Below are positions 1 through 64,000 of a stretch of DNA of 64,000 bases, piece by piece. This stretch comes from a virus. Made by a program: the position numbers and the translations under genes. Position 1 is the stretch's first letter; each line of letters opens with the position of its first letter. The notes beneath the pieces were generated by a model. It did no database searches. It saw only the letters and a program-made list of their open reading frames with translations, and was not told where the DNA came from. The DNA lies in IMG/VR virus record IMGVR_UViG_3300014838_000015, positions 37,226 to 101,225 of that record; one strand, given 5' to 3'.

Positions 1-478
1 CCCCGTATTGACTGTTAGAATCAGGTTCAACGAACTGCTCAGGCACCTCATCGTTGTTCGTGGCCCACTTCTCCCACTTTGGAAGATCAAAGTTCATTCC
101 GTACTTGTTGTCGTTCGACGTTGGAAAATTACCGCTCGTGAGCTCAACATCAATCTCACCCGGTAGATTGTTACATGCATACACGTGAATTATGTCGCCG
201 TTAACAGCCGGCGACATGGCTTCGAATGCATCGTGAACAGATGGCGCCCATGAAATGCGACGCGTAAAATCATCCTCAATAACGTAGCCCCCATGACCGA
301 ACATGGGCATAGATGGTCGACGAGGAGTGAACGTGAACGAATCACCCAAATCTTGCCTGCTAAGGTGAAAGAAATTCCATTTAGATTCATCAAAAAACGT
401 TTCTTCATCGGCATCATCATCGCCGGGATCAAGCGATTGTTCGATCAATAGACGAAGGTCACGTATGCTGATCCTCAT
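1..478 (-). CDS. Conserved phage protein, 3'-truncated by window edge
   Basis: The reading frame opens with ATG at 478 and runs off the left edge with no stop for 159 codons. It starts MRISIRDLRLLIEQSLDP, followed by an acidic stretch and then an aromatic-rich segment. The short amphipathic N-terminus (x-I-x-x-LRxLIxx) resembles that of many uncharacterised proteins of T4-like phages. Codon use and strand match the downstream structural genes. No enzymatic motif was seen, and its function is unknown. It lies 17 nt downstream of a GIY-YIG endonuclease gene and is probably co-transcribed with the minus-strand virion genes. Confidence 0.75.
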   Translation of the reverse strand, partial: MRISIRDLRLLIEQSLDPGDDDADEETFFDESKWNFFHLSRQDLGDSFTFTPRRPSMPMFGHGGYVIEDDFTRRISWAPSVHDAFEAMSPAVNGDIIHVYACNNLPGEIDVELTSGNFPTSNDNKYGMNFDLPKWEKWATNNDEVPEQFVEPDSNSQYG

Positions 479-495
479 GGAGTGTAAATATCAAA

Positions 496-1329
496 TCAAT
501 CAACGTATGACCACAAAAACCCACCAGCGGTGCCACAACCGTTGTAACAAACGCGGCGGACGTTGTCCTCACCGATGCTCGTTGCTTCGCTAGCTATGCG
601 TGCAGTTTCGAACGTTGCAACGAACTCACCCGTCAACGTTCGTTGCACGACGGATCGCTTGTACGCGCTTTCGTGCATGTTTGCTTTGCATGAATCCGAT
701 CTGATGACTGCACGATCGGGTTCGACGTACCTCCACATGAATCCCTTCGATTGCTTGAGGTGACCTTGACAACACCTCACAACGTTGGCACCCTGACACA
801 GTAACATCGCTTCTTTTATGGAAGAATGAACGGCAATCAATTCGCCGTCGAGCGTTAATTGCTCGACGGGTTTGTTTGCTGCTTGACGAACGTCAAGTGG
901 TCGAACCGATCCCATCGAACCTTCACCGCCTGACGAAAAGTTCGATCCCCAAAAACCGTCTCCACCGTGGTGATACGTTCTCAATTCACCTATCAAACGA
1001 ACCTCTTCATCGAACGCAAGTCGTTCATTCAACGTTACAAACACAACGATTCGTTTCAATCCATGCATTGAAGCAATTGCGTCGTGCAGCTTGTTACGGA
1101 CCTTAGAGTTGATGCGGCCACGGTTGCCTTTGCCAACGTACTGTGCTCTGGGAACTTCTTCAGTCGTCCAATCAACGTACGTAAAGAAATACTTTTCAAC
1201 GTCGAGCTCTATCTTACGTAGCTCAACAAGCTGTGTGAGCGAATCATCAGAAAATGACACCCAATCACGTAATTTAACGAACTCAACGTTGCTCAACGTT
1301 TCACTTTTCTTAGCGAAATCAGAAATCAA
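496..1329 (-). CDS. GIY-YIG homing endonuclease with two NUMOD1-like repeats
   Basis: About 277 aa. Near residue 48 the motif TYVDW..EEVP..YVGKG is the variant GIY-YIG core, followed by an Arg-rich segment and the catalytic-helix pattern with conserved Glu (FDEEVRLIGELRT). The C-terminal half carries two NUMOD1-type DNA-recognition modules (VEQLTLDGELIAVHSS and VVQRTLTGEFVATFET), each ending in GF.W.YV. Such proteins cut DNA to spread their own gene. The start is unclear: the frame opens with TTG at 1329 inside the 3' end of the upstream structural gene, and no ATG precedes the nuclease domain. A GTG near 1260 is an alternative. It is paralogous to the endonuclease at 51552. Confidence 0.85.
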   Translation of the reverse strand: MISDFAKKSETLSNVEFVKLRDWVSFSDDSLTQLVELRKIELDVEKYFFTYVDWTTEEVPRAQYVGKGNRGRINSKVRNKLHDAIASMHGLKRIVVFVTLNERLAFDEEVRLIGELRTYHHGGDGFWGSNFSSGGEGSMGSVRPLDVRQAANKPVEQLTLDGELIAVHSSIKEAMLLCQGANVVRCCQGHLKQSKGFMWRYVEPDRAVIRSDSCKANMHESAYKRSVVQRTLTGEFVATFETARIASEATSIGEDNVRRVCYNGCGTAGGFLWSYVD

Positions 1330-2632
1330 GCCTGACGCGGAACGTTAGATCTCTGTCTGGCGACTTTTGAATCGGACGTGAGACCTTTGCGATCGCCAAT
1401 AAATTGTCGTTCGCATCGTAAAGCCCTATCGAACTGATGTACGTAAACGATTGCTGCGTGTCCTCCTGACCAACGTCAATGACAACGATCCTGTTTGAAG
1501 AATCGGTGTACGTTGGATTGGAGGAGTAGTTAAATTCATCTGCTTCCGCTCGACAGAATATCAGCGTCGAATTAATATTCGTTACGTTCTGGAACGTGAT
1601 CGCCGTCTGGCTACCGCTACCCATCCTGCACGATGCGACGTGATCTATGATGTTGTCTAACGATCCACTCACCACAAAATCAGGAATGAACTTCGATGCA
1701 AACTGCGTCTGCGTACCCTTGGATCCCAACACCTGGTTACCAAGCGGTGCCATGGCATCGATGGTACCAGAAACGAACTGGCTGCCACTCGTCACCTTGG
1801 CGAGGTCCAGGACAAGAACGCCACGGTCGTAGAACATCAGACCAACGTTTCTAGTCGTGTTCGCCGAATCGACAACGTTTCCGACCTGACCACCAAACGT
1901 CGACAGCTTGTTCGACGCAGCACCGATGTCGGTGTAGATCGCACTGCCACTACAAGACGTTGAGTACAGGTTTGGAGACGTCACTCCAAAAGTACCGTTA
2001 ATCGTGTTGCCACCCGTGGATGGATTGTTCGCAGAACCTAGGTACGTCTCGACTAGACCTGAAACGTTTCCGGAGTATGGAACTGGAGCCGATGGACTGG
2101 GCGAATAAACGCTGGCTGTCTGAAAAAACCTCATCGCAAACGTCTCACGTTTGATGCTATCGCGAGCGAACAGTCGCTTGAAAGAGATGAACAGAGCAAC
2201 GTCGATCTGATCTGAGGCGTTTGAGCTGTTTAGCGGAGACGAGAACACGTTCGACGCGTTGCCAAGCAATAACTGAGCGAACTGACGATAGACGTCCAAC
2301 TTCTCGCGCATCATGAGGCTAGAACTTGGAAACAGTTCCTTGCCTGCAGAATCGACGCCGGTCTGAGCAGTCAGCTCCGTTGGACCTCCGGGTTGTAGAC
2401 CCATCGTCATGTCAAAGATCGAATTGGCAGTCTGAAGCGTAAAATCCTGATCATAAATTGTTTGAAATATCGACGATGTTACGCCTGGGCCTATTCCCCC
2501 AGTCACAAAAAGTTGATATTTTCTGCGCGAAACTGACCCGCTAATGTCCTCTTGAAGAACGTCCACCAGTTGGTTCAAAAAACTTCGTGCAGTCTTTATG
2601 TCTGCAGGAAGTATCTCTTTAAATGTCGCCAT
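1319..2632 (-). CDS. Virion structural protein (tail/baseplate-associated)
   Basis: 437 aa, ATG at 2632 with a GGAGA ribosome site about 11 nt upstream. Rich in Ser, Thr, Asn and Gly, without membrane segments. The C-terminus contains YISSIGLYDANDNLLAIAK followed by a KSPDRDLTFRVRLDF tail. I recognise this pattern from uncharacterised structural proteins of marine T4-like phages. It is sandwiched between two homing endonucleases and overlaps both (14 nt at its start, 11 nt at its end). The likely role is a tail or baseplate component; an exact T4 equivalent cannot be assigned from sequence alone. Confidence 0.7.
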   Translation of the reverse strand: MATFKEILPADIKTARSFLNQLVDVLQEDISGSVSRRKYQLFVTGGIGPGVTSSIFQTIYDQDFTLQTANSIFDMTMGLQPGGPTELTAQTGVDSAGKELFPSSSLMMREKLDVYRQFAQLLLGNASNVFSSPLNSSNASDQIDVALFISFKRLFARDSIKRETFAMRFFQTASVYSPSPSAPVPYSGNVSGLVETYLGSANNPSTGGNTINGTFGVTSPNLYSTSCSGSAIYTDIGAASNKLSTFGGQVGNVVDSANTTRNVGLMFYDRGVLVLDLAKVTSGSQFVSGTIDAMAPLGNQVLGSKGTQTQFASKFIPDFVVSGSLDNIIDHVASCRMGSGSQTAITFQNVTNINSTLIFCRAEADEFNYSSNPTYTDSSNRIVVIDVGQEDTQQSFTYISSIGLYDANDNLLAIAKVSRPIQKSPDRDLTFRVRLDF

Positions 2633-3677
2633 ATACTACATTCTCCGTTGTTTTGTTCTGTTCTTTCAATGGATACCCTGGTTCATGAACGAAGTACGAC
2701 ACAGCGTTGGACGCAGATCGCAATTGTTCAACCAACACGTCATATGTATGCTGTTTCACTACCTTACCCCACTGTAAATCTGTCAGCCTGAACAGCTTAA
2801 ATCCTTCGTGTTGCTCAAACCACTTCATCGTTGCAACATCATTCTTCATAGTTACTCTGATTTTATCATTAATACGTTCTTCACCCATCAACCCGTGCCA
2901 ATATACACCATCAACCTGAATGTAAAGATCGAGCGATTTGACGTAAAAGTCAATTGAATGACGTGCAATCCAGCTCTGCGTTTTTATGTCATCAACTCCA
3001 AACGTGCTACTCAAAAACTTACCAACATCACGTTCAGGTTTTGAAACGAACAATCGACCCTCAGCAATCAACGTCTCTCGACGTTTTCTATTCGATTCAA
3101 CGTAATCGATCTTACTCTTGACATTTGCCGACTTAAAAGGATTATCAACGCCGTAATTTTTTAACCACGTTACAATTCTTTTGTTTAAAACACTTTTCAA
3201 TCCTGACGGTGATGACACACCGTATTTTTTAAATGAATTACTTCTACGTTTTTCTAAAACAACGGAAGAACGCATTGGATGCTTTACACCATAACGTTCA
3301 AGCATCGTTTTTTCATATATTGGCCTAAGAACCGGCGATCCAAGAGAACCGGCGGATCTAAACCTTTCGATCGTCGTTGCTACGCACTTATCCCTAATGA
3401 CCTTCAACTTCCATGGATGATCAACGCCGTACAACTCAAGGCACGTTTCCCTACACTTTTGTTGAACTTCGTTAGATATTGCTTTTTGTATATCAGATAA
3501 TCTTTTCCGTCGCGTGGGACAGGCATACGTACACTTCTGAGAACAGTACAACGCTTTTGTCTTTTTATGCGCAATGAATTCATTACCACAAAAATCACAC
3601 TTGGCGCATAGAACGGTCTTCGTACGTCGCCTTCCCAATGAATCATTCACCTGCAAACGCTCAACGTTGACTAGCAT
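2619..3677 (-). CDS. EDxHD/Vsr-like homing endonuclease with YGVxHP repeats
   Basis: 352 aa from ATG at 3677; an earlier in-frame TTG at 3680 is less likely. The N-terminus has a zinc-finger pattern (CAKCDFCGN ... YCSQKC). It is followed by four spaced copies of a Y-G-V-x-x-P module (LYGVDHPW, RYGVKHPM, KYGVSSPS, NYGVDNPF), a modular DNA-reading array typical of phage homing nucleases. The C-terminal nuclease has KPERDVGKFL, then SIDFYV, then YIQVDGVYWHG, matching the EDxHD relative of the Vsr fold. It overlaps the start of the downstream structural gene by 14 nt. A -10-like TAGAAT lies 7 nt before the ATG. Confidence 0.85.
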   Translation of the reverse strand: MLVNVERLQVNDSLGRRRTKTVLCAKCDFCGNEFIAHKKTKALYCSQKCTYACPTRRKRLSDIQKAISNEVQQKCRETCLELYGVDHPWKLKVIRDKCVATTIERFRSAGSLGSPVLRPIYEKTMLERYGVKHPMRSSVVLEKRRSNSFKKYGVSSPSGLKSVLNKRIVTWLKNYGVDNPFKSANVKSKIDYVESNRKRRETLIAEGRLFVSKPERDVGKFLSSTFGVDDIKTQSWIARHSIDFYVKSLDLYIQVDGVYWHGLMGEERINDKIRVTMKNDVATMKWFEQHEGFKLFRLTDLQWGKVVKQHTYDVLVEQLRSASNAVSYFVHEPGYPLKEQNKTTENVVYGDI

Positions 3678-3684
3678 CAATCAG

Positions 3685-3712
3685 ATTCTATACATTGTTC
3701 AACAATCTTACG
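3685..3712 (-). promoter_or_regulatory. Candidate promoter for the 3677 endonuclease gene
   Basis: On the minus strand CGTAAG (-35-like), a 16-nt spacer and TAGAAT (-10-like) lie 7 nt before ATG at 3677. Transcription starting at the usual distance would give a leaderless message. It matches the TGTA[CA][AG] / TA..T pattern found elsewhere in the window. Confidence 0.35.
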
Positions 3713-3726
3713 CTAAATGCACGTTT

Positions 3727-3909
3727 CTATTTCGCTCGTACAACGTTTGGCCTCGTCGGCGCCTCCAACGCAGCAACGTACTCACTAATCAACTCGTGTA
3801 GTCTGATCGACTCCCTGGTCCTGTTGATCCTAACGCCGCAGAACACACACCTATCGTTGTCAACGGAATCCCTCCATTCCAGGAGAGCGTTGAGAAGTTC
3901 CTTGTCCAT
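3727..3909 (-). CDS. Small CxxC protein
   Basis: 60 aa with ATG at 3909 preceded by a strong purine-rich ribosome site (GGGGAGAAAGG). It contains a single C-V-F-C-G knuckle followed by basic residues, suggesting half of a zinc-binding site, and an otherwise helical, charged sequence. It lies between structural genes on the same strand. Function is unknown. The good ribosome site and sensible composition support a real gene despite the length. Confidence 0.55.
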   Translation of the reverse strand: MDKELLNALLEWRDSVDNDRCVFCGVRINRTRESIRLHELISEYVAALEAPTRPNVVRAK

Positions 3910-4016
3910 GTTCGAACGCCTTTCTCCCCGCAGTGCGAAGTGAAGCCAACGTTCTTAACTATCGTTGAATGTAATATAAATGAATGTTACAACTATGAAA
4001 CAATTTGTGCTAGAGC

Positions 4017-4733
4017 TCAGAGGTTCTGCTGAATGACGATGCCGATATCCTGTACGGAGCCGCTCTGAACGCCTGTCACCTTCATGTATGCCTTGATCAC
4101 CGTCTTATCCGCCGTCGTCCCATACACCTGGAACGTTGCATTTGACATGCTCTTGACAGAGAGCGTGAACTGCACTGACGAACCACCGAACGAGTTCTCA
4201 GTCGGAGATCGCGTCAGAACATACGTTGCTCGTTGGTTGCCATCAATGTTCTCTGGCGTCTGCTGCATGATCTGCACAAACAGGTTTGGCACGTCGATCA
4301 CAAACGTCTGATCGCGAAGTTCAACGTCTATAGACGTTTCATTCTGTATCGTCTGCTGCACTGTGATAGTAGCTGTCTGTTGCGTTTGGATTCCAAGGGT
4401 CACTAGACCATTGAGACCATCGACGTTCGCATCACCCGAAAGCGCAAGGTTCGGCATATAAAGCAGGTTTGGATTAGAAACGGAGATTAGCTTGTACTTC
4501 TGAGCGATCGCTTGGTTTGTTAGGGCTTCAAAGATCGGTGTATTTTTCTCCAACTTTTCGGCGCCGACCGTACGACCATATTTGGTGATGACAGAATAAT
4601 TGACTTCATCATCGCCTGCCGCCCATTTATGAACAGAAAAAGATCCATCGTTGCGTGCTAAAAACTGTCTGCCAACGTCCGTGAGGACTGCATCAAGAAT
4701 AATGTTGTTGGTTGAATTATCGAGAAATCCTAT
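4017..4733 (-). CDS. Virion structural protein with displaced, non-canonical start
   Basis: The open frame encodes a conserved N-terminus, GFLDNSTNNIILDAV...LTDVGRQFLARNDGSFSV, that I recognise from structural proteins of T4-like marine phages. The first ATG/GTG/TTG in frame is a TTG at 4553, which would delete about 60 conserved residues. Upstream of the conserved block the frame reaches only near-cognate codons (ATA at 4731-4733, ATT at 4743-4745) before the TAG stop of the GIY-YIG gene in the same frame. I set the start at ATA, giving 238 aa beginning GFLDN. Known relatives begin with Met directly before this block. The rest is beta-rich (VQQTIQNETSIDVEL). It is likely a tail-associated virion protein. 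Confidence 0.7.
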   Translation of the reverse strand: MGFLDNSTNNIILDAVLTDVGRQFLARNDGSFSVHKWAAGDDEVNYSVITKYGRTVGAEKLEKNTPIFEALTNQAIAQKYKLISVSNPNLLYMPNLALSGDANVDGLNGLVTLGIQTQQTATITVQQTIQNETSIDVELRDQTFVIDVPNLFVQIMQQTPENIDGNQRATYVLTRSPTENSFGGSSVQFTLSVKSMSNATFQVYGTTADKTVIKAYMKVTGVQSGSVQDIGIVIQQNL

Positions 4734-4751
4734 TTTACACGTAATTTCTTT

Positions 4752-5705
4752 CTACGGTAGATTACCGCCTTCACGAGAATACCTCCATACGTATCCAGCG
4801 CTTGTCTTTGTTAGGCCTGATGCAGCGTGAGAAATAGCACAACCTGTAACACCAACGAAATGTGCTGCCTTATTGATTGAAGAGAACGTTCTCAACAAGT
4901 TTCCGTTCTTATCGAACATTTCAACCGGTTTAGATGAAATTTCAGACAAAACCTCCAATCTTTTTGCTAAAAGGTTTTCACGTCTGTTTGCTCGACCAAG
5001 AATTTCTTTCATTCCATTTTTCATCAAACCGTTTACAATTGCTCGCTTGTGTTCTTCCGTAAGTTTCCTTCCGGTGAGCTTCTTCCTTATCATTTCACGT
5101 TGTTCTTCAGGAATCACCTTGCCTTTCTGCGACGCAGATAACCTTTCAAGGTGTTGTTGAGAACGATTCTTCGAATACTCGCTTTTCTTTGCTCGCGTTT
5201 GGTCAGAATCCTTGACACCGGTGTGAACAACGCTTTGTTTAACACGTGTTTCTTCTGACGCTTGCAAACCTAAGTGAGACTCACGCATTGCCCTTCTAGT
5301 TTCATCGCTTGGTATCCAACCAATTCTTGCTTTGCTGGCCCGTTTTTTCGATTCATCGTTCCACTTCAATCCTAACGTTCCATCGCCGCCCTTCGTCATA
5401 TTATAACCACTTTGAGGATGCTCAACAAAGTATGTCTTCAATTCAGCGATGAGCCTAACATCAGCGTCCTTCAATGATTTAGAGTCTACGTGAGTTTCTA
5501 GAACGCTTCGTTCAAATGCATCAATACCGTACTTCCTTATCGCACGGTGAATTAAACACATTGATCTCTTTTTAAACGCATCATTAATGTGACCGTTCCA
5601 ACGCTCATCAATGGTCGTAGCAGTTATTCCCACATACCCCTTCCCATTCACACGGTTCCTGATGAGGTACACCTTTCCATCGATCGCTTTACCATCATCG
5701 ATCAT
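4752..5705 (-). CDS. GIY-YIG homing endonuclease (NUMOD3 + NUMOD1)
   Basis: 317 aa from ATG at 5705. The N-terminal nuclease shows KVYLIRNRVNGKGYVGIT, the GIY-YIG core, then an Arg and a catalytic region within the first ~100 residues. The central part carries several NUMOD3-type repeats (KKRASKARIGW, EETRVKQSVVHTG, SASQKGKVIPEEQ, RKKLTGRKLTEEHK) that read the minor groove. The C-terminus is a NUMOD1 helix-turn-helix ending in AGYVWRYSREG. It is inserted between two virion genes with only 18 nt on each side. Its TAG stop is in frame with the following structural gene. A TAGAAT box lies 6 nt before its ATG. Confidence 0.9.
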   Translation of the reverse strand: MIDDGKAIDGKVYLIRNRVNGKGYVGITATTIDERWNGHINDAFKKRSMCLIHRAIRKYGIDAFERSVLETHVDSKSLKDADVRLIAELKTYFVEHPQSGYNMTKGGDGTLGLKWNDESKKRASKARIGWIPSDETRRAMRESHLGLQASEETRVKQSVVHTGVKDSDQTRAKKSEYSKNRSQQHLERLSASQKGKVIPEEQREMIRKKLTGRKLTEEHKRAIVNGLMKNGMKEILGRANRRENLLAKRLEVLSEISSKPVEMFDKNGNLLRTFSSINKAAHFVGVTGCAISHAASGLTKTSAGYVWRYSREGGNLP

Positions 5706-5723
5706 CGTTAAATTCTACACCGT

Positions 5724-7682
5724 TCACGCTGAACCGTTCTGAACGGCTTTGTTGTTCCTCTTTCTACCCAACTGCACCTGCGTCGTTGCCAATGGTTGTG
5801 TACCAGCAGGTAGCTGATCGTCGATAGTAATATTGATCGTTGCCGCCTTACCGTTATCAACGTTGATGAATTGTAGCTGGTAGCTCCCGCCCTTCTGCTT
5901 CGTCGCCACGACCTGATCAACCTTGTTCTGATCATCATAAACGTAATAATATTCGGGATTGAAGTAAAGCTTCACGTTCGTCGAGCTGGGACCGTTTGCC
6001 TTGATCGTGTTGACGAACAATTCACCGTCGAGGTACAGGTTCGGGTACTGTTTCGGGGCACCCAAGTGACTCACGTGCTTCTTGACGAGCACGTTCTTGA
6101 AAGCATCAAACCACACAACGTACTGCGCCGAGAGGCAACTGGAGAGCCCGTGTGCATCTACGCAAGACACGCTGTAAATAAAGCCACGTTCCTCCTTCGT
6201 CTGAGTAAGCCAATCAAAATCATCATCAACGTAGTATTGAGCAGGTGACGTAAGGTACTCAACCAGCGAAGGATCTGGTTGTTCGTTGTCAGGAAACTTA
6301 ACGTCCGAATCATCGAAATTGTAGTTCTTCTGCAATGCAAACGGTTGTTTGACGCTTGAACGTCTGAACACCTGAAACTGCTTGATGTCCTGCTGCGACC
6401 ACACCGGAAATGCCCACGTCACCGTAAGCTTGTTCGTCTCGTAGTTCCAAATAAAATCAACGTCGCCAGGAGGTGGAGGCGCATCGAGCTTCGTGGTGCT
6501 AACGTACACCTTGTTCGATGGTTTGCTGCTCACGAGGACCTTGATCGTTGCAACGTCACCGTTGCTATCATCGATCGCTGGCATCGTCAACAATCCTATT
6601 GATCTGATAGTGTAGCAGTAGTTTGCGTGGAACTTCACAGCAAAATCTGCGGTCGTGGCGACGTTCGGACTGTCGATGACAATCGGTGCCATCTTGATCG
6701 TGCTACCGTCCTGTAGAACCTCGTACTTATCAATAATGAACCCAACGATCTCTGTGCCATACTTCTCGTGGTGAAGCGCTGTTTTCTGTCTCTTCACGTC
6801 GATGTATGGTATGAACGTCTTATAATCGCTTTCGCACACCTGCGTTGAAAACTTGATCGACGATTGCTTCGCTGATTTTGCATACCCGTGAATGTTCGAT
6901 ATTTCGTTTGCCAACGTTGCCGTTGGATCGAACGCAAGGTTGTTGGCCATATCCTCAAGCAACTTTGAATTCACCTGCGTATTGACAGCAACGTTCTTCA
7001 ATCCCTCGAAGTAACCATTGACGAACCTTTTCTTCTTCGATTTTGGGTGCGTTGTAGGCGCAGAAGTTCTTCCAGCCGACGTTGGACTGTAAAATTGCGC
7101 GTTACCTGATTTGTCTGGTTGCGTTAAAGCGCGATAGACGAAGTGAGGTTTGATGCTGTTTGGTAGAGACGAGTTCAATCGTTGAGCAGAATGGTACGAA
7201 CTTGCGTTGTCGTTGTGTTCGTTCTCGAGCGTTTGCATTGCCAACGTTCCGGACACGATGTTGAATGCTTTTGTTCCTATGTCGCCATCGTGAAAGCTGA
7301 TGGCGACGAAGTTGTTTCCAGAAAAGAAATCTTCATCAACAACCTTATCGATGTTATCAAGTATCAACGAACCATTTTGCATACCTGTTATTCGCGTTGA
7401 ATTATTACGTTGAGCTAATGCACTAACGGTGTTGCCAACGTCTGCAATCTTGGGAGGCGAAAATTTGAAGTCTACCTCCCGAGGAACACGCGTCATTGAC
7501 CATTGAATGAAGCTCGAATCTATCAATGCACCAGGTCTAGAAAGCGCGCGAGCAGGAACACCTCCAGTATCATTGATGCACTCATCAGGAGTAAAAAAAT
7601 TGTACGCAAACGTTGCGGTAAAATTCCTCACCTGAGGAACGTCTACGGCATACACAAGTTTCGAAGGTTGAGAAATTGTCAT
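5724..7682 (-). CDS. Large virion protein with fibronectin-III-like segment
   Basis: 652 aa, ATG at 7682 overlapping the previous stop by 4 nt (ATGA). The sequence is beta-rich and hydrophilic. Around residues 400-460 the pattern VDFIWNYETNKLTVTWAFP ... IKQFQVFRR is typical of an FN3-like fold, with a proline run (APPPPGDVD) just before it. No enzymatic motif was found. Its place in a run of giant minus-strand proteins suggests a tail fibre, tail-sheath-associated or baseplate-periphery structural protein. It ends 18 nt before the GIY-YIG gene. Confidence 0.7.
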   Translation of the reverse strand: MTISQPSKLVYAVDVPQVRNFTATFAYNFFTPDECINDTGGVPARALSRPGALIDSSFIQWSMTRVPREVDFKFSPPKIADVGNTVSALAQRNNSTRITGMQNGSLILDNIDKVVDEDFFSGNNFVAISFHDGDIGTKAFNIVSGTLAMQTLENEHNDNASSYHSAQRLNSSLPNSIKPHFVYRALTQPDKSGNAQFYSPTSAGRTSAPTTHPKSKKKRFVNGYFEGLKNVAVNTQVNSKLLEDMANNLAFDPTATLANEISNIHGYAKSAKQSSIKFSTQVCESDYKTFIPYIDVKRQKTALHHEKYGTEIVGFIIDKYEVLQDGSTIKMAPIVIDSPNVATTADFAVKFHANYCYTIRSIGLLTMPAIDDSNGDVATIKVLVSSKPSNKVYVSTTKLDAPPPPGDVDFIWNYETNKLTVTWAFPVWSQQDIKQFQVFRRSSVKQPFALQKNYNFDDSDVKFPDNEQPDPSLVEYLTSPAQYYVDDDFDWLTQTKEERGFIYSVSCVDAHGLSSCLSAQYVVWFDAFKNVLVKKHVSHLGAPKQYPNLYLDGELFVNTIKANGPSSTNVKLYFNPEYYYVYDDQNKVDQVVATKQKGGSYQLQFINVDNGKAATINITIDDQLPAGTQPLATTQVQLGRKRNNKAVQNGSA

Positions 7683-10600
7683 GTGCCCTCATCAAACGTT
7701 TCAATTGTGATGAAGTATTTGTCGGCTGTTACATCGCCTTGATTCGTATCACGATCCCTATACTTCCACGAATTAACGTTCGGAGATGATCTATTTTGAA
7801 TGAATGATCTGCCTCCAGGCGTAATTTGATTCGTGCCAATTTGCGTTGTGCTCGACAACGCAACATCGTTTTCAGTTGCAGGAACTACATCGCCATTTTT
7901 AATCATCAAGTTAAGTGCTTGTCGACCAAACGGTGTTGCTGTCGTACGTGCAACATCAATGTCGAATGCTGTTGGATCAACAACAACGTTGAAAATACGA
8001 TCGAATTGCTTTGGATTGATGAGTTTTTGATTCACGGCTAAAGGACTGGATATCGTTGACATGGTGTTTGACAAGCTACTGATGGTGCGTAGTGTTTCTG
8101 CAACAACTGGAGCGTTTCTTGATGAGATTGTGCTAAGGTTGTTTCCAACATTTCCTGTGACGGTCACCTGTTGCAACGTTTTTATCGGAACGTTTGCAGA
8201 TTGTATGTTCTTCAATCTTGATGACAAAGAAACGTTACCCGCTATACCAGAAGGATTAGACAATTGAGATTGCGTTATTGATAACGGTGAAACACTACCT
8301 TGTAATATTGATGTTGCAGTCGGTCGAACGTTCGTTGTTGAAAACATAACACCGCCAGTTACGTTCGACTGACTTTGCGTAGACGTTGATTTTTGCTTCA
8401 CAACGTCTGAAACGTGTTGCATGGAATGTTCAAGCAACGTTTTTACGAGCGTTTGATCGACCGGTTGCATTGAATCTACCATGTCAAAATCAGATTCTGC
8501 AACGCTCAATCCTGTCATCAAATGAATGTACGCCTCAAGAAGTTGACTAACAATGTGATTATTTAAAATTGATGCCTTCTGATTCACAGTTAAAAATGAA
8601 TATGAATCATCATCAAACGCAACTCTAGCATTTTTTATTCCATCAGCGCCAGCAACAACAGATGACGCATATTCTATTCCATTCGTTATTGCAGTTGACG
8701 TGCTTATGTCTACGTTTTGACTAAAATTCAACGTTGGAATCGAATTCACGATGTCTGACAACGATGGTTTTTGAGGAATCGGTAACCATTGTGACGTAGA
8801 AACCTTCACGGGGAACCTCGACAACTCAAACATAAACTTCAATGGTTTGTAAACGATGTCGCTATTGATCATATCAACCTTATAAACACAAACATTTACT
8901 ATGTCATTTCGTCTATTTTCAAATGATGCACGTCCTTGTTTTTGAATGTTAACTTTTTGCTTGATACGTTGCGTAAATCCTAAAGGAATTCCAACAGAAA
9001 GTATTCTCTTGTTCGTTCCTCTGTTTGATGCAAACTCATCCTGTCCAAGGTAACCAAGCACTGCATCATGTGTCGCTTGAGATATTTGAGACTCATCAAG
9101 TATTGTAATTTCTTCAAAGTTGTTTGCATCACTTGGACTGCTAGGTTGCTTCGTTCCCGACGTCTCGCTGGTTGCAGCTAGCAAATTCTGAACAGACGCA
9201 GCCAAAAGCATGATTTGTTGCTCAGAAAACAGCATCTGCATCATTTGATTATCGTTATTAAGAATGCCATAAATTTCTAACATTTTAGAATTAACGTCGG
9301 AAGAATTCAAGTAATTGCTAACACCGGCTAGCGATGCTTTGAGCGTTGATAACGTATTTGTAACAGTTAATACCAATTGTTGAACTCTTGCATCTTCACC
9401 ATTTACACGTTGCATAACTTCATTGATGGAATTTTTGTGATTTATTGAATTCGTTGAAATAATGTAATTCACGGTGCTAGACGTTATGTTTCCAACGCTT
9501 TTTGTAGTACCAACGATGCTTTGACTACCATATTTTGCAATCATTGAAATGATTAAATCAAACGCAACCATCATGATGCTAGTGTCAATGTAACCGTTAA
9601 ACAACGTATATGAACCCGTGATTGCGCCGCTATCAACGCGTAATTGTGATAAAATTTTACCCATCATCTGCATGACCCACGTAACCAACTGCGATCTCTG
9701 TCTCAACGCAGTTTCAAATCCGTTAGCAGTCGTTGCAAACGTAATGCCCTGTCTCTCGTTCAACGTTAGCGATGATTTTGACGTTGGTATTGTTGCTAGC
9801 AATGAATTTAATATAACGTCAACCAACGTATCCATCAACGGCGTGTTTTCAAAAGCAATTTCGTTAGAAACCATGGATGAAACGCTGGTGGCGACTTTGG
9901 CGTTCGACAATGGCGTTGTGATATTAGAAACATTTGACATGTTGTTAACATACGTAATATTTTCACCGTAACTTCTTGATATCAATGTCATTATGTACAC
10001 AAATAACGACGATTTAAGATCGGGATAATAAAATGCATGATGAAACACTGCAGCCAATTTATCAGTTTTTAACATCGCAGACGTTTCATTTGTTGAATCA
10101 AGAAGTTGATTACTCAACAACGTGATCAATTTGCCGGCTGTCATCAAATCCTGTTGAGAAACATTTGTTGACGTACTAACATAATCTAATGGATTTGCCA
10201 ATAAATTTAATTTATCTGTTATGATATTAAATGAATTAATTGAATTTTGAAGTGTAGTGACAAATGTATCAATGTTTTTTGTGTCAAACGACGTTCCATT
10301 CACTTGTAAAACTTGATCAAAGAAATAATCTCCGCCAGGAGACAATGTACCCGTATCGCCTTCAACGTACTTTGATTCAAAAGTAAGAACGCCTGTGGCA
10401 CCTGCAACCTGTTGACCAATCGATACTAGCGAATTTATTTGTTGCGTTGGAAAATCAGTAATATTGTTACCAAAATTGCCAATGATGCTATCGAATATAG
10501 TTGAATTAGCAAACGTTGGAACAACTGTAAAGTTATAATATTTGTTTAACGTCTGTTGAACAGTTTTTAATGCTAACCCATTTGAATACCTATATTCTGT

Positions 10601-11974
10601 AGATAAAAGGTGAGCTAGCGCAGCAATGCGCGCTTCTTGATCCTTAAATGGAACGTTTTGATACAACGAATTAAACGCAGACGTTATTGCTTTCGTTGTG
10701 ACTAAAACGCCGTCATACGGCGTACTAATAACCTCTGATAAAGGTGGAAGTTCTGGCAAATTAGATGATAAACTGAATCTTGAAGCATTTGGATTCAATA
10801 TCGTCGTTGGATTTGAATCATTACGTTGGTACGATGGATCTACGTCAATGAATTGTAACGTGTGGTATCGTAAAGCATACGATAACTCAACTAACGTCTG
10901 TATCCAAATCTTGCTAGACGCATACACGTTCTGAACGTTATCTTTTGTATATCCTAAACTCGTCAGTGTATCAACAAAATCATACGTTGGTGGATGATTT
11001 ACAGCGATTGATGACGTGTTTCCAGATGAAGTTGGATTTACGTCTGATTGAATTTGTTGAGAATAATTTGCTGCACCTAACGTACCAACCTGAGTTACAT
11101 CAACGGTGTAAATATCGTGTCGTAAATCAAGCTGACTTTTTTGTGATTCAAGTATTCTAACAAGATTTAATAAAAATGATGCATCATCCTGTAATGAAGA
11201 AAGAGCGATTGAAAAATTAGCTTGAGCCTTAGCAACATCGGCGCTAACGTTGGCATACGTAGCATTTAGCGTTTTCATCAAACTTTGAGAATTAAACGAT
11301 CGCATATTTCGCATATAAAATTGAACGTCAAAAAACCTACCTGCGTCAGTCATATATGGATGAATGCCAGCGTTCTGTAACACATCAGTAAACTTTTGTC
11401 CGGAGTGTTGCTTATCATTGATGAACAATGGTTGAAAATTTGTGATCATAACAACTTCAGGACGTTCCTGAGAAATACCTGTCAATTGTTCATATGGTTG
11501 AAATTTCGTAGTTGTTGTAATAAATGAAGAATTCTGTCTTAAATCATAATCTTTTCCACGCCATAATGAAAGATTATATGTTGGTAAAATTTTTGCAATT
11601 GATACTATTGTAGCCGCTGTACGAGTGGGTGTAGTTGCTGCAGCCGCTGCCGCAGCAGCTTTTCCCGCAGCGGCACCAGCTGCAGCTCCAGCGGCTGCCT
11701 GAGATGCAGATGTTGAAACAATCTTTGCCGTAGTACTCAGCGCTTGAGCTACTTCTTCTAAAGAAGAAGATGATGAAGTTTGCGTTACACTACCAATGGC
11801 TGTTTTAACAAGTGATAACGTAGTAGAAGCAGCTTGACTGGGTGATGTCTTTCCTAAAATTGTTGAACTTTGTGATTGATTTGCAATTATTGCAAGAGGA
11901 TTCGTTGTAGGTTGCAATGAAACGTTGCCGAGGTTCACAAACGAACCATTGTTTGCTAGCAACGAACTGATCAT
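7679..11974 (-). CDS. Giant virion structural protein (1431 aa)
   Basis: The largest gene in the window, ATG at 11974, with 4-nt overlaps to both neighbours. Residues ~85-115 form an alanine/glycine-rich stretch (AAAGAAAGAAAGKAAAA). The remainder is dominated by Ser, Thr, Asn, Val and Leu with long helical segments and almost no Cys. No enzyme motif was found. The size, composition and company of other large minus-strand genes point to an elongated virion component such as a fibre, baseplate spoke or tail accessory protein. The sequence looks more AT-rich than its neighbours. Confidence 0.65.
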   Translation of the reverse strand: MISSLLANNGSFVNLGNVSLQPTTNPLAIIANQSQSSTILGKTSPSQAASTTLSLVKTAIGSVTQTSSSSSLEEVAQALSTTAKIVSTSASQAAAGAAAGAAAGKAAAAAAAATTPTRTAATIVSIAKILPTYNLSLWRGKDYDLRQNSSFITTTTKFQPYEQLTGISQERPEVVMITNFQPLFINDKQHSGQKFTDVLQNAGIHPYMTDAGRFFDVQFYMRNMRSFNSQSLMKTLNATYANVSADVAKAQANFSIALSSLQDDASFLLNLVRILESQKSQLDLRHDIYTVDVTQVGTLGAANYSQQIQSDVNPTSSGNTSSIAVNHPPTYDFVDTLTSLGYTKDNVQNVYASSKIWIQTLVELSYALRYHTLQFIDVDPSYQRNDSNPTTILNPNASRFSLSSNLPELPPLSEVISTPYDGVLVTTKAITSAFNSLYQNVPFKDQEARIAALAHLLSTEYRYSNGLALKTVQQTLNKYYNFTVVPTFANSTIFDSIIGNFGNNITDFPTQQINSLVSIGQQVAGATGVLTFESKYVEGDTGTLSPGGDYFFDQVLQVNGTSFDTKNIDTFVTTLQNSINSFNIITDKLNLLANPLDYVSTSTNVSQQDLMTAGKLITLLSNQLLDSTNETSAMLKTDKLAAVFHHAFYYPDLKSSLFVYIMTLISRSYGENITYVNNMSNVSNITTPLSNAKVATSVSSMVSNEIAFENTPLMDTLVDVILNSLLATIPTSKSSLTLNERQGITFATTANGFETALRQRSQLVTWVMQMMGKILSQLRVDSGAITGSYTLFNGYIDTSIMMVAFDLIISMIAKYGSQSIVGTTKSVGNITSSTVNYIISTNSINHKNSINEVMQRVNGEDARVQQLVLTVTNTLSTLKASLAGVSNYLNSSDVNSKMLEIYGILNNDNQMMQMLFSEQQIMLLAASVQNLLAATSETSGTKQPSSPSDANNFEEITILDESQISQATHDAVLGYLGQDEFASNRGTNKRILSVGIPLGFTQRIKQKVNIQKQGRASFENRRNDIVNVCVYKVDMINSDIVYKPLKFMFELSRFPVKVSTSQWLPIPQKPSLSDIVNSIPTLNFSQNVDISTSTAITNGIEYASSVVAGADGIKNARVAFDDDSYSFLTVNQKASILNNHIVSQLLEAYIHLMTGLSVAESDFDMVDSMQPVDQTLVKTLLEHSMQHVSDVVKQKSTSTQSQSNVTGGVMFSTTNVRPTATSILQGSVSPLSITQSQLSNPSGIAGNVSLSSRLKNIQSANVPIKTLQQVTVTGNVGNNLSTISSRNAPVVAETLRTISSLSNTMSTISSPLAVNQKLINPKQFDRIFNVVVDPTAFDIDVARTTATPFGRQALNLMIKNGDVVPATENDVALSSTTQIGTNQITPGGRSFIQNRSSPNVNSWKYRDRDTNQGDVTADKYFITIETFDEGT

Positions 11975-14448
11975 GATGCATCCACAATAATAGTATTTGA
12001 TGTAACTGCAACACCAACGTTATAATCATTCATCACTGGCGTTACCACATAAGAAATACCACCATCATCGTGTTTTGTAACCTGATGAAAGTACTGACAT
12101 GCCGTCGTTGGAAACTGTGAATGAGCTTTTCCTATCAGTGTCTTCACTCCATTCACCAACTTAAACACCAAAAAATGATCAACCTGTGTAATATCACCAT
12201 TCGCCTGCCACGATATGATGTTAAGATCACGGTTGAAGTTTGTTGCAGTTAAATTCGACACCAATGACGTACTAATGTTAAATGACACATTGACAGTGAC
12301 CAAAGATCCAACAATACCAAATGACATTGGATCCTTTGCATAACGTTGACTAGCACCCTGCGTCGAAACTAACACTCCTCGTGTCAACGCTAACGGATGT
12401 AAAAACTTTGCAGGCGAAAATGAGTACGGCTTCTTTGTTGTTGGATCAATAGACGTCTTTACAAACCCATCAAACATCGTTTCAGATGCTCGAAGTAACG
12501 GATAAATTTCATACCTGTACAAATGACTATATTGTAATGGATCTATCGCTCTGTTTTTTCTAAGCGCTGAATCATCAAAGTTATTTGTTGTAATCGTTCC
12601 AAAATCCTCACGTTTTCCCGTTGATAAATCGACGCGTTGAACGCTGTACGCAATAAGTTTTTGCAATTGATCACGTTGTGATTGAACATCACCTTGAAAA
12701 TACTGTTGCAAATTCTGATTTGTTAACATCTGCGTAATTTGATCCATGTCAGTTGCAGCGGTTGTTGCAGCGATCGTAAACGTTACGTTAGGTGCAGTCA
12801 TGGTATCGCTAACGGCCAAATTTGTAGTTGTTACAGAAACCTGACCCGGTGCTGGTTTGACAAATTCTAACGTAACATCACCAAAATCCTCTGTCACGCC
12901 GTTCGTGTAAATTAATCTTGCAACGTATCTATAAATGTTAGAATCAAACACGTTGTTATCAACGATCACGACCAAATCAGCAGCGCGTGTGGCATCATCA
13001 ATGAAAGCAACGTCACCGTTCACTGTTGTGTATAGTTTATCAAACGTTGTCATGTTCCATCTAAGCAGTTGAATTGCAATGACTTTCGTTGGCAACTTAC
13101 GCATCTCTATTTGAATACCTTCGTTCACCTGAACACCTGTCAACGCAATGCTACGCAATGGTGTATACCTCAACGGTTTAACGACGGCATTATTAAATTC
13201 AAATCCAAGCGTTGCTTGAACACCAACAGGTATTGCCCTATAAATCGTCGGACAAGATTGAGGAACATCAATCTGCACCTGCAACGCTTGATCACGTGAC
13301 GTTAGTGAATACGTACCTATCAATGAATAAGAATCAAGATCAGATGATGCAACGAAGATTGATTTTTTATAAATACTAACAGATGTCGCTCCTGGATCGT
13401 TTTGTTTAACACGAAGCGTAGCATACGTTGACGCCGCCGAAACAGACGTTTTAAGCGTTGGCGGCAATTTCGGCGTATTATAAACCTGTATTTCTTTCGT
13501 AATATCAAGAGTTTTAATGACAGTGTCTATTGGTTCATTTGAATTTGAATTTAATAAATCAAATTGAACAAATACTTTTGTGAGATCAGCATTCTCAAGT
13601 TTTAATTTTGATTGCAATAACGTAACGTTGACAGGAACTTCAACTGTGCTACTCGTTATCGTTGATAACACCGTGACAAGATCGTTGTCGATGAGTTGAT
13701 CAGTGTTTGTTGGCGGAACTGATAACGACGTTGGAAACACGTGATAGTTTAATAACTGTGAAGCTGGGTCGGTTGTTTTTTCAAGTGCAGTAGACGTGTT
13801 AGACAATCCACCACGCGTTGAAATTTCATCCTGTGATCGTGACGTCAATTGAGAAATGTACGTTGGATCGAGTCCCTGTCTAACGAGCATGTCATACATC
13901 AACGTACGTAAATCAATGATTGTATTGGAAGCTATCACATTCTGAAGATCAGGAACGGCGGCTGAATTAGCAATCCTTTGTAAGACTGGTTGCGAGTTGT
14001 TTGTGTTTTTGATGTCACCAGCTTTAACAACGTTCAATTGTGGCGTGTTCAGTTGTTGTATGTTTTCACTTGGTACCTGAGCTAACATCTGCTGAATGAC
14101 TTCATTATTAACAAAACTCATGATGTTACTATTATTTGAAGCAATAACGTACTTGTCTCGTTGTTGAACGGCTGTTTTTGCATCAGGAAGCAAAGATCTA
14201 ACGTTATTGATGATTGATTTATTATCGATAATTCCTCGTTGAGTTAACCCCAACAAATCTTTTGAGTGAACGTACCTGCTAAGCACCGTTACAGCAACAA
14301 CGTTTGCATTGTAGTTTAGAACGGTGCTAGGATTGACTGAATACGTAAATTGAAATTGCAGATTGCCATCAGGAGAAATTGACACGAGTTCAGCATAATC
14401 ATCATCAATTGTGATTAAATTCGCTATTTGCTGGTACCTGAAGTACAT
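11971..14448 (-). CDS. Virion protein with repeated beta-sandwich (FN3-like) domains
   Basis: 825 aa, ATG at 14448, 2 nt after the stop of the upstream gene. It begins MYFRYQQIANLITIDDDYAE. Long stretches with alternating hydrophobics and the pattern FLVFKLVNGVKTLIGKA near the C-terminus look like FN3-type beta-sandwich repeats. It is translationally coupled (ATGA) to the 1431-aa protein, so the two are probably made in fixed ratio and may assemble together. A structural role in the tail or baseplate is inferred from context; no T4 counterpart was identified. Confidence 0.65.
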   Translation of the reverse strand: MYFRYQQIANLITIDDDYAELVSISPDGNLQFQFTYSVNPSTVLNYNANVVAVTVLSRYVHSKDLLGLTQRGIIDNKSIINNVRSLLPDAKTAVQQRDKYVIASNNSNIMSFVNNEVIQQMLAQVPSENIQQLNTPQLNVVKAGDIKNTNNSQPVLQRIANSAAVPDLQNVIASNTIIDLRTLMYDMLVRQGLDPTYISQLTSRSQDEISTRGGLSNTSTALEKTTDPASQLLNYHVFPTSLSVPPTNTDQLIDNDLVTVLSTITSSTVEVPVNVTLLQSKLKLENADLTKVFVQFDLLNSNSNEPIDTVIKTLDITKEIQVYNTPKLPPTLKTSVSAASTYATLRVKQNDPGATSVSIYKKSIFVASSDLDSYSLIGTYSLTSRDQALQVQIDVPQSCPTIYRAIPVGVQATLGFEFNNAVVKPLRYTPLRSIALTGVQVNEGIQIEMRKLPTKVIAIQLLRWNMTTFDKLYTTVNGDVAFIDDATRAADLVVIVDNNVFDSNIYRYVARLIYTNGVTEDFGDVTLEFVKPAPGQVSVTTTNLAVSDTMTAPNVTFTIAATTAATDMDQITQMLTNQNLQQYFQGDVQSQRDQLQKLIAYSVQRVDLSTGKREDFGTITTNNFDDSALRKNRAIDPLQYSHLYRYEIYPLLRASETMFDGFVKTSIDPTTKKPYSFSPAKFLHPLALTRGVLVSTQGASQRYAKDPMSFGIVGSLVTVNVSFNISTSLVSNLTATNFNRDLNIISWQANGDITQVDHFLVFKLVNGVKTLIGKAHSQFPTTACQYFHQVTKHDDGGISYVVTPVMNDYNVGVAVTSNTIIVDAS

Positions 14449-14450
14449 GT

Positions 14451-15446
14451 TTACTCGAATACCAAGGTGAATAGGTGAATGAACGTATCGGATCCCTTTT
14501 CATCGATCATAACCTTGCCAACAAAGTAAATGTGTGATGTTGGCGCTGATCTATCACCGGTTCGATGCATGCCAAAATCAACGACGTCAAGCTTTCGTAA
14601 CGTATCATAATTCTTTTCAAAAAATTGACCAAACACGTTGTTCTTCAACGATGTTGGATCAAACGATATTTGTCGCATGTAACCTAATGACTCATAATAT
14701 CCCAGTTCGTTTTTGATTTGAGCATACGTTAAAGACGCAACTGTTGAAGCACCAAGAGTTGGATACGTTGCAAGTTGACTTTTCGCCATTGCATCAAAAT
14801 CATCCAAATTTCCAGTAGTTTTATTGACTGGAGGGAGATACGCAAAATTTGGCATGTGACTAAATCGTGGATCGCTAAAAATACTATCGAGCGAAGTGAC
14901 ATGCGTTGAGTACAAATCAGGATCAGATATTGGTCTATTGCTGTTTAACGTGAAAGTGATATCGCTAGGACCTGCTGCAAACCCATCATCTTCAAACGTC
15001 ATGTCATGAGTTGCTACTACCATCAATTTATTGAAATTACCCAACGAATTTCCCAGCAACTGTCCAGTTAGATCAGAAAATGAATTACCTTGCGAAGCTG
15101 CAACATTCTGATCACCACCAATGATCGTACCAGAAACTCCTGAATACGTGTACGCAAGTATCTTTCCAGGCGATTGTGGAATGCCATCTGCGTTGCTAAA
15201 CGGTAAAACGTTTCCTGCATCGTCGGCTCGAAACGTCACCTGATCCTGAGGCAATTGACACGCTTCAAAGTAGATCCTTTGCGTGGCATCTTGACTACCG
15301 CTTTGAATGTCAGCCTTGTAAAACGTCGTTGAATCGCTAAACGACACGTACGAAACATCAACACCACCCTGCGATAGTTGCCGACGGCCTTCTAACGTGA
15401 GGATGGTGTCTAAAACACGCGATTTATTATCAAGAATTCCACCCAT
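14451..15446 (-). CDS. Virion structural protein with LDN...LTxxGR N-terminal motif
   Basis: 331 aa, ATG at 15446. The N-terminus (GGILDNKSRVLDTILTLEGR then QLSQGGVDVSYVSFSD) is a recognisable phage structural-protein signature. It parallels the start of the 4017-4733 product (GFLDNSTNNIILDAV...LTDVGR), so the two share an N-terminal module. The middle is Ser/Gly/Asp-rich and the end contains SAPTSHIYFVGKVMIDEKG. Probably a tail or baseplate protein. It is the first gene of the giant virion operon that runs leftward. Confidence 0.7.
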   Translation of the reverse strand: MGGILDNKSRVLDTILTLEGRRQLSQGGVDVSYVSFSDSTTFYKADIQSGSQDATQRIYFEACQLPQDQVTFRADDAGNVLPFSNADGIPQSPGKILAYTYSGVSGTIIGGDQNVAASQGNSFSDLTGQLLGNSLGNFNKLMVVATHDMTFEDDGFAAGPSDITFTLNSNRPISDPDLYSTHVTSLDSIFSDPRFSHMPNFAYLPPVNKTTGNLDDFDAMAKSQLATYPTLGASTVASLTYAQIKNELGYYESLGYMRQISFDPTSLKNNVFGQFFEKNYDTLRKLDVVDFGMHRTGDRSAPTSHIYFVGKVMIDEKGSDTFIHLFTLVFE

Positions 15447-15490
15447 GACGGTCTACTGTACGTATCCCGATGGCGAACCTTCAAGGCACA

Positions 15491-16885
15491 TCACAGAATC
15501 TTAGAAGCAATGGTAGCTAACTCGCTTCGCTCACCCTTTATGAGCGTGATGTGACCCGCAATTTTTTGATCCTTAAACCTCTCAACTGCACACGTTAAAC
15601 CATTGGTAAAAACATCAACATGTACGTTGTCGATCTGTTCAATGTCACCCGTCAATACGATCTTTGTTCCCTCACCAGCACGCGTGATGATTGTCTTTAG
15701 TTCATGCATTGAAAGGTTTTGAGCTTCATCAATCACTATGAATGCCTTCGGTATAGATCTTCCCCTGATGAACGTTATCGCTTCAATTTCAATGAGACCA
15801 CGATCCTGCATCATCGCAAGATATGCATCATCATTTGAAATTGGTTTATCAGATTGACCCGTTGCACGTTTTCTCTTTGGCCTATCACGTTTATATTCCA
15901 TCAAAAAGTTCAAATTATCACGTATTGGTGCGATCCACGGTTCCATTTTCTCCTCTAGAGAACCTGGTAGGAATCCTATGTCGTTGCCAACTGGGTGCAC
16001 AGGTCTGGTGACTATCAATTTATCATACCTAGGTGTACCTCCCAACGTTTTAAGCTGTTCAAGGCCTGAAGCAAGAGCAAGCAACGTCTTACCACATCCA
16101 CTTGGACCTGTCATCGTAAGTAATTTAATGCTTTCGTCCATCAACAAATCCAACGAAAACGACTGTTCTTTATTCCTTGGAGACAACCCATACGCACTCT
16201 CAACCTTTGAGATTGGTACGAGTGGTTTCGTTGAATCGATGAACTTCGTCAACGCTGATTTCGTTGTCTGACCATCACAAGTGTTTTTAATGACAACTAT
16301 CTGATTAGGATAAAACGTGTGTTGCAACAATAAATCGCTAGATAATTGAAGTTGATTGTTTCTATAGAATGAATCAATGAGTTCCTCTTCAACCTCAACA
16401 ACGCTAACACCATGATAGAATTTCTGAGGATCATCAGCAACACGCATCTTCAGGTAATCCTGACATGGAACGCCAATAGCATCGCACTTCACCCGAACGT
16501 TGATGTCCTTTGACACCAGAATGGGGTCACTGCCATATGACGCCGTCCCTAGAATGCTCAACATCAATGCAATGATGATGTTATCAGCCTTCGTTGAATC
16601 GAACTCGTGGGGCAACTCAGCGCCTTTTTGAAGTGCTAGCACTCGTAACGTTCCACCATTTGGCAGACGAACACCGTTCGTCAAGCTGTTTCCTGGCATT
16701 CGCATATCATCAAGAACGCGATTTACCTGTCTCGCATTCCTACCGACCTCGTCAGGCCTGCTCTTATGCCTATCGAGCTCCTCTAAAACGATCAGAGGAA
16801 TCACAACATCATTGTCTTCGAATGCAAAGACAGAATTTGGATCGGAAAGCAATACGTTTGTGTCAACTACGTACGTTTTCTTCAT
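15491..16885 (-). CDS. phoH: PhoH-like ATPase with N-terminal PIN domain
   Basis: 464 aa, ATG at 16885. Residues 1-130 form a PIN nuclease-type domain with VVDTNVLL, VLEELD and a later acidic motif (LVSKDINVR). The C-terminal half is the PhoH P-loop ATPase, with Walker A TGPSGCGKT near residue 260 and Walker B AFIVIDEAQN near 385. PhoH2-type proteins couple RNA unwinding to PIN cleavage and are common in T4-like phages, where their exact role is debated. It is divergent from the region-4-like HTH gene, and the 83-nt gap before 16969 presumably holds promoters for both. Confidence 0.92.
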   Translation of the reverse strand: MKKTYVVDTNVLLSDPNSVFAFEDNDVVIPLIVLEELDRHKSRPDEVGRNARQVNRVLDDMRMPGNSLTNGVRLPNGGTLRVLALQKGAELPHEFDSTKADNIIIALMLSILGTASYGSDPILVSKDINVRVKCDAIGVPCQDYLKMRVADDPQKFYHGVSVVEVEEELIDSFYRNNQLQLSSDLLLQHTFYPNQIVVIKNTCDGQTTKSALTKFIDSTKPLVPISKVESAYGLSPRNKEQSFSLDLLMDESIKLLTMTGPSGCGKTLLALASGLEQLKTLGGTPRYDKLIVTRPVHPVGNDIGFLPGSLEEKMEPWIAPIRDNLNFLMEYKRDRPKRKRATGQSDKPISNDDAYLAMMQDRGLIEIEAITFIRGRSIPKAFIVIDEAQNLSMHELKTIITRAGEGTKIVLTGDIEQIDNVHVDVFTNGLTCAVERFKDQKIAGHITLIKGERSELATIASKIL

Positions 16886-16968
16886 GCGTTTTTCACTACT
16901 TTCATTTCTCTAATTCGTGATCGACTTGTACACAGATGGCGTCTTCCGTTAGATTATACCTTGTAAGC

Positions 16969-17244
16969 ATGCAAGAATCAAACAAACGCTTAAATGTCAT
17001 TGGTGCAGATCGTATCGTTGATGGAACAACGTGTTTTGATGTTCAATCCAAGGCAGGCGTCAGTTGTCAAAGACAACGTTGTCCTCATTGGATGGCGTTT
17101 GATGAAGGAGGAAATTGCGTACACATTGCATCAAAGATGGGTCCACATACGTTACAACGTATAGGTCAGATCTACAATCTGACAAGAATGCGAATCTGTC
17201 AGATCGAAAAAAGCATCTTTGATCGTATTCGAAACGATTCGTGA
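16969..17244 (+). CDS. Small protein with sigma region 4.2-like HTH
   Basis: 91 aa from ATG at 16969; an in-frame ATG at 16936 would add 11 residues but overlaps a promoter-like TGTACA-N17-TAGATT. The N-terminal half has a Cys/His cluster (CQRQRCPHW and a later C) that may bind metal. The C-terminus, TLQRIGQIYNLTRMRICQIE, closely follows sigma-70 region 4.2, the helix-turn-helix that reads the -35 element. It is the only plus-strand gene between 1 and 20.4 kb. A transcription factor role is likely; partnership with the gp55-like sigma, which lacks region 4, is inference. Confidence 0.75.
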   Translation: MQESNKRLNVIGADRIVDGTTCFDVQSKAGVSCQRQRCPHWMAFDEGGNCVHIASKMGPHTLQRIGQIYNLTRMRICQIEKSIFDRIRNDS

Positions 17245-17249
17245 TCGTT

Positions 17250-17597
17250 TCACGTTGCTTGCTTAACTTTCTTATTTTTCTTGCTGCTAGCAACAACATG
17301 AACTTCATCTAGTGCTGGTTGAACGTCGTGTTCAACGAGTTGTTCAGCAATCTGCTGTTCTTGTTTATCTTCAATGACGTCAATTGATGTCGATTGTGCG
17401 ATTGGTTCTACGACATGAAGTTCTTCTTCAATTTGTGGCGGGTCAAGAAAAACCAATGCTGACTTCAATTCAGGTTGTTCAGGAACAACTGACGTAACGT
17501 TAGCAACCAATCGTCCATTATGGGTTCTGGTATGCTTCTCCTTTGGATTGAGGCCAAATTCATGAATGTCACGAAGTATTGCTTTAGGTGCAGGCAT
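17250..17597 (-). CDS. Acidic phage protein of unknown function
   Basis: 115 aa from ATG at 17597, which has a GGAG ribosome site 7 nt upstream (GCTGGAGATCATT). The longer frame to 17651 lacks one and crosses a hairpin. It begins MPAPKAILRDIHEFGLNPKE, then a very acidic, Gln/Val-rich middle (IEEELHVVEPIAQ ... EDKQEQQIAEQLVEHD) and a basic tail (SSKKNKKVKQ). There are no recognised domains. The charge pattern (acidic body, Lys-rich end) suggests interaction with nucleic acid-binding proteins, but this is a guess. It is convergent with the HTH gene, with 5 nt between their stops. Confidence 0.65.
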   Translation of the reverse strand: MPAPKAILRDIHEFGLNPKEKHTRTHNGRLVANVTSVVPEQPELKSALVFLDPPQIEEELHVVEPIAQSTSIDVIEDKQEQQIAEQLVEHDVQPALDEVHVVASSKKNKKVKQAT

Positions 17598-17636
17598 AAT
17601 GATCTCCAGCTCTAAATATGGAGGCCAAGAAACAGC

Positions 17637-17663
17637 AAAACCCCAGCACATCGCCAGGGTTTT
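17637..17663 (-). terminator. Hairpin terminator between H1-like and acidic-protein genes
   Basis: Arms aaaaccccagc (17637-17647) and gccagggtttt (17653-17663) form an 11-bp stem with two wobble pairs and a 5-nt loop. On the minus strand the stem ends in TTTT, as in a factor-independent terminator. It lies downstream of the H1-like gene and 40 nt upstream of the next start. Confidence 0.6.
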
Positions 17664-17684
17664 GAAGAAACGATCAATGAACAG

Positions 17685-17897
17685 TTACTTGGCTTTTGCA
17701 GCTAACTTATTCGCCTTGTCCTGTTCTAGGCTTGTCTTGACGAGCGAAGAAGCCTTTGCCTTGAGCTCACGAAGAACCTTTCGTGCTCGAAGACCTGCAG
17801 CCGCATTTCCCTTTGCGTTCTTCACAACATCAAGCTCAAGATCGTCAATGATTGCCTTGATTTCTCCCCACAACGCGATGATTTGATTTTCGTCCAT
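17685..17897 (-). CDS. Histone H1-like (Hc1-type) nucleoid protein
   Basis: 70 aa from ATG at 17897, preceded by GGAGAGAGG; the upstream in-frame start at 17948 is unsupported and overlaps the promoter. The core KGNAAAGLRARKVLRELKAK matches the bacterial Hc1/histone H1-like family, helical DNA-binding proteins with alternating Lys/Arg and Ala. The C-terminus is Lys/Ala-rich (KANKLAAKAK). Likely role: binding and compacting phage or host DNA. It has its own good promoter and terminator, so it is a separately controlled single gene, probably highly expressed. Confidence 0.75.
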   Translation of the reverse strand: MDENQIIALWGEIKAIIDDLELDVVKNAKGNAAAGLRARKVLRELKAKASSLVKTSLEQDKANKLAAKAK

Positions 17898-17916
17898 TGA
17901 AACCTCTCTCCAACTA

Positions 17917-17944
17917 GATATACCACCTTGAGCAGGCCTGTAAA
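17917..17944 (-). promoter_or_regulatory. Promoter of the H1-like gene
   Basis: On the minus strand TTTACA, a 16-nt spacer and TATATC are followed by a GGAGAGAGG ribosome site and ATG at 17897. This is close to the sigma-70 consensus and is the best conventional promoter I see on this strand. Confidence 0.6.
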
Positions 17945-17982
17945 ACATTAAGTGCTTTGAATTGCATATAATGTCAACATTA

Positions 17983-19650
17983 TCATGTCAAGGCACTTGA
18001 AAACTCTTCTGGAAACATTGAAGCGTTCTCCCTATAAAACCTTGTCCAGTCGGCGTCGAGTATGTAAGAAACGGCGTGATCCTTGCTGTTACGAACCGAT
18101 CTACCTAACGCTTGTATAACCGTTCTTGCAGTTTGACATGCGTACCATTGTTGGTTCTTTGCTTTACGTAACTGAATGACTTTATCACCCAAATACGGGT
18201 ATGGAACCTTACACAAAATTTGAAACCTGCTTACATCATCAGCGAGATCGACGCCCTCCGTCATCGAAGGACTTACAAGCACGGTTGGTTCGACGCTATC
18301 CTTGTGAAATTGTATCGTTTCATCACGATTGTCGCTATTGTGAAGCAACAACCTCTTTGATCCAACGTTATCAATTATATATTGAGCTATCTTATACGAT
18401 ACACAGTGTATTATTCCCTTCTCTTTTACGTGCAATTCAAGCAAATCCTTGATCGTTGATACAATGTTTGGCAACGTTTGATCAATGCATCTCATTGACA
18501 TGCTACCGACGCCGAGGTAATGAATTGGTCTGTTCTCCTTCGGAAACGGCGATGGAATGTCAAGAAATGAGACTTCATTCAAAGGAACGCCGACTGACTT
18601 ACAAAATGTATCTTTGTCAACGATCGTTGCTGACATCATCAAAATGCGTGAACCCAATTCATAAAGGTGATCGTACCCAAATGATGATACGTCAACAGGT
18701 TTAAACTCGAACTTTCGATTGCTTTTTTTGTCTTTTTGCGTTGATTTGATGTAATTCATGATCCAGTTGTCTGGATTATACGATTCAATGAATCTATTCA
18801 CCTTGCATATGTGCTTATCAAGCATCTCGTGACGTTTGCTGTGTTCAACAAGACCCGTCGAGTCGTCCGTGTTAAAACATGAATCTAACTTGGATTTAAC
18901 ATCACTTATGTGTTTAAGAAGATTTTTCCTGTATGCACCCTTGATCCAAGCAAACGTCGCAGCGTCAGAATCTAACTTCGGTACTCGACATCCCAACACG
19001 GTACGTGCAAACCTTTCAGAAAACGTTACCTCAATGAACCTTGATAGTTCGTTTTCTATGTTATGAGCTTCATCGATCACAAGTAATGCCCTAGGACCTA
19101 ACTGACCTGCGTACATCGTCTCTGCAAGAAAGTACGAAAAGTTCGTTATTCCCAATGGGAACTCAATGAATTCTTGCTTATCAATGACGTATGGACAGTT
19201 ACCCTTGCAACACTTGTGAAACTCTGTACCATTGACCTGATCGCCTAGTTGTTTGAGCAAACGCCTTGACTCTGCACACGATTGATCGGTGTAAAACCTA
19301 CACTTATAATTGCTTGATGACTTGAGCGATCTCATCATATTTCGACCAGATGTCGGTCCAAAATCATCCATGTACTGTTGTTGCAACAGTTTTTGCGTCG
19401 TTAAAACATACGAGCCGGTTGTCTCTTCGCCCTTATCATCGTACGTTTTGCCACCGTTTGAGTTGAGGTACCTTGCTACAGTGACACCAATTATTGATTT
19501 TCCAACTCCTGTACCTGCTTGCAAAATTACATAACGTTTTCTTTCATTGATGAAAGAATTCAAAATGAAATTAATTGCCTTTTCCTGTTCAGACCTCACG
19601 CTTTTGAACGGAAAAAATTCCTGCCAATCACGAATCGTAATTTCTTTCAC
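17983..19650 (-). CDS. DinG/XPD-type superfamily 2 helicase with Fe-S cysteines
   Basis: 555 aa, GTG start at 19650. Motifs in order: Q-like SEQEKAINFIL; Walker A QAGTGVGKS (~res 45); four cysteines of an Fe-S insertion (CRFYTDQSC ... CCKGNC, ~112-150); DEAH box LVIDEAHN (~res 195); motif III MMSAT; and motif VI QALGRSVRN near residue 525. This is the DinG/XPD family of 5'-3' helicases that use an iron-sulfur cluster and unwind D-loops and R-loops. In a phage it probably serves replication or recombination. A candidate promoter (TGTAAA-N16-TAATCT) lies 9 nt before the start. Confidence 0.9.
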   Translation of the reverse strand: MKEITIRDWQEFFPFKSVRSEQEKAINFILNSFINERKRYVILQAGTGVGKSIIGVTVARYLNSNGGKTYDDKGEETTGSYVLTTQKLLQQQYMDDFGPTSGRNMMRSLKSSSNYKCRFYTDQSCAESRRLLKQLGDQVNGTEFHKCCKGNCPYVIDKQEFIEFPLGITNFSYFLAETMYAGQLGPRALLVIDEAHNIENELSRFIEVTFSERFARTVLGCRVPKLDSDAATFAWIKGAYRKNLLKHISDVKSKLDSCFNTDDSTGLVEHSKRHEMLDKHICKVNRFIESYNPDNWIMNYIKSTQKDKKSNRKFEFKPVDVSSFGYDHLYELGSRILMMSATIVDKDTFCKSVGVPLNEVSFLDIPSPFPKENRPIHYLGVGSMSMRCIDQTLPNIVSTIKDLLELHVKEKGIIHCVSYKIAQYIIDNVGSKRLLLHNSDNRDETIQFHKDSVEPTVLVSPSMTEGVDLADDVSRFQILCKVPYPYLGDKVIQLRKAKNQQWYACQTARTVIQALGRSVRNSKDHAVSYILDADWTRFYRENASMFPEEFSSALT

Positions 19651-19659
19651 TGTGTTGAA

Positions 19660-19687
19660 AGATTACCACATAACACACGGTTTTACA
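19660..19687 (-). promoter_or_regulatory. Candidate promoter of the helicase gene
   Basis: Minus strand TGTAAA, 16 nt, TAATCT, then 9 nt to the GTG at 19650. It overlaps the last codons of the upstream gene and would give a message with almost no leader. Confidence 0.4.
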
Positions 19688-19934
19688 CAGCATTATCATC
19701 AACGAACTCAGCTTTTCCTATGAGAAATAAATCATCGCCACCAACATCACGAACAACGCTTGTCAACGTTTGCATCTGTTCAACGTTTTCAAGCTCCTGT
19801 GCCAACAGATAAATTACCATCAACACCTGACGTTGTGAGACGCCAAAATTGCTTATTTCTCGTGCAATCTGACGACAAACTTGATTTTCTTCTGCACGTT
19901 TTTCAGACTCTAGTTTGCTGTACAATTCACTCAT
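19683..19934 (-). CDS. Small conserved phage protein
   Basis: 83 aa, ATG at 19934 overlapping the stop of the preceding gene by 4 nt, so translation is coupled. It is predominantly helical, with heptad-like hydrophobics (VLMVIYLLAQELENVEQMQ) and two acidic ends. No motif was recognised. Such small helical proteins sit beside the zinc-binding 154-aa protein in related phages, as far as I recall, but the function is unknown. Confidence 0.7.
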   Translation of the reverse strand: MSELYSKLESEKRAEENQVCRQIAREISNFGVSQRQVLMVIYLLAQELENVEQMQTLTSVVRDVGGDDLFLIGKAEFVDDNAV

Positions 19935-20395
19935 TTGATAATCTCCTCTCGAACGAAAGGTTCAACCTTGAACATGTTCTCTCCCAAAATTCGTACGTAC
20001 TTACCTTGCCTCGTACCTGATTCTTCATCCATCGTAAGCACCACAAAATTTCCCCATTGCTTGTTTTCATAAATGTATTGAACGTATTCCCACGTTGCAA
20101 TGTCTGCATTGTTGGATTCAAGCAAATCAGATAATCTAGCGGGCAATGATAATTTAATATCATCAATCGTTACAATAGATTTCATCTCTTCACGACCCTG
20201 AACAATTTCTGACTTATTGATTTCAGTCACTCTGTGAACAATCCCACAATTATTACACGTAACGAACTTCTGTTCAACAACATCGTCATCAATTATTGAA
20301 AAAACAACGAATTGATGTGATGGTGGATTCTGTTGACGTTTGAATTGCTGCAAAATGCACCTACACGTGATGAGATGCTTTAATCCTGTTACCAT
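19931..20395 (-). CDS. Conserved zinc-binding phage protein
   Basis: 154 aa, ATG at 20395. The N-terminus has HLITCRCILQQFK and later FVTCNNCGIVHRV, four cysteines plus histidines arranged as a zinc ribbon. The C-terminus has ATWEYVQYIYENKQWGNFVV and a beta-rich end. This architecture is familiar from uncharacterised proteins in many T4-like phages; no biochemical role is known to me. A TTTACT-N17-TACAGT promoter lies 6 nt before the start, making a leaderless message likely. Confidence 0.75.
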   Translation of the reverse strand: MVTGLKHLITCRCILQQFKRQQNPPSHQFVVFSIIDDDVVEQKFVTCNNCGIVHRVTEINKSEIVQGREEMKSIVTIDDIKLSLPARLSDLLESNNADIATWEYVQYIYENKQWGNFVVLTMDEESGTRQGKYVRILGENMFKVEPFVREEIIK

Positions 20396-20401
20396 GCATA
20401 G

Positions 20402-20430
20402 ACTGTAACGTCCTACTTAGCAAAAGTAAA
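20402..20430 (-). promoter_or_regulatory. Candidate promoter, 6 nt before ATG 20395
   Basis: Minus strand TTTACT, 17-nt spacer, TACAGT, then CTATGC and the ATG. No ribosome site is possible between the expected transcription start and the codon, so initiation would be leaderless. Confidence 0.45.
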
Positions 20431-20446
20431 CCACAGGAACAAAACA

Positions 20447-21526
20447 ATGGCAAAAACGCTGAAAAAACTGTACGATGTCAAACGAATTGAACTCATCAAG
20501 GAACGAGCAAAATCAGCGAACGTTCAATTGTTGAACGAACAACGAACCGTAACGTTGCTTTTAGAAGTGATGGATCAAGATGATTTGAACAAAGTAACAG
20601 CAATCATCCAAAAACTGGATAGCATCAAAACTCCTGAGTTACCAAGACTAAGCGCTGCAATTGAACAAGCGATTTCAGAAATAAACAAGTACACCGGTGG
20701 TGGACCATTGACGAAGGCATGGAACAAACTAAAAACGATGGCAGGAATCGATAATCCCGTTGTCAAGGTCACCGTATTTGCAAACGCGCTTGAACGTGGC
20801 TTTGCTCAGGTACCAACGATCCTCAGAAACAACGGCATCAATCTAAAAAATGCCGACCTCACAAAAAGCCTGGCAACCATGCTCGCTGACCCGAAAAAAA
20901 CCGGCGAAAAATCCGATAAAGACATCGGCATGCAACCTCCAGAACAACCTGAATCGTTCAACGTACCAGAAGGCGTGCAGAACGAAGCAAGGGTTGACGT
21001 TGCAGGAAAGCTCAAGATCGTTGTTGATCAGCTACAAAAGGCACTTGCACCCGGAGGAATATTCGGTGCGTTCAAGAAGGTTCCTTACATCAACGGTCAA
21101 GAATTAGCACAGGAACTCGTTCAGGCACCGATCAACGTATTTGCAAAGATCGCAAAGAAAATACAAACAGGTGCAAAGGCCGCAGACGTAGCTCCGGACC
21201 TCAAATCACAGATCACTGGACAGGGTGGCGAACAAACGAAACCCACAACTGACGATGATCCAACGAAGAAGACGCAACAAACACAACCAACGTCACCAAG
21301 CGGGCCAACCAACTCTCCGCAGCCCACCGTGCCCACAGGAGAACATCCAACAAACGGAGCGCCCGGTGAGAGAGGTGGAGGTGCACCGCCTGCACAAGAT
21401 CACGAGAAGGTGATTCTGGGGCAATTGAAGGATAATGGTACACTTACACGATTGGGAATCAATATTCCAAACGCTAAAGCATTTATAAAAGCAATAAACG
21501 ACCTAGGCGTTTTTAAGCAAAAATAA
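20447..21526 (+). CDS. Phage protein with helical N-terminus and Pro/Thr-rich linker
   Basis: 359 aa, ATG at 20447 after a weak AGGAAC site. Residues 1-150 are charged and helical, 150-175 is a Lys/Asp linker, 180-250 is helical again, and ~255-320 is a low-complexity linker of Pro, Thr, Gln and Gly (TQPTSPSGPTNSPQPTVPTG). The C-terminal ~40 residues form a compact basic helical end (LTRLGINIPNAKAFIKAIND). The layout suggests a scaffold or virion protein with a flexible tether. Its last 14 nt overlap the tail of the convergent chaperonin-like gene. Function is unknown. Confidence 0.7.
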   Translation: MAKTLKKLYDVKRIELIKERAKSANVQLLNEQRTVTLLLEVMDQDDLNKVTAIIQKLDSIKTPELPRLSAAIEQAISEINKYTGGGPLTKAWNKLKTMAGIDNPVVKVTVFANALERGFAQVPTILRNNGINLKNADLTKSLATMLADPKKTGEKSDKDIGMQPPEQPESFNVPEGVQNEARVDVAGKLKIVVDQLQKALAPGGIFGAFKKVPYINGQELAQELVQAPINVFAKIAKKIQTGAKAADVAPDLKSQITGQGGEQTKPTTDDDPTKKTQQTQPTSPSGPTNSPQPTVPTGEHPTNGAPGERGGGAPPAQDHEKVILGQLKDNGTLTRLGINIPNAKAFIKAINDLGVFKQK

Positions 21527-22706
21527 TTCCATCAAGATCGTTCAACGTTCTCATACACTGCACAACGTATGTTTGTGCTGCAATCTCTTTCGCAACGAGC
21601 TCACCATCGATCGTTAACCCGTGTTCGATCATCGACTTGACAGAGCGCAATGATTGATCTATCGCTTGCGAATTCACAATGAAATTCCTGTTGTTGGGCA
21701 ATCTAACGATGACGTGATTTGGCGTTAGAGACCTGATTCGTTTATCAAACAACATTCCCTTATCATCTATGCTTTCATCGTTTCTACGATTTCGCAACTC
21801 GTAAACGTGTTGAGACACGCGATTATGTGTTTTTGAATTCGTTACAACGACGCGACCATTTTGAACCGTAATTTGATCAATGATTGGAGCATCGCTAAAT
21901 CTTATGCTGCTGATTAAATCACCCTTAAGGCTAGACACAAGATCACAACCACAAACAATTGATATATCAACCAACGTATTCATTCCCTCAAGATCAAAGT
22001 TCACGGCGATTGGAATGACACGTAGGCTACCTCTATCGTAGTTTGTTCGTAACGTATGAATAACATCATCTGAAGCTCCACGTAAAAAAACAACGCATGG
22101 TTCTTTAGCTTCACCCGCAGACTCCAACAAATGATGTATTTCTGACACGTTTTCAACGTAACCATCGATGCAAAAGATCCTTGAATGAGTAAATGTTACA
22201 TTGAGTGGTATCAATTGTTTTAATAAAAACGTGTAACCTCTAACGAGTTCAACGGATGGCACGTTCGATTGCGTCTTTTCAACGATCACCTTTCCACAGA
22301 ATCCAGCCGACAAAATTGCCTTATTTGTCAGGTTTTCAATGAAAGCATCAGCATCTTTTGTACACGTTGAAACAATTCGCTTAACATCGTTCATCGTTGG
22401 TGCGATTGCAGAGCGTGAAACAACGTTTGTGCTGGATGTTTGCTCATTGATGAGCAATTCGATGAACCTATCGAATCCACCAACGCAGAACTTTTCAGCC
22501 ATCACCGCATTGCTCATTATCGTTTCATGAATCAATCGTTCGGCATCCGTTTTTAACTTCAGTCCAAACAACACCTGCATTTTAGTGTGTAACATTATTC
22601 CATTCTTTTCTCTAGTCAATGCAGATGATTTGATACAAGAATGTATTCTCTTGATAACATTCAAAACGTTTGAAATAATTGCTTGAGCGTTGCTTGTTGT
22701 TCCCAT
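21513..22706 (-). CDS. Divergent GroEL/TCP-1-like chaperonin homologue
   Basis: 397 aa versus ~548 for GroEL. Similarity is clearest over the apical domain: VELVRGYTF (GroEL RGY), then IFCIDGYVENVSEIHHLLE, PCVVFLRGASDDVIHTL, NYDRGSLRVIPIAV and MNTLVDISIVCG follow the order and spacing of GroEL apical strands. AIDQSLRSVKSMIEHGL resembles the GroEL helix RIEDALxATRAAVEEG. I do not see the GDGTTT nucleotide motif, so ATPase activity is doubtful. Likely role: folding aid or competitor for a phage protein, or a co-factor of the host chaperonin. It has a TTAACG-N17-TACATT box 6 nt before its ATG. Confidence 0.65.
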   Translation of the reverse strand: MGTTSNAQAIISNVLNVIKRIHSCIKSSALTREKNGIMLHTKMQVLFGLKLKTDAERLIHETIMSNAVMAEKFCVGGFDRFIELLINEQTSSTNVVSRSAIAPTMNDVKRIVSTCTKDADAFIENLTNKAILSAGFCGKVIVEKTQSNVPSVELVRGYTFLLKQLIPLNVTFTHSRIFCIDGYVENVSEIHHLLESAGEAKEPCVVFLRGASDDVIHTLRTNYDRGSLRVIPIAVNFDLEGMNTLVDISIVCGCDLVSSLKGDLISSIRFSDAPIIDQITVQNGRVVVTNSKTHNRVSQHVYELRNRRNDESIDDKGMLFDKRIRSLTPNHVIVRLPNNRNFIVNSQAIDQSLRSVKSMIEHGLTIDGELVAKEIAAQTYVVQCMRTLNDLDGIIFA

Positions 22707-22784
22707 GCCAACAATGTAACACTGGACGACACGCGCGTTAAGAATATGTTTAACAGAAATTTCTAAATTTCTAGAAATTTCTAG

Positions 22785-22810
22785 AAATTTAATCTTTAAA
22801 GATTAAATTT
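22785..22810. repeat. 26-nt perfect palindrome
   Basis: Left arm aaatttaatcttt is followed directly by its reverse complement. It contains only one G and one C. It follows palindromic tandem copies of aaatttctag. Confidence 0.9.
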
Positions 22811-22823
22811 TCATTTACAGTGG

Positions 22824-22915
22824 TCGCTGTACGCCGTTCGCTGTAAATGAAAATTTAAATTTTCATTTACAGCTGATAGCTGTTGCCGTTTAATCATTAC
22901 TACTAAATTTAAGCT
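22824..22915. repeat. Direct repeat copy 1 (contains 34-nt palindrome 22840-22873)
   Basis: The first 52 nt are identical to 22974-23025, then near-identical to taatcattactactaaattt and agct. The embedded palindrome has arms gctgtaaatgaaaattt at 22840-22856 and its complement at 22857-22873. A third right arm at 22805-22820 can pair with the left arm across a 20-nt loop, giving an alternative hairpin. Confidence 0.9.
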
Positions 22916-22973
22916 ATCAGCTTAAAGCTTAAATTTAAGTTAAATTTAACAGTACAGCTTAACAGCGTAGCAT

Positions 22974-23064
22974 TCGCTGTACGCCGTTCGCTGTAAATGA
23001 AAATTTAAATTTTCATTTACAGCTGTTAGCTGTCTCTGTTAATCATTACTACTAAATTTAAGCT
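22974..23064. repeat. Direct repeat copy 2 (contains 34-nt palindrome 22990-23023)
   Basis: Second copy, offset by 150 nt (149 after a one-base deletion). Its differences from copy 1 cluster just after the palindrome (ctgatagctgttgccg against ctgttagctgtctctg). Confidence 0.9.
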
Positions 23065-23099
23065 TAAACTGATAGCTTAAATTTAGTAGTAATGATTAA
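23039..23099. repeat. Inverted repeat with 26-bp arms
   Basis: Arms 23039-23064 and 23074-23099 (ttaatcattactactaaatt and its complement, each ending at agct) are perfect and separated by 9 nt. The left arm belongs to direct repeat copy 2. As RNA this would form a long stable hairpin just before the glycan operon promoter. Confidence 0.9.
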
Positions 23100-23117
23100 G
23101 CGGTTGTTAACGTAACC

Positions 23118-23145
23118 TGTACAAGAAGCGTGAATAGATTATCTT
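23118..23145 (+). promoter_or_regulatory. Candidate promoter of the glycan operon
   Basis: TGTACA, 16-nt spacer, TATCTT, then 6 nt (gtctag) to ATG at 23152. It lies immediately downstream of the palindrome block. The spacing implies a leaderless or near-leaderless transcript. Confidence 0.5.
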
Positions 23146-23151
23146 GTCTAG

Positions 23152-25056
23152 ATGGTACTAGACTTCAGCAGAAGTATCTTCGAAGAACAGATCAACATCC
23201 CTCCAGAAACTCAGATCATATTCATTTCAGATATGTTCGCTAGCGAATTTATCGGAGGAGCTGAGCTAACAACGCAAGCGTTGATTGATTCCAGTCCTTT
23301 CAACGTTGCAAAAATCAGAAGCAAGGATGTAACTGAGGAATTCATACGTAAGAATGCGAACAAATTTTGGATCATCGGGAATTTTTCTCAGCTGAATCCT
23401 GAGTGTATCCAGAAATTAATGCTCACTTCGTACTCGATTCTCGAATTCGATTACAAGTATTGTACGTACAGATCGCCTGAAAAACACGCCGCAATTGCAA
23501 CGATGCCATGTGATTGTCACAACAAAAACAATGGAAAATTCGTTGAAAGTTTCTACAACGGATCAATGGGATTGTGGTGGATGTCAAAGAAACAGGAAGA
23601 ACGTTACACAACAGCATTTCCAGTTCTTTGTAACGTGTCTCAACCAACGCTATCCAGCGTTTTTGATATACGAACGCTTGATCTTTTACGAACGTTACGT
23701 ATGAAGTATGCGTCAGTTGAACGATTGAAATGGGTCGTTTTAGGAAGTGATTCTTGGATAAAGGGATCAAAAATAGCGATTCAGTGGTGTAAAGATTCAA
23801 ATAAACAATATGAGGTTATTTCAAATTTACCGTATGAACAAATGCTTGAGAAATTGGCATCTGCGAAGGGACTCGTGTACCTTCCACGAGGTGGTGATAC
23901 GTGTCCTAGGTTGGTGATTGAAGCAAAGTTGTTGGGTTGCGAATTACACCTCAATGATAACGTTCAACACAAGGATGAGGAATGGTTCGCAACAAACGAT
24001 CTTGAAGCGATTGATTCATATCTCAGATCGTCTCCAGAACGTTTTTGGAATTCAATCAGACGAATGATTGATAATGAACCAACGATAAGTGGTTATACAA
24101 CAACGTACAATTGCATTGATCAACAATACCCGTATAAGCAATGCATTTCATCGATGCTTGCGTTTTGTGATGAAGTCTGCATCGTTGATGGCGGATCAAT
24201 TGATGGAACGTGGGATGAATTATTGCAATGGAATCTAACAGAACCAAAATTGATCATTAAACAAATCAAGCGTGATTGGTCGAGCAAGCGTCATCCGGTG
24301 TTTGATGGAATGCAAAAAGCTGAGGCAAGAAAACTTTGTACGTCAAAGTACTGTTGGCAACAGGATTCTGATGAAATTGTTCATGAAAATGATGCTAAAT
24401 TGATTGCTGGTATGTGTAAATTCATGCCAAGCAATGTTGATATTATGGCGCTTCCCGTGATTGAATATTGGGGAAGCGCAGATAAAGTACGTTGTGATGT
24501 AACGCCGTGGAAATGGCGATTGAGTAGAAATAAATTGAACATCACGCATGGAATTCCAAAGCAACTACGTCGAACAGACGAAAATGATGAGATCTATGCA
24601 GCACAAGGTACAGATGGTTGCGATATGATCGATTCTGTCACTGGATTATCATTACCGCTTGTGAACTTTTACAATCAACAGGTAGAATCATGTAGGATGA
24701 ATGCTTTACGCGGTGATGATCGCGCACGTGTTGAGTATGAACGTTGGTTCAATGATGTTGTGAATTGTTTGCCAAGCATTTTTCATTATTCGTGGTTTGA
24801 TCTTTCACGAAAAATTCGATTGTATCGTGATTACTGGCAAAACCATTGGAGAGCGTTATACGATCAAGATACGTCAGACACTGCACAAAATAATATGTTC
24901 TTTGATTTACCATGGTCAGAAGTTACAGATGAAATGATTGATGCACGCGCCGAGGAGTTAACACAAATTGGCGGTCATATTTGGCACAGCAAGTACAACG
25001 GCGAACGTACACCATGGATAACGTGTGGTAGGATTCAACCCAAGGTGATGTTATGA
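23152..25056 (+). CDS. Two-domain glycosyltransferase (GT-B-like + GT2)
   Basis: 634 aa. The N-terminal ~300 residues resemble the acceptor/donor half of a GT-B enzyme: IIFISDMFASEFIGGAELTT at the start, WVVLGSDSWIKGSK and then LVYLPRGGDTCPRLVIEAKL, the donor-side helix. The C-terminal part is a GT-A/GT2 domain: TTYNCIDQQYPYKQCISSML, CIVDGGSIDGTWDELL and the metal motif QQDSDE. The product may add two sugars in sequence. It is the first gene of the 23-41 kb operon and overlaps the methyltransferase by 4 nt. Confidence 0.85.
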   Translation: MVLDFSRSIFEEQINIPPETQIIFISDMFASEFIGGAELTTQALIDSSPFNVAKIRSKDVTEEFIRKNANKFWIIGNFSQLNPECIQKLMLTSYSILEFDYKYCTYRSPEKHAAIATMPCDCHNKNNGKFVESFYNGSMGLWWMSKKQEERYTTAFPVLCNVSQPTLSSVFDIRTLDLLRTLRMKYASVERLKWVVLGSDSWIKGSKIAIQWCKDSNKQYEVISNLPYEQMLEKLASAKGLVYLPRGGDTCPRLVIEAKLLGCELHLNDNVQHKDEEWFATNDLEAIDSYLRSSPERFWNSIRRMIDNEPTISGYTTTYNCIDQQYPYKQCISSMLAFCDEVCIVDGGSIDGTWDELLQWNLTEPKLIIKQIKRDWSSKRHPVFDGMQKAEARKLCTSKYCWQQDSDEIVHENDAKLIAGMCKFMPSNVDIMALPVIEYWGSADKVRCDVTPWKWRLSRNKLNITHGIPKQLRRTDENDEIYAAQGTDGCDMIDSVTGLSLPLVNFYNQQVESCRMNALRGDDRARVEYERWFNDVVNCLPSIFHYSWFDLSRKIRLYRDYWQNHWRALYDQDTSDTAQNNMFFDLPWSEVTDEMIDARAEELTQIGGHIWHSKYNGERTPWITCGRIQPKVML

Positions 25057-25787
25057 AAAAACTACACATCAAAGACAAGCTTGAGGAGATCGGCGTTTCA
25101 GTTGATTCAATCGTTCTTGGAGATTTCGATCGTTTAGGTGAATTTTGTGCTAAACGTGAGAGATCATCGAATGATCCCAATTACAAAAAATATGGATTAT
25201 ATTATCGATCAAACTACGAACGCGGAATTCTCATTTATTACCTCATTCGACAATTTAACCTTTCATCCATGCTTGAAATAGGATTTGGACGTGGTTATGG
25301 TACGTTTTGTGCAGCGAAAGCATTCCATGATGCAGGAATCGTTGGAAAGGTGACGACCGTTGATCCTAACTTTGATGAACGATTCATGAGTGCGCTCAAC
25401 CAAGTGTTGCCAAAGGAATGGTTCAATTACGTACAATTCGCTAAAGGTACGTCAAGTGATGTCATTCCTCAACTTAATCAAGAATATGATCTCGTGTACG
25501 TTGATGGCGATCATTCGTACCTAGGCACGAAGAGCGATTGGGAGAACGTAAGGAGCAGGTTCAACAGCTTTTGTTTATTCGATGATTATCATCTTCCATC
25601 GAAGGATGATCCAGGAATCAGGTGTCGTGATGCAATTGATGAAATTATTGAGGACGATATCAAATGCAATGAAAAAGAATTAATACTGATGGATCGTCTC
25701 ATATTTAACGATGATAAACGAGACGTTGTACGTGACTACGGTCAGGTGTTACTAACGAAACAAGGAATCAAACGCGATGACTGGTAG
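25053..25787 (+). CDS. Class I SAM-dependent methyltransferase
   Basis: 244 aa, ATG at 25053 coupled to the upstream stop. Motif I is MLEIGFGRGYGTFCAAKA (SAM-binding glycine loop), then VTTVDPN and DLVYVDGDHSYLGTKSDW, typical of the Methyltransf_24-type enzymes found in glycan clusters. FCLFDDYHLPSK follows as motif IV/V. It probably methylates a sugar or acyl precursor made or transferred by neighbouring enzymes; the substrate is not predictable. Confidence 0.85.
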   Translation: MKKLHIKDKLEEIGVSVDSIVLGDFDRLGEFCAKRERSSNDPNYKKYGLYYRSNYERGILIYYLIRQFNLSSMLEIGFGRGYGTFCAAKAFHDAGIVGKVTTVDPNFDERFMSALNQVLPKEWFNYVQFAKGTSSDVIPQLNQEYDLVYVDGDHSYLGTKSDWENVRSRFNSFCLFDDYHLPSKDDPGIRCRDAIDEIIEDDIKCNEKELILMDRLIFNDDKRDVVRDYGQVLLTKQGIKRDDW

Positions 25788-26121
25788 GTGTCACGTTCCA
25801 CCAAAGGGTTGGTATTGTTCACGTGAAGAGTATCATGATGGACCTTGTGCTGCACATCCTGTGAAAAATATCTGGAATAGATTGAACGATCTCTTCAAGA
25901 GAGATGATGTTAAACAAAGTTCTTTAAATTTACGTTTAACGTTTTCTCCCAATGAAATTGAATACACAAAAGCTTGTGAATGGATCAATATTCACTGTTG
26001 TAAAGGTTCAACCGGCGATTCATATACGTGGTGTTTCACACCGACAGGTTTAGGCGTTGCGTGTACAGTACGTTGTTCATGCGGTGCAGAGCTAAACGTT
26101 ACAGACTATGAGTCTTGGTAA
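25777..26121 (+). CDS. Cys-rich conserved phage protein
   Basis: 114 aa, overlapping the methyltransferase by 11 nt. It begins MTGRCHVPPKGWYCSREEYH and ends in a second Cys cluster (VACTVRCSCGAELNV), so zinc binding is likely. The N-terminal C-H-V-P-P-K-G-W...C pattern recurs in small phage proteins of unknown function. It is probably a small accessory protein carried within the operon. Confidence 0.65.
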   Translation: MTGRCHVPPKGWYCSREEYHDGPCAAHPVKNIWNRLNDLFKRDDVKQSSLNLRLTFSPNEIEYTKACEWINIHCCKGSTGDSYTWCFTPTGLGVACTVRCSCGAELNVTDYESW

Positions 26122-26125
26122 CGTC

Positions 26126-26551
26126 ATGAAAGCTCTTGGATTATGGCAACCATATGCTGGATTGATTCGTTGTGGTATAAAAACTATCGAAACGAGGTTC
26201 TGGCCAACATCGTACAGAGGACCGTTGTTGATCTGTTCAACCAACAGAAAGATGAACATCACTGATCATCAAGTGATAGCACACTACAATGATTCACGGT
26301 TGTCAACAGATGCATTTAGCTTCAATCTAGGCGTGATGCAGTGCGTTGTTGATGTGGTTGATTGCAGGTTGGGAACAAAGGATGATGAACGTGCCGCATG
26401 TTGTGAACTATATGCGCTGAATCCACGAACGGGTATTGAACAACAAAAGTATGCATTCATTCTTGAAAACGTTAGACTTGTGGATGAAAAACCCGTGAAG
26501 TGCGGTAGGAAGTGGTTTGACGTTCTAGATGAACTTGTCGTGGAGGTTTAA
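26126..26551 (+). CDS. ASCH-domain protein
   Basis: 141 aa from ATG at 26126; an earlier ATG at 26108 lies inside the previous gene. It begins MKALGLWQPYAGLIRCGIKT and continues IETRFWPTSYRGPLLI, the signature of the ASCH/PUA-like fold (KALxLxQPWAxLI...G.KxxExR). ASCH domains bind RNA or nucleosides, and some are nucleases or modified-base hydrolases. In phage genomes they are common and mostly uncharacterised. A role in RNA or modified-nucleotide handling is plausible. Confidence 0.75.
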   Translation: MKALGLWQPYAGLIRCGIKTIETRFWPTSYRGPLLICSTNRKMNITDHQVIAHYNDSRLSTDAFSFNLGVMQCVVDVVDCRLGTKDDERAACCELYALNPRTGIEQQKYAFILENVRLVDEKPVKCGRKWFDVLDELVVEV

Positions 26552-26552
26552 C

Positions 26553-27323
26553 ATGGTTGATAATAAATTTGTGTTCATTGCACCGATCTACAATGCTTCA
26601 AAAACGTTGAATCAGATGATTGTATCGATTGTCGGTCAATCGTATTGCAACTGGAAAATCATATTGATTGATGATGTGTCAGAAACTGTTCTAGAACGTG
26701 ATAGTGAAAAATTCATAATCAATCAATGGAAAGACGTGTATGGATCAGATCGTATCGTAACGCTTTGGAACGATGAAAAGAAGTGGGAAATTGCGAATGT
26801 TTTACGTGGAATAAGATTATGTGATGATGATGACATCGTTTGTAGAATCGATGGTGATGATTATCTTTGTGATCTAGATGCATTGTGGATCTTGAATGAA
26901 ACGTACAAAGAATGTAAGTGTGACGCAGTCTGGAGCAAACACAGGTGGGGTAAATCAGACAGAAATATCTCATCCCATATGACATATGGATCCGATGTGT
27001 ACACACATCCATGGGTATCATCGCACCTTAAAACGTTTCGTAAACAATTGATTAACAATGTTCCATATGATAACTTTGTGAACATGAACGGTGAATTGGT
27101 ACGACGTGCAGGTGATCAGGCACTGTACCTACCGATACTTCACAATGCGAAAAAATGGATGTATCTGCCACGCGTGTTATATTCATATACAATAGACGAG
27201 CAAGGAGGAGCCGTTTATCAAACCGATGACGCTAAGTTCCAGAAAGCTGAAGCTGACTTCATTCGTGCACGTGGTTATGTGTCTATAGGCGATACGTGGG
27301 AGCAGAAGTTGCTGTGTAAGTGA
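26553..27323 (+). CDS. GT2-family glycosyltransferase
   Basis: 256 aa from ATG at 26553, with GGAGG 5 nt upstream; the longer frame from 26529 is out of place inside the previous gene. The GT-A core is clear: FVFIAPIYNASKTLNQMIVS, KIILIDDVS and the metal motif VCRIDGDDYLCD, followed by a sugar-acceptor region with HTMTYG-like histidines and DQALYLPIL. An inverting or retaining transferase of the GT2 clan; donor and acceptor unknown. Confidence 0.85.
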   Translation: MVDNKFVFIAPIYNASKTLNQMIVSIVGQSYCNWKIILIDDVSETVLERDSEKFIINQWKDVYGSDRIVTLWNDEKKWEIANVLRGIRLCDDDDIVCRIDGDDYLCDLDALWILNETYKECKCDAVWSKHRWGKSDRNISSHMTYGSDVYTHPWVSSHLKTFRKQLINNVPYDNFVNMNGELVRRAGDQALYLPILHNAKKWMYLPRVLYSYTIDEQGGAVYQTDDAKFQKAEADFIRARGYVSIGDTWEQKLLCK

Positions 27324-27343
27324 TGCGTTTTCTGTTGTAGACT
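27315..27343 (+). promoter_or_regulatory. Candidate internal promoter before ATG 27350
   Basis: TGTAAG, 17-nt spacer, TAGACT, then 6 nt to the ATG. It begins in the last codons of the upstream glycosyltransferase. Leaderless geometry. Confidence 0.45.
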
Positions 27344-27349
27344 TCTACC

Positions 27350-28282
27350 ATGAAGGTGTACCTGAACAGAACGCAACGATTTGGACCGTGGGGTGGCGGT
27401 GCAGCATTCACGAACGCTTTTATCAAGCGTGCTGGTCAACACTGTGAATTCATGAATGATCAATCATTGATGTTTGCACCGAGTGTAATACTCATTGCAG
27501 GTCTCGACAACGATGGAGGATCAGGAATTTCGTTTGACCAAGCGGTTCTTTACAAAATGATGAGCGATCCAAACGTTAAAATCGTTCTTCGTGTCAATGA
27601 AAACGACGCTCGTAAAGGAACCAACAACGTCGATAAGACGTTGGTTGAAGCTTCAAAGCACATTGATGGAACCGTGTTCGTGTCACGATGGTTACAGAGT
27701 TACTTTGCAAAAAAGAAGTGGAAGTGTAAGAATCAAACGGTGATCGTGAACGGCGTTGCTGCCGATGTATTCTCACCGCAACCGAAGCTAAACAACGGAA
27801 AGATCAACATCGTTACGCATCATTGGAGCGATAACGAGATGAAGGGTGCCGATTACTACGAACTCATTGATGATTTTGTTGGAAAGAACTCTGACAAGTT
27901 TTCATTCACATACATTGGTCGACATAAGTGTGATTTTAAAAACACGACAGTTATACGTCCTTTGCACGGAAAAGCTCTTGGCGATGAACTTGGTAAGTAT
28001 GATGTGTATGTGTCGGCCTCACGTTTCGATCCAGGACCGAATCACATCACTGAAGCAATATCGTGTGGTCTACCAACGTATGTCCACAAAGATGGTGGAG
28101 GCGCAGTTGAATTTGCAGGAAACGATCACGTGTTTTCATCGTACGTTGAACTAGAAAAGCTTTTGTTGAACGGTGAATTCAAACCGAACCAAACAACGTT
28201 TGCTGGTTGGGGCAACTGTATTGAATCGTACGTTCGTTACCTCGAAACGGTGTGTATGAATAACATTGTGATCGTGTTGTAA
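27350..28282 (+). CDS. GT-B glycosyltransferase
   Basis: 310 aa. The N-terminal domain starts MKVYLNRTQRFGPWGGGAAF, with a Gly-rich loop as in GT4 enzymes. The C-terminal domain has VNGVAADVFSP, then DVYVSASRFDPGPNHITEAI and a following GLPTYVHKDGGG, the donor-binding E-x7-E-like region of retaining GT4 transferases. There are no membrane segments. Probably adds a nucleotide-activated sugar to the glycan assembled by this operon. Confidence 0.8.
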   Translation: MKVYLNRTQRFGPWGGGAAFTNAFIKRAGQHCEFMNDQSLMFAPSVILIAGLDNDGGSGISFDQAVLYKMMSDPNVKIVLRVNENDARKGTNNVDKTLVEASKHIDGTVFVSRWLQSYFAKKKWKCKNQTVIVNGVAADVFSPQPKLNNGKINIVTHHWSDNEMKGADYYELIDDFVGKNSDKFSFTYIGRHKCDFKNTTVIRPLHGKALGDELGKYDVYVSASRFDPGPNHITEAISCGLPTYVHKDGGGAVEFAGNDHVFSSYVELEKLLLNGEFKPNQTTFAGWGNCIESYVRYLETVCMNNIVIVL

Positions 28283-28291
28283 GTTTCATAC

Positions 28292-28693
28292 GTGAAGAAG
28301 TTAGCGAACGATCAACAAGGCATGACCATTAGGTTCAGCGAGCTGCTCGAAAAGCGACTCAACGATGTTATTTCACGGAAGTATTGCTATGAAGCGTTAA
28401 CACCCGCAGCATTGAAAGGCATTCGTGATACGATTCGTGAAGTTGTGATCAGTATCTTCAACAAGAGTTCGTACAATCCATCGTATGAAATGATGGGATG
28501 GATCGCTAACCAATACTTCAGGCGCATTCAAATCAACGGCTCGCAGAGCATGGACGAACTTGTTATCATAAATGAGTTCAAGTTGTCAGAGATGTCAACG
28601 TTTGACATTTCACTACTTCGATCGTTGTTTTCTGGTACAACGATTGGATCTGATATCGAACTTGAAGTTGAAAGAAGGGGGATGTTATCATGA
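28292..28693 (+). CDS. Small helical protein, tandem paralogue 1
   Basis: 133 aa from GTG at 28292 (TAAGTT 6 nt upstream); ATG at 28322 is an alternative start. It is all-helical, with a FSELLEKRLNDV start, a central IREVVISIFNKSS helix and an acidic end (SDIELEVERRG). Position by position it resembles the next gene (FxxLLxxxL..I, IF..TVxVVF/S, YFxRIxING), so the pair arose by duplication. Function is unknown. Confidence 0.65.
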   Translation: MKKLANDQQGMTIRFSELLEKRLNDVISRKYCYEALTPAALKGIRDTIREVVISIFNKSSYNPSYEMMGWIANQYFRRIQINGSQSMDELVIINEFKLSEMSTFDISLLRSLFSGTTIGSDIELEVERRGMLS

Positions 28694-29058
28694 GCGAAAA
28701 GCAAACATTTCACGATATATTTTCAAAGTTATTGCTTGAAAAGCTCAAACCAATCACTCAAAAAAATGTATCGCTAGATCTTGCATCATGCGTTGAGATT
28801 TACACAATGGTGTTTAATACGCTCGTTGATGTGTTTCAGGCATCAAACGTAAAGCTCACCAACGAATCTGTCAACTACGTTGCGCAGTGTTACTACGATG
28901 GAATTGTGATCAATGACGGTCACTATCTCGATCCAAACATCTTCACTCAACGAGCGAAGCTTGAGAATATCTCGTCTGATGAATTGGCTCTTCTTGCAGT
29001 CATGTTAAAGGGCACGGGATTCATTGCTTCGATCGTTCTTGAACTCAAGAGAAGGTGA
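28690..29058 (+). CDS. Small helical protein, tandem paralogue 2
   Basis: 122 aa, ATG overlapping the previous stop (ATGA). It is similar in layout to the preceding product: FHDIFSKLLLEKLKPI, YTMVFNTLVDVFQASN, YVAQCYYDGIVINDG and the shared ending IASIVLELKRR against IGSDIELEVERRG. No catalytic motif was seen. It may be a virion-internal or regulatory helical bundle protein. It is coupled to the downstream glycosyltransferase by GTGA. Confidence 0.65.
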   Translation: MSEKQTFHDIFSKLLLEKLKPITQKNVSLDLASCVEIYTMVFNTLVDVFQASNVKLTNESVNYVAQCYYDGIVINDGHYLDPNIFTQRAKLENISSDELALLAVMLKGTGFIASIVLELKRR

Positions 29059-30014
29059 CCTTGAAGGTTCACTTCGATAACGTTTGTTTCAACGCTCCAA
29101 CGGGACCGAACGTGTTCGGAGTCAGGTTGGCTAAGCGATTGTTTGAGATGGGACACGAGGTGGTGTTGAGTGCTCATGGTGCTGATGTTTCGTTGGTATT
29201 CATAGAACCAACGGGTGCACCGTTAGCACCCATCGTTGTTCAGAGGTTGGATGGCATTTGGACGAAACCAAGCGATTTCAACACAAAGAACTTTATGATC
29301 AAATCGCTGTACGATGACGCTGACGCTGTTGTATGGCAATCAGAGTTCGATAAAACAACAATACAACGCTTATGGGGCACGAAGAACGGTGTTGTCATTC
29401 ACAATGGCATCGAGATAGCTCTTGTTAAATCAATCACGATACCAGCGTTGGCTGAGATGCGTGCAACGTACAAACGAATCTACGTGTGTAGTGCGAGCTG
29501 GCACGGTCAGAAACGCCTTGAAGCAAACGTTGGGTTCTTTAGGCACCTGAAACAAAAGTGTCACTCGAGTTGTTTGATCGTCATCGGTGACCATCCTGAT
29601 TATCGAGCAACAGGAACCGACGTGTTTTATGCTGGACACGTTACACCTGAAGTATACACACAAATATATTTTGCAGCCGATTGGATGCTACACCTTGCGT
29701 ACATGGATCACTGTCCGAACGTTGTTGTGGAAGCTTTGGCACAGGGAACGCCGGTAGCATGCGTTGATTCAGGTGGCACAAAAGAATTGATTGGAGCGTA
29801 TGGAATCGTTCTCAATGAAACAAAACATTCCGATGAATTTGAATTTATCGATTACGACAATCCGCCGGAACTTGACGTAACGCGATTCAATGAATTACCG
29901 GTTCGAAGTGAACTTGATTATTCAACGATTGCGGACATAGACATCAAGAATACGGCAAAAAAGTACGTAGAAATGTTCGAATCGTTGTGTACACCTAGTG
30001 CTGCTGGTGTATAG
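29055..30014 (+). CDS. GT-B glycosyltransferase
   Basis: 319 aa, GTG at 29055 overlapping the prior stop with AAGAGAAG upstream. The N-terminal domain has PTGPNVFGVRLAKRLFEMGH, the GT4 acceptor loop. The C-terminal domain has IYVCSASWHGQKRLEANV, then DWMLHLAYMDHCPNVVVEAL followed by GTPVACVDSGG, the donor-binding motif of GT4 enzymes. The last codons contain a promoter for the small NUMOD1 gene. Confidence 0.85.
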   Translation: MTLKVHFDNVCFNAPTGPNVFGVRLAKRLFEMGHEVVLSAHGADVSLVFIEPTGAPLAPIVVQRLDGIWTKPSDFNTKNFMIKSLYDDADAVVWQSEFDKTTIQRLWGTKNGVVIHNGIEIALVKSITIPALAEMRATYKRIYVCSASWHGQKRLEANVGFFRHLKQKCHSSCLIVIGDHPDYRATGTDVFYAGHVTPEVYTQIYFAADWMLHLAYMDHCPNVVVEALAQGTPVACVDSGGTKELIGAYGIVLNETKHSDEFEFIDYDNPPELDVTRFNELPVRSELDYSTIADIDIKNTAKKYVEMFESLCTPSAAGV

Positions 30015-30015
30015 T
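29988..30015 (+). promoter_or_regulatory. Strong candidate promoter before ATG 30023
   Basis: TGTACA, 16-nt spacer, TATAGT, then 7 nt (acaaatc) to ATG at 30023. It is the best -10 match of the leaderless set and overlaps the end of the upstream glycosyltransferase. Confidence 0.55.
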
Positions 30016-30022
30016 ACAAATC

Positions 30023-30223
30023 ATGACAAGAACAATTCAACAGGTCGATCCAAACACTCAACAGGTCATCGCGGAGTTTGCTTCGCCTCAGGCAGCAGCT
30101 ATTGCTGTGCAGAAGCCTGCTGGTCACGCAAACATCCTTCTCACGTGTGGCACAAACCTACTCTCTGGTAACAACACTCGGAAGTCGTACGGTTTCGTGT
30201 GGAAGTTCAACGATCAAGCGTAG
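30023..30223 (+). CDS. Stand-alone NUMOD1-like protein
   Basis: 66 aa. IQQVDPNTQQVIAEFASPQA with a C-terminal SYGFVWKF is a single NUMOD1 DNA-recognition module, the same type found at the C-termini of the GIY-YIG proteins at 496 and 4752, here without any nuclease. It could be a remnant of a homing endonuclease, or a domesticated DNA-binding regulator. The intact frame, its own promoter and the 10-nt gap to the next gene argue for expression. Confidence 0.65.
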   Translation: MTRTIQQVDPNTQQVIAEFASPQAAAIAVQKPAGHANILLTCGTNLLSGNNTRKSYGFVWKFNDQA

Positions 30224-30233
30224 AGAGCAGAAC

Positions 30234-31145
30234 ATGAACAAAGTCTGGGTCAACCGTCCTTATGAGGGTTGGATATGTGATGTGTTGGCCCAGCGTTTTA
30301 TGCATGATAACGCTGACATTTGTGTTAATGATCCACATGAAGCAGATGTGATTTGGTTGTTGGCTGATTGGACATGGCGACAGGTGCCACGATCGGTTCT
30401 CACATCAAAAAAGGTGTTGACGACGATTCATCACATTGTGCCACAAAAGTTTGGTGATGTTGAACGTCGTGATTTTGATGATCGTGATGTTATCACTAAT
30501 GCTTATCACGTATTTAATGATCATACGTATGAATTCATCAGACCATTGACTGACAAGCCAATTCACATCATCCAATATTGGGCCGATACAACTTTATGGA
30601 AACCAACTAATACGAAAGCTAAGCTTCGAGAGAAGCATGGGTTACCAATCGATGCGTACATCTGTGGAAGTTTTCAACGAGACACAGAGGGTGCAGGAAT
30701 TCCGAATGGAATATTTCTACCCAAGCTTGAAAAGGGACCTGATATTTTTGCATCGTATGTGATGCAATTGCGTCAAAAATGTCCAAATTTATATGTGTTG
30801 TTGGCTGGTTGGCGGAGGCAATACCTCATTGAGAGGTTAGAAAATGCATCAGTGCCATTCTCATACATTGAGTTACCATCTCAAGTAACGCTCAACGAAC
30901 TCTACCAAACGTTGGATTTGTATCCAATTGCTTCACGCTTTGAAGGTGGACCTCAAGCATTGATAGAGTGTGGTTTGTTGAACGTACCAGTCGTTTCGCA
31001 TCACGTTGGAATCGCGGAGCAGGTGTTACCGCCATCAGCGATCAATGATGATTTGATCAAGGCCATTCCTACTTGCCCAGATGTTTCAAATATGTTGCTA
31101 CCAAATGGATACGAAGATTACAGGAATGCATTCAAATGGATGTAA
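30234..31145 (+). CDS. GT-B glycosyltransferase
   Basis: 303 aa from ATG at 30234 with a GAGAG site; an upstream in-frame extension overlaps the NUMOD1 gene in another frame and is rejected. The N-terminal Rossmann domain includes MNKVWVNRPYEGWICDVLAQ and ADVIWLLADW. The C-terminal domain has ICGSFQRDTEGAG, LYVLLAGWRRQYL and IASRFEGGPQALIECGLLNV, a GT4-like donor site. Overlaps the next gene by 10 nt. Confidence 0.8.
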   Translation: MNKVWVNRPYEGWICDVLAQRFMHDNADICVNDPHEADVIWLLADWTWRQVPRSVLTSKKVLTTIHHIVPQKFGDVERRDFDDRDVITNAYHVFNDHTYEFIRPLTDKPIHIIQYWADTTLWKPTNTKAKLREKHGLPIDAYICGSFQRDTEGAGIPNGIFLPKLEKGPDIFASYVMQLRQKCPNLYVLLAGWRRQYLIERLENASVPFSYIELPSQVTLNELYQTLDLYPIASRFEGGPQALIECGLLNVPVVSHHVGIAEQVLPPSAINDDLIKAIPTCPDVSNMLLPNGYEDYRNAFKWM

Positions 31146-31966
31146 ATAACGTTGCATTTTTGCTTGTTACGTGTTCAATGGAACCAATGAGAGCAAACGT
31201 TCTCAGGAACGTTGTTGAGAATATTATTACAGTTGCACCTGTATTATACAATGTGCTCACGGTGTTTGATAATGCATCGACGGAACCTGATACGCTTGAA
31301 GTTCTCAATGGATTGAATCGTAACTTTGCACCTGTGTTTCGAGCCTCAGAGAACGTTGGTTACTGGTCTGCAATAGATTGGTGGCTTGATAGCATGAATG
31401 AATCGCCACCAAAATATACGTACATCATTGAATCAGACGTAATTCATTATGATTTCAACAAATTAAGGAATTGTGTTGACTACCTTGACACACATAACGA
31501 CGTTGGATCAGTGAGACTTCTGGAATTTTCTGTTAAGAATAAGCAATTTTATAACAAAGATGCACGCGTTGAAGGTAGCAGAGTTTCTGCGTGGCAATCA
31601 TCAACAAATAAAGCAACTGGCGAACGAATCGTGATTAATCACGATGAAGGTGATCTGTATAAAACAACGTTTTTAACACAGTTATGTGCATTGAATCGGT
31701 ATGAAACGATGCTTGAAACATTCAAACGTTTACGTGGCTTTCAGAAATTTTCTGAACTTGATTTTCAGAAGTTGTACTGGGAAAAGTACAAATCAACGGG
31801 TTTGCTTGATGGCGGAATATTTCACGCTGAACTTACGGCGGCAAAAAATAACTTACCTACTGGTTCGTGGACTCCGATCGATGAATTGAAGAGAATGGGT
31901 TACCTTCCATCGCGCTTTGCATCGATAACGCCACAAAACGAGTACACAGTACAGAGGATGATTTAG
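31136..31966 (+). CDS. GT-A-like glycosyltransferase
   Basis: 276 aa from ATG at 31136. Features of the GT2 clan: VAFLLVTCSMEPMRANVLRN, VLTVFDNAST, FRASENVGYWSAIDWWLDS (NxGx-type donor helix) and YIIESDVI as the acidic metal site. The C-terminal region carries a GIFHAELT histidine motif. Donor and acceptor unknown. Translation is coupled to the previous glycosyltransferase. Confidence 0.7.
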   Translation: MDVNNVAFLLVTCSMEPMRANVLRNVVENIITVAPVLYNVLTVFDNASTEPDTLEVLNGLNRNFAPVFRASENVGYWSAIDWWLDSMNESPPKYTYIIESDVIHYDFNKLRNCVDYLDTHNDVGSVRLLEFSVKNKQFYNKDARVEGSRVSAWQSSTNKATGERIVINHDEGDLYKTTFLTQLCALNRYETMLETFKRLRGFQKFSELDFQKLYWEKYKSTGLLDGGIFHAELTAAKNNLPTGSWTPIDELKRMGYLPSRFASITPQNEYTVQRMI

Positions 31967-31969
31967 TGT
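31941..31969 (+). promoter_or_regulatory. Candidate internal promoter before ATG 31976
   Basis: AGTACA, 17-nt spacer, TAGTGT, then 6 nt to ATG at 31976. A weaker -10 but the same geometry as the other sites. It would drive the nucleotide-sugar genes separately. Confidence 0.35.
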
Positions 31970-31975
31970 TGTAAC

Positions 31976-33028
31976 ATGTCACGAATCATTGTCTTGGGTG
32001 GAACTGGTTCATTGGGTCGTAAGCTTATCGAACGTTTTTTGCCGAACAACGACGTTGCAGTGTATTCTCGTGATGAAGCAAAGCATTGGTCAATATCAAA
32101 CGATATGAAGGTTGGAAACCTTGCACATCGAATGTCATCGTTACAATTCTACGTTGGTGATGTACGTGATAAACAAAGAATTCGAGACGTTATTCGACAA
32201 TTCAAACCAGAGATTGTGATAATTGCCGCTGCGCTAAAGCAGGTAGACACATGTGAGTTGAGCCCATACGAAAGCGTTCAAACGAACCTTCTTGGTACAC
32301 AAAACATCATTGACGTGGTTAACGAACACGTCGAAAACAACTATGATAGACGATCGTTGATAGAAAAAGTTCTATTCGTTAGCACGGATAAAGCGTGTCA
32401 ACCTGTCAACGTATATGGCATGTGCAAGGCAATTTCCGAACGCCTGGTGACCAGCCAAGCGATGACAGGACACACGACCGTGAAGTACCTTGCCACTCGA
32501 TACGGGAACGTTCTGGAGTCACGTGGGAGCATCATTCCATTGTTCAAGTACCAGTGTATGCACGGTACGCAGCTTACGGTTACAGATCTTGATATGACGC
32601 GATTCTTGATGACGCTTGACGACAGCGTTGATCTCATAGAGAGAACGTTACACGAGGGTAAATCAGGAGAAACTTGGATTCCTCGTTTACCTGCTATGCG
32701 CATTGGTTGTTTAGCGAATATTTTTTCAAAATTGTATAATATACCCATCAAAATCATCGGCGCGCGACCTGGCGAAAAACGTGATGAGGATCTAATTTCG
32801 TTGTCAGAATCAACGAGAACGCGTTTAACGGAAGATCAACACAATTACGTTATAGCACCTGCATTCATGATGGGAAAAAACGATTCATTTGTGTATTCTA
32901 GTAATCAAAGCGTTATGAATGAGGATGAACTATTCAAGCACCTGAACGAATTAGGAATCATAGAAGCGCCTCTTGAAACGTTCAAAGGAATTGTAATCGA
33001 AGAAATAGCAACCAATCGTAAAGAATAA
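31976..33028 (+). CDS. UDP-GlcNAc 4,6-dehydratase-like SDR (PseB/CapE family)
   Basis: 350 aa. The N-terminal NAD(P) motif is VLGGTGSLG; then IVIIAAALKQVDTCELSPYE, VLFVSTDKACQPVNVYGMCK (catalytic Thr-Asp-Lys and Y-x3-K) and ATRYGNVLESRGSIIPLFK. This sequence of motifs matches the extended SDR enzymes PseB, CapE and FlaA1, which convert UDP-GlcNAc to a 4-keto-6-deoxy sugar. It is soluble, without the membrane part of CapD. Directly followed by the aminotransferase, as in pseudaminic- or bacillosamine-type pathways. Confidence 0.85.
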   Translation: MSRIIVLGGTGSLGRKLIERFLPNNDVAVYSRDEAKHWSISNDMKVGNLAHRMSSLQFYVGDVRDKQRIRDVIRQFKPEIVIIAAALKQVDTCELSPYESVQTNLLGTQNIIDVVNEHVENNYDRRSLIEKVLFVSTDKACQPVNVYGMCKAISERLVTSQAMTGHTTVKYLATRYGNVLESRGSIIPLFKYQCMHGTQLTVTDLDMTRFLMTLDDSVDLIERTLHEGKSGETWIPRLPAMRIGCLANIFSKLYNIPIKIIGARPGEKRDEDLISLSESTRTRLTEDQHNYVIAPAFMMGKNDSFVYSSNQSVMNEDELFKHLNELGIIEAPLETFKGIVIEEIATNRKE

Positions 33029-33029
33029 C

Positions 33030-34169
33030 ATGAAAACATTTCCGCTGTTTAAGGTTCACGTTCCAATAAAAGAAGCGCTTTGTAACATTGAGAACGTTTT
33101 TGATTCAGGATATATCAATGAAGGTGTTGAAGTTTCGCGTTTAACCGTTGAATTGCAAAGACACCTTCTTGCTAAACAGTTGATTCTAACGAATAGTTGC
33201 ACATCAGCGCTAACGTTGGCGATGAAACTCGTAGGAGTTGGACCAAACACAGACGTTGTCACAACGCCAATGACGTGCATTGCAACGAACGTTCCTATCG
33301 TGTCTAGCGGCGCAAGAATTGTGTGGGCAGACGTCGATCGTGAACACGGAATGATCGATCCCGATAGCGTACGTAGGTGTATCACAGATCGAACAAAGGC
33401 AATCATCGCCGTTGCTTGGGCAGGTACTGCCCCAGATCTCAACGCTTTACTAAACATTTGTTACGATCATAAAATCAAATTGATCCTTGATGCAGCTCAT
33501 GCATTTGGTGCAGAATATGAAAACATGCCCATTCACATGTCAGCGCATTACACAACGTATTCTTTTCAGGCGATTAAACACTTCACAACCGGTGATGGTG
33601 GTGCATTGGTTTGCAACAATAAGGATGATTATGAACGATCAAAATCATTGAAGTGGTTTGGTCTTGACAGGGAACAAGCGAAGGATTCTCGTGGTGATTG
33701 GAAGGGTCAACAGTGGGACGTTGATATTGAAGAAGCTGGTTTCAAGTTCAACATGAACAACGTTTCCGCCGCGATTGGATTATCACAGTTACCATACATT
33801 GGTGAAATACTAAAGAAACACAGAGAGAACGCAACAATTTACAACGAAGAACTGCAACATTGTAAGAACGTTGTTCCAAACTGGATACAAACCTTGGGAG
33901 GATCAAGTCACTGGGTTTATGCAGTTCACGTTGAGAACGAATTGAACAGGAATGTACTGCTTAAAGCGCTCAATGATGAAGGAATCATGGCTGGGTTGGT
34001 TCACGTGCCCAACGATGAATACACTTGTTTCAAGAACTTTGCAAAGGATTTGCCTGGCGTCAGAGAGTTCAGCCAAAAGCAATTTGCGTTACCATGTGGT
34101 TGGTGGCTGAACAGTGATGATATTCGTTATATTGCGCACCGCGTAAGCGAATTAGCGAGGACGTTATGA
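33030..34169 (+). CDS. DegT/DnrJ/EryC1 sugar aminotransferase
   Basis: 379 aa. PLP-dependent: LILTNSCTSALTLAM (phosphate-binding region), VTTPMTCIATNVPIV, KLILDAAHAFGAE (Asp to the pyridine N) and SFQAIKHFTTGDGG with the Schiff-base Lys. The family transfers an amino group from Glu to 4-keto or 3-keto nucleotide sugars. Its position right after the PseB-like dehydratase predicts a UDP-4-amino-4,6-dideoxy sugar product. Confidence 0.9.
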   Translation: MKTFPLFKVHVPIKEALCNIENVFDSGYINEGVEVSRLTVELQRHLLAKQLILTNSCTSALTLAMKLVGVGPNTDVVTTPMTCIATNVPIVSSGARIVWADVDREHGMIDPDSVRRCITDRTKAIIAVAWAGTAPDLNALLNICYDHKIKLILDAAHAFGAEYENMPIHMSAHYTTYSFQAIKHFTTGDGGALVCNNKDDYERSKSLKWFGLDREQAKDSRGDWKGQQWDVDIEEAGFKFNMNNVSAAIGLSQLPYIGEILKKHRENATIYNEELQHCKNVVPNWIQTLGGSSHWVYAVHVENELNRNVLLKALNDEGIMAGLVHVPNDEYTCFKNFAKDLPGVREFSQKQFALPCGWWLNSDDIRYIAHRVSELARTL

Positions 34170-34906
34170 AGATTTGGATCGGCACCATGGAAAGCGGCGA
34201 GAACGACTTTGTTGCTTGCTGTGCTGCAATCAGAAATTCTTGCCTTAAAGCGCTTAATAATTCTACGATCGAAGGATATGAACACAGCATCGTATCAGGG
34301 TTGCCTGAACACGAAGCACATGCAAAGTTGTATGAACTTTGGAACGAAGCAAAAACATCGTTTGATCTTTTCTTGAAGGTTGATGCAGACACCGTTCTAA
34401 TGCATAACAACGTTGTTACAGACGTTGTTATGCTGTTTAAATCAAATGCGCGGCTGACTGGAATTCAGGCGTGGTTGTACGATCACATGACTGATGGAAA
34501 CATCTACGGATTGAGCTGCATGCGTAACACGGTGTCGTTGTCACGGATCAATGATAAATTACATCCAGATCGTGTTGATTTGCCGTCAACGCATGACGTC
34601 GTGTTAAGAGGCGACGCGTTGCCACGATCGTTGATTCCAGCTGGCAAGCATTGTTGTGATGCTAACGCTGAACAAGCGTTTAGGTTTGGCATTCATCGTG
34701 CATTAAAGGGACAATTTCACATCATCGATCGTGTTCGAATTGCTTGGAAATCATCAAATGATGTACAACGTGGGTTTGCATTGTTGGGAGCTAAACAAGC
34801 TCGTGAATTGAGCAACGGTCTCAAGATCAATTACGGTGATGAGGAGTTCAAACAATTGTTCGAATCAACGAAATTGAAGTACGATGAATTGATTGGAACG
34901 TTGTGA
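34166..34906 (+). CDS. GT-A-type glycosyltransferase
   Basis: 246 aa, ATG overlapping the aminotransferase stop. It begins MKIWIGTMESGENDFVACCA; LFLKVDADTVLMHNNV is the DxD metal site. The C-terminal VRIAWKSSNDVQRGFALLGA could contact the acceptor. It belongs to the GT-A clan but the family is not certain. Likely transfers one of the sugars made here. Confidence 0.65.
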   Translation: MKIWIGTMESGENDFVACCAAIRNSCLKALNNSTIEGYEHSIVSGLPEHEAHAKLYELWNEAKTSFDLFLKVDADTVLMHNNVVTDVVMLFKSNARLTGIQAWLYDHMTDGNIYGLSCMRNTVSLSRINDKLHPDRVDLPSTHDVVLRGDALPRSLIPAGKHCCDANAEQAFRFGIHRALKGQFHIIDRVRIAWKSSNDVQRGFALLGAKQARELSNGLKINYGDEEFKQLFESTKLKYDELIGTL

Positions 34907-34907
34907 C

Positions 34908-35696
34908 ATGACAATAATTCTTGGAAAGAATTCGACCATTCACTCAAACGTTAGCGTTGATTCAAACGTAAACGTTATCATGGGTGATTGTTCATCAATT
35001 GGACAAGATGTTGTCATTTCAGGTGAAGGAACGTTGAGAATTGGTGATTATGTTAAGGTTCATAGGTTATGTTGGTTGAATGTTTTTAGCGACATTGATG
35101 TTGGTCACAATTCTTGGATTGGTGAAAAATCCATCATTGATGGAACGGCACGTTTGAAAATTGAAAACAACGTTCTTATAGGTGCTGCAAGTCAGGTTTG
35201 GACACACGTTGCTGGTGGGGATGCATTTTCAGGGTGTCGCATACGTTGTAGCAAATCAATCACGATAGAAAACAACGCATGGCTCTGCGCCGGTGTGTTG
35301 CTACAAGCGAGCAACGTTTCATCTCGAGTCGTTGTGTTTGCAGGCTCGAACGTCACAAGTGACATCTGTGCTGCCAATACGATTTGGTCAGGTAATCCAG
35401 CAATCGACATTACGAACGTTTCTGGGGGGAAACCGTGGGTCGACGTTACGGTTGAACAGAAGTTACAAAAATTTGATCTTCTTTTGAAGATGTACGAGAG
35501 AGAAGTTTGTAAAAACTATCACCGTAAATTCGTTGCTGTTAGTGATTTATGTGACAAAATTGATCAACAGGATGATGTGACGTATTTTAGTATGCATGAT
35601 TGCACGTATGTCAAAACGCAATCAGATGATGAACAATCGTTCATGAAGTGGTTGCTTAGACAAAATAAAGCAAAGTTCACACCGGTGATTCTATGA
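34908..35696 (+). CDS. Left-handed beta-helix acyltransferase
   Basis: 262 aa from ATG at 34908. The first ~185 residues contain hexapeptide-type repeats with V/I at i (SNVNVIMGDCSSIGQDVVIS, IGDYVKV, VGHNSWIGEKSII, IENNVLIGAAS, IENNAWLCAGVLL), and end NTIWSGNPA, the usual finish of LbH acyltransferases. The C-terminal ~75 residues are a helical extension. These enzymes acylate sugar amino or hydroxyl groups with acetyl-CoA or, in some systems, acyl-ACP. Adjacent ACP and FkbH genes make an ACP-dependent donor plausible. Confidence 0.8.
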   Translation: MTIILGKNSTIHSNVSVDSNVNVIMGDCSSIGQDVVISGEGTLRIGDYVKVHRLCWLNVFSDIDVGHNSWIGEKSIIDGTARLKIENNVLIGAASQVWTHVAGGDAFSGCRIRCSKSITIENNAWLCAGVLLQASNVSSRVVVFAGSNVTSDICAANTIWSGNPAIDITNVSGGKPWVDVTVEQKLQKFDLLLKMYEREVCKNYHRKFVAVSDLCDKIDQQDDVTYFSMHDCTYVKTQSDDEQSFMKWLLRQNKAKFTPVIL

Positions 35697-35950
35697 TGAA
35701 TGAACAAAAATTAGGTGCTGTGTTTGAACGCGTGTTCGTAAGTGATGGATTGTATAACGTGCGAGAATTTACATACGGTGACATGCCTGACGGAACAAAG
35801 GATTGGGATAGTTTGCAACACATGATTCTGTGTTCTCTGATAGAAGATGAATTTTATGTGATGTTCAGAATCGATCAAATCGCAAAGATTAGATCATACG
35901 ATGATGCAAAAGCGGTGTTGTCTGGGTTGGGAGTTGATTTCAATGTTTGA
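35693..35950 (+). CDS. Acyl carrier protein
   Basis: 85 aa, ATG overlapping the upstream stop. KDWDSLQHMILCSLIEDEFY contains the D-S-L phosphopantetheine attachment serine followed by the acidic recognition helix II; IRSYDDAKAVLSGLG is helix IV. Length is that of a normal free-standing ACP. It would need a 4'-phosphopantetheinyl transferase, presumably from the host. It likely carries the acyl or glyceryl group loaded by the FkbH-like protein two genes downstream. Confidence 0.8.
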   Translation: MMNEQKLGAVFERVFVSDGLYNVREFTYGDMPDGTKDWDSLQHMILCSLIEDEFYVMFRIDQIAKIRSYDDAKAVLSGLGVDFNV

Positions 35951-36347
35951 AACTTATCGAATAAATCACGTTGGAATGGCGGTTCCAAACATTGAACGTT
36001 ATCTAAAGACATGTGAGTCGTTGTATCGTGGATTCAATCGTTCTAAGTTGATCATCAATGATGCTCAAGGCGTTCTTGAATTGTTCATGAATGATGGCTA
36101 CACGACGTTGGAACTATTGGAACCATTGAATGATTCATCGCCAATAAAACAATTCCTTCATCATCATATCATGGGTGGGTTAGTTCACGTTTGTTATGAA
36201 TGTAACGATGTTTCAAAAGCGATAGAGCAACTCACTGTTTCAGGCGCTAAGTTGGTCAATGGACCGACACCTGATGTTGCATTCGATGGAAAACCAGTTG
36301 CGTTCATGTTCTTTGGGGGTCAATTGATAGAATTGGTGAATTGGTAA
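35943..36347 (+). CDS. VOC-superfamily (glyoxalase/epimerase-like) protein
   Basis: 134 aa from ATG at 35943, overlapping the ACP gene by 8 nt. The four expected metal ligands of the methylmalonyl-CoA epimerase/glyoxalase type are present in order: His in INHVGMAV, Glu in TTLELLEP, His in GLVHVCYE and Glu in QLIELVNW. The enzyme may epimerise or isomerise the ACP-bound acyl group. It is embedded between ACP and FkbH by overlapping codons, so co-function is likely; the reaction is inferred. Confidence 0.75.
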   Translation: MFETYRINHVGMAVPNIERYLKTCESLYRGFNRSKLIINDAQGVLELFMNDGYTTLELLEPLNDSSPIKQFLHHHIMGGLVHVCYECNDVSKAIEQLTVSGAKLVNGPTPDVAFDGKPVAFMFFGGQLIELVNW

Positions 36348-37363
36348 TGAAGGAATTCCGTAAGCTCATTGTTCTCGACCTCGACAATACGTTGTGGAAC
36401 GGTGTCGCCGGTGATGATGGATTAAACGTAAAACCGTTCATTGAATTTCAAACAGAATTGAAATTGCTCAAGGATCATGGTATATTGCTTGCTATTGCTA
36501 GTAAAAACGATGAAATCATTGCGTTAGACGTTATGAAGAATGCGAAAGGAATGGTTCTCAGCGAAAACGATTTCGTAGATTGGCGAATCAATTGGGATGA
36601 TAAGGCAAAGAACGTTTATGACATCACGAATGCATTGAACATTGGTTTGCAATCCGTTGTGTTCATTGATGATAATGAATTTGAGCGTGCAAGGGTCAAA
36701 GATGCGTTGCCTGAAGTTTTAGTTCCAGATTGGCCAAGCGTTCATGAGTACTATGTTGCAGCGCTACATGAGTTAGATTGCTTTGATACATCACCCACGA
36801 CAGAAGAAGATACGTTACGTACGCAGATGTATATAAAGGAACGCGAGCGTGCTAAACTTAGGTCAAACAGCGAATCGATTGATGATTGGTTGAACACGAT
36901 CGGAACGAAGATAGAGTTTGAAACATTGAACGATGATAATTTACTCCGCGTCGTTCAATTGTTGAATAAATCGAATCAAATGAACTTGACAACGAGGCGA
37001 ACGACAAGTGAAGAGTTCGTTTTATGGAACACAGCACCTGAAAACGTAACGCACGTCGTAAAGGTTTCAGACAGATTCGGTGATGCGGGATTGACGGGTA
37101 TCATTGGAATGCACATTGAACTTGATTGCATTAAGATCGTTGATTTCGTTCTTAGCTGTCGTGTGATGTGCAGGTTGGTTGAGGAAGCAATGGTTTCTCA
37201 CGTAATTGAGTTCGCAAGGAGCGTTGGTGGTATGACGAAAGTCGTTGCGGAGTACGTGCCGACCAACAGAAACAAGCCGTGTTTAGAATTCTGGCAACAA
37301 CGTTCTAGATTTAAACAATTTGATAACGTTTTTGTGTATGATTTACATGAGGTTAAACGGTGA
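36347..37363 (+). CDS. FkbH-like HAD-IIIC protein (ACP glyceryl/acyl loading)
   Basis: 338 aa from ATG at 36347 (TAATG overlap). The HAD motif I is LIVLDLDNTLWNGVAGDDG, motif II is LAIASKND, and motif IV is VVFIDDNEFER. The C-terminal GNAT-like half contains VSDRFGDAGLTGIIGM and VDFVLSCRVMCRLVEEAM, hallmark FkbH strings. Characterised FkbH proteins remove phosphate from 1,3-bisphosphoglycerate and load the glyceryl group on an ACP. With the ACP present, the phage probably encodes this reaction. FkbH-like proteins also occur in bacterial O-antigen loci. Confidence 0.88.
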   Translation: MKEFRKLIVLDLDNTLWNGVAGDDGLNVKPFIEFQTELKLLKDHGILLAIASKNDEIIALDVMKNAKGMVLSENDFVDWRINWDDKAKNVYDITNALNIGLQSVVFIDDNEFERARVKDALPEVLVPDWPSVHEYYVAALHELDCFDTSPTTEEDTLRTQMYIKERERAKLRSNSESIDDWLNTIGTKIEFETLNDDNLLRVVQLLNKSNQMNLTTRRTTSEEFVLWNTAPENVTHVVKVSDRFGDAGLTGIIGMHIELDCIKIVDFVLSCRVMCRLVEEAMVSHVIEFARSVGGMTKVVAEYVPTNRNKPCLEFWQQRSRFKQFDNVFVYDLHEVKR

Positions 37364-38271
37364 TAATTGATCTAGTTGACAGCTTTTCTTATGCAACAAC
37401 AAATTGTTTTGCTTATCAAATAACAACGTATATGAATGACGTTCCAAATTTGAAAACGATCGAATTATCGAACATTGAAAATGTTAAAAATGACAATATC
37501 GAAGGAATTGTTTGTAGATGTAAACAACGCTCAATAGTCAAATACATTGAAAAAATATCTGCGTTGGCTGATTCAACACCGGTCATAATTTACGATCAAG
37601 ATCCGTGGGAAGCGTTCATAGATGAATCACCATACAATGGTGCATATAATGATATTTTTAATGCTTTGAACGTAAAAACGTTCGCCGTTCCATCAAAATG
37701 GTGGAGTGATTATATTTTGCAGCGTGGTTTACCATCAACGTTCGTCAGAATGTGGATATTACCGGCGAATTGCAGCGAACGTCCAAATTTCATCGATAGA
37801 AAAACTAACGTTGGATTTATTGGTTCGGTGCATAAGCATAGAGCAAAACTATTCGATCAATTGCTTAAACTAGGCATTGATGTTTACGTTGTTGGAACGA
37901 ATTCGTACTCGTATCCAGAATATGTGAAATTATTATCAAACGTAAAGATTTACATAAGAACAGAAGATTCACAAAAAAATGTCAATGGTAACGTTGTGAA
38001 CTTACAACATGGATTGTGGGGCAGGGACATTGAAGTCGCTTCACGAGGATGCTTTTCAATAAGGGATCGTGGATTGTACAGTGAAACGTACATCGATGGA
38101 ATTGAAACGATTTTTCTCTACGATGATGTCAAAGACATACCCATGATGATCAAACAAATCAATGATATGGACGTCGTTGAACGACAAATGATGATCGATC
38201 GTTCTGTTGAACGTATTAGATCGCTAGATTACTGGCGTGAAACTGTAAAGATTCTCACTGATTTCACCTGA
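37360..38271 (+). CDS. GT-B glycosyltransferase (CgeB-like)
   Basis: 303 aa, GTG overlapping the FkbH stop (GTGA). The C-terminal half has NVGFIGSVHKHRAKLFDQLL, VYVVGTNSYSYPEYVKLLSN, and VNLQHGLWGRDIEVASRGCF, the pattern of CgeB/Glyco_trans_1_2 proteins with a spore- or phage-type donor site. It is the last transferase in the sugar block before the RmlD-like gene. Confidence 0.75.
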   Translation: MIIDLVDSFSYATTNCFAYQITTYMNDVPNLKTIELSNIENVKNDNIEGIVCRCKQRSIVKYIEKISALADSTPVIIYDQDPWEAFIDESPYNGAYNDIFNALNVKTFAVPSKWWSDYILQRGLPSTFVRMWILPANCSERPNFIDRKTNVGFIGSVHKHRAKLFDQLLKLGIDVYVVGTNSYSYPEYVKLLSNVKIYIRTEDSQKNVNGNVVNLQHGLWGRDIEVASRGCFSIRDRGLYSETYIDGIETIFLYDDVKDIPMMIKQINDMDVVERQMMIDRSVERIRSLDYWRETVKILTDFT

Positions 38272-38298
38272 TGGTTTCATTAGTTGTACATTGAAGCC

Positions 38299-39093
38299 AT
38301 GAAAGTTGTTGTCTTAGGTAGCACGGGAATGCTTGGTCATGAGCTAGTTTCACATCTCATTGGCAACACGAAGTTTGAGGTGTGGCCATACACAAGATCG
38401 TGCTTGGACGCTCGAGACGGTGATATTCGAATGATCAAAGAAGACACAGATTTTGTGATAAATTGCGCCGGTATTATACGACAAATAGAAGACACTGACG
38501 TTCATAATCTATTGAGAGTAAACGGCGTGTTTCCATGGAGGTTGCAGGATCGTTGTGAACAGGTTGGTGCTAAGTTGATACACGCTAGCACTGATTGCGT
38601 GTTCTCAGGAAAACGAGGAAGTTATACTGAACTTGATAAACCTGATGCAATTGATTTTTATGGGTTATCAAAGTCGCTTGGCGAACCACGAGACGCGATG
38701 GTCATACGAACGAGCATCATTGGAAGGGAAATCAAGACATCTAGATCGCTCCTGGAGTGGGCAATATCACACACCAATGAAACCATTGACGGATACATTG
38801 ATCACTTCTGGAACGGTATAACGTCACGAGCATACGCAAAAGCATGCGTAAAGATCATGATTGATGGATTATGGTCGCCGGGTATTCACCACGTGTTTTC
38901 AACTAGCGTGACCAAACACGATTTGCTTTGTAAGATAAGCAATGTGTATGGATTGAATCTCAAGGTGAAACCAGTTAAAAAGCACGATGTGCCCGTTGAT
39001 ATGACATTGGCGACGATGAAATCATTGTGCGCTTTTCTTGCGATTCCAGACATTGATACGATGCTACACGAACTGTCGAACGAAGAGGTGTAA
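38299..39093 (+). CDS. RmlD-like nucleotide-sugar reductase (SDR)
   Basis: 264 aa from ATG at 38299; an in-frame TTG at 38284 has no ribosome site. It shows VVLGSTGMLGHEL (NAD(P) loop), FVINCAGIIRQ, LIHASTDCVFSGKRGSYTE and DFYGLSKSLGE (Y-x3-K). This is the extended SDR clan of dTDP-4-dehydrorhamnose reductase/WbjC-like enzymes that reduce 4-keto sugars. It may act on the product of the 31976 dehydratase, competing with or following the aminotransferase. A TACATT box lies 6 nt before the ATG. Confidence 0.8.
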   Translation: MKVVVLGSTGMLGHELVSHLIGNTKFEVWPYTRSCLDARDGDIRMIKEDTDFVINCAGIIRQIEDTDVHNLLRVNGVFPWRLQDRCEQVGAKLIHASTDCVFSGKRGSYTELDKPDAIDFYGLSKSLGEPRDAMVIRTSIIGREIKTSRSLLEWAISHTNETIDGYIDHFWNGITSRAYAKACVKIMIDGLWSPGIHHVFSTSVTKHDLLCKISNVYGLNLKVKPVKKHDVPVDMTLATMKSLCAFLAIPDIDTMLHELSNEEV

Positions 39094-39094
39094 C

Positions 39095-39733
39095 TTGGAA
39101 AGACAAGAATTATATTCATTGTTTTCGCGGTGTCAAACACGAACTGATCTCATCAAGGCGTTGGTTGAGACGTTTGATTACAAAAGCTACCTTGAGATCG
39201 GGTGCAGAAAGAACGAAACGTTCGATGCAGTGAAGTGTAAAGCGAAGGTTGGCGTTGATCCTGTTGAGGGTGGAACACATAAAATGTTGTCTGATGAGTT
39301 CTTTAAACAGAACAAATCAACGTTTGATATCGTATTCATCGATGGAGATCACCATCACGATCAGGTGCTAAGGGATGCTTTGAATTCATTGATGTGTCTG
39401 AATTCGAATGGAACGATCGTGATGCATGATTGTTCACCTCCTGATGAAACGTACGAAGGAAAGAGAAACTGGAAATGCGGTACAGCTTGGCGTGCATTTG
39501 CTACGTTGCGTGAACAGGTTGACCTTGATGCGATCGTCGCTGATTGGGATTATGGATCTGGTCTCATACGTCGAAGCGACAACAATTCGATCGTTTATCT
39601 TCAAGGAAAGACGATGGAAGATCTAACGTTCGATGACTTCGAACGACACAGGTACGATTGGATGAAGCTGTCGAATCAGGAACAAGTTGCAGATTGGGTA
39701 TGGGAACACAAAATGAGAAGTATCATCAAATGA
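39095..39733 (+). CDS. Class I SAM methyltransferase
   Basis: 212 aa from TTG at 39095, chosen because GAGGTG lies 5 nt upstream and the previous stop is 1 nt away; the longer frame lies inside the reductase. Motif I is YLEIGCRKNETFDAV (less glycine-rich than usual); DIVFIDGDHHHDQVL and GTIVMHDCSPPDE follow. It resembles Methyltransf_24 enzymes of glycan clusters. Likely O- or N-methylation of a sugar. Confidence 0.78.
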   Translation: MERQELYSLFSRCQTRTDLIKALVETFDYKSYLEIGCRKNETFDAVKCKAKVGVDPVEGGTHKMLSDEFFKQNKSTFDIVFIDGDHHHDQVLRDALNSLMCLNSNGTIVMHDCSPPDETYEGKRNWKCGTAWRAFATLREQVDLDAIVADWDYGSGLIRRSDNNSIVYLQGKTMEDLTFDDFERHRYDWMKLSNQEQVADWVWEHKMRSIIK

Positions 39734-40185
39734 GTGATATGAACGTTTTTTTGAAGATTGCTCCCACCCCATCATTTTGGAGCGCGCTCGCGGGAAATTT
39801 TGTTAATTTCAAGACAGGTGATAAAATCATTATTCGGGATCAGTTTAAAAGGCTACTGGCGTTCCCAGAAGATCAAGCTCAATGGAACGAAACGTTGGTT
39901 GAAACGATCATCACATGTGAAAAAGATCTATTGGCGAACGGATTTGAACATTCTATGATCTATGTGAACAATGACGTTAGCAGAATTTTAGAATCTAGCG
40001 TTTTATACGTTCGCGCTGGAAAATATGAATCGTATGATGGAACGTTGTGTAGACGAATGAACGTTTACCGCGATCGTTCAATCGGCGATGAAGTTCTATT
40101 GATCGCTGAAAACAACAAATGTAAAATTGCAACGAGAAGGATCATCGTTCTTGATATTGGTAAGAAAAACAAGGAGCACGTATGA
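39730..40185 (+). CDS. Hypothetical protein in glycan operon
   Basis: 151 aa from ATG at 39730 (ATGA overlap). It starts MSDMNVFLKIAPTPSFWSAL. A mixed alpha/beta sequence with FEHSMIYVNNDVSRIL and VLYVRAGKYESYDG; no recognised motif. It is coupled at both ends to the methyltransferase and UDP-glucose dehydrogenase genes, so it is probably a pathway component. Confidence 0.65.
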   Translation: MSDMNVFLKIAPTPSFWSALAGNFVNFKTGDKIIIRDQFKRLLAFPEDQAQWNETLVETIITCEKDLLANGFEHSMIYVNNDVSRILESSVLYVRAGKYESYDGTLCRRMNVYRDRSIGDEVLLIAENNKCKIATRRIIVLDIGKKNKEHV

Positions 40186-41150
40186 AGCAATCGATCGCCG
40201 TAATAGGTCAGGGATTCGTGGGTGGATCGTTGACAACCGTGTTCGCTGAACGAGGATTCGACGTTCACGTGTTTGATAAAGCAGGAAAGGTTGCACCGAA
40301 CGCGACGCCTTTTCGTTATTTTCCGGAGATCAATGAAGGATCGAACGGCAAGGTTCGTAACATCACGAACCTTGTGTATGCATGTGAATCCTTGGGTCGT
40401 GGGTTCAAGAACGTTTACTTCGTTTGTTTACCAACACCGATGTGTGAAGACGGTTCGTGTGATCTTACGATCGTTGAAGGTGCACTTCGTGAGCTCGCCT
40501 CGGCTCCAGGAATTAGCGGAAGAATCGCAGTTGTTAAGTCAACTGTCCCGCCTGGAAGCACTGAACGTTGGAATGAGGAATTCAAATCGCTCAATTTACG
40601 TGTCATCTTCAATCCTGAGTTCCTTCGCGAAGCCAGCGCGCTCGATGATATGCGGAACCAGAACCGCGTTGTTCTTGGCGGACCACGCCCGTACATCAAT
40701 AGAGTGAAGCAGATTTTTGAATCGGCATTTCCGAACGTGCCGATCATCAAGACATCGTCGACAACCGCTGAAATGGTGAAGTACGTGTCCAACGTTCACC
40801 TCGCCGTCAAGGTTTCATTGGCAAATGAGTTTTACCAAATCTGTGAAGCCCTCGATTCACGAGGGGCGAATATTGATTATGATAAGGTGATCGAATATGC
40901 GACACTCGATGAACGACTTGGAAAATCGCACTGGAAGGTGCCAGGTCCTATGCCTTCTGATGACACTGGAGAACCAGCATATGGTTATGGCGGAAGTTGT
41001 TTTGTGAAGGACATTAATTCTTTGATTTTCTTGGCGAGGGAATTAGGAATTGATCCAAAGGTGATGCTTGGTTCGTGGAATAAGAATATTGAAGTTCGTC
41101 CACAAAAAGATTGGCTTAGGCTCGTGGGTAGGGCCGTTAGTAAGAAATGA
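40182..41150 (+). CDS. ugd: UDP-glucose/GDP-mannose dehydrogenase family protein, short form
   Basis: 322 aa, ATG after AAGGAGCACGT. It shows IAVIGQGFVGGSLTTVFAER (NAD loop), VYFVCLPTPMCEDGS, VVKSTVPPGSTERW, NPEFLREASALDDM and GYGGSCFVKDINSL with the catalytic Cys. The family oxidises UDP-glucose to UDP-glucuronate using two NAD+. It is ~70-120 residues shorter than cellular Ugd because most of the C-terminal UDP-binding domain is absent after NKNIEVRPQKDW. It may still act if substrate binding comes from the dimer partner, or may prefer another sugar. Confidence 0.88.
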   Translation: MKQSIAVIGQGFVGGSLTTVFAERGFDVHVFDKAGKVAPNATPFRYFPEINEGSNGKVRNITNLVYACESLGRGFKNVYFVCLPTPMCEDGSCDLTIVEGALRELASAPGISGRIAVVKSTVPPGSTERWNEEFKSLNLRVIFNPEFLREASALDDMRNQNRVVLGGPRPYINRVKQIFESAFPNVPIIKTSSTTAEMVKYVSNVHLAVKVSLANEFYQICEALDSRGANIDYDKVIEYATLDERLGKSHWKVPGPMPSDDTGEPAYGYGGSCFVKDINSLIFLARELGIDPKVMLGSWNKNIEVRPQKDWLRLVGRAVSKK

Positions 41151-41171
41151 TAGAAAATGGTCGACCGACGG

Positions 41172-41200
41172 TGTACAAATCTAAGCAAGCGTAGTACTCT
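41172..41200 (+). promoter_or_regulatory. Candidate promoter of the NAD module
   Basis: TGTACA, 17-nt spacer, TACTCT; an alternative -10 TATAAC overlaps at 41200-41205 with a longer spacer. Unlike the leaderless sites it leaves a leader of about 70 nt. Confidence 0.45.
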
Positions 41201-41262
41201 ATAACGACGGTAATGCGCCGTCACCGGCGATGGGTGCAGAGAGCACTGGTCGGTCTCACATA

Positions 41263-41274
41263 ACACGGAGAGTG
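41263..41274 (+). promoter_or_regulatory. Ribosome-site cassette ACACGGAGAGTG, copy 1
   Basis: Perfect 12-nt match to 42491-42502. Each copy stands just before the start of one of the two NAD-synthesis genes (GGAGAG, then TG(TA)AAC and ATG). Confidence 0.6.
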
Positions 41275-41279
41275 TAAAC

Positions 41280-42302
41280 ATGCACATGCACAAGTACGGC
41301 GTACTGATCGGACGATTTCAGCCATTTCATAATGCTCACCTGGAGACGGTACGGTTTGCGTTAGAGCACGTTGAGCGGCTCATCATCGTTCTTGGATCTC
41401 ATAATCGAGCTCGTGACATTCGTAACCCATGGTCTACTGATGAACGCGTAACGATGATTGATTCGTGTCTTTCTCACGATGATAACGAACGTATTGAATT
41501 CGTGAAAGCCAGTGACTATGACTATAATGATCTTTTGTGGGTAGCAACGGTCCAGGAAGCCATTCACGAGGTAACGAACGGGTCAACTGACGTCAAGTTG
41601 ATCGGTCATCGTAAGGATGCAACCAGCTTCTACCTGAATTTGTTTCCACAATGGGGTGATCACATTGAAACTGGCATCAGCATGAACGTCGACGCGTCGA
41701 AGGTTCGAGAGATGATGTTCGGTCTCGATACAATAGGAATAAAAGACATGGTACCATCTAACGTGTATGGTATGCTCATCACGTACATGTCTACTCCGGA
41801 GTTCAAACGCCTTCACGATGAATATCACGACATTCTTGCTGATAAGGTTGCATGGTCAGGTGCACCGTACCAACCGACATTCGTGACAACCGACGCCATC
41901 GTCATCTGCTCCGGTCACGTGTTGGTAGTCAGACGACGAGGTCGCTACGGAAAAGGATTGATTGCATTGCCAGGTGGTTATATCAAGCCGTCAGAATCGA
42001 TACAAAATGGTTGCATCCGCGAACTCAAGGAGGAGACGGGAATCAAGATCGATTCTCAAACGTTACGTACTCACTGCGTTGATTCGCACGTATTTGATAA
42101 TCCAACACGTGACCTTCGTGGACGAGTGATTACACACGCCTTTTGTTTCAGGTTACTAGATGGTGAATTACCGCGTGTCAAAGGAATGGATGACGCTGAT
42201 CGTGCGTGGTGGATGCCTCTTCGAACGGTGTGGGCAAGCGAGGAGAAATTCTTCTGTGATCACTTTCACATAATCAATTCTTTTTGTAACAGGATGTCTT
42301 AA
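41280..42302 (+). CDS. nadM: Bifunctional NMN adenylyltransferase-Nudix hydrolase
   Basis: 340 aa. Residues ~5-175 form a nucleotidyltransferase: GRFQPFHNAH (phosphate/ATP HxGH-type motif), IIVLGSHNRARDIRNPW and the C-terminal ISMNVDASKVREMM (ISSTxxR-like). Residues ~205-340 form a Nudix domain with the complete box GGYIKPSESIQ...REL.EETGI. This fusion resembles cyanobacterial and phage NadM/NMNAT-ADPR pyrophosphatase enzymes that make NAD+ from NMN and ATP and hydrolyse ADP-ribose. It is paired with NAMPT downstream. Confidence 0.92.
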   Translation: MHMHKYGVLIGRFQPFHNAHLETVRFALEHVERLIIVLGSHNRARDIRNPWSTDERVTMIDSCLSHDDNERIEFVKASDYDYNDLLWVATVQEAIHEVTNGSTDVKLIGHRKDATSFYLNLFPQWGDHIETGISMNVDASKVREMMFGLDTIGIKDMVPSNVYGMLITYMSTPEFKRLHDEYHDILADKVAWSGAPYQPTFVTTDAIVICSGHVLVVRRRGRYGKGLIALPGGYIKPSESIQNGCIRELKEETGIKIDSQTLRTHCVDSHVFDNPTRDLRGRVITHAFCFRLLDGELPRVKGMDDADRAWWMPLRTVWASEEKFFCDHFHIINSFCNRMS

Positions 42303-42304
42303 AC

Positions 42305-42445
42305 ATGAAGTTCATAGCGAGCATCGCTAAACAACTCGAAGCGGCAGGTTTTGATTATGCAGTTGCAGTTGCAACACAGGCAGAGATCGATGCCGGTGCC
42401 GCATGTGGCCAACTTAGCCTAGTGATTGAGAATAACAAGAAGTAA
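42305..42445 (+). CDS. 46-aa protein between the two NAD genes
   Basis: ATG at 42305, 2 nt after the upstream stop; TAA at 42443. The product begins MKFIASIAKQLEAAGFDYAV and is Ala-rich and helical with one Cys. No family was recognised. Its tight placement between the two NAD enzymes suggests it is translated with them; it might be a small regulator or adaptor. Confidence 0.5.
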   Translation: MKFIASIAKQLEAAGFDYAVAVATQAEIDAGAACGQLSLVIENNKK

Positions 42446-42475
42446 CGTAACACCACGAACGACCGGAGAGGTTCA

Positions 42476-43960
42476 ATGTGGTTCAATAGAACACGGAGAG
42501 TGAACATGGAAAATGAAAAGAAGAGAACATACGCACCGATCGCTGATCTCATCTATAACCCAATATTGGACGTAGATTCGTATAAGCTTTCTCACTGGAC
42601 GCAGTATCCACCAAACACCACGAGAATGATGAGTTACTTCGAGGCTCGAGGCGGTGAGTTAACGGAGTGCACGTTAGCAGGATTGCAATACGTAATGCAT
42701 GCGTACCTATCGAGGCTAGTGACGCATGCTCACGTTGATGAAGCAATGGAATTCGCTCAATTGCACGGTGAACCGTTCAATGAAGCCGGCTGGCGTTACA
42801 TCGTTGACAAATTCGATGGTCGTCTACCCGTTCGAATTAGAGCGATTCCTGAGGGACTCATCGTTCCCGTTGGCAACGTAATATTGACGATTGAATGTGA
42901 TGTACCGGAGTGTTTTTGGTTGGTTTCGTGGCTCGAAACAATGCTTGTCAGACTGTGGTATCCATCCACGATTGCAATGACAAGCAGAGAATCGAAGAAG
43001 GTCATAAAGAAATACCTTGACCTAACTTCTGATTCTCCAGATCAGGAGCTACCATTCAAACTTCACGACTTCGGTGCGAGGGGCGTTGCAACGTTGGAAC
43101 AGAGCCGCGTCGGTGGAATGGCTCACTTGTTCAACTTCATGGGAAGCGACACGATCGAGGGTGTTAGGTTAGCGAATCGTTATTACGATTGCAAGATGGC
43201 TGGGTTCAGCATTCCTGCATCTGAACACTCCACGATGACGATGTGGGGACGTGAGCACGAGATCGATGCTTATGAGAACTTCGTTCGACGTTACCTCGTT
43301 GATCGCATCGTTCCTGATGGAACGCCCAAGATAGCTGCATGTGTCAGCGATAGCTTCAACATCTACGATGCCGTGAAGGCATGGTGCTCGCCACGTTTAC
43401 GTGACCTCGTCAAGAATAGCGGTGGGTGTTTGGTCATTCGACCAGATTCCGGTGATCCTCTTGAGGTTCTTCCTAGAATTTTTGATACGTTCAGCGATGA
43501 ATTGCCAGCCGGCGAAATCACCTTCAATCACAAGGGTTACAAGGTGCTTCCGCCTTATTTACGCATCATTCAAGGCGATGGAATAAATCGAAAGTCTATG
43601 ACGAAGATACTCGATCTAATCACTTTTGGTGGTTGGAGTGCATCGAACATAGCTTTTGGATCTGGCGGTGGTTTGCTTCAACAGGTCAACCGCGATACGC
43701 AGAAGTGGGCATTCAAGTGCTGTGCAGCGATGGTCGATGGAAAGTGGGTCGACGTTCGCAAGGATCCAGCGACAGATCCAGGAAAGCGCAGCAAACCTGG
43801 TCGACTTGATCTCATCAAGACAGAAAAGGGTTATGAGACTGTCGCTCTAGACAATGGCACCGCTGCCCACTCGTTGACCGTGATGAATACCGTGATGGAG
43901 AGTGGTAGGATTCTTCATCACACAACGTTGAGTGAGTGTCGAGCTCGTATGGGCATTTAG
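42476..43960 (+). CDS. nadV: Nicotinamide phosphoribosyltransferase (NAMPT)
   Basis: 494 aa from ATG 42476 or 484 aa from ATG 42506, close to the ~490 aa of the family. Strings: DVDSYKLSHWTQYPPNTTRM, KLHDFGARGVATLEQSRVGG, SIPASEHSTMTMWGREHE, CVSDSFNIYDAVKAWCS, LVIRPDSGDPLEVLPRIF and NIAFGSGGGLLQQVNRDTQK, covering the PRPP and nicotinamide sites. It makes NMN from nicotinamide and PRPP. Two in-frame ATGs each have their own GGAGAG site. It works with the upstream NMNAT to rebuild NAD+. Confidence 0.95.
   Translation: MWFNRTRRVNMENEKKRTYAPIADLIYNPILDVDSYKLSHWTQYPPNTTRMMSYFEARGGELTECTLAGLQYVMHAYLSRLVTHAHVDEAMEFAQLHGEPFNEAGWRYIVDKFDGRLPVRIRAIPEGLIVPVGNVILTIECDVPECFWLVSWLETMLVRLWYPSTIAMTSRESKKVIKKYLDLTSDSPDQELPFKLHDFGARGVATLEQSRVGGMAHLFNFMGSDTIEGVRLANRYYDCKMAGFSIPASEHSTMTMWGREHEIDAYENFVRRYLVDRIVPDGTPKIAACVSDSFNIYDAVKAWCSPRLRDLVKNSGGCLVIRPDSGDPLEVLPRIFDTFSDELPAGEITFNHKGYKVLPPYLRIIQGDGINRKSMTKILDLITFGGWSASNIAFGSGGGLLQQVNRDTQKWAFKCCAAMVDGKWVDVRKDPATDPGKRSKPGRLDLIKTEKGYETVALDNGTAAHSLTVMNTVMESGRILHHTTLSECRARMGI
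42491..42502 (+). promoter_or_regulatory. Ribosome-site cassette ACACGGAGAGTG, copy 2
   Basis: Second copy of the 12-nt element, before the internal NAMPT start at 42506. A related CCGGAGAGG at 42463-42471 precedes the first start at 42476. Confidence 0.6.
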
Positions 43961-43972
43961 GAAGGTACGTAT

Positions 43973-44479
43973 ATGATCGAGTACATCAATGGCGACGCTA
44001 CATTACCTCAAATCGATGGTAAAAAAATCATTGCTCACGTGTGTAATGACGTAGGTGGATGGGACCGTGGATTTGTTGTTTCATTGTCAAAACGTTGGTC
44101 ACAACCCGAGAAAAATTACCGTGAATGGGCAGCAAAACGTGTCGGCGGCGTGAAGCTTGGACGCGTGCAATTTGTTGATGTTGGTGATGATGTGTTCGTT
44201 GCAAACATGGTTGCTCAACACGGTGTGAAAAACGAGAATGGAATTCCACCCATAAGGTACGATGCTCTTAAAACGTGTCTCATGGAAGTTAAGAATTTTA
44301 CCGTGTTCAACCTAAACAATGAAGCGACTGTACATATGCCACGTATAGGTTGTGGATTAGCGGGAGGTAAGTGGAACGAGATCGAACCCATCATCAATGA
44401 AATGCTGTGGTGTACCAGCGTGTACGTGTACGATTACGTTTCTAGCGATAGTGTAGCATCAATACCCTGGAATCCATGA
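43973..44479 (+). CDS. Macrodomain protein (ADP-ribose binding/processing)
   Basis: 168 aa, after a GGAAGG site. MIEYINGDATLPQ, then IIAHVCNDVGGWDRGFVVSL, VFVANMVAQHGV and HMPRIGCGLAGGKWNEIEPI define a single macrodomain of the Poa1p/ALC1-like type. Such domains bind or hydrolyse ADP-ribose, ADP-ribose-1''-phosphate or ADP-ribosylated targets. Placed directly after NAMPT, it may remove ADP-ribose marks or recycle ADPR produced when host defences consume NAD+. Confidence 0.9.
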   Translation: MIEYINGDATLPQIDGKKIIAHVCNDVGGWDRGFVVSLSKRWSQPEKNYREWAAKRVGGVKLGRVQFVDVGDDVFVANMVAQHGVKNENGIPPIRYDALKTCLMEVKNFTVFNLNNEATVHMPRIGCGLAGGKWNEIEPIINEMLWCTSVYVYDYVSSDSVASIPWNP

Positions 44480-44493
44480 GGTCATAACAACAC

Positions 44494-45027
44494 ATGAATC
44501 GTTTCATCAAAGAGGCATATGAACACGTTGGTGAGGGAACGCATGCTGAACCTGTCATGGTTGCGGAAAACTTGGTGTATCCGCAGAAAAATGGTTGGGG
44601 TTGTGGCGTTTGGGCGATGAGACACTGTTTCATGAAGTGGGGGTACAACGTTGATCCGTACGAGCTAGCTAAGACGGCTCACGTTGGACAGTCAGGTACG
44701 ACCGATCGTAAGTTTGAATTGGCGGCGATGATCATGGGAAGCAAGTACACGATGCACGATCAAGTGACTGCAAAGCGTGCTAAACAAACGATAGATTCGT
44801 TGTTGATGCGTGGTCAACCGTTGGTTTTATACGTTGCTAATCACAAGCACGTGATTGCGTGTTTGCATCACACGAGAAAAGGTTACCTAATCTTTGACTC
44901 TGGAGCTATGTTGAATCAACCCGTCATTCAGGTACACGGTTGGAAGTGGTTGATGAATGAAATGAAGTTCAAAGATCTCAACAACCAACGATTCTTTTGC
45001 ATTGGTAGCGTGAGCAAGCCACGGTGA
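44494..45027 (+). CDS. C39-like papain-fold cysteine protease
   Basis: 177 aa. YPQKNGWGCGVWAMRHCFMK has a nucleophile-type Cys at the start of a helix, and HKHVIACLHHTRKGYLIFDS gives the His and Asp/Asn part. The layout is that of Peptidase_C39_2 domains. No secretion signal was seen, so it would act in the cytoplasm. It could cleave host or phage proteins or act as a deubiquitinase-like or peptidase-type counter-defence; the target is unknown. Confidence 0.7.
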   Translation: MNRFIKEAYEHVGEGTHAEPVMVAENLVYPQKNGWGCGVWAMRHCFMKWGYNVDPYELAKTAHVGQSGTTDRKFELAAMIMGSKYTMHDQVTAKRAKQTIDSLLMRGQPLVLYVANHKHVIACLHHTRKGYLIFDSGAMLNQPVIQVHGWKWLMNEMKFKDLNNQRFFCIGSVSKPR

Positions 45028-45044
45028 AAATTGTGCGTTTGGCC

Positions 45045-45073
45045 TGTACAAACATCAATGCCGTTACTATCTT
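45045..45073 (+). promoter_or_regulatory. Candidate promoter of the 45116 gene
   Basis: TGTACA, 17-nt spacer, TATCTT. It is followed by a ~40-nt leader that contains a five-codon open frame (MNVFL, 45087-45104) ending 11 nt before the ATG at 45116. Confidence 0.5.
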
Positions 45074-45115
45074 AAAAAGCAGCAACATGAACGTATTCCT
45101 CTGAACGTAAAGCGT

Positions 45116-45541
45116 ATGAAGCGCGTGGGCCGCCCGTACATAGATCGCTCAATCAACGATCTTGTAGTGTTACGGGCGAAGGTAATTGGATTCCAGAAGG
45201 CTGGCATTACAATATCACGTCAGATTACAAAATCACATGGTTCTCAAAAGAATGCATTGTGGAACGAAAAGAGACTGCTGGGATACGAATCACGGCATCA
45301 TCTAATCGCGTACGGATTGCTTCGTGGTTTGAAGTATGAATCCATTGAAATTCCGCACAAGCACAATCCAGCAAATCCTTACATGATCACGCAAATTATG
45401 AACGATCATGCTAAAACGTATTCTGGTCACGTTGATCCCAGGCGTCGTGAATCGTTCACCCTTGACGATGTGAAGGGATTGGTCAACAGGTGCGTCACCA
45501 ACGCGCCAGAATCAATCGATTCAACACAGGTGACACCGTGA
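45116..45541 (+). CDS. Conserved phage protein, basic
   Basis: 141 aa, ATG at 45116. ALWNEKRLLGYESRHHLIAY then GLLRGLKYESIE with HKHNP is a pattern I associate with uncharacterised proteins of T4-like phages; the basic first half may bind nucleic acid. It is coupled by GTGA to the peptidyl-tRNA hydrolase gene. Function unknown. Confidence 0.7.
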   Translation: MKRVGRPYIDRSINDLVVLRAKVIGFQKAGITISRQITKSHGSQKNALWNEKRLLGYESRHHLIAYGLLRGLKYESIEIPHKHNPANPYMITQIMNDHAKTYSGHVDPRRRESFTLDDVKGLVNRCVTNAPESIDSTQVTP

Positions 45542-45888
45542 CAACGATCGTTGAAGGCGATAAACTTTACATCATAACTCGTCGTGACATGTCGCCGGGA
45601 TACCAAGCAGTGCAATCATGCCATGCACTGCGTCAATTTGTTGCCGAGCACTCCGAAATCGACAAGGTATGGTACGAAGTTTCTAGCTACATTGCTCTTC
45701 TAGCGGCTCACGATGAGGACGAGTTGATGGATCTGGTCGCTCGTGCAAACGACATGGGTTTACAGGTGTCGACGTACCGCGAACCTGACGTGGGTGATCG
45801 TGTCACGGCGATTGCCATCGGACCACATTCAGAAGCATCGAAGCTTTGCAGAGGATTTCCGCTAGCATTGAAGGAGTGCAAGGTGTGA
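45538..45888 (+). CDS. pth2: Peptidyl-tRNA hydrolase 2 (PTH2)
   Basis: 116 aa from GTG at 45538 overlapping the previous stop; the longer frame has no ribosome site. KLYIITRRDMSPGYQAVQSC then HALRQFV is the PTH2 signature (R.DL..G..A.Q..HA), and TAIAIGPHSEAS the C-terminal part. The enzyme frees tRNA from stalled peptidyl-tRNA. Phages carry it, probably to protect translation late in infection or against tRNA-targeting defences. Confidence 0.88.
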   Translation: MTTIVEGDKLYIITRRDMSPGYQAVQSCHALRQFVAEHSEIDKVWYEVSSYIALLAAHDEDELMDLVARANDMGLQVSTYREPDVGDRVTAIAIGPHSEASKLCRGFPLALKECKV

Positions 45889-45905
45889 TGATTGTGACAT
45901 ATACT
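45877..45905 (+). promoter_or_regulatory. Candidate promoter before ATG 45913
   Basis: TGCAAG, 17-nt spacer, TATACT (a near-perfect -10), then 7 nt to ATG 45913. Leaderless geometry again. Confidence 0.5.
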
Positions 45906-45912
45906 GTCTTCG

Positions 45913-46371
45913 ATGGAAAAGCTCTCCTCTAAGAAGATTCTTGCGATCATTCAGCCTTCGTTGACAACGAAAGAAGTTGTTGATGATATGGTCAATCAAT
46001 ACGATATAGAATGTGCATCGATTGAAGAAATTAACGTAATAAGACGTGATTGGTGTAATGTCACAAAATGGAAACGCATGAATAAATCACGTCTTAAAGA
46101 AGAGGCTGAATCGTACGTGAATTGTGACAAACGATTGGATGCCGCCACTAATACGTACATTATATCTGAAAAACCCGTGTGGAGATTCGATCAACACGGT
46201 GACCACGATCAAGTCGTGCTTGAACGCGTGTATAACAACGCTGAAGGTCCCAAATGCTGGCTTCGTGTGTTCGTACCTGATAACGATGACCTCGCCGATA
46301 ATTGGCGACTTGAGGTCGTCACAACGCCTGATGACACAGAAATCGTTGGTTGGGAAACAATCGTTGATTGA
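45913..46371 (+). CDS. Hypothetical protein
   Basis: 152 aa. The N-terminal half is helical and basic (MEKLSSKKILAIIQPSL, SRLKEEAESYVNC); the second half is beta-rich with WRFDQHGDHDQVVLERVY and CWLRVFVPDNDDLADNWRLE. No motif was recognised. It has its own strong -10 element and precedes the small membrane protein group. Confidence 0.65.
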   Translation: MEKLSSKKILAIIQPSLTTKEVVDDMVNQYDIECASIEEINVIRRDWCNVTKWKRMNKSRLKEEAESYVNCDKRLDAATNTYIISEKPVWRFDQHGDHDQVVLERVYNNAEGPKCWLRVFVPDNDDLADNWRLEVVTTPDDTEIVGWETIVD

Positions 46372-46412
46372 TGTAATGTACGAGCGAGTGAATGCAACAA
46401 GGAGCGAAATCG

Positions 46413-46712
46413 ATGAAGGTGTTCAATAAATTTTTGTGTTATATAATTTCAGGATCGATTGTTTTTACGATCATAATGATGCTATCATCAATATTGATTT
46501 GTATGATATTGTCAATAATTGGCTATAATAAAATTAAAACCATAATTGATTCAACACTTTATGTCGCGTCTATAGCAATGTGTCAAGTATTAATTTCATT
46601 GTTGTTGTTGATTTTAGTCAATTCGAGTTATACAATTATCACTTATATAATAAAAGTTATTCACGGTGGTGACTCATCTTTCATAAATCACGCTGATTCA
46701 ATGTTGAGTTGA
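46413..46712 (+). CDS. Small membrane protein (2 TM)
   Basis: 99 aa from ATG at 46413, 9 nt after AAGGAG; an upstream in-frame ATG at 46392 precedes that site. Two long hydrophobic segments (residues ~6-38 and ~50-80) separated by a short charged loop, with a hydrophilic C-terminus. First of four tandem small membrane proteins. Possible roles are superinfection exclusion, lysis timing or envelope modification; none is shown by sequence. Confidence 0.65.
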   Translation: MKVFNKFLCYIISGSIVFTIIMMLSSILICMILSIIGYNKIKTIIDSTLYVASIAMCQVLISLLLLILVNSSYTIITYIIKVIHGGDSSFINHADSMLS

Positions 46713-46719
46713 TCAAACA

Positions 46720-46959
46720 ATGATTAGAAGGTTAAGATTGCTTTGCATTCACATCGCTGCGTATGCAATGTGTACGACTGTCGTAGCGTTTTTTTTGACC
46801 ATTGGATCGGCGTTAGCGGTATTCATTAGCAATGCGTTTAACCTACACGTTGCACCGATTTGGTCATCGTTGGCATTGTCAACGGCAATGTGTCTTGTAG
46901 TTTCTGTCTTGTCTGCATTAGGATGGTTCATCTTGGAACTAGAGTTTTGGAAGGAATAA
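46720..46959 (+). CDS. Small membrane protein (2 TM)
   Basis: 79 aa. MIRRLRLLCIHIAAYAMC starts a basic N-terminus and a first membrane helix; a second helix spans LALSTAMCLVVSVLSALGWF. The positive-inside pattern predicts both ends in the cytoplasm. No homology recognised. 8 nt after the previous stop. Confidence 0.6.
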   Translation: MIRRLRLLCIHIAAYAMCTTVVAFFLTIGSALAVFISNAFNLHVAPIWSSLALSTAMCLVVSVLSALGWFILELEFWKE

Positions 46960-46962
46960 AAC

Positions 46963-47175
46963 ATGAATTTATTGAAATGGGAAACGGCTGCAATGATAGC
47001 AGCATACATTTCTTGTATTGTATGCACAATCGTTGTGCTATGCTGGAGCGTGTTACACTATGTTTTTCATGTTGACGTAAACCTTAATCTTCAATTCTTT
47101 TCAGTGCAATTTGGTGTTTCAATCATTGTTTGGATGGCATTTTTGATTATCAATCGTTTAAGATGGTCAAAATGA
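46963..47175 (+). CDS. Small membrane protein (2 TM)
   Basis: 70 aa after an AAGGA site. Two hydrophobic helices (AAMIAAYISCIVCTIVVLC and FGVSIIVWMAFLIINRL), a basic end (RLRWSK). Same size and topology as the preceding gene, though little direct sequence identity is visible. Coupled to the next gene by ATGA. Confidence 0.6.
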   Translation: MNLLKWETAAMIAAYISCIVCTIVVLCWSVLHYVFHVDVNLNLQFFSVQFGVSIIVWMAFLIINRLRWSK

Positions 47176-47348
47176 ACTATTTTTGGTTCATGGTGATCGT
47201 GATGTGCATTCCTGCTTTGGTGGGTTCAGCTTTCATTACCATTGATTGGTATTTTGATCATCTCAAACGTAAAGAAAAACTTTATTATCAAAAACTTGAT
47301 TATCTTGATCGCATTGACATTATTCTTTCGAAAAAGAAGGGTGTGTAA
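47172..47348 (+). CDS. Small membrane protein (1 TM, coiled cytoplasmic tail)
   Basis: 58 aa. A single membrane helix (FWFMVIVMCIPALVGSAF) followed by a long charged, Lys/Tyr-rich cytoplasmic tail (KRKEKLYYQKLDYLDRID). Holin-like or membrane-anchored coiled protein; not assignable. Confidence 0.6.
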   Translation: MNYFWFMVIVMCIPALVGSAFITIDWYFDHLKRKEKLYYQKLDYLDRIDIILSKKKGV

Positions 47349-47420
47349 CCTGAAGCAAACGTGTGGGTCATAGTCATGACGTTTCGTCTCACAGAACGTG
47401 AGTGTCAAGCACCGGCGAAG

Positions 47421-47443
47421 AAGTAACGAAGTAACGAAGTAAC
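47421..47443. repeat. Tandem octamer repeat aagtaacg x ~3
   Basis: Units at 47421-47428, 47429-47436 and a partial at 47437-47443, directly before the hairpin at 47443. Probably slippage; may be part of the leader that separates the membrane genes from the tRNA. Confidence 0.7.
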
Positions 47444-47480
47444 AAGAACTGATCGGTCACAACGATTCGATCAGTTCTTG
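47443..47480 (+). terminator. Long hairpin upstream of the tRNA
   Basis: Perfect 13-bp stem (caagaactgatcg / cgatcagttcttg) with a 12-nt loop, followed by tttaagacgtttt. Works as a terminator for the membrane-protein operon or as a processing site for the tRNA. The stem is perfect and moderately GC-poor. Confidence 0.6.
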
Positions 47481-47493
47481 TTTAAGACGTTTT

Positions 47494-47568
47494 GCCCCTG
47501 TAGCTCAGCGGTCGAGCGGCCGTATTTCAACCCGGCGTCGCACGTGGGTTCGAATCCCTCCGGGGGCG
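47494..47568 (+). tRNA. tRNA, probably Glu (UUC), irregular arms
   Basis: 75 nt, no encoded CCA. Acceptor gcccctg pairs with cgggggc; D stem gctc/gagc; T loop ttcgaat. Reading the anticodon loop as attccaa-like (attTCaa), with U33 then TTC, gives Glu. Irregularities: the anticodon stem pairs only as gccg/cggc with an extra unpaired base, the variable region seems 2-3 nt long in excess, and the T stem has one T-T mismatch. An alternative register would read UCA. It could be a functional but divergent phage tRNA or a decaying copy. Immediately followed by a convergent gene. Confidence 0.7.
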
Positions 47569-47572
47569 CTCT

Positions 47573-47908
47573 TTAATTCGTTTTGTTGCGAAGGTACATC
47601 TTGGCGATGTCTCTTGCCGTCAGCACGAGCACCTCAGTGGGTTCGATGGTTGAGATGAATCGTTTGACATCGCTGTGATCAACCTTGACGTTTGTACCGA
47701 ACGTCCTGATCAGTTTAACGACCTGATCAGTTTTCGTGTCTGTGGGTGATCGAGATTTCAGCGCCTGATGATCTGCATGTTTGATGGCTCGGGAGCTAGC
47801 AGGAACGTGTTGCGTGTTGGCGAGTAGCGTATCATAGTAACCCTCTCTGATCAACGTTCGTAACGTTCCTAGCTTCATCCTCATCGTAACGTAAGTACCA
47901 CGTTTCAT
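47573..47908 (-). CDS. Conserved phage protein, minus strand
   Basis: 111 aa, ATG at 47908 (further ATGs at 47884 and 47878). MKLGTLRTLIREGYYDTLLA follows the short amphipathic start common in T4-like phage proteins; the rest is basic then a helical LVLTARDIAKMYLRNKTN end. The only minus-strand gene after 22.7 kb. It ends 4 nt from the tRNA and diverges from the RecB-like nuclease. Function unknown. Confidence 0.6.
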   Translation of the reverse strand: MKRGTYVTMRMKLGTLRTLIREGYYDTLLANTQHVPASSRAIKHADHQALKSRSPTDTKTDQVVKLIRTFGTNVKVDHSDVKRFISTIEPTEVLVLTARDIAKMYLRNKTN

Positions 47909-47942
47909 TGAATTGAAACGATCGTGGTTGTACTGTTGAAGG

Positions 47943-48794
47943 ATGCCACAGCACGATCTGACATTGGCCGAACAGGAAGAACTTCAATCGAAGTACGAAA
48001 AGCTTCCGACTGGAAAACCACACATTTCTTACAGCGAAGCGCGGTGTTGGGCCGAATGTAGTTACCGTCATAAGCTCGAACACGTGCTAAAGCTAGGTAC
48101 GCAGCTACCAAGCGTTCACATGGACTTTGGAACAGCGTGTCACGCCGCGATTGAATGCTTTTTGAACGGCAAAATGATGAACGTGCGCATCTTCATGAAC
48201 AAGCTCAAGGAGCTGTGGGAGGAGCATGAAAAGGTGTTACCAGATCAGTACACCGTAGAATCATTCAAGGAATTCGGTAAACAAGGTCTAGAGATTCTAA
48301 AGGAATTTCCCGCGTGGATCGATACCACGTTTCCAGGTTGGGAACTCATAGACGCTGAACATTACCTCTACGAACCCATAGAGGGTCACCCGCACGCGTT
48401 CAAGGGGTTCATAGACATCGTCATCCGTGTCCCTGGACAGAATGGAAAGAGCACGGTGTGGGTGCTCGACAGCAAGACGTGTGGATGGGGTTGGGACATC
48501 AAAAAGAAGTCTGATCCTCTCGTTCGAATGCAAACGATATTATACAGGAGCTTTTGGACGACGAAAACGAACACAAATCCAAAGGATGTGAAGTGCGGTT
48601 TCGTGCTGCTCAAACGAACGGCAAAGAAAGGTAGTCACATTGAATTGTTTCAAGCGTCAGTCGGCGACGTCACGACGAAGCGATCGTTGAAGGTCGTTGC
48701 CGACATGGTCACTAGCGTCAAGCGTGGAATTGCAATCAAGAACAAGGAATCGTGCAAGTTTTGTCAATTCAAGGAGACAGAGTGGTGCCCGTGA
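47943..48794 (+). CDS. RecB/Cas4-like PD-(D/E)XK nuclease
   Basis: 283 aa, ATG after GAAGG. HISYSEARCWAECSYRHKL, FGTACHAAIE (catalytic His), FKGFIDIVI (Asp), TVWVLDSKT (D-x-K) and RMQTILY give the complete RecB-family active site. The C-terminus has CKFCQFKETEWC, which with an earlier Cys could hold an Fe-S cluster as in Cas4/AddB. A DNA exonuclease for recombination or host DNA degradation is likely. Confidence 0.88.
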   Translation: MPQHDLTLAEQEELQSKYEKLPTGKPHISYSEARCWAECSYRHKLEHVLKLGTQLPSVHMDFGTACHAAIECFLNGKMMNVRIFMNKLKELWEEHEKVLPDQYTVESFKEFGKQGLEILKEFPAWIDTTFPGWELIDAEHYLYEPIEGHPHAFKGFIDIVIRVPGQNGKSTVWVLDSKTCGWGWDIKKKSDPLVRMQTILYRSFWTTKTNTNPKDVKCGFVLLKRTAKKGSHIELFQASVGDVTTKRSLKVVADMVTSVKRGIAIKNKESCKFCQFKETEWCP

Positions 48795-48834
48795 TGTTAG
48801 AATGTAGGTGTGAAGACAAAGAACGGTGAATTGC

Positions 48835-50094
48835 ATGGTTGATAAAATCAAGGTTTTGATGTTGAGCGATCACCCGCTCAGCACGTCAGGAGTTGGTATA
48901 CAGGCCAGGTTATTGGTTATGGGATTGATCAACACCGGTCGTTATTCATTTAAGTGCTTTGGCGGTGCTCTTAAACACGATAGTATGTCGACCGTTAAGG
49001 TCAACGACGATTTCATCATCAAACCAACGAATGGGTTCGGCGATAAAAACCTCCTACGAATGACTTTGGCCGTCGAAAGACCCGACGTTTTGTTGTTTTT
49101 TACTGATCCGAGGTTTTTCATATTTGCATGGGAAATTGAGGAAGAAATACATCAAATCTGTCCTATTGCATATAACCATCTTTGGGACAACTTTCCGTTT
49201 CCTGAATTTAACCGCGTTTTGTACGAATCCACCGATTTAATAAACTGCATCAATTATCCCACGTATGAGATGGTTTACCAACGTTTTCCAGACCGCACGA
49301 ACTACATTCCTCATGCTGTGCCTAACGATCTTTACTTTCCTTTGTCTGATGACGAGCGAATGCGTTTGAAAACCGAAATCATCGGTAAAGAACGAGCTGA
49401 TCACTTCATCGCGCTCTACGTGGGTCGTAATGCTATTCGCAAGATGCCAAACGATATCATCATCTCGTTCAAGATGTTTCTAGATGAGCTTGAAAAGAAT
49501 CACGGTCATCGCAAAGCAACGCTTGTGTTACACACAGATCCATTGGATCCTGAAGGACCGAACCTTCATCACATCATTGATATGTTACACGTGAAGAACA
49601 ACATCGTGTTCTCAAAAGACAGGATCGAGTTTGGTCAGATGAACGCGCTTTACAATGTCAGCGATGTGTTGATAAACATGAGCAAAGCAGAGGGTTTCGG
49701 TCTTCCCGTTCTAGAGATGAAGATGACGGAACGTCTTGTCATTGCAATCAAGACCGGTGGATTGACGCGGCAGGTCGAGGATCACGAGACAGGAACGCAG
49801 TTTGGTGTCGCGATGGATCCTGATGTCAAGATGATGGTCGGAACTCAGATGGTTCCATACATCTATGAAGATGCAGTTGCACATGAAACAGTTCGAGATG
49901 CATTTACGAAGGTGTATGAGATGGGGTCTGAGGAACGGAAACGCTTAGGTAAGCTAGCAAGAGAACATGCGTTGAAGAACTACAACATCGATAAACTGAT
50001 CGTCGATTGGGATACGTCGTTGACGAAGCTCGTCGCTGATTGGCGAGAAAAGAAGCTACCGTGCAACAAACGGTGGGAATGCAAGGAGATATGA
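48835..50094 (+). CDS. GT4 glycosyltransferase
   Basis: 419 aa from ATG at 48835; an in-frame GTG at 48826 is possible. Start KVLMLSDHPLSTSGVGIQAR, middle FIALYVGRNAIRKMP, and C-terminal MSKAEGFGLPVLEMKMTERL with the E-x7-E donor site of retaining GT4 enzymes. It is followed, coupled by ATGA, by a second GT4 gene of the same size, suggesting two successive steps or a heterodimer. Confidence 0.85.
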   Translation: MVDKIKVLMLSDHPLSTSGVGIQARLLVMGLINTGRYSFKCFGGALKHDSMSTVKVNDDFIIKPTNGFGDKNLLRMTLAVERPDVLLFFTDPRFFIFAWEIEEEIHQICPIAYNHLWDNFPFPEFNRVLYESTDLINCINYPTYEMVYQRFPDRTNYIPHAVPNDLYFPLSDDERMRLKTEIIGKERADHFIALYVGRNAIRKMPNDIIISFKMFLDELEKNHGHRKATLVLHTDPLDPEGPNLHHIIDMLHVKNNIVFSKDRIEFGQMNALYNVSDVLINMSKAEGFGLPVLEMKMTERLVIAIKTGGLTRQVEDHETGTQFGVAMDPDVKMMVGTQMVPYIYEDAVAHETVRDAFTKVYEMGSEERKRLGKLAREHALKNYNIDKLIVDWDTSLTKLVADWREKKLPCNKRWECKEI

Positions 50095-51248
50095 TGAAAA
50101 CCGTTCTGTTACGATCCCCCGTTCTAACGCAATCAGGATATGGACAGCACGCTCGACAAATAGCACGTTACCTTTTATCAAAACAGAACATCAACGTTAA
50201 ATTTAGCGTTCTTCCGTGGGGAGACACACCATGGTGCATTGATTCAACTTCACATGGTGGGTTGATCGATAAAATCATGCGTAATTCAGTTGGTCCTGAT
50301 TTTAAGGCAGACGTTGCAATTCAATTACAGTTGCCAAATGAATTCAACGTATTTCTTGCTAACGTAAACGTTGGAGTCACCGCAAGCGTAGAAACTGATC
50401 GTTGCAATCCAGAATGGATACCTGCGTGTAATTTATTGACGCGTTTGATCATGCCATCAAACCATGCGAAGGCCAGCCTCACCAACTCCGGTGAGCTAAC
50501 CGTTCCTACCGTAGTTATACCAGAAGCATACTCCGATGCGGTTGCGAAGGAAAATCTGTACCAACCGTTCGAGTTCTCCACACCGTTCAACTTTCTAGTG
50601 TTCGGTCAAATCACCGGTCAAGATGCTGATACAGATCGAAAGAACCTGTTCTACACGATCAAATGGTTGACAGAACTGTTTAAAGATGATCCAAACGTTG
50701 GTATTATCGTGAAAACGAACGTTGGTAGAAACAGCAGGATCGATCGATCGCTAACGACGAACCTATTGACATCAGTGATCAACGAGGTTCGTTCAGGAAA
50801 TGGTCCGAAGGTTCACCTGTTACACGGCGATATGACGGATGATGAAGTCGCAGCATTGTACAGGCATCCCTCCGTTAGGGCTCTCGTCGCTTTGACTCGA
50901 GGCGAAGGTTTCGGTCTTCCCACGCTAGAAGCGGCCGCCAGCGGGCTTCCTGTCATCACGACTGGATGGTCTGGTCACCTTGACTTCCTCAAGGCAGGCA
51001 AGTTCGTGTCCGTTGCATACACGTTGAATGAGGTAAACAAAAAGAGAATCGACGGAAGCATCTTCGTTGCAGGCGCTCGATGGGCTGATGTTGTTGAGGA
51101 GGATGCAAAGCGAAGGATCATGAAGTTCAGAACATCACCGGATGTTCCGATGGAATGGGCAAGGGATCTTCAGAAGAAATTGCTCGTGAGTCACAGCCAA
51201 GAAGCGATCAATTCTATCTATGAAAAAGAGATAGGCGATCTGCTGTGA
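50094..51248 (+). CDS. GT4 glycosyltransferase
   Basis: 384 aa from ATG at 50094, 3-4 nt after AAGGAGAT and overlapping the prior stop. LLRSPVLTQSGYGQHARQIA is the GT4 acceptor loop; FLVFGQITGQDADTDRKNLF, VHLLHGDMTDDEVAALYRHP and LTRGEGFGLPTLEAAASGLP give the donor domain. Same overall plan as the neighbour; probably adds a different sugar or forms part of the same glycan. Confidence 0.87.
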   Translation: MKTVLLRSPVLTQSGYGQHARQIARYLLSKQNINVKFSVLPWGDTPWCIDSTSHGGLIDKIMRNSVGPDFKADVAIQLQLPNEFNVFLANVNVGVTASVETDRCNPEWIPACNLLTRLIMPSNHAKASLTNSGELTVPTVVIPEAYSDAVAKENLYQPFEFSTPFNFLVFGQITGQDADTDRKNLFYTIKWLTELFKDDPNVGIIVKTNVGRNSRIDRSLTTNLLTSVINEVRSGNGPKVHLLHGDMTDDEVAALYRHPSVRALVALTRGEGFGLPTLEAAASGLPVITTGWSGHLDFLKAGKFVSVAYTLNEVNKKRIDGSIFVAGARWADVVEEDAKRRIMKFRTSPDVPMEWARDLQKKLLVSHSQEAINSIYEKEIGDLL

Positions 51249-51559
51249 TTATCATTACGTTGTTCATTTTGTCAATGTTGTTCTTATCGGGTTGGTTGAA
51301 CGTTACAACGATCAAGAAGAACCTAGAACTCAACGATCAACGTGAAGCACTCGTCGATAAAATTGAGGAATCGCTTGATATGTTGGATACGTGCTACGGT
51401 CGAATGGCTCATCATTCCGAGCTTCCTCTGTTCAGCGACGAACCGATCGTTCAGGACGTTGTGCGAGACCTCAAAATGGTAAAGAACGCCATTTTATCGA
51501 TCGCCAGCCTAATCGTCACGTATGGAACAAACAAGGATGACGTTAGCACTGATGAGTGA
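51245..51559 (+). CDS. Membrane-anchored small protein with coiled segment
   Basis: 104 aa, GTG at 51245 overlapping the upstream stop. An N-terminal membrane helix (MIIITLFILSMLFLSGWLNV) is followed by a soluble helical domain (LVDKIEESLDMLDTCYG ... VVRDLKMVKNAILS). A pattern common in uncharacterised T4-like phage proteins next to late genes. Overlaps the homing endonuclease start by 8 nt. Confidence 0.7.
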   Translation: MIIITLFILSMLFLSGWLNVTTIKKNLELNDQREALVDKIEESLDMLDTCYGRMAHHSELPLFSDEPIVQDVVRDLKMVKNAILSIASLIVTYGTNKDDVSTDE

Positions 51560-52310
51560 TAAAACATTTCACACGTACGTTGATTGGACGATGGAGGAAA
51601 CACCTCGTCCGTTTTACGTCGGTAAGGGAAATGAAAATCGAATCAATTGTTTAAAACGTAACATTCATCATACTCGTGTTTCTAATAAACATGGCATTGA
51701 TCGACGAATCGTGTTAATTACGACTGATGAACAATTGGCATTCAACGAAGAGATTAAGTTGATTGCCGAACATCATACGTTCATTGATGATCATTTTTAC
51801 AACGGCATTGGTTGCAATTACACGATTGGAGGCGAAGGTCACACGCCATCAAATGAAATGCGCAAAGCGTATTCCGACAGGATGATTGTATTCTGGAACA
51901 ATCCAGAATTTAAAGCTCGCGCATGTGAAAAGATGAAGGGACACAATCGTCCGCATTCACAGGAATGGAAGTATCAACACAGCGAACGCATGAGTGGCAC
52001 AGGCAATCCTAACTTTGGAAAGAAATTTTCAAAAGAAACGTGTGCAAAATTGAGTGCATGGCAAAAAGGCAAGCAAAAGGCATCACGTGGAAAGAAGATG
52101 AAACCTGATGCGATGGCTGCGAACTATAAACAGATCACGGTGATCGATTCTATTGAAGGCAGAAGAACGTTCGTATCTCGTAAAGAAGCTGCACAAGTTA
52201 TTGCTAATGAGTTAGGATTGTCTAGCAATACGATCAAATGTTGGTTTGTTGCACGAAAAATTTCTTGTCACGGTTTAACTTTTGAATACACCGACGTAGA
52301 GAACAAATGA
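51552..52310 (+). CDS. GIY-YIG homing endonuclease (NUMOD3)
   Basis: 252 aa from ATG at 51552 (ATGAGTGA overlap); ATG start and context preferred over a longer frame from 51522. TYVDWTMEETPRPFYVGKGN is the same variant GIY-YIG core as in the 496-1329 protein; the FNEEIKLIAEHHT helix has the catalytic Glu. NUMOD3-type repeats (GTGNPNFGKKFSKETCAK) follow, then a C-terminal helix-turn-helix. It sits directly before the late sigma gene and overlaps its start by 4 nt. Confidence 0.88.
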   Translation: MSDKTFHTYVDWTMEETPRPFYVGKGNENRINCLKRNIHHTRVSNKHGIDRRIVLITTDEQLAFNEEIKLIAEHHTFIDDHFYNGIGCNYTIGGEGHTPSNEMRKAYSDRMIVFWNNPEFKARACEKMKGHNRPHSQEWKYQHSERMSGTGNPNFGKKFSKETCAKLSAWQKGKQKASRGKKMKPDAMAANYKQITVIDSIEGRRTFVSRKEAAQVIANELGLSSNTIKCWFVARKISCHGLTFEYTDVENK

Positions 52311-53122
52311 AACGTAAGAAAGACATCACGCCTGTTTCAGGATCTCCCAAGATGCCGCTCGAGAAAGCAAAGGAGCCGAAACCCGTTCTAACTCCTGAGG
52401 AGCGCGAGAAGGCGAAACAGGATAGGATGTATTTCAATGCGAACACGCAAGCGGCGATAGTAGCGTTCCAAATCGCTGATAAGGCAGGCGATAGGAAGGA
52501 AAGAGATAGATTGTACGTCACGGGCATCCTTCCAGCGTTCGAGAAACTCGTTGAGAATCTGATTAACATTCATAAGTTTTCCAGCATGTATGATAGTTAC
52601 GATGATCTTAAAAATGATTGTGTTAATTTCTTATATGAAACATTACATAAATTTGATCCTACTCGAGGAACTAATGCGTTTTCATACTACAATGTGTGTT
52701 GTAAGAATTTCCTTATAATTCGCACGAAGCAAAAATCGCAGCGAATTAAAAGATCTGTGTCTCTTGATGATGTTGATTCTCTTTCACAGAACGAACTACA
52801 CATCATTGAGGATCACAACACGATTCCAGGTCAGGATACGGTGTTAGATCGCGAGGACGATGTTCGTGAGGTCATCAATGTTTTACACGAGATTCGTAAC
52901 CAGGTCAAAACGCCCAATGAACTCACGTGCATCAATAGCATCATCACCATTTTTGAGAACATTGACGATCTTGATCTATTAAACAAGAGTGCCATCTTGC
53001 TCTACCTGCGAGAACTATCAGGATTGAGCCCAAAACAACTCACCACTACGTTACAAACGATCAAACGATCATATAGAACGTTCAAGATCGATCCTGAGCT
53101 GTTTTTCTCCGGTGCGGAGTAG
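52307..53122 (+). CDS. 55: T4 gp55-like late sigma factor
   Basis: 271 aa. HKFSSMYDSYDDLKNDCVNF and KFDPTRGTNAFSYYNVCCKN then FLIIR form a minimal sigma region 2 as in T4 gp55, which directs RNA polymerase to late promoters. The N-terminal ~35 residues are basic and Pro-rich, and the C-terminal ~90 are helical without a region 4 HTH. It would switch host RNA polymerase to virion genes. In T4 the sliding clamp and gp33 assist; no obvious gp33 was identified here. Confidence 0.85.
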   Translation: MKRKKDITPVSGSPKMPLEKAKEPKPVLTPEEREKAKQDRMYFNANTQAAIVAFQIADKAGDRKERDRLYVTGILPAFEKLVENLINIHKFSSMYDSYDDLKNDCVNFLYETLHKFDPTRGTNAFSYYNVCCKNFLIIRTKQKSQRIKRSVSLDDVDSLSQNELHIIEDHNTIPGQDTVLDREDDVREVINVLHEIRNQVKTPNELTCINSIITIFENIDDLDLLNKSAILLYLRELSGLSPKQLTTTLQTIKRSYRTFKIDPELFFSGAE

Positions 53123-53130
53123 GTAACTCC

Positions 53131-53526
53131 ATGATGGACGAACACGACGTTATCGATCACCTCGAAGGAATAGTCGGTGCTGCAAGCGATAGCTACGATT
53201 CTCGCGTTGCGAATTTTAGTGGATTGCTCAAAGACATTGAATCGTTAGATGACAAGAAACGACAGCTTTGGAAGGAAATATACGAAAACGCTATCATAGA
53301 CAGGCAGAACGCCTACGTCATGTTTGCAAAGCTCGTTCGAATCACGAAGGATCTTAGCACCGAACACGCAGTACACGCTCGATCCATGACATCGTACATC
53401 GAACGCATGTCTCGAGCCAACGAACAGTTGATTAAGCTCGCTGAATTAATTGCTCAAGCAGAACGTGCAAGCAATGAAATTGATACTGATTCATTGTTTG
53501 ATCAAATTGGTAAATCGAAGTTTTGA
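53131..53526 (+). CDS. Conserved helical phage protein
   Basis: 131 aa; ATG at 53131 or 53134. Almost wholly helical: LWKEIYENAIIDRQNAYVMF, LVRITKDLSTEHAVHARSMT and YIERMSRANEQLIKLAELIA. I recognise this pattern from conserved but unnamed proteins of T4-like marine phages located near the late sigma gene. It may be a virion or transcription accessory factor; the position next to gp55 makes a gp33-type role possible but sequence does not show it. Confidence 0.7.
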   Translation: MMDEHDVIDHLEGIVGAASDSYDSRVANFSGLLKDIESLDDKKRQLWKEIYENAIIDRQNAYVMFAKLVRITKDLSTEHAVHARSMTSYIERMSRANEQLIKLAELIAQAERASNEIDTDSLFDQIGKSKF

Positions 53527-53540
53527 TTTGGTGATCAATC

Positions 53541-55019
53541 GTGTCAGGTAGTCCATTCGATCAACACGATATGCACAAGCACGTAGCTGAGGGACGTGCA
53601 GATCAGGTCCTTGATCGACGTTCAAAGTATGGAATACACGATTCACCCGTTCCAACGTTTTTGAGGTTCGTCGTTCTCGATGTGATCAGCGATCCTCAAA
53701 TCATTGACAGCGTTAAACTGTCTCATTGGGAACACGATTTGGGCGTTTGCAACACAAAGTACGCTTCGATCGCTCCACCAAACAGCATCATCGCCCGTAG
53801 AGCGATGGGACAGGATTCAACGGCAAGCGAAAAGGTGATGGTGCTGTACCCATTCTTTCCACCACACCTAGGTTTTCCAGCAAAACCTGGCGAGCACGTT
53901 TGGGTGATGTTTGAACATCCTGATGCTAAGGTCAATGAATTAGGTTATTGGTTCTGCAGGATAGTTCAACCATCGTTCGTTGAGGATGTTAACTACACGC
54001 ATGCTGATCGACAGTTTGATGCTTCGTTCCTGCCTGGTTTGAGCGATCTGTTCAATGGCACGGCCGATCCGAAGTACGAATTTCATAACGGTGCTGTTGA
54101 CACTGATTCTGAATCCGGAGAAAGGTTCGTTGCAGGAACTACAAATTCGTTGCCTGGCGATGATAAATCATACACAGATTTATTAACAAATTCAGATGCA
54201 GCAAAGATTGAACAGTTTGAATCCATCCCAAGGTTCAGAAAAAGACCTTCAGACATTGCCTTTGAGGGAAGCAACAACACGTTGTTTGTTATGGGAACCG
54301 ATAGAACGGGCCCGCTAACGAATTATACGACCGATCAAACGTTGGGTCAGGTACCGCAACTCGTTCAGGAGGATATGTTGCCTCCCGGCGCTGGAATGAT
54401 TGATTTCGTCGTTGGAAGAGGTCAGACAGATTCAACAGGAGGTACACCCGTCACCAACTCGCTTGGAAACAAGGAGATTGGCAAGTCAAAGGGCGACACC
54501 GTACCAAAAGAAGGAGACCCTGATCTCATCAATGATCGTTCAAGAATATTAATTTCGCAGAAGACAAAATCTGATACTAACTTCAATATCACAAACGTTG
54601 TTTCAGCACATACGTCAACGTCACCCGTTACTGATGGAAGCGGCGGGGGCGCGATTGTCATCAAAACTGACAAGGTTCGCATCATTGCAAGACAAGACGT
54701 TGTAATAATGGTTTCAGGTCCAGCAGGAACAGATTCTAACGGCAATGCTAAAGATCCGAGCGCTAACATAGATCCATCACAGTGTGCATCAATCACGCTT
54801 AGAACGAATGGAGACATCATCTTTACTCCCAGTTCATCGGGCATCGTTAAGTTGGGCGGTGATGACGCAGACAAGGCATTGTTGGCCGCGGATATAAGCC
54901 TTGTGGCAACAAACAACAATGGCACGGTCAGCGCAACACCTATTATGAGCACGATGGGTGGCTTTGTAGGCGCTGGTGGTGCACAAGGAGTTTACTGCAC
55001 GAAGGTGATGGCACGTTGA
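53541..55019 (+). CDS. gp5-like baseplate hub protein without lysozyme
   Basis: 492 aa, GTG start. The first ~150 residues carry an OB-fold-type region (PPNSIIARRAMGQ ... VMVLYPFFPPHLGFPAKPGE then HVWVMFEHP) as at the N-terminus of T4 gp5. The middle is Ser/Thr/Gly-rich, and the C-terminal part (VRIIARQDVVIMVSG, ITLRTNGDIIFTPSSSG) is a beta-helix-like spike strand pattern. T4 gp5 has a lysozyme domain between these; none is visible here. Probably the central hub/spike. Confidence 0.7.
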   Translation: MSGSPFDQHDMHKHVAEGRADQVLDRRSKYGIHDSPVPTFLRFVVLDVISDPQIIDSVKLSHWEHDLGVCNTKYASIAPPNSIIARRAMGQDSTASEKVMVLYPFFPPHLGFPAKPGEHVWVMFEHPDAKVNELGYWFCRIVQPSFVEDVNYTHADRQFDASFLPGLSDLFNGTADPKYEFHNGAVDTDSESGERFVAGTTNSLPGDDKSYTDLLTNSDAAKIEQFESIPRFRKRPSDIAFEGSNNTLFVMGTDRTGPLTNYTTDQTLGQVPQLVQEDMLPPGAGMIDFVVGRGQTDSTGGTPVTNSLGNKEIGKSKGDTVPKEGDPDLINDRSRILISQKTKSDTNFNITNVVSAHTSTSPVTDGSGGGAIVIKTDKVRIIARQDVVIMVSGPAGTDSNGNAKDPSANIDPSQCASITLRTNGDIIFTPSSSGIVKLGGDDADKALLAADISLVATNNNGTVSATPIMSTMGGFVGAGGAQGVYCTKVMAR

Positions 55020-55029
55020 AAGCAACCTA

Positions 55030-56019
55030 ATGCCATTCGGTACAGATATGTCACTTGGTCCCAAGGGCGCTGGAATGCTTGATTCGTCAGGTAACCTCAC
55101 ACCTGCATGCAGGTTAAAGTTCGCAGCTGATTGTTTGGCAATCGTTGGCAACGGTAATGCAAACGGCACCGGTTTGACGGCTACTGGTTTCCTACCCATT
55201 CCTGTGTATCCCATTCCTGGGCCCACGGTGATCTTGAACCCACTCGAGAACCCGCAGGGTGAAAGCCTTCTATGGTTCAATCCTGAACCATTGGCGCCTC
55301 TCTTGGTGCCCATGTTGTCAGATCCCTCGAAGCAGTTTCAAACGTTGATCGTTGATGGATTGTTCGCACCGCTCGTGTCGATGTTGAACATGGCCGGAAA
55401 TACGCCGTTGTTTCCAATCTTTGATCCAACGAGCATCATTGATCTGAGCAAGTTCCCAAATCTAGCACTGCCAGACATTCCTAAAATACTCGCTGAATTG
55501 ACGGTTCAATTCGCTCTCATGGCAGTTCAAACAACGTTGCCCGCCGCAAAAATCAGCCTCGCGCAGAACTTTGGAATCAGCGATTTGAACATCGCTGCGT
55601 TGTTATCGTTGCTTGTTCCGCCCGTTCCTCCGTCGATTCCCATTCCGCCGATTCCTACGATTCCCGTGCCAAAGATTCCCATTCCTCTGGCGGGAATTTC
55701 AGTGCCCAATTTTCCAGACCTCGCACTTGGTTTCTTTAAGATGCCATTGACGTTGTTCCCGCAGCTCATTCTCAAGGTCACTAGCCCATCAATAAGCCCA
55801 CCTGACCTATTCAAGGAGATCATAGGATTGATTGCTGAATTGTTGATGGATGTTCTCAAGGCACTTGGATTGCTCGTTGGTGTTCCGAAGTTGCTTTTAT
55901 CTGTTCTCATGGTCATCGTCAAGGACCTATGTGTGATGCTTCTATGCGATGTTGTATCTCAAGTTCTTGGAACAGGTGCATTGGTAAAAATTGTTGCAAC
56001 GTTGGGTGGTGTGGTGTAA
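55030..56019 (+). CDS. Pro-rich virion protein
   Basis: 329 aa. Starts MPFGTDMSLGPKGAGMLDSS, the middle has a repetitive PPVPPSIPIPPIPTIPVPKI run (~res 196-216) and the C-terminus is hydrophobic (LLVGVPKLLLSVLMVIVKDL). Between hub and wedge genes, so a baseplate or tail-tube-associated role is likely. Could contact the spike or membrane. No T4 equivalent assigned. Confidence 0.65.
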   Translation: MPFGTDMSLGPKGAGMLDSSGNLTPACRLKFAADCLAIVGNGNANGTGLTATGFLPIPVYPIPGPTVILNPLENPQGESLLWFNPEPLAPLLVPMLSDPSKQFQTLIVDGLFAPLVSMLNMAGNTPLFPIFDPTSIIDLSKFPNLALPDIPKILAELTVQFALMAVQTTLPAAKISLAQNFGISDLNIAALLSLLVPPVPPSIPIPPIPTIPVPKIPIPLAGISVPNFPDLALGFFKMPLTLFPQLILKVTSPSISPPDLFKEIIGLIAELLMDVLKALGLLVGVPKLLLSVLMVIVKDLCVMLLCDVVSQVLGTGALVKIVATLGGVV

Positions 56020-56053
56020 TTTACGCTTGTCCTATTTAACGCTGGTCTAACAC

Positions 56054-56632
56054 ATGCTGATTTTTACGCAGAATCTTCAACCTCATGCGTCACCTCCTAC
56101 GCCACCTCCCGTTGTCGTTCCACCAACACCAACCTTAACGATTAACGATTATGCATCAAAACGAACAACGTACAGTTTCAAGTCATCCGGCACGACGCAG
56201 GCAGCGACTAAGGCAAATGCGTTAGCGACAACGCCGATTGCGATCGGAATAATCACGCCGTTACAATTGGGCACGAGTGACCTGCTTGCCACCACGACAG
56301 ACCTTGGAACTGCGATGGCCGATAACCTTCGAAACCTCGTGCAGACGAACTGGGGCGAACGCCTGGGTCTCTACGCCTATGGTGCAAACCTCAAACCATT
56401 GTTGTCGGACATCGTTTCGCAGGATGACTTCGATTCACAAGCGATCATTCGAATCAAGAACGCCGTGCAACGTTGGATGTCATACGTTGACCTTGAGGAT
56501 TTCACGTCGACCATAGATCATACGGGAAAGCTCACGAGTGGCATTGCACAGGTCAGCATTGTCATCACGTACAACATTCCCAGCCTCAACGTCAAACAGA
56601 AGAAACTCAAAGTAACGCTATACGCTATCTGA
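56054..56632 (+). CDS. 25: gp25-like baseplate wedge protein
   Basis: 192 aa. After a Pro-rich N-terminal extension (PHASPPTPPPVVVPPTP), residues ~100-165 contain TAMADNLRNLVQTNWGERLG with YAYGANLKPLL and SQAIIRIKNAVQRWMSYVDL, the gp25 signature (lysozyme-like core without activity, EPR motif partly changed). gp25 links the wedge to the tube-sheath initiation site. T4 gp25 is 132 aa, so the extra ~60 residues are mainly the N-terminus. Confidence 0.9.
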   Translation: MLIFTQNLQPHASPPTPPPVVVPPTPTLTINDYASKRTTYSFKSSGTTQAATKANALATTPIAIGIITPLQLGTSDLLATTTDLGTAMADNLRNLVQTNWGERLGLYAYGANLKPLLSDIVSQDDFDSQAIIRIKNAVQRWMSYVDLEDFTSTIDHTGKLTSGIAQVSIVITYNIPSLNVKQKKLKVTLYAI

Positions 56633-56684
56633 TGCATTGTTGGCACCGATCGTTACGTAATCATACTTAGAACGTAGGAAATGC

Positions 56685-58529
56685 ATGACACTTCAACGTG
56701 ATGACCTAAAGAACGTAAGGCAAAGGAAATATCTTGCAAAAGATTTTCCTGCCCTACGAACGATGTTATTGGAGTACGCTCGTCAATATTATCCAAACAA
56801 CTTAAAGGATTTTTCAGAGTCTTCTTTGGGTGGATTGTTGATCGACCTTGCCGCATTCATTGGTGATAATTCTTCGTTCTATTTAGATCATCAATTTGGT
56901 GAATTAGATGTAACAACTGCAGTTGAACCAATAAACATTCAACACATTTTGAATGCAGCCGGTGTTTCCATCGTTGGTGCCGCGCCTTCGCTAGTTTTAG
57001 TTACATTTTACGTAGAAGTTCCAGCTGCAAATGTCAACAACCAAATAGGGTTTGATCAAACCGCGATTCCAATCATCAAAGCGAACTCTAGCTTCTTAGC
57101 AAACAACGGCACGGTGTTTAACCTCATCAATGACGTTGACTTCACATCGTTGACAAGCTCCGGTACGTTTTCAGCCAGCGTTAAAATCAATCAAAAGAAC
57201 GCCAACGGCATACCTCTTACATACATCATGTCGCTGTCGGGATTGTGCATCTCTGGCCAAGAAACAACGGAAAACATCGTTGTTGGTCAAAACTTCGTTC
57301 CGTTCAACAAGATCGTTCTACAGAACGCAAACGTATCTCAAATTGTATCAGTCAGTGATCTGTTAGGTAACATTTACTATCAAGTTTCAGCGTTATCGGA
57401 CGACGTCGTTTACCAGAACGTTCTCAATACCTCATCCGACAATGACATCGTACCCAACACGATCAAAATCATTCCAGCGCCCTATAGATACATTGCGAAC
57501 ACAGATCTTGTTTCTAGACGAACAACGTTGACGTTCGGCGGAGGGAACGCAGATTCGTTTGATGATGATATCATTCCTGATCCCTCAAGCTTTGCAATAT
57601 CGTTACCATACACGACAACGTTTTCTCGTGTATCAGTCAATCCTCAGCAATTACTGCAAACGTCAACGCTTGGCGTTGCATCAGCTAACACAACGTATGC
57701 GATCACGTATCGTTATGGTGGTGGATTGAGTCATAACGTTGATCCTGGTTCTATACAAAGCATCAAACACATCAACGTTGTCTTTCCAAATAATCCTACG
57801 CCCGCCGTTGCAGCTAACGTTAGATCTAGCCTACAATTGACGAACGTGGGACGCGCAGCAGGTGGAGATGATGCTCCTACGTCTGATGAACTCAAGTACC
57901 TCGTGCCTGCCGTCAAGAACAGTCAAGAAAGAATCGTCACTCGTGAGGACCTCTTAGCACGAGTTTACACGATTCCGTCGAATTTCGGTCGAGTGTTTAG
58001 GGCAGCCTGTAGATCTAATCCACACAATCCATTAGCAACTCAGTTATTCATAGTTTCACGTAATGCTCAAGGTCAATTGATCACATCGCCTGATACGTTG
58101 AAGCAGAACCTCGTAAAATACTTGAATCCCTACAGGATGATCAGCGATGCAATAGACGTGTTAGACGCAAGGATAGTTGATTTTACGTTTGATTTTGATA
58201 TTTTAATTGATCCATCGTTGAATAGAACGATCGTTATTCAAAACGTTCTAACGAAGCTACAATCGACGTTTGCAATCACTAACTTTCAGATAGATCAACC
58301 AATAGTCATCGATGTCATTAGAAACGTGATTTTTAACATCGCTGGTGTCATTTCAATCAATAACATGCAATTCACAAACGTTGCAGGATTGGTCAACAAT
58401 CAACAATATAGCACGGTAACGTATGATTTTTCATCGAACACAAAGAATGGTCTTATATTTCCTCCAAGCGGTGGAATATTCGAAGTGAGGTATTCAACGA
58501 CTGACATTCAAGGTACGTCTAGCACGTGA
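56685..58529 (+). CDS. 6: gp6-like baseplate wedge protein
   Basis: 614 aa. The N-terminus LRTMLLEYARQYYPNNLKDF, then SLGGLLIDLAAFIGDNSSFY and FGELDVTTAVEPINIQHILN, is characteristic of gp6/baseplate J-like wedge proteins. VPAVKNSQERIVTREDLLAR sits in the C-terminal half as in baseplate J. gp6 forms the inner wedge ring. Downstream of gp25 in the same order as in T4-related phages. Confidence 0.92.
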   Translation: MTLQRDDLKNVRQRKYLAKDFPALRTMLLEYARQYYPNNLKDFSESSLGGLLIDLAAFIGDNSSFYLDHQFGELDVTTAVEPINIQHILNAAGVSIVGAAPSLVLVTFYVEVPAANVNNQIGFDQTAIPIIKANSSFLANNGTVFNLINDVDFTSLTSSGTFSASVKINQKNANGIPLTYIMSLSGLCISGQETTENIVVGQNFVPFNKIVLQNANVSQIVSVSDLLGNIYYQVSALSDDVVYQNVLNTSSDNDIVPNTIKIIPAPYRYIANTDLVSRRTTLTFGGGNADSFDDDIIPDPSSFAISLPYTTTFSRVSVNPQQLLQTSTLGVASANTTYAITYRYGGGLSHNVDPGSIQSIKHINVVFPNNPTPAVAANVRSSLQLTNVGRAAGGDDAPTSDELKYLVPAVKNSQERIVTREDLLARVYTIPSNFGRVFRAACRSNPHNPLATQLFIVSRNAQGQLITSPDTLKQNLVKYLNPYRMISDAIDVLDARIVDFTFDFDILIDPSLNRTIVIQNVLTKLQSTFAITNFQIDQPIVIDVIRNVIFNIAGVISINNMQFTNVAGLVNNQQYSTVTYDFSSNTKNGLIFPPSGGIFEVRYSTTDIQGTSST

Positions 58530-58586
58530 AGTCAACGATGCTTTTAACGTTACGTTGTGAACTTCACGCCATCCTATTTATGACAC

Positions 58587-60086
58587 ATGTTCAAGGCACT
58601 TTTAGCTGATAATGATGCGTATATTTCTAATCGTATCATCAATGCTCAACCTCAGTTAAATGCAAACGTAGGTGGCGCTGGATCGCTTGATTTGTATAAA
58701 CTTTACGGTTACACGTCAACGACCATTGGAACTAGTTCAATTCAAAACGTTGAATTAACACGTTTGCTCATTCACTTCGATCTGAATCCGTTACGTGATC
58801 TTGTAACACAAGGATTAATAGACCCAAACAACTCAACGTTTACGTGTAAGCTTCACTTGTTCGATGTGTATGGTGGACAACCAACGCCTAACAATTTCAC
58901 GGTGTCTGTGTTTCCTCTATCGTCATCATTCACTGAAGGATTGGGTAGAGACGTTGTTTACTACTCCGATTACGATGCGTGTAATTGGTTGACATCATCG
59001 TATGCTAGCGGTAGTTGGTTAGCATCTGGTTGTGGTTTTGGCGGCGGGTTAACAGGACCATGTGATTACATTACATCATCGCAATTTGCTACAACGCAGT
59101 ACTTTCAAACCGGAATTGAGGATCTTAACGTTGACGTAACGCAAGTAGTTTCCGCGACGTTGGCTAACATAATACCTGATTCTGGATTCAGGATTAGCTT
59201 CAATCAAACGTTAGAATCTGACACACACAGTTACTTCGTGAAACGATTCGCATCGAGGTCTGCATTCAACGATGAACTTCATCCAAGGTTGATTGTTAGG
59301 TTTGATGATTCAATTCAAGATGACACAAATAACGTTTACCTTGATTCACAATGTACGTTGTTCATGTACAATTACTCACGTTCAAGCCTAACGAACCTGC
59401 TGTCTGGCACGAACGTTGTGTCTGGTTCTAATTGTCTTTCATTGACATTGACGACGCCAGTTTCTGGAAGCACACAAACGTTAACGTTCAATGCATCGCA
59501 GTTCAAGCTTGGATCAAATTACCAGACGGGAATTTACTCTGCGTCGATCTTCGTTCCATCAACTTATCCGTTGCTTCAAGAACAATGGCAAGCGTCTGGA
59601 TCTATTACATTTACGCCAATTTGGAAATCACTTGATGGTACTATGGCGTACGTTACAGGTAGCACGTTCAAAGCGTATCCCGCTCAACGTGGACCCGCAA
59701 CTCTTGCAACGCACAAGTATTCGTTGTCAATTCTTGGTCTCAGGGACGAAGTCTACCATCACGAATGCACAACGCTACGTGTTAACATCTTCGATTACAC
59801 TCAACCGTACCTTCTCAACGCCATTAAATTGCCCGTTGAATTACCAGGAATCACGATCAGGGACGTGCATTACCAGGTTCGTGACAACGATTCTTGTTTC
59901 GTAGCGATACCATTTGATACAATAACGAATTCGACCAGGTTATCAAACGATTCATCGAGCATGTTTTTTAATCTTGATGCATCAAATCTCACTCGTGGAA
60001 GATCATACGTGATTGATGTGTTGATTGTTACGAATAACAACAAACAACTCTACAAATCAGTTTCAGCGCCGTTTAGGGTTGTCTGA
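58587..60086 (+). CDS. Virion structural protein (baseplate region)
   Basis: 499 aa. Beta-rich, Ser/Thr/Asn-rich, with LTRLLIHFDLNPLRDLVTQG and a Gly-Ser loop (SYASGSWLASGCGFGGGLTG). No enzyme motif. It lies between the gp6-like gene and the 1200-aa LamG protein in the late operon, suggesting a wedge or fibre connector. Preceded by a 57-nt gap with no clear ribosome site. Confidence 0.65.
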   Translation: MFKALLADNDAYISNRIINAQPQLNANVGGAGSLDLYKLYGYTSTTIGTSSIQNVELTRLLIHFDLNPLRDLVTQGLIDPNNSTFTCKLHLFDVYGGQPTPNNFTVSVFPLSSSFTEGLGRDVVYYSDYDACNWLTSSYASGSWLASGCGFGGGLTGPCDYITSSQFATTQYFQTGIEDLNVDVTQVVSATLANIIPDSGFRISFNQTLESDTHSYFVKRFASRSAFNDELHPRLIVRFDDSIQDDTNNVYLDSQCTLFMYNYSRSSLTNLLSGTNVVSGSNCLSLTLTTPVSGSTQTLTFNASQFKLGSNYQTGIYSASIFVPSTYPLLQEQWQASGSITFTPIWKSLDGTMAYVTGSTFKAYPAQRGPATLATHKYSLSILGLRDEVYHHECTTLRVNIFDYTQPYLLNAIKLPVELPGITIRDVHYQVRDNDSCFVAIPFDTITNSTRLSNDSSSMFFNLDASNLTRGRSYVIDVLIVTNNNKQLYKSVSAPFRVV

Positions 60087-60131
60087 TATGCTGCTCGTAG
60101 TGATACGTAGCTACCAGAGCCCTTCAATAAC

Positions 60132-63100
60132 ATGACCATTGTTACAAACAATCCATACATTCCGTCGTTTTTGAGGGCGGCTATGATTGGTAGCGGGCCA
60201 TTGGTTGCTACGTGGCAGACGTTGGCCGATACGAACGTGTTATCAAGTTCATCGTTTCAATATGATTCAGCATATAAGGGTCTTAAATCATCGCAGCAAT
60301 TGAACGTTGATTGGTCACAATTTCAATCACACACGTTTTTTATGTCAGCCGAAGCGAAGGTTAACCTTGCGTTTGATCAGATCATAAATGGATTTCCGTT
60401 TGATGGAACTCGACAAGAGACTGAAGTGTTCTTTGATAATCTGACGGGGTTTGATAAGTGGGTGTTTGATCAATTTCCCACGTTCCACGGCGAACTACAA
60501 TTTAGTGGATCTCAAATCGATGGCATCGTTCCAGCAACTGGACCAACGTCCGTTCTTGGTCAAAGCGGCGGCACGTACATTGTTACGCAAAATAAGGTTG
60601 GAGCGTTGTTTCCAGAACTCGTGAATGGTGATGGTAACACGGGCGCGCAGGTTCTCAACCCAACCGGTAGCCAATCGTTAACGATAGAAATGCAGTTATA
60701 TCTGCCTCCAATCGCCAACGGTTTTCAAACGGTCTGTCAGATGCTTGATAACACGAACGTTGGTAGTTTAGGTGGATCAATTCAGGGATTTTCATTGTTT
60801 TTGACGCAAACACCATCAACCGGTTCTGTCGGTGCAACGTTCGTTGTTGTGTCAGGTAGCAATTACATGACAGTGCCACTTACGTTGCAAAAAGGCACGT
60901 TCAATCACATTGCGCTTGAACTCAATCGCGATAGCGGGTTACCTTACCTCGAATCTTACATAAATTCAAATCTTGCAGGCGAATCTGATTACCAGGTTGA
61001 AATTGGTGATCTAACAATCAATAATGCGAACTTTTTGATCGGTAATGGCACGCCTGTTCAATATGGATCAACATTATTCGTACCAAACCAAACGTTATCA
61101 GGTACGATCGATGAATTCAGAGTGTTTCACAGTGCAAGGTCTCCTCAACAACAGGCAGCATACGCATCGAAAGCCTTGTATGCGACGTCTGACCTTGTGT
61201 TATACTACAGGTTCAACGAACCAACCGGCAGCCTAGACACAACGCAAAGCACCACAAGCATAAACAGCGTTGCATTGGATTCTAGCGGTAACTCACTTCA
61301 TGCATTGATTAGCAATTTTTCGTTCAATCTACGAATGGACGCAACGATTGATCCATTGAATCCCGTGTCGAACGAACGGACTGACATGTGTCCGGTGTTG
61401 TTTCCAGCGTATCCTCAAGTCGTATCATTAAATCAATCATTGTTGACAAGCGGAAGCTTTTACGATCAAGAGAATCCAAACCTAATCACTAGGTTGGTTC
61501 CTCAACACTACCTTTTAGAAGGTGCTCAACAGGACGGTTATACCGATCCCGTTGAAGGAAACGACGATCAACCGTATTCTGGCACTGGAATTCCAGGTCA
61601 GGGTAAAATCGGTAGCGTACAGATCATGGTATCGTTGTTATACGTTTATGCTCGTTTCTTTGATGAGATGAAAATGTTCATCGATGCATTTAGCACGCTT
61701 CGAACGGTTGATTACGATACGAACAACGTTATTGCACCTGACACCGTACCCGATTCATTCTTGATAAACTTTGTTAATAGCTATGGATTTTATTTGCCAC
61801 CGTTGTTTTCAGACGCTGATATAGAACAATACGTTCGTGGTGAGAACATTGAAATTGATCAGTACTCAACCAACAACAACACGTTGAGGTACGTACAGAA
61901 CACGTTGATGAGACGCGTGTTGAAGAGTTTACCCTCGGTGTTGAAGTCAAAGGGTACGCAGTTTAGCATCGGTGCGTTTCTTCGATCGGTTGGTATCGAT
62001 CCAAACAACATCATGAGGTTGCGTGAGGTCGGTGGTCCAACAACGCAGCAGTTATCATTCGCTAGAGAAAACAAAATAGATCACAATGCAATGATTACGT
62101 TTTCAGGTGATGAACTCGTTGTGTCACCGTTCTTATCAGCATCTCGAACAGAGCCTGGATTTCCATTGCCTGCTGGCACACCAGTGTACAACAAATTAGG
62201 AAACATGGTTGGCACAACGAACAAAAGCGATGGATTGCTAACGTCAGGTTCATGGACGTGGGAAGGAATCGTGAGGTTCACGCCAGTATCAGTTGAAGAA
62301 ATGAATGGCTCTGTTCAATCGCTTGCTAGATTGTGTGTTACAGGATCGACTGCTGGATCATCGTTGGGTAGTTCTGGCATCGTTGCGAACCTAATTGCAG
62401 TATCATCGTCCATTCAACCTAGGCTTGGATTGTACGTGCGTCCTGGAGCATCGGCAACGTCACCGTTGTTGTACATGGAAGTGGACACACCGTCTCCAAA
62501 CGTTTACACGGGTCCATTACCGTTAGGAATGTTCAACTACGATAGGTGGAACGTTTCTTTTGGTTGTCAACGAGCTGACGATGGACTGTGCAGTTCAGTG
62601 TCATCATCGTACTTCCTTCGTTTGGCATATCAGAATAACGGTAAAATAGAGTGGATGCAAACGACGAGCTCGTATTTTCAAGAGTGTCCAAACGGTGAGC
62701 AAAACGTTTTCACAACGTTGGGCAGCGTTGCAAATGCAAATGGCACGTTCATCGCGATGGGCGCAGATCAACCTGTTTCAACTGGTATAGGATCAGGTTA
62801 CTTGCACCTAAACAACGTTCTCGTGGCACCCGAAGAGGCTCAAACGACGGCTTTCAACGGTCGATTGAGCAACGTTAGGTTTTGGTCTAAGGCTCTCACA
62901 GAAACGGAATGGGAAGAACACGTAAGGAACTATAATTCAGTCGGCGTCGAAAATCCAAGTTCGAATTGGAATTACGTAACCAACGTGACTGGTTCATGGG
63001 GCAGGTTACGATTGAATTCAATGACAAAACAGGACGTGCGTAATGCCGACGTCAACGGAAAGATCACGTTCATCGACTACAGCGAAAATTGTTTTCACCT

Positions 63101-63734
63101 AACCGGCAGCAATTTTCCGCAGCTACAAGAAGCTGTTTCTGGCGAGGTGTTCGATCTCAGCTTCTTTAGTCCGTACTTTGATGAGGCAACGTCAAACCAG
63201 AAGGTTAGGATTAGATCGTTCTTGGATCTTGATCTGGTTGAACAGACGCCTTGGGCATCGATGGCACCCGTGTACGAGATAACTCCAAGCGAACGTCCAA
63301 CGGACGACGTTCGTTTCATCATGGAATTTTCGCTTGTTGAAGCGCTCAATAGAGACATCATTTCCATATTTGGAACGTTGGACGCATTGGATAATGCATT
63401 GGGTGATGGAAACCTCGTGTTTTCACCTGATTATCCAGAGCTTGAGGTGCTTCGAGATGTTTACTTCAACAGGATCAAGGATAAACTCAATTTTGAGGCA
63501 TTTTTTGAATTCTTTAGATGGTTCGATTCATCTGTCGGTGGGTTCATTCAACAGTTGATACCACGAAAAACGATATTCAAGGGTGTGAACTTTACGATAG
63601 AGTCTCACATGCTCGAACGTCACAAGATGAACTACGATGCGCAATCTCAGATCTACCTTGGAGACTCGAATAGAACGAACTTGAACGCTCAAATACTTCT
63701 ACAATTCATCGAAGGAGATATACGTAAGTTCTAA
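60132..63734 (+). CDS. Large virion protein with two LamG-like lectin domains
   Basis: 1200 aa. Residues ~180-370 form a concanavalin-A/LamG-type domain (SLTIEMQLYLPPIANGFQTV, FNHIALELNRDSGLPYLESY, TLSGTIDEFRVFHSARSPQQ). A central helical part includes SVQIMVSLLYVYARFFDEMK and PSVLKSKGTQFSIGAFLRSV. A second LamG domain spans ~700-960 (TAFNGRLSNVRFWSKALTET). Its size and baseplate position recall T4 gp7, but LamG domains suggest glycan binding. Probably a baseplate or fibre-base protein. Confidence 0.75.
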   Translation: MTIVTNNPYIPSFLRAAMIGSGPLVATWQTLADTNVLSSSSFQYDSAYKGLKSSQQLNVDWSQFQSHTFFMSAEAKVNLAFDQIINGFPFDGTRQETEVFFDNLTGFDKWVFDQFPTFHGELQFSGSQIDGIVPATGPTSVLGQSGGTYIVTQNKVGALFPELVNGDGNTGAQVLNPTGSQSLTIEMQLYLPPIANGFQTVCQMLDNTNVGSLGGSIQGFSLFLTQTPSTGSVGATFVVVSGSNYMTVPLTLQKGTFNHIALELNRDSGLPYLESYINSNLAGESDYQVEIGDLTINNANFLIGNGTPVQYGSTLFVPNQTLSGTIDEFRVFHSARSPQQQAAYASKALYATSDLVLYYRFNEPTGSLDTTQSTTSINSVALDSSGNSLHALISNFSFNLRMDATIDPLNPVSNERTDMCPVLFPAYPQVVSLNQSLLTSGSFYDQENPNLITRLVPQHYLLEGAQQDGYTDPVEGNDDQPYSGTGIPGQGKIGSVQIMVSLLYVYARFFDEMKMFIDAFSTLRTVDYDTNNVIAPDTVPDSFLINFVNSYGFYLPPLFSDADIEQYVRGENIEIDQYSTNNNTLRYVQNTLMRRVLKSLPSVLKSKGTQFSIGAFLRSVGIDPNNIMRLREVGGPTTQQLSFARENKIDHNAMITFSGDELVVSPFLSASRTEPGFPLPAGTPVYNKLGNMVGTTNKSDGLLTSGSWTWEGIVRFTPVSVEEMNGSVQSLARLCVTGSTAGSSLGSSGIVANLIAVSSSIQPRLGLYVRPGASATSPLLYMEVDTPSPNVYTGPLPLGMFNYDRWNVSFGCQRADDGLCSSVSSSYFLRLAYQNNGKIEWMQTTSSYFQECPNGEQNVFTTLGSVANANGTFIAMGADQPVSTGIGSGYLHLNNVLVAPEEAQTTAFNGRLSNVRFWSKALTETEWEEHVRNYNSVGVENPSSNWNYVTNVTGSWGRLRLNSMTKQDVRNADVNGKITFIDYSENCFHLTGSNFPQLQEAVSGEVFDLSFFSPYFDEATSNQKVRIRSFLDLDLVEQTPWASMAPVYEITPSERPTDDVRFIMEFSLVEALNRDIISIFGTLDALDNALGDGNLVFSPDYPELEVLRDVYFNRIKDKLNFEAFFEFFRWFDSSVGGFIQQLIPRKTIFKGVNFTIESHMLERHKMNYDAQSQIYLGDSNRTNLNAQILLQFIEGDIRKF

Positions 63735-63752
63735 TTTACGTATGTAAATCAC

Positions 63753-64000
63753 ATGCCTCGTTTCATAAATGATTTAGACGTTTTTTACGATCCAAGCCTT
63801 CAAAAAGCCTTCAGCCCGGCATTCGATGAAGGAACTGTTCCTGCAATTCCACCTACGAATCCAAGCATCGTTCTATCAACGACAACATCGTTGATACCAT
63901 TTCCTGCTCCCAAATCAACCATTAGTTATTACGATGCGTCAAAAGGCGTGACGTTGAACGGTACATACGTTGCTGGTTGGGCAGATCAATTAGGAACGAA
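63753..64000 (+). CDS. Virion adhesin-like protein, 3'-truncated by window edge
   Basis: The ATG at 63753 opens a frame to the end of the window, starting MPRFINDLDVFYDPSLQKAF. SYYDASKGVTLNGTYVAGWA is the usual beginning of a LamG/concanavalin-type domain seen in phage fibre proteins. Another lectin-like structural gene directly after the 1200-aa protein. Confidence 0.7.
   Translation, partial: MPRFINDLDVFYDPSLQKAFSPAFDEGTVPAIPPTNPSIVLSTTTSLIPFPAPKSTISYYDASKGVTLNGTYVAGWADQLGT

Follow-up and report, generated by a model that had tools for sequence, protein, structure and literature searches.

A tailed phage encodes, within a glycan gene cluster, a compact cassette of a beta-helix acyltransferase, an acyl carrier protein (ACP), a VOC protein and an FkbH-family enzyme. 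These genes are present, intact and tightly overlapping in a viral context, and they occupy the slot in which related phages carry a stand-alone N-acylation enzyme for an amino sugar. As judged from gene content, the arrangement is consistent with the N-acylation step having been replaced by a carrier-dependent one. The reading we somewhat favor is that a soluble glycan cluster N-acylates a 4-amino-4,6-dideoxy (or similar) nucleotide sugar by a carrier-protein route, where relatives fill the same slot with enzymes using acetyl-CoA (GNAT) or formyl-folate (formyltransferase). What is new here is the combination and the slot exchange; FkbH/ACP loading, PseB-DegT amino-sugar routes and phage glycan clusters are of kinds already known. 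If the proposal is true, phages can change the acyl group of a glycan by swapping one enzyme slot, and the options for that slot include a carrier-protein route drawing on glycolysis. Being compact, the cassette would also serve to test directly what GmACP3-type ACP/FkbH/VOC sets make in the glycan clusters of bacteria, a setting in which they have a putative role.

The window analyzed is a stretch of 64,000 nucleotides covering positions 37226–101225 of a viral record 101,225 bases long. Genes elsewhere in the record for a major head protein, a portal, a terminase large subunit and a primase mark its source as a real tailed phage. The genes of interest lie on the plus strand of the window at 31976–38271, in the order PseB-like SDR, DegT, u246, beta-helix acyltransferase, ACP, VOC, FkbH and u303. 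A preliminary description had placed the six named proteins in one coupled run; all were recovered at the same place and strand, and the run was found to include two probable glycosyltransferases as well. Consecutive genes overlap by 4 bases at acyltransferase/ACP (ATGA at 35693), 8 bases at ACP/VOC (35943), 1 base at VOC/FkbH (TAATG at 36347) and 4 bases at FkbH/u303 (37360). Starts were refined from the junction sequence, giving ATG codons at 34908 for the acyltransferase, 35693 for the ACP, 35943 for the VOC protein and 36347 for FkbH. GC content of the cassette (0.39–0.41) is like that of neighboring genes, and composition is thus uninformative on recent gain. The full cassette was seen in only one virus, which could be taken to mean that it consists of passenger or decaying genes without a phage role, or that it reflects misassembly or bacterial contamination. 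We consider this highly improbable. A second assembly (L005, a 27-kb contig) shows 99.99% identity with the window over 14 kb spanning the cassette, making a chimeric assembly unlikely. No cassette frame is interrupted and their starts and stops overlap, catalytic residues are preserved at ~46% identity to the closest bacterial homologues, and the genes on either side show synteny with other phages.

The interval belongs to a ~20-kb glycan cluster, which encodes several glycosyltransferases, methyltransferases, an RmlD-like reductase and a UDP-glucose-dehydrogenase-like enzyme. Its upstream part (23152–31966, plus strand) contains several glycosyltransferases and a methyltransferase (PF00535, PF00534, PF13692 and PF13578) and is syntenic with the phage loci L010 and L012. 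Within the run, u246 (34166–34906, plus strand) is a probable GT-A glycosyltransferase with a KVDADT motif; it found no family match in profile searches and has 41–45% identity to its syntenic L012 and L010 orthologues. The last gene, u303 (37360–38271, plus strand), is a probable GT-B glycosyltransferase conserved in relatives, with homologues at 23 viral loci and a PF13524 match (1e-3) that is below cut-off. Further downstream on the same strand are the RmlD-like NAD(P)-dependent sugar reductase (38302–39093; PF04321, 1e-22) and the UDP-glucose/GDP-mannose dehydrogenase-like enzyme (40182–41150; PF03721, 4e-26 and PF00984, 6e-20). A hydropathy scan found no polytopic proteins among the glycan-cluster proteins, the upstream part included; the cluster hence has no apparent flippase, polymerase or membrane O-acyltransferase. 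This absence leans slightly towards a soluble acceptor.

The first two enzymes point to amino-sugar synthesis. The SDR (31976–33028, plus strand) resembles PseB/FlaA1-type NAD-dependent nucleotide-sugar dehydratases (Polysacc_synt_2; PF02719, E 2e-74) and carries the active-site motif STDKA...YGMCK, of which STDKA and YGMCK are invariant with two phage relatives. It is followed by a DegT/DnrJ/EryC1-type PLP aminotransferase of sugar 4-aminotransferase-like character (33030–34169, plus strand; PF01041, E 3e-78), in which SFQAIKHFTTGDGG with the PLP lysine K183 is invariant. Profile matches firmly place both proteins in these families, as had been described for the DegT enzyme. The SDR had been called UDP-GlcNAc dehydratase-like. 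Its SDR assignment held, but the narrower one was not supported: it scored 255 bits against the PseB model TIGR03589 (inverting UDP-GlcNAc 4,6-dehydratase), below the equivalog cut-off of 408, while exceeding that of the broader PF02719. Likewise, the aminotransferase passed PF01041 but reached 223 bits against the PseC model TIGR03588, below the equivalog cut-off of 423. Since the two proteins fall short of the PseB and PseC equivalog cut-offs, UDP-GlcNAc is a putative starting sugar.

Viral contigs were scanned with SDR and u303 alignments, yielding 44 and 23 loci, respectively. The order GT-SDR-DegT-slot-u246-u303-UGD is common to the window and many of these loci. In the 38 other viral contigs with PseB-DegT, counted without dereplication, the slot held a GNAT in 25, a formyltransferase alone in 8, a beta-helix protein alone in 2 and none of these in 3. 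Overlapping GNAT starts in L113–L115 were missed by the slot-count script; the GNATs there are shown in the locus comparison. The window's contig, which may be incomplete, has neither a GNAT of the relatives' type nor a formyltransferase, the controls for the latter being detected. A distant GNAT domain is present in this contig at G000:7612–7836, among structural genes. Only the window's virus combines the beta-helix protein with ACP, VOC and FkbH among these PseB-DegT viruses. Exchange in this slot across relatives is the main new evidence for assigning the acylation step to the cassette.

The acyltransferase gene (34908–35696, plus strand) encodes a left-handed beta-helix (hexapeptide) protein, as the preliminary description had it, with PF14602/PF00132 repeats and a WcaF-like subfamily match. 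The PF14602 score is marginally above cut-off (27.9 bits against 27), and sequence matches in the PDB were hexapeptide acetyltransferases. Its structural model was poor (pLDDT 67), and a fold search with it returned nothing at E 0.001. Beta-helix homologues with 34–37% identity were found in three relatives (L110, L119 and L124), all without ACP or FkbH and two also without a GNAT or formyltransferase nearby, from which it follows that the protein may use acetyl-CoA. It could then be an ordinary acetyltransferase that finishes the amino sugar by itself, with the ACP/VOC/FkbH thioester going elsewhere: to a hydroxyl on a sugar, for example, or to a group on which u246, u303 or the product of an unknown gene acts. 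The MBOAT family of O-acyltransferases is the commonest acyltransferase family in bacterial FkbH-ACP-VOC loci (7/81 neighbors), which lends some weight to a separate acceptor, but no other acyltransferase and no membrane O-acyltransferase was seen in the phage cluster. An independent acetyl-CoA enzyme is also at odds with the direct coupling of the beta-helix gene to the ACP gene through the ATGA overlap. We give this alternative a real but minor chance of being correct. Under the carrier-dependent reading, the beta-helix enzyme would instead transfer the acyl group from the ACP.

The ACP (35693–35950, plus strand) is of the GmACP3 type, with the predicted phosphopantetheine serine Ser40 in a DWDSL motif. 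Its best sequence match in the PDB is 2LML, holo-GmACP3 (E 4e-4), and an iterated profile reached E 2e-15. W38-D39-S40 is invariant in 34 homologues. The model (pLDDT 85) has four helices (2–15, 40–54, 60–65 and 69–78) with Ser40 opening helix II, in keeping with the DSL serine described earlier. The best fold match was again the 2LML holo-ACP, with 28% identity in the fold alignment; fold-search E-values were 0.01 or worse, as is usual for such a short helical bundle. Against Pfam, including PP-binding PF00550, no family was matched at E 0.01. No phosphopantetheinyl transferase (PF01648) was found in the window's contig, so the phage ACP would need the host enzyme.

FkbH (36347–37363, plus strand; 338 aa) is a predicted HAD-IIIC acyl-ACP loading enzyme that scores 256 bits against TIGR01686, well above the curated cut-off of 146.65. 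Of the 72 columns with 90% conservation across 85 homologues it retains 61, including D13/D15/T17, S54-K55-N56, K88, D110-D111 and the SCR motif with C273, bearing out the complete HAD motifs noted previously. Most bacterial homologues exceed 500 residues owing to an N-terminal domain that this protein does not have. After HAD motif I it has 14 residues, against 23–24 in all 82 full-length bacterial homologues; this longer loop is a common feature of the homologues examined rather than a published family criterion. Another phage FkbH, from L006, has 15 residues at this point and so lacks the 9-residue loop as the window's FkbH does. In the FkbH tree the window sequence joined no firm sister branch, a clade of window and L006 being neither supported nor rejected (p-AU 0.45).

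Downstream of the ACP and upstream of FkbH lies the VOC protein (35943–36347, plus strand), a glyoxalase/methylmalonyl-CoA-epimerase-like member of PF13669 (5e-14; 52.8 bits, cut-off 27). The four metal ligands attributed to it earlier are conserved as H11, E59, H84 and E132 (numbering of ORF window:35937-36344). It is closest to methylmalonyl-CoA epimerases (MMCE), with 3RMU as best PDB match, and scored 79 bits against the methylmalonyl-CoA epimerase model TIGR03081, below the equivalog cut-off of 115.

Enzymes of the FkbH family have been proposed to charge a free-standing ACP with glyceryl from 1,3-bisphosphoglycerate (1,3-BPG) (PMC7489565), and by analogy we infer glyceryl as the cargo here. 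The missing 9-residue loop could change the FkbH substrate. Acylation might then remain carrier-dependent with a different cargo, the shortened FkbH using, for example, a lactyl or hydroxy-acyl phosphate that the VOC protein modifies. Absence of the loop in the window and L006 and in none of the full-length bacterial enzymes, linkage of an epimerase-type VOC, and the lack of an adjacent methoxymalonate-route dehydrogenase all speak for such a cargo. The other catalytic residues are nevertheless those of FkbH, and described family pathways are proposed to proceed from 1,3-BPG to glyceryl-ACP (PMC7489565); we rate a non-glyceryl cargo as distinctly unlikely.

Under the carrier-dependent route with glyceryl, the PseB-like SDR would form a 4-keto-6-deoxy NDP-sugar, which the DegT enzyme would aminate, both steps following from family membership. 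A host phosphopantetheinyl transferase would arm the phage ACP at Ser40. By family chemistry, FkbH would charge the ACP with glyceryl derived from 1,3-bisphosphoglycerate, or with a related phospho-acyl group, probably taking up the acyl group via its conserved cysteine. More speculatively, the VOC protein might adjust the thioester, for instance by epimerizing the alpha carbon. The beta-helix acyltransferase would move the acyl group from the ACP to the sugar amine, and neighboring glycosyltransferases would add the sugar to a glycan of the virion or the host. The acylated amino-sugar pathway put forward in the preliminary description thus retains its amino-sugar route, acylation step, own ACP, true FkbH and real phage source; the glyceryl cargo, ACP-dependent transfer by the beta-helix protein, and UDP-GlcNAc as substrate are putative.

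Bacteria pair FkbH with an ACP as a general module. Of 80 bacterial or archaeal FkbH loci, 58 have a WDS-type ACP on the same strand no more than 1.5 kb away, and nine of the loci closest to the window's FkbH have an LDS-type ACP directly upstream instead. Altogether FkbH and ACP adjoin in ~67/80 bacterial loci, which suggests a bacterial origin for the module. A VOC protein is near FkbH in 12/80 bacterial or archaeal loci, nine of which (9/80) combine it with a WDS-type ACP. Our literature search found nothing tying FkbH to O-antigen, lipopolysaccharide or glycan.

Viruses very rarely carry the module: when 2.9 million contigs were scanned in a pattern-limited way, FkbH with ACP was recovered from four unrelated phages, namely the window's virus, L006, L172 and L170. 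In L006 the ACP is fused to FkbH and a GNAT-type protein comes next, its homologues adjoining FkbH in the bacterial loci L013 and L015; a terminase small subunit and replication genes flank this module. In L172, a 76.7-kb contig with NAMPT and RNA-repair genes and no sugar genes, ACP and FkbH genes share an ATGA overlap; in L170 the pair lies beside terminase and portal. The L170 and L172 ACPs match PF00550 weakly, below cut-off. A DNA- or RNA-modification role was considered for these two modules; each has a small unassigned third protein, neither of which gave a family match or a meaningful PDB match. FkbH genes near phage genes in L093/L168, L094 and L167 had no detected ACP and were left out of the count. 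Among 50,697 annotated phage records the only FkbH/ACP matches look bacterial. The same query matched 120 plasmid records, indicating that the search was sensitive. Two INPHARED entries labelled Bacteriophage, MT835480 and MT839313, were rejected as phage cases: both FkbH sequences branch among Bacillota, and folylpolyglutamate-synthase-like and conjugation-type proteins surround the match in MT835480. The claim that such a route, carrier protein included, is unusual in viruses therefore stands for FkbH-ACP, found in four phages only, but not for phage-encoded ACPs as such, which had been reported (PMC11705849, PMC8224337, PMC11924767); the unusual part is the pairing of a phage ACP with FkbH. 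A broader view would make FkbH, its own ACP and an acyltransferase a recurrent phage module with several forms in these four unrelated phages, using host 1,3-BPG as acyl currency for unusual surface sugars, or for a non-sugar target in L172, with the window's VOC protein acting as an acyl-ACP epimerase that sets glyceroyl stereochemistry. We think it unlikely that all of this is correct together.

Several known systems share parts of this arrangement. Glyceryl loading in methoxymalonyl-ACP and tetronate pathways (Mad7/Mad8, Mad14/Mad12, OzmB) likewise uses a HAD-IIIC FkbH with an SCR cysteine and a free-standing ACP. The window version differs in its phage location, in having amino-sugar genes instead of a polyketide synthase as neighbors, and in lacking the 9-residue loop; none of the methoxymalonate-route dehydrogenases was seen in its run. 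GmACP3 of Geobacter metallireducens (2LML) is the closest solved structure to the ACP by both sequence and fold and shares the WDSL serine motif, whereas the window's ACP is viral and the function of GmACP3 is itself putative, the title of Ramelot et al. 2011 (cited in PMC4847154) giving a putative role in lipopolysaccharide biosynthesis. Bacterial ACP-FkbH-GNAT cassettes (L013, L015) and phage L006 have an FkbH of the same clade as the window (100/100 support), with an ACP and an acyltransferase. Their ACP, however, is upstream or fused and of LDS type, and their transferase is GNAT-type rather than beta-helix; within that clade a VOC gene adjoins FkbH only in L019. The PseB-PseC-PseH and formyltransferase routes and their phage versions (L010, L012, L112 and others) have in common with the window a dehydratase, an aminotransferase and an N-acylation slot. 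Gene order and flanking glycosyltransferases are the same as in related phages, and in place of the GNAT or formyltransferase the window has a beta-helix acyltransferase with ACP, VOC and FkbH.

Unrelated phage contigs were found to carry FkbH together with an ACP in both fused and separate forms. In L006, a phage contig encoding a terminase small subunit, an O-like replication protein and endonuclease VII, an ACP domain and FkbH form one fused protein (4793-5998). A GNAT-type protein follows this fusion, along with a polysaccharide deacetylase, a methyltransferase and an MptE-like protein. The 76.7-kb phage contig L172 instead encodes ACP and FkbH as a gene pair with an ATGA overlap, plus an unassigned protein of 156 aa (7807-9474). 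Genes around the pair include those for NAMPT, RNA ligase and RlaP; the neighbourhood holds no sugar genes. In phage contig L170 (646-5217), terminase and portal genes lie close to FkbH and ACP, and the ACP gene overlaps that of an unassigned 140-aa protein. Two further records, MT835480.1 and MT839313.1, are labelled Bacteriophage in the phage collection. The FkbH proteins of both branch among Bacillota, and the surroundings of the FkbH gene in MT835480 resemble a bacterial chromosome.

The related phages L124, L131 and L113-L115 each combine a GNAT with a formyltransferase in one cluster, and L124 has the beta-helix protein there as well. A single phage may therefore make several differently acylated sugars.

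In the window, the glycan cluster is adjoined by an NAD salvage pair (41280-43960), comprising a NadM-Nudix bifunctional protein followed by a nicotinamide phosphoribosyltransferase. At 47494-47569, ARAGORN reported a tRNA-like gene whose anticodon has four bases (ttca). Probable inteins or homing elements lie within structural-gene ORFs of the sequences L004 (580-5340; record 20580-25340) and L003 (10492-13476 in both numberings). The portal protein ORF (1586 aa) contains an internal HNH endonuclease, the major head protein ORF (660 aa) has its best profile match in the C-terminal half, and the head-closure ORF is fused to an endonuclease.

Bacterial FkbH-ACP-VOC loci often have MBOAT O-acyltransferases close by, at 7 of 81 neighbours across 15 loci scanned (for example L073 and L081; also L021). 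This proximity suggests glycan acylation of a Dlt-like or alginate-like kind in these bacterial loci, with FkbH feeding the system.
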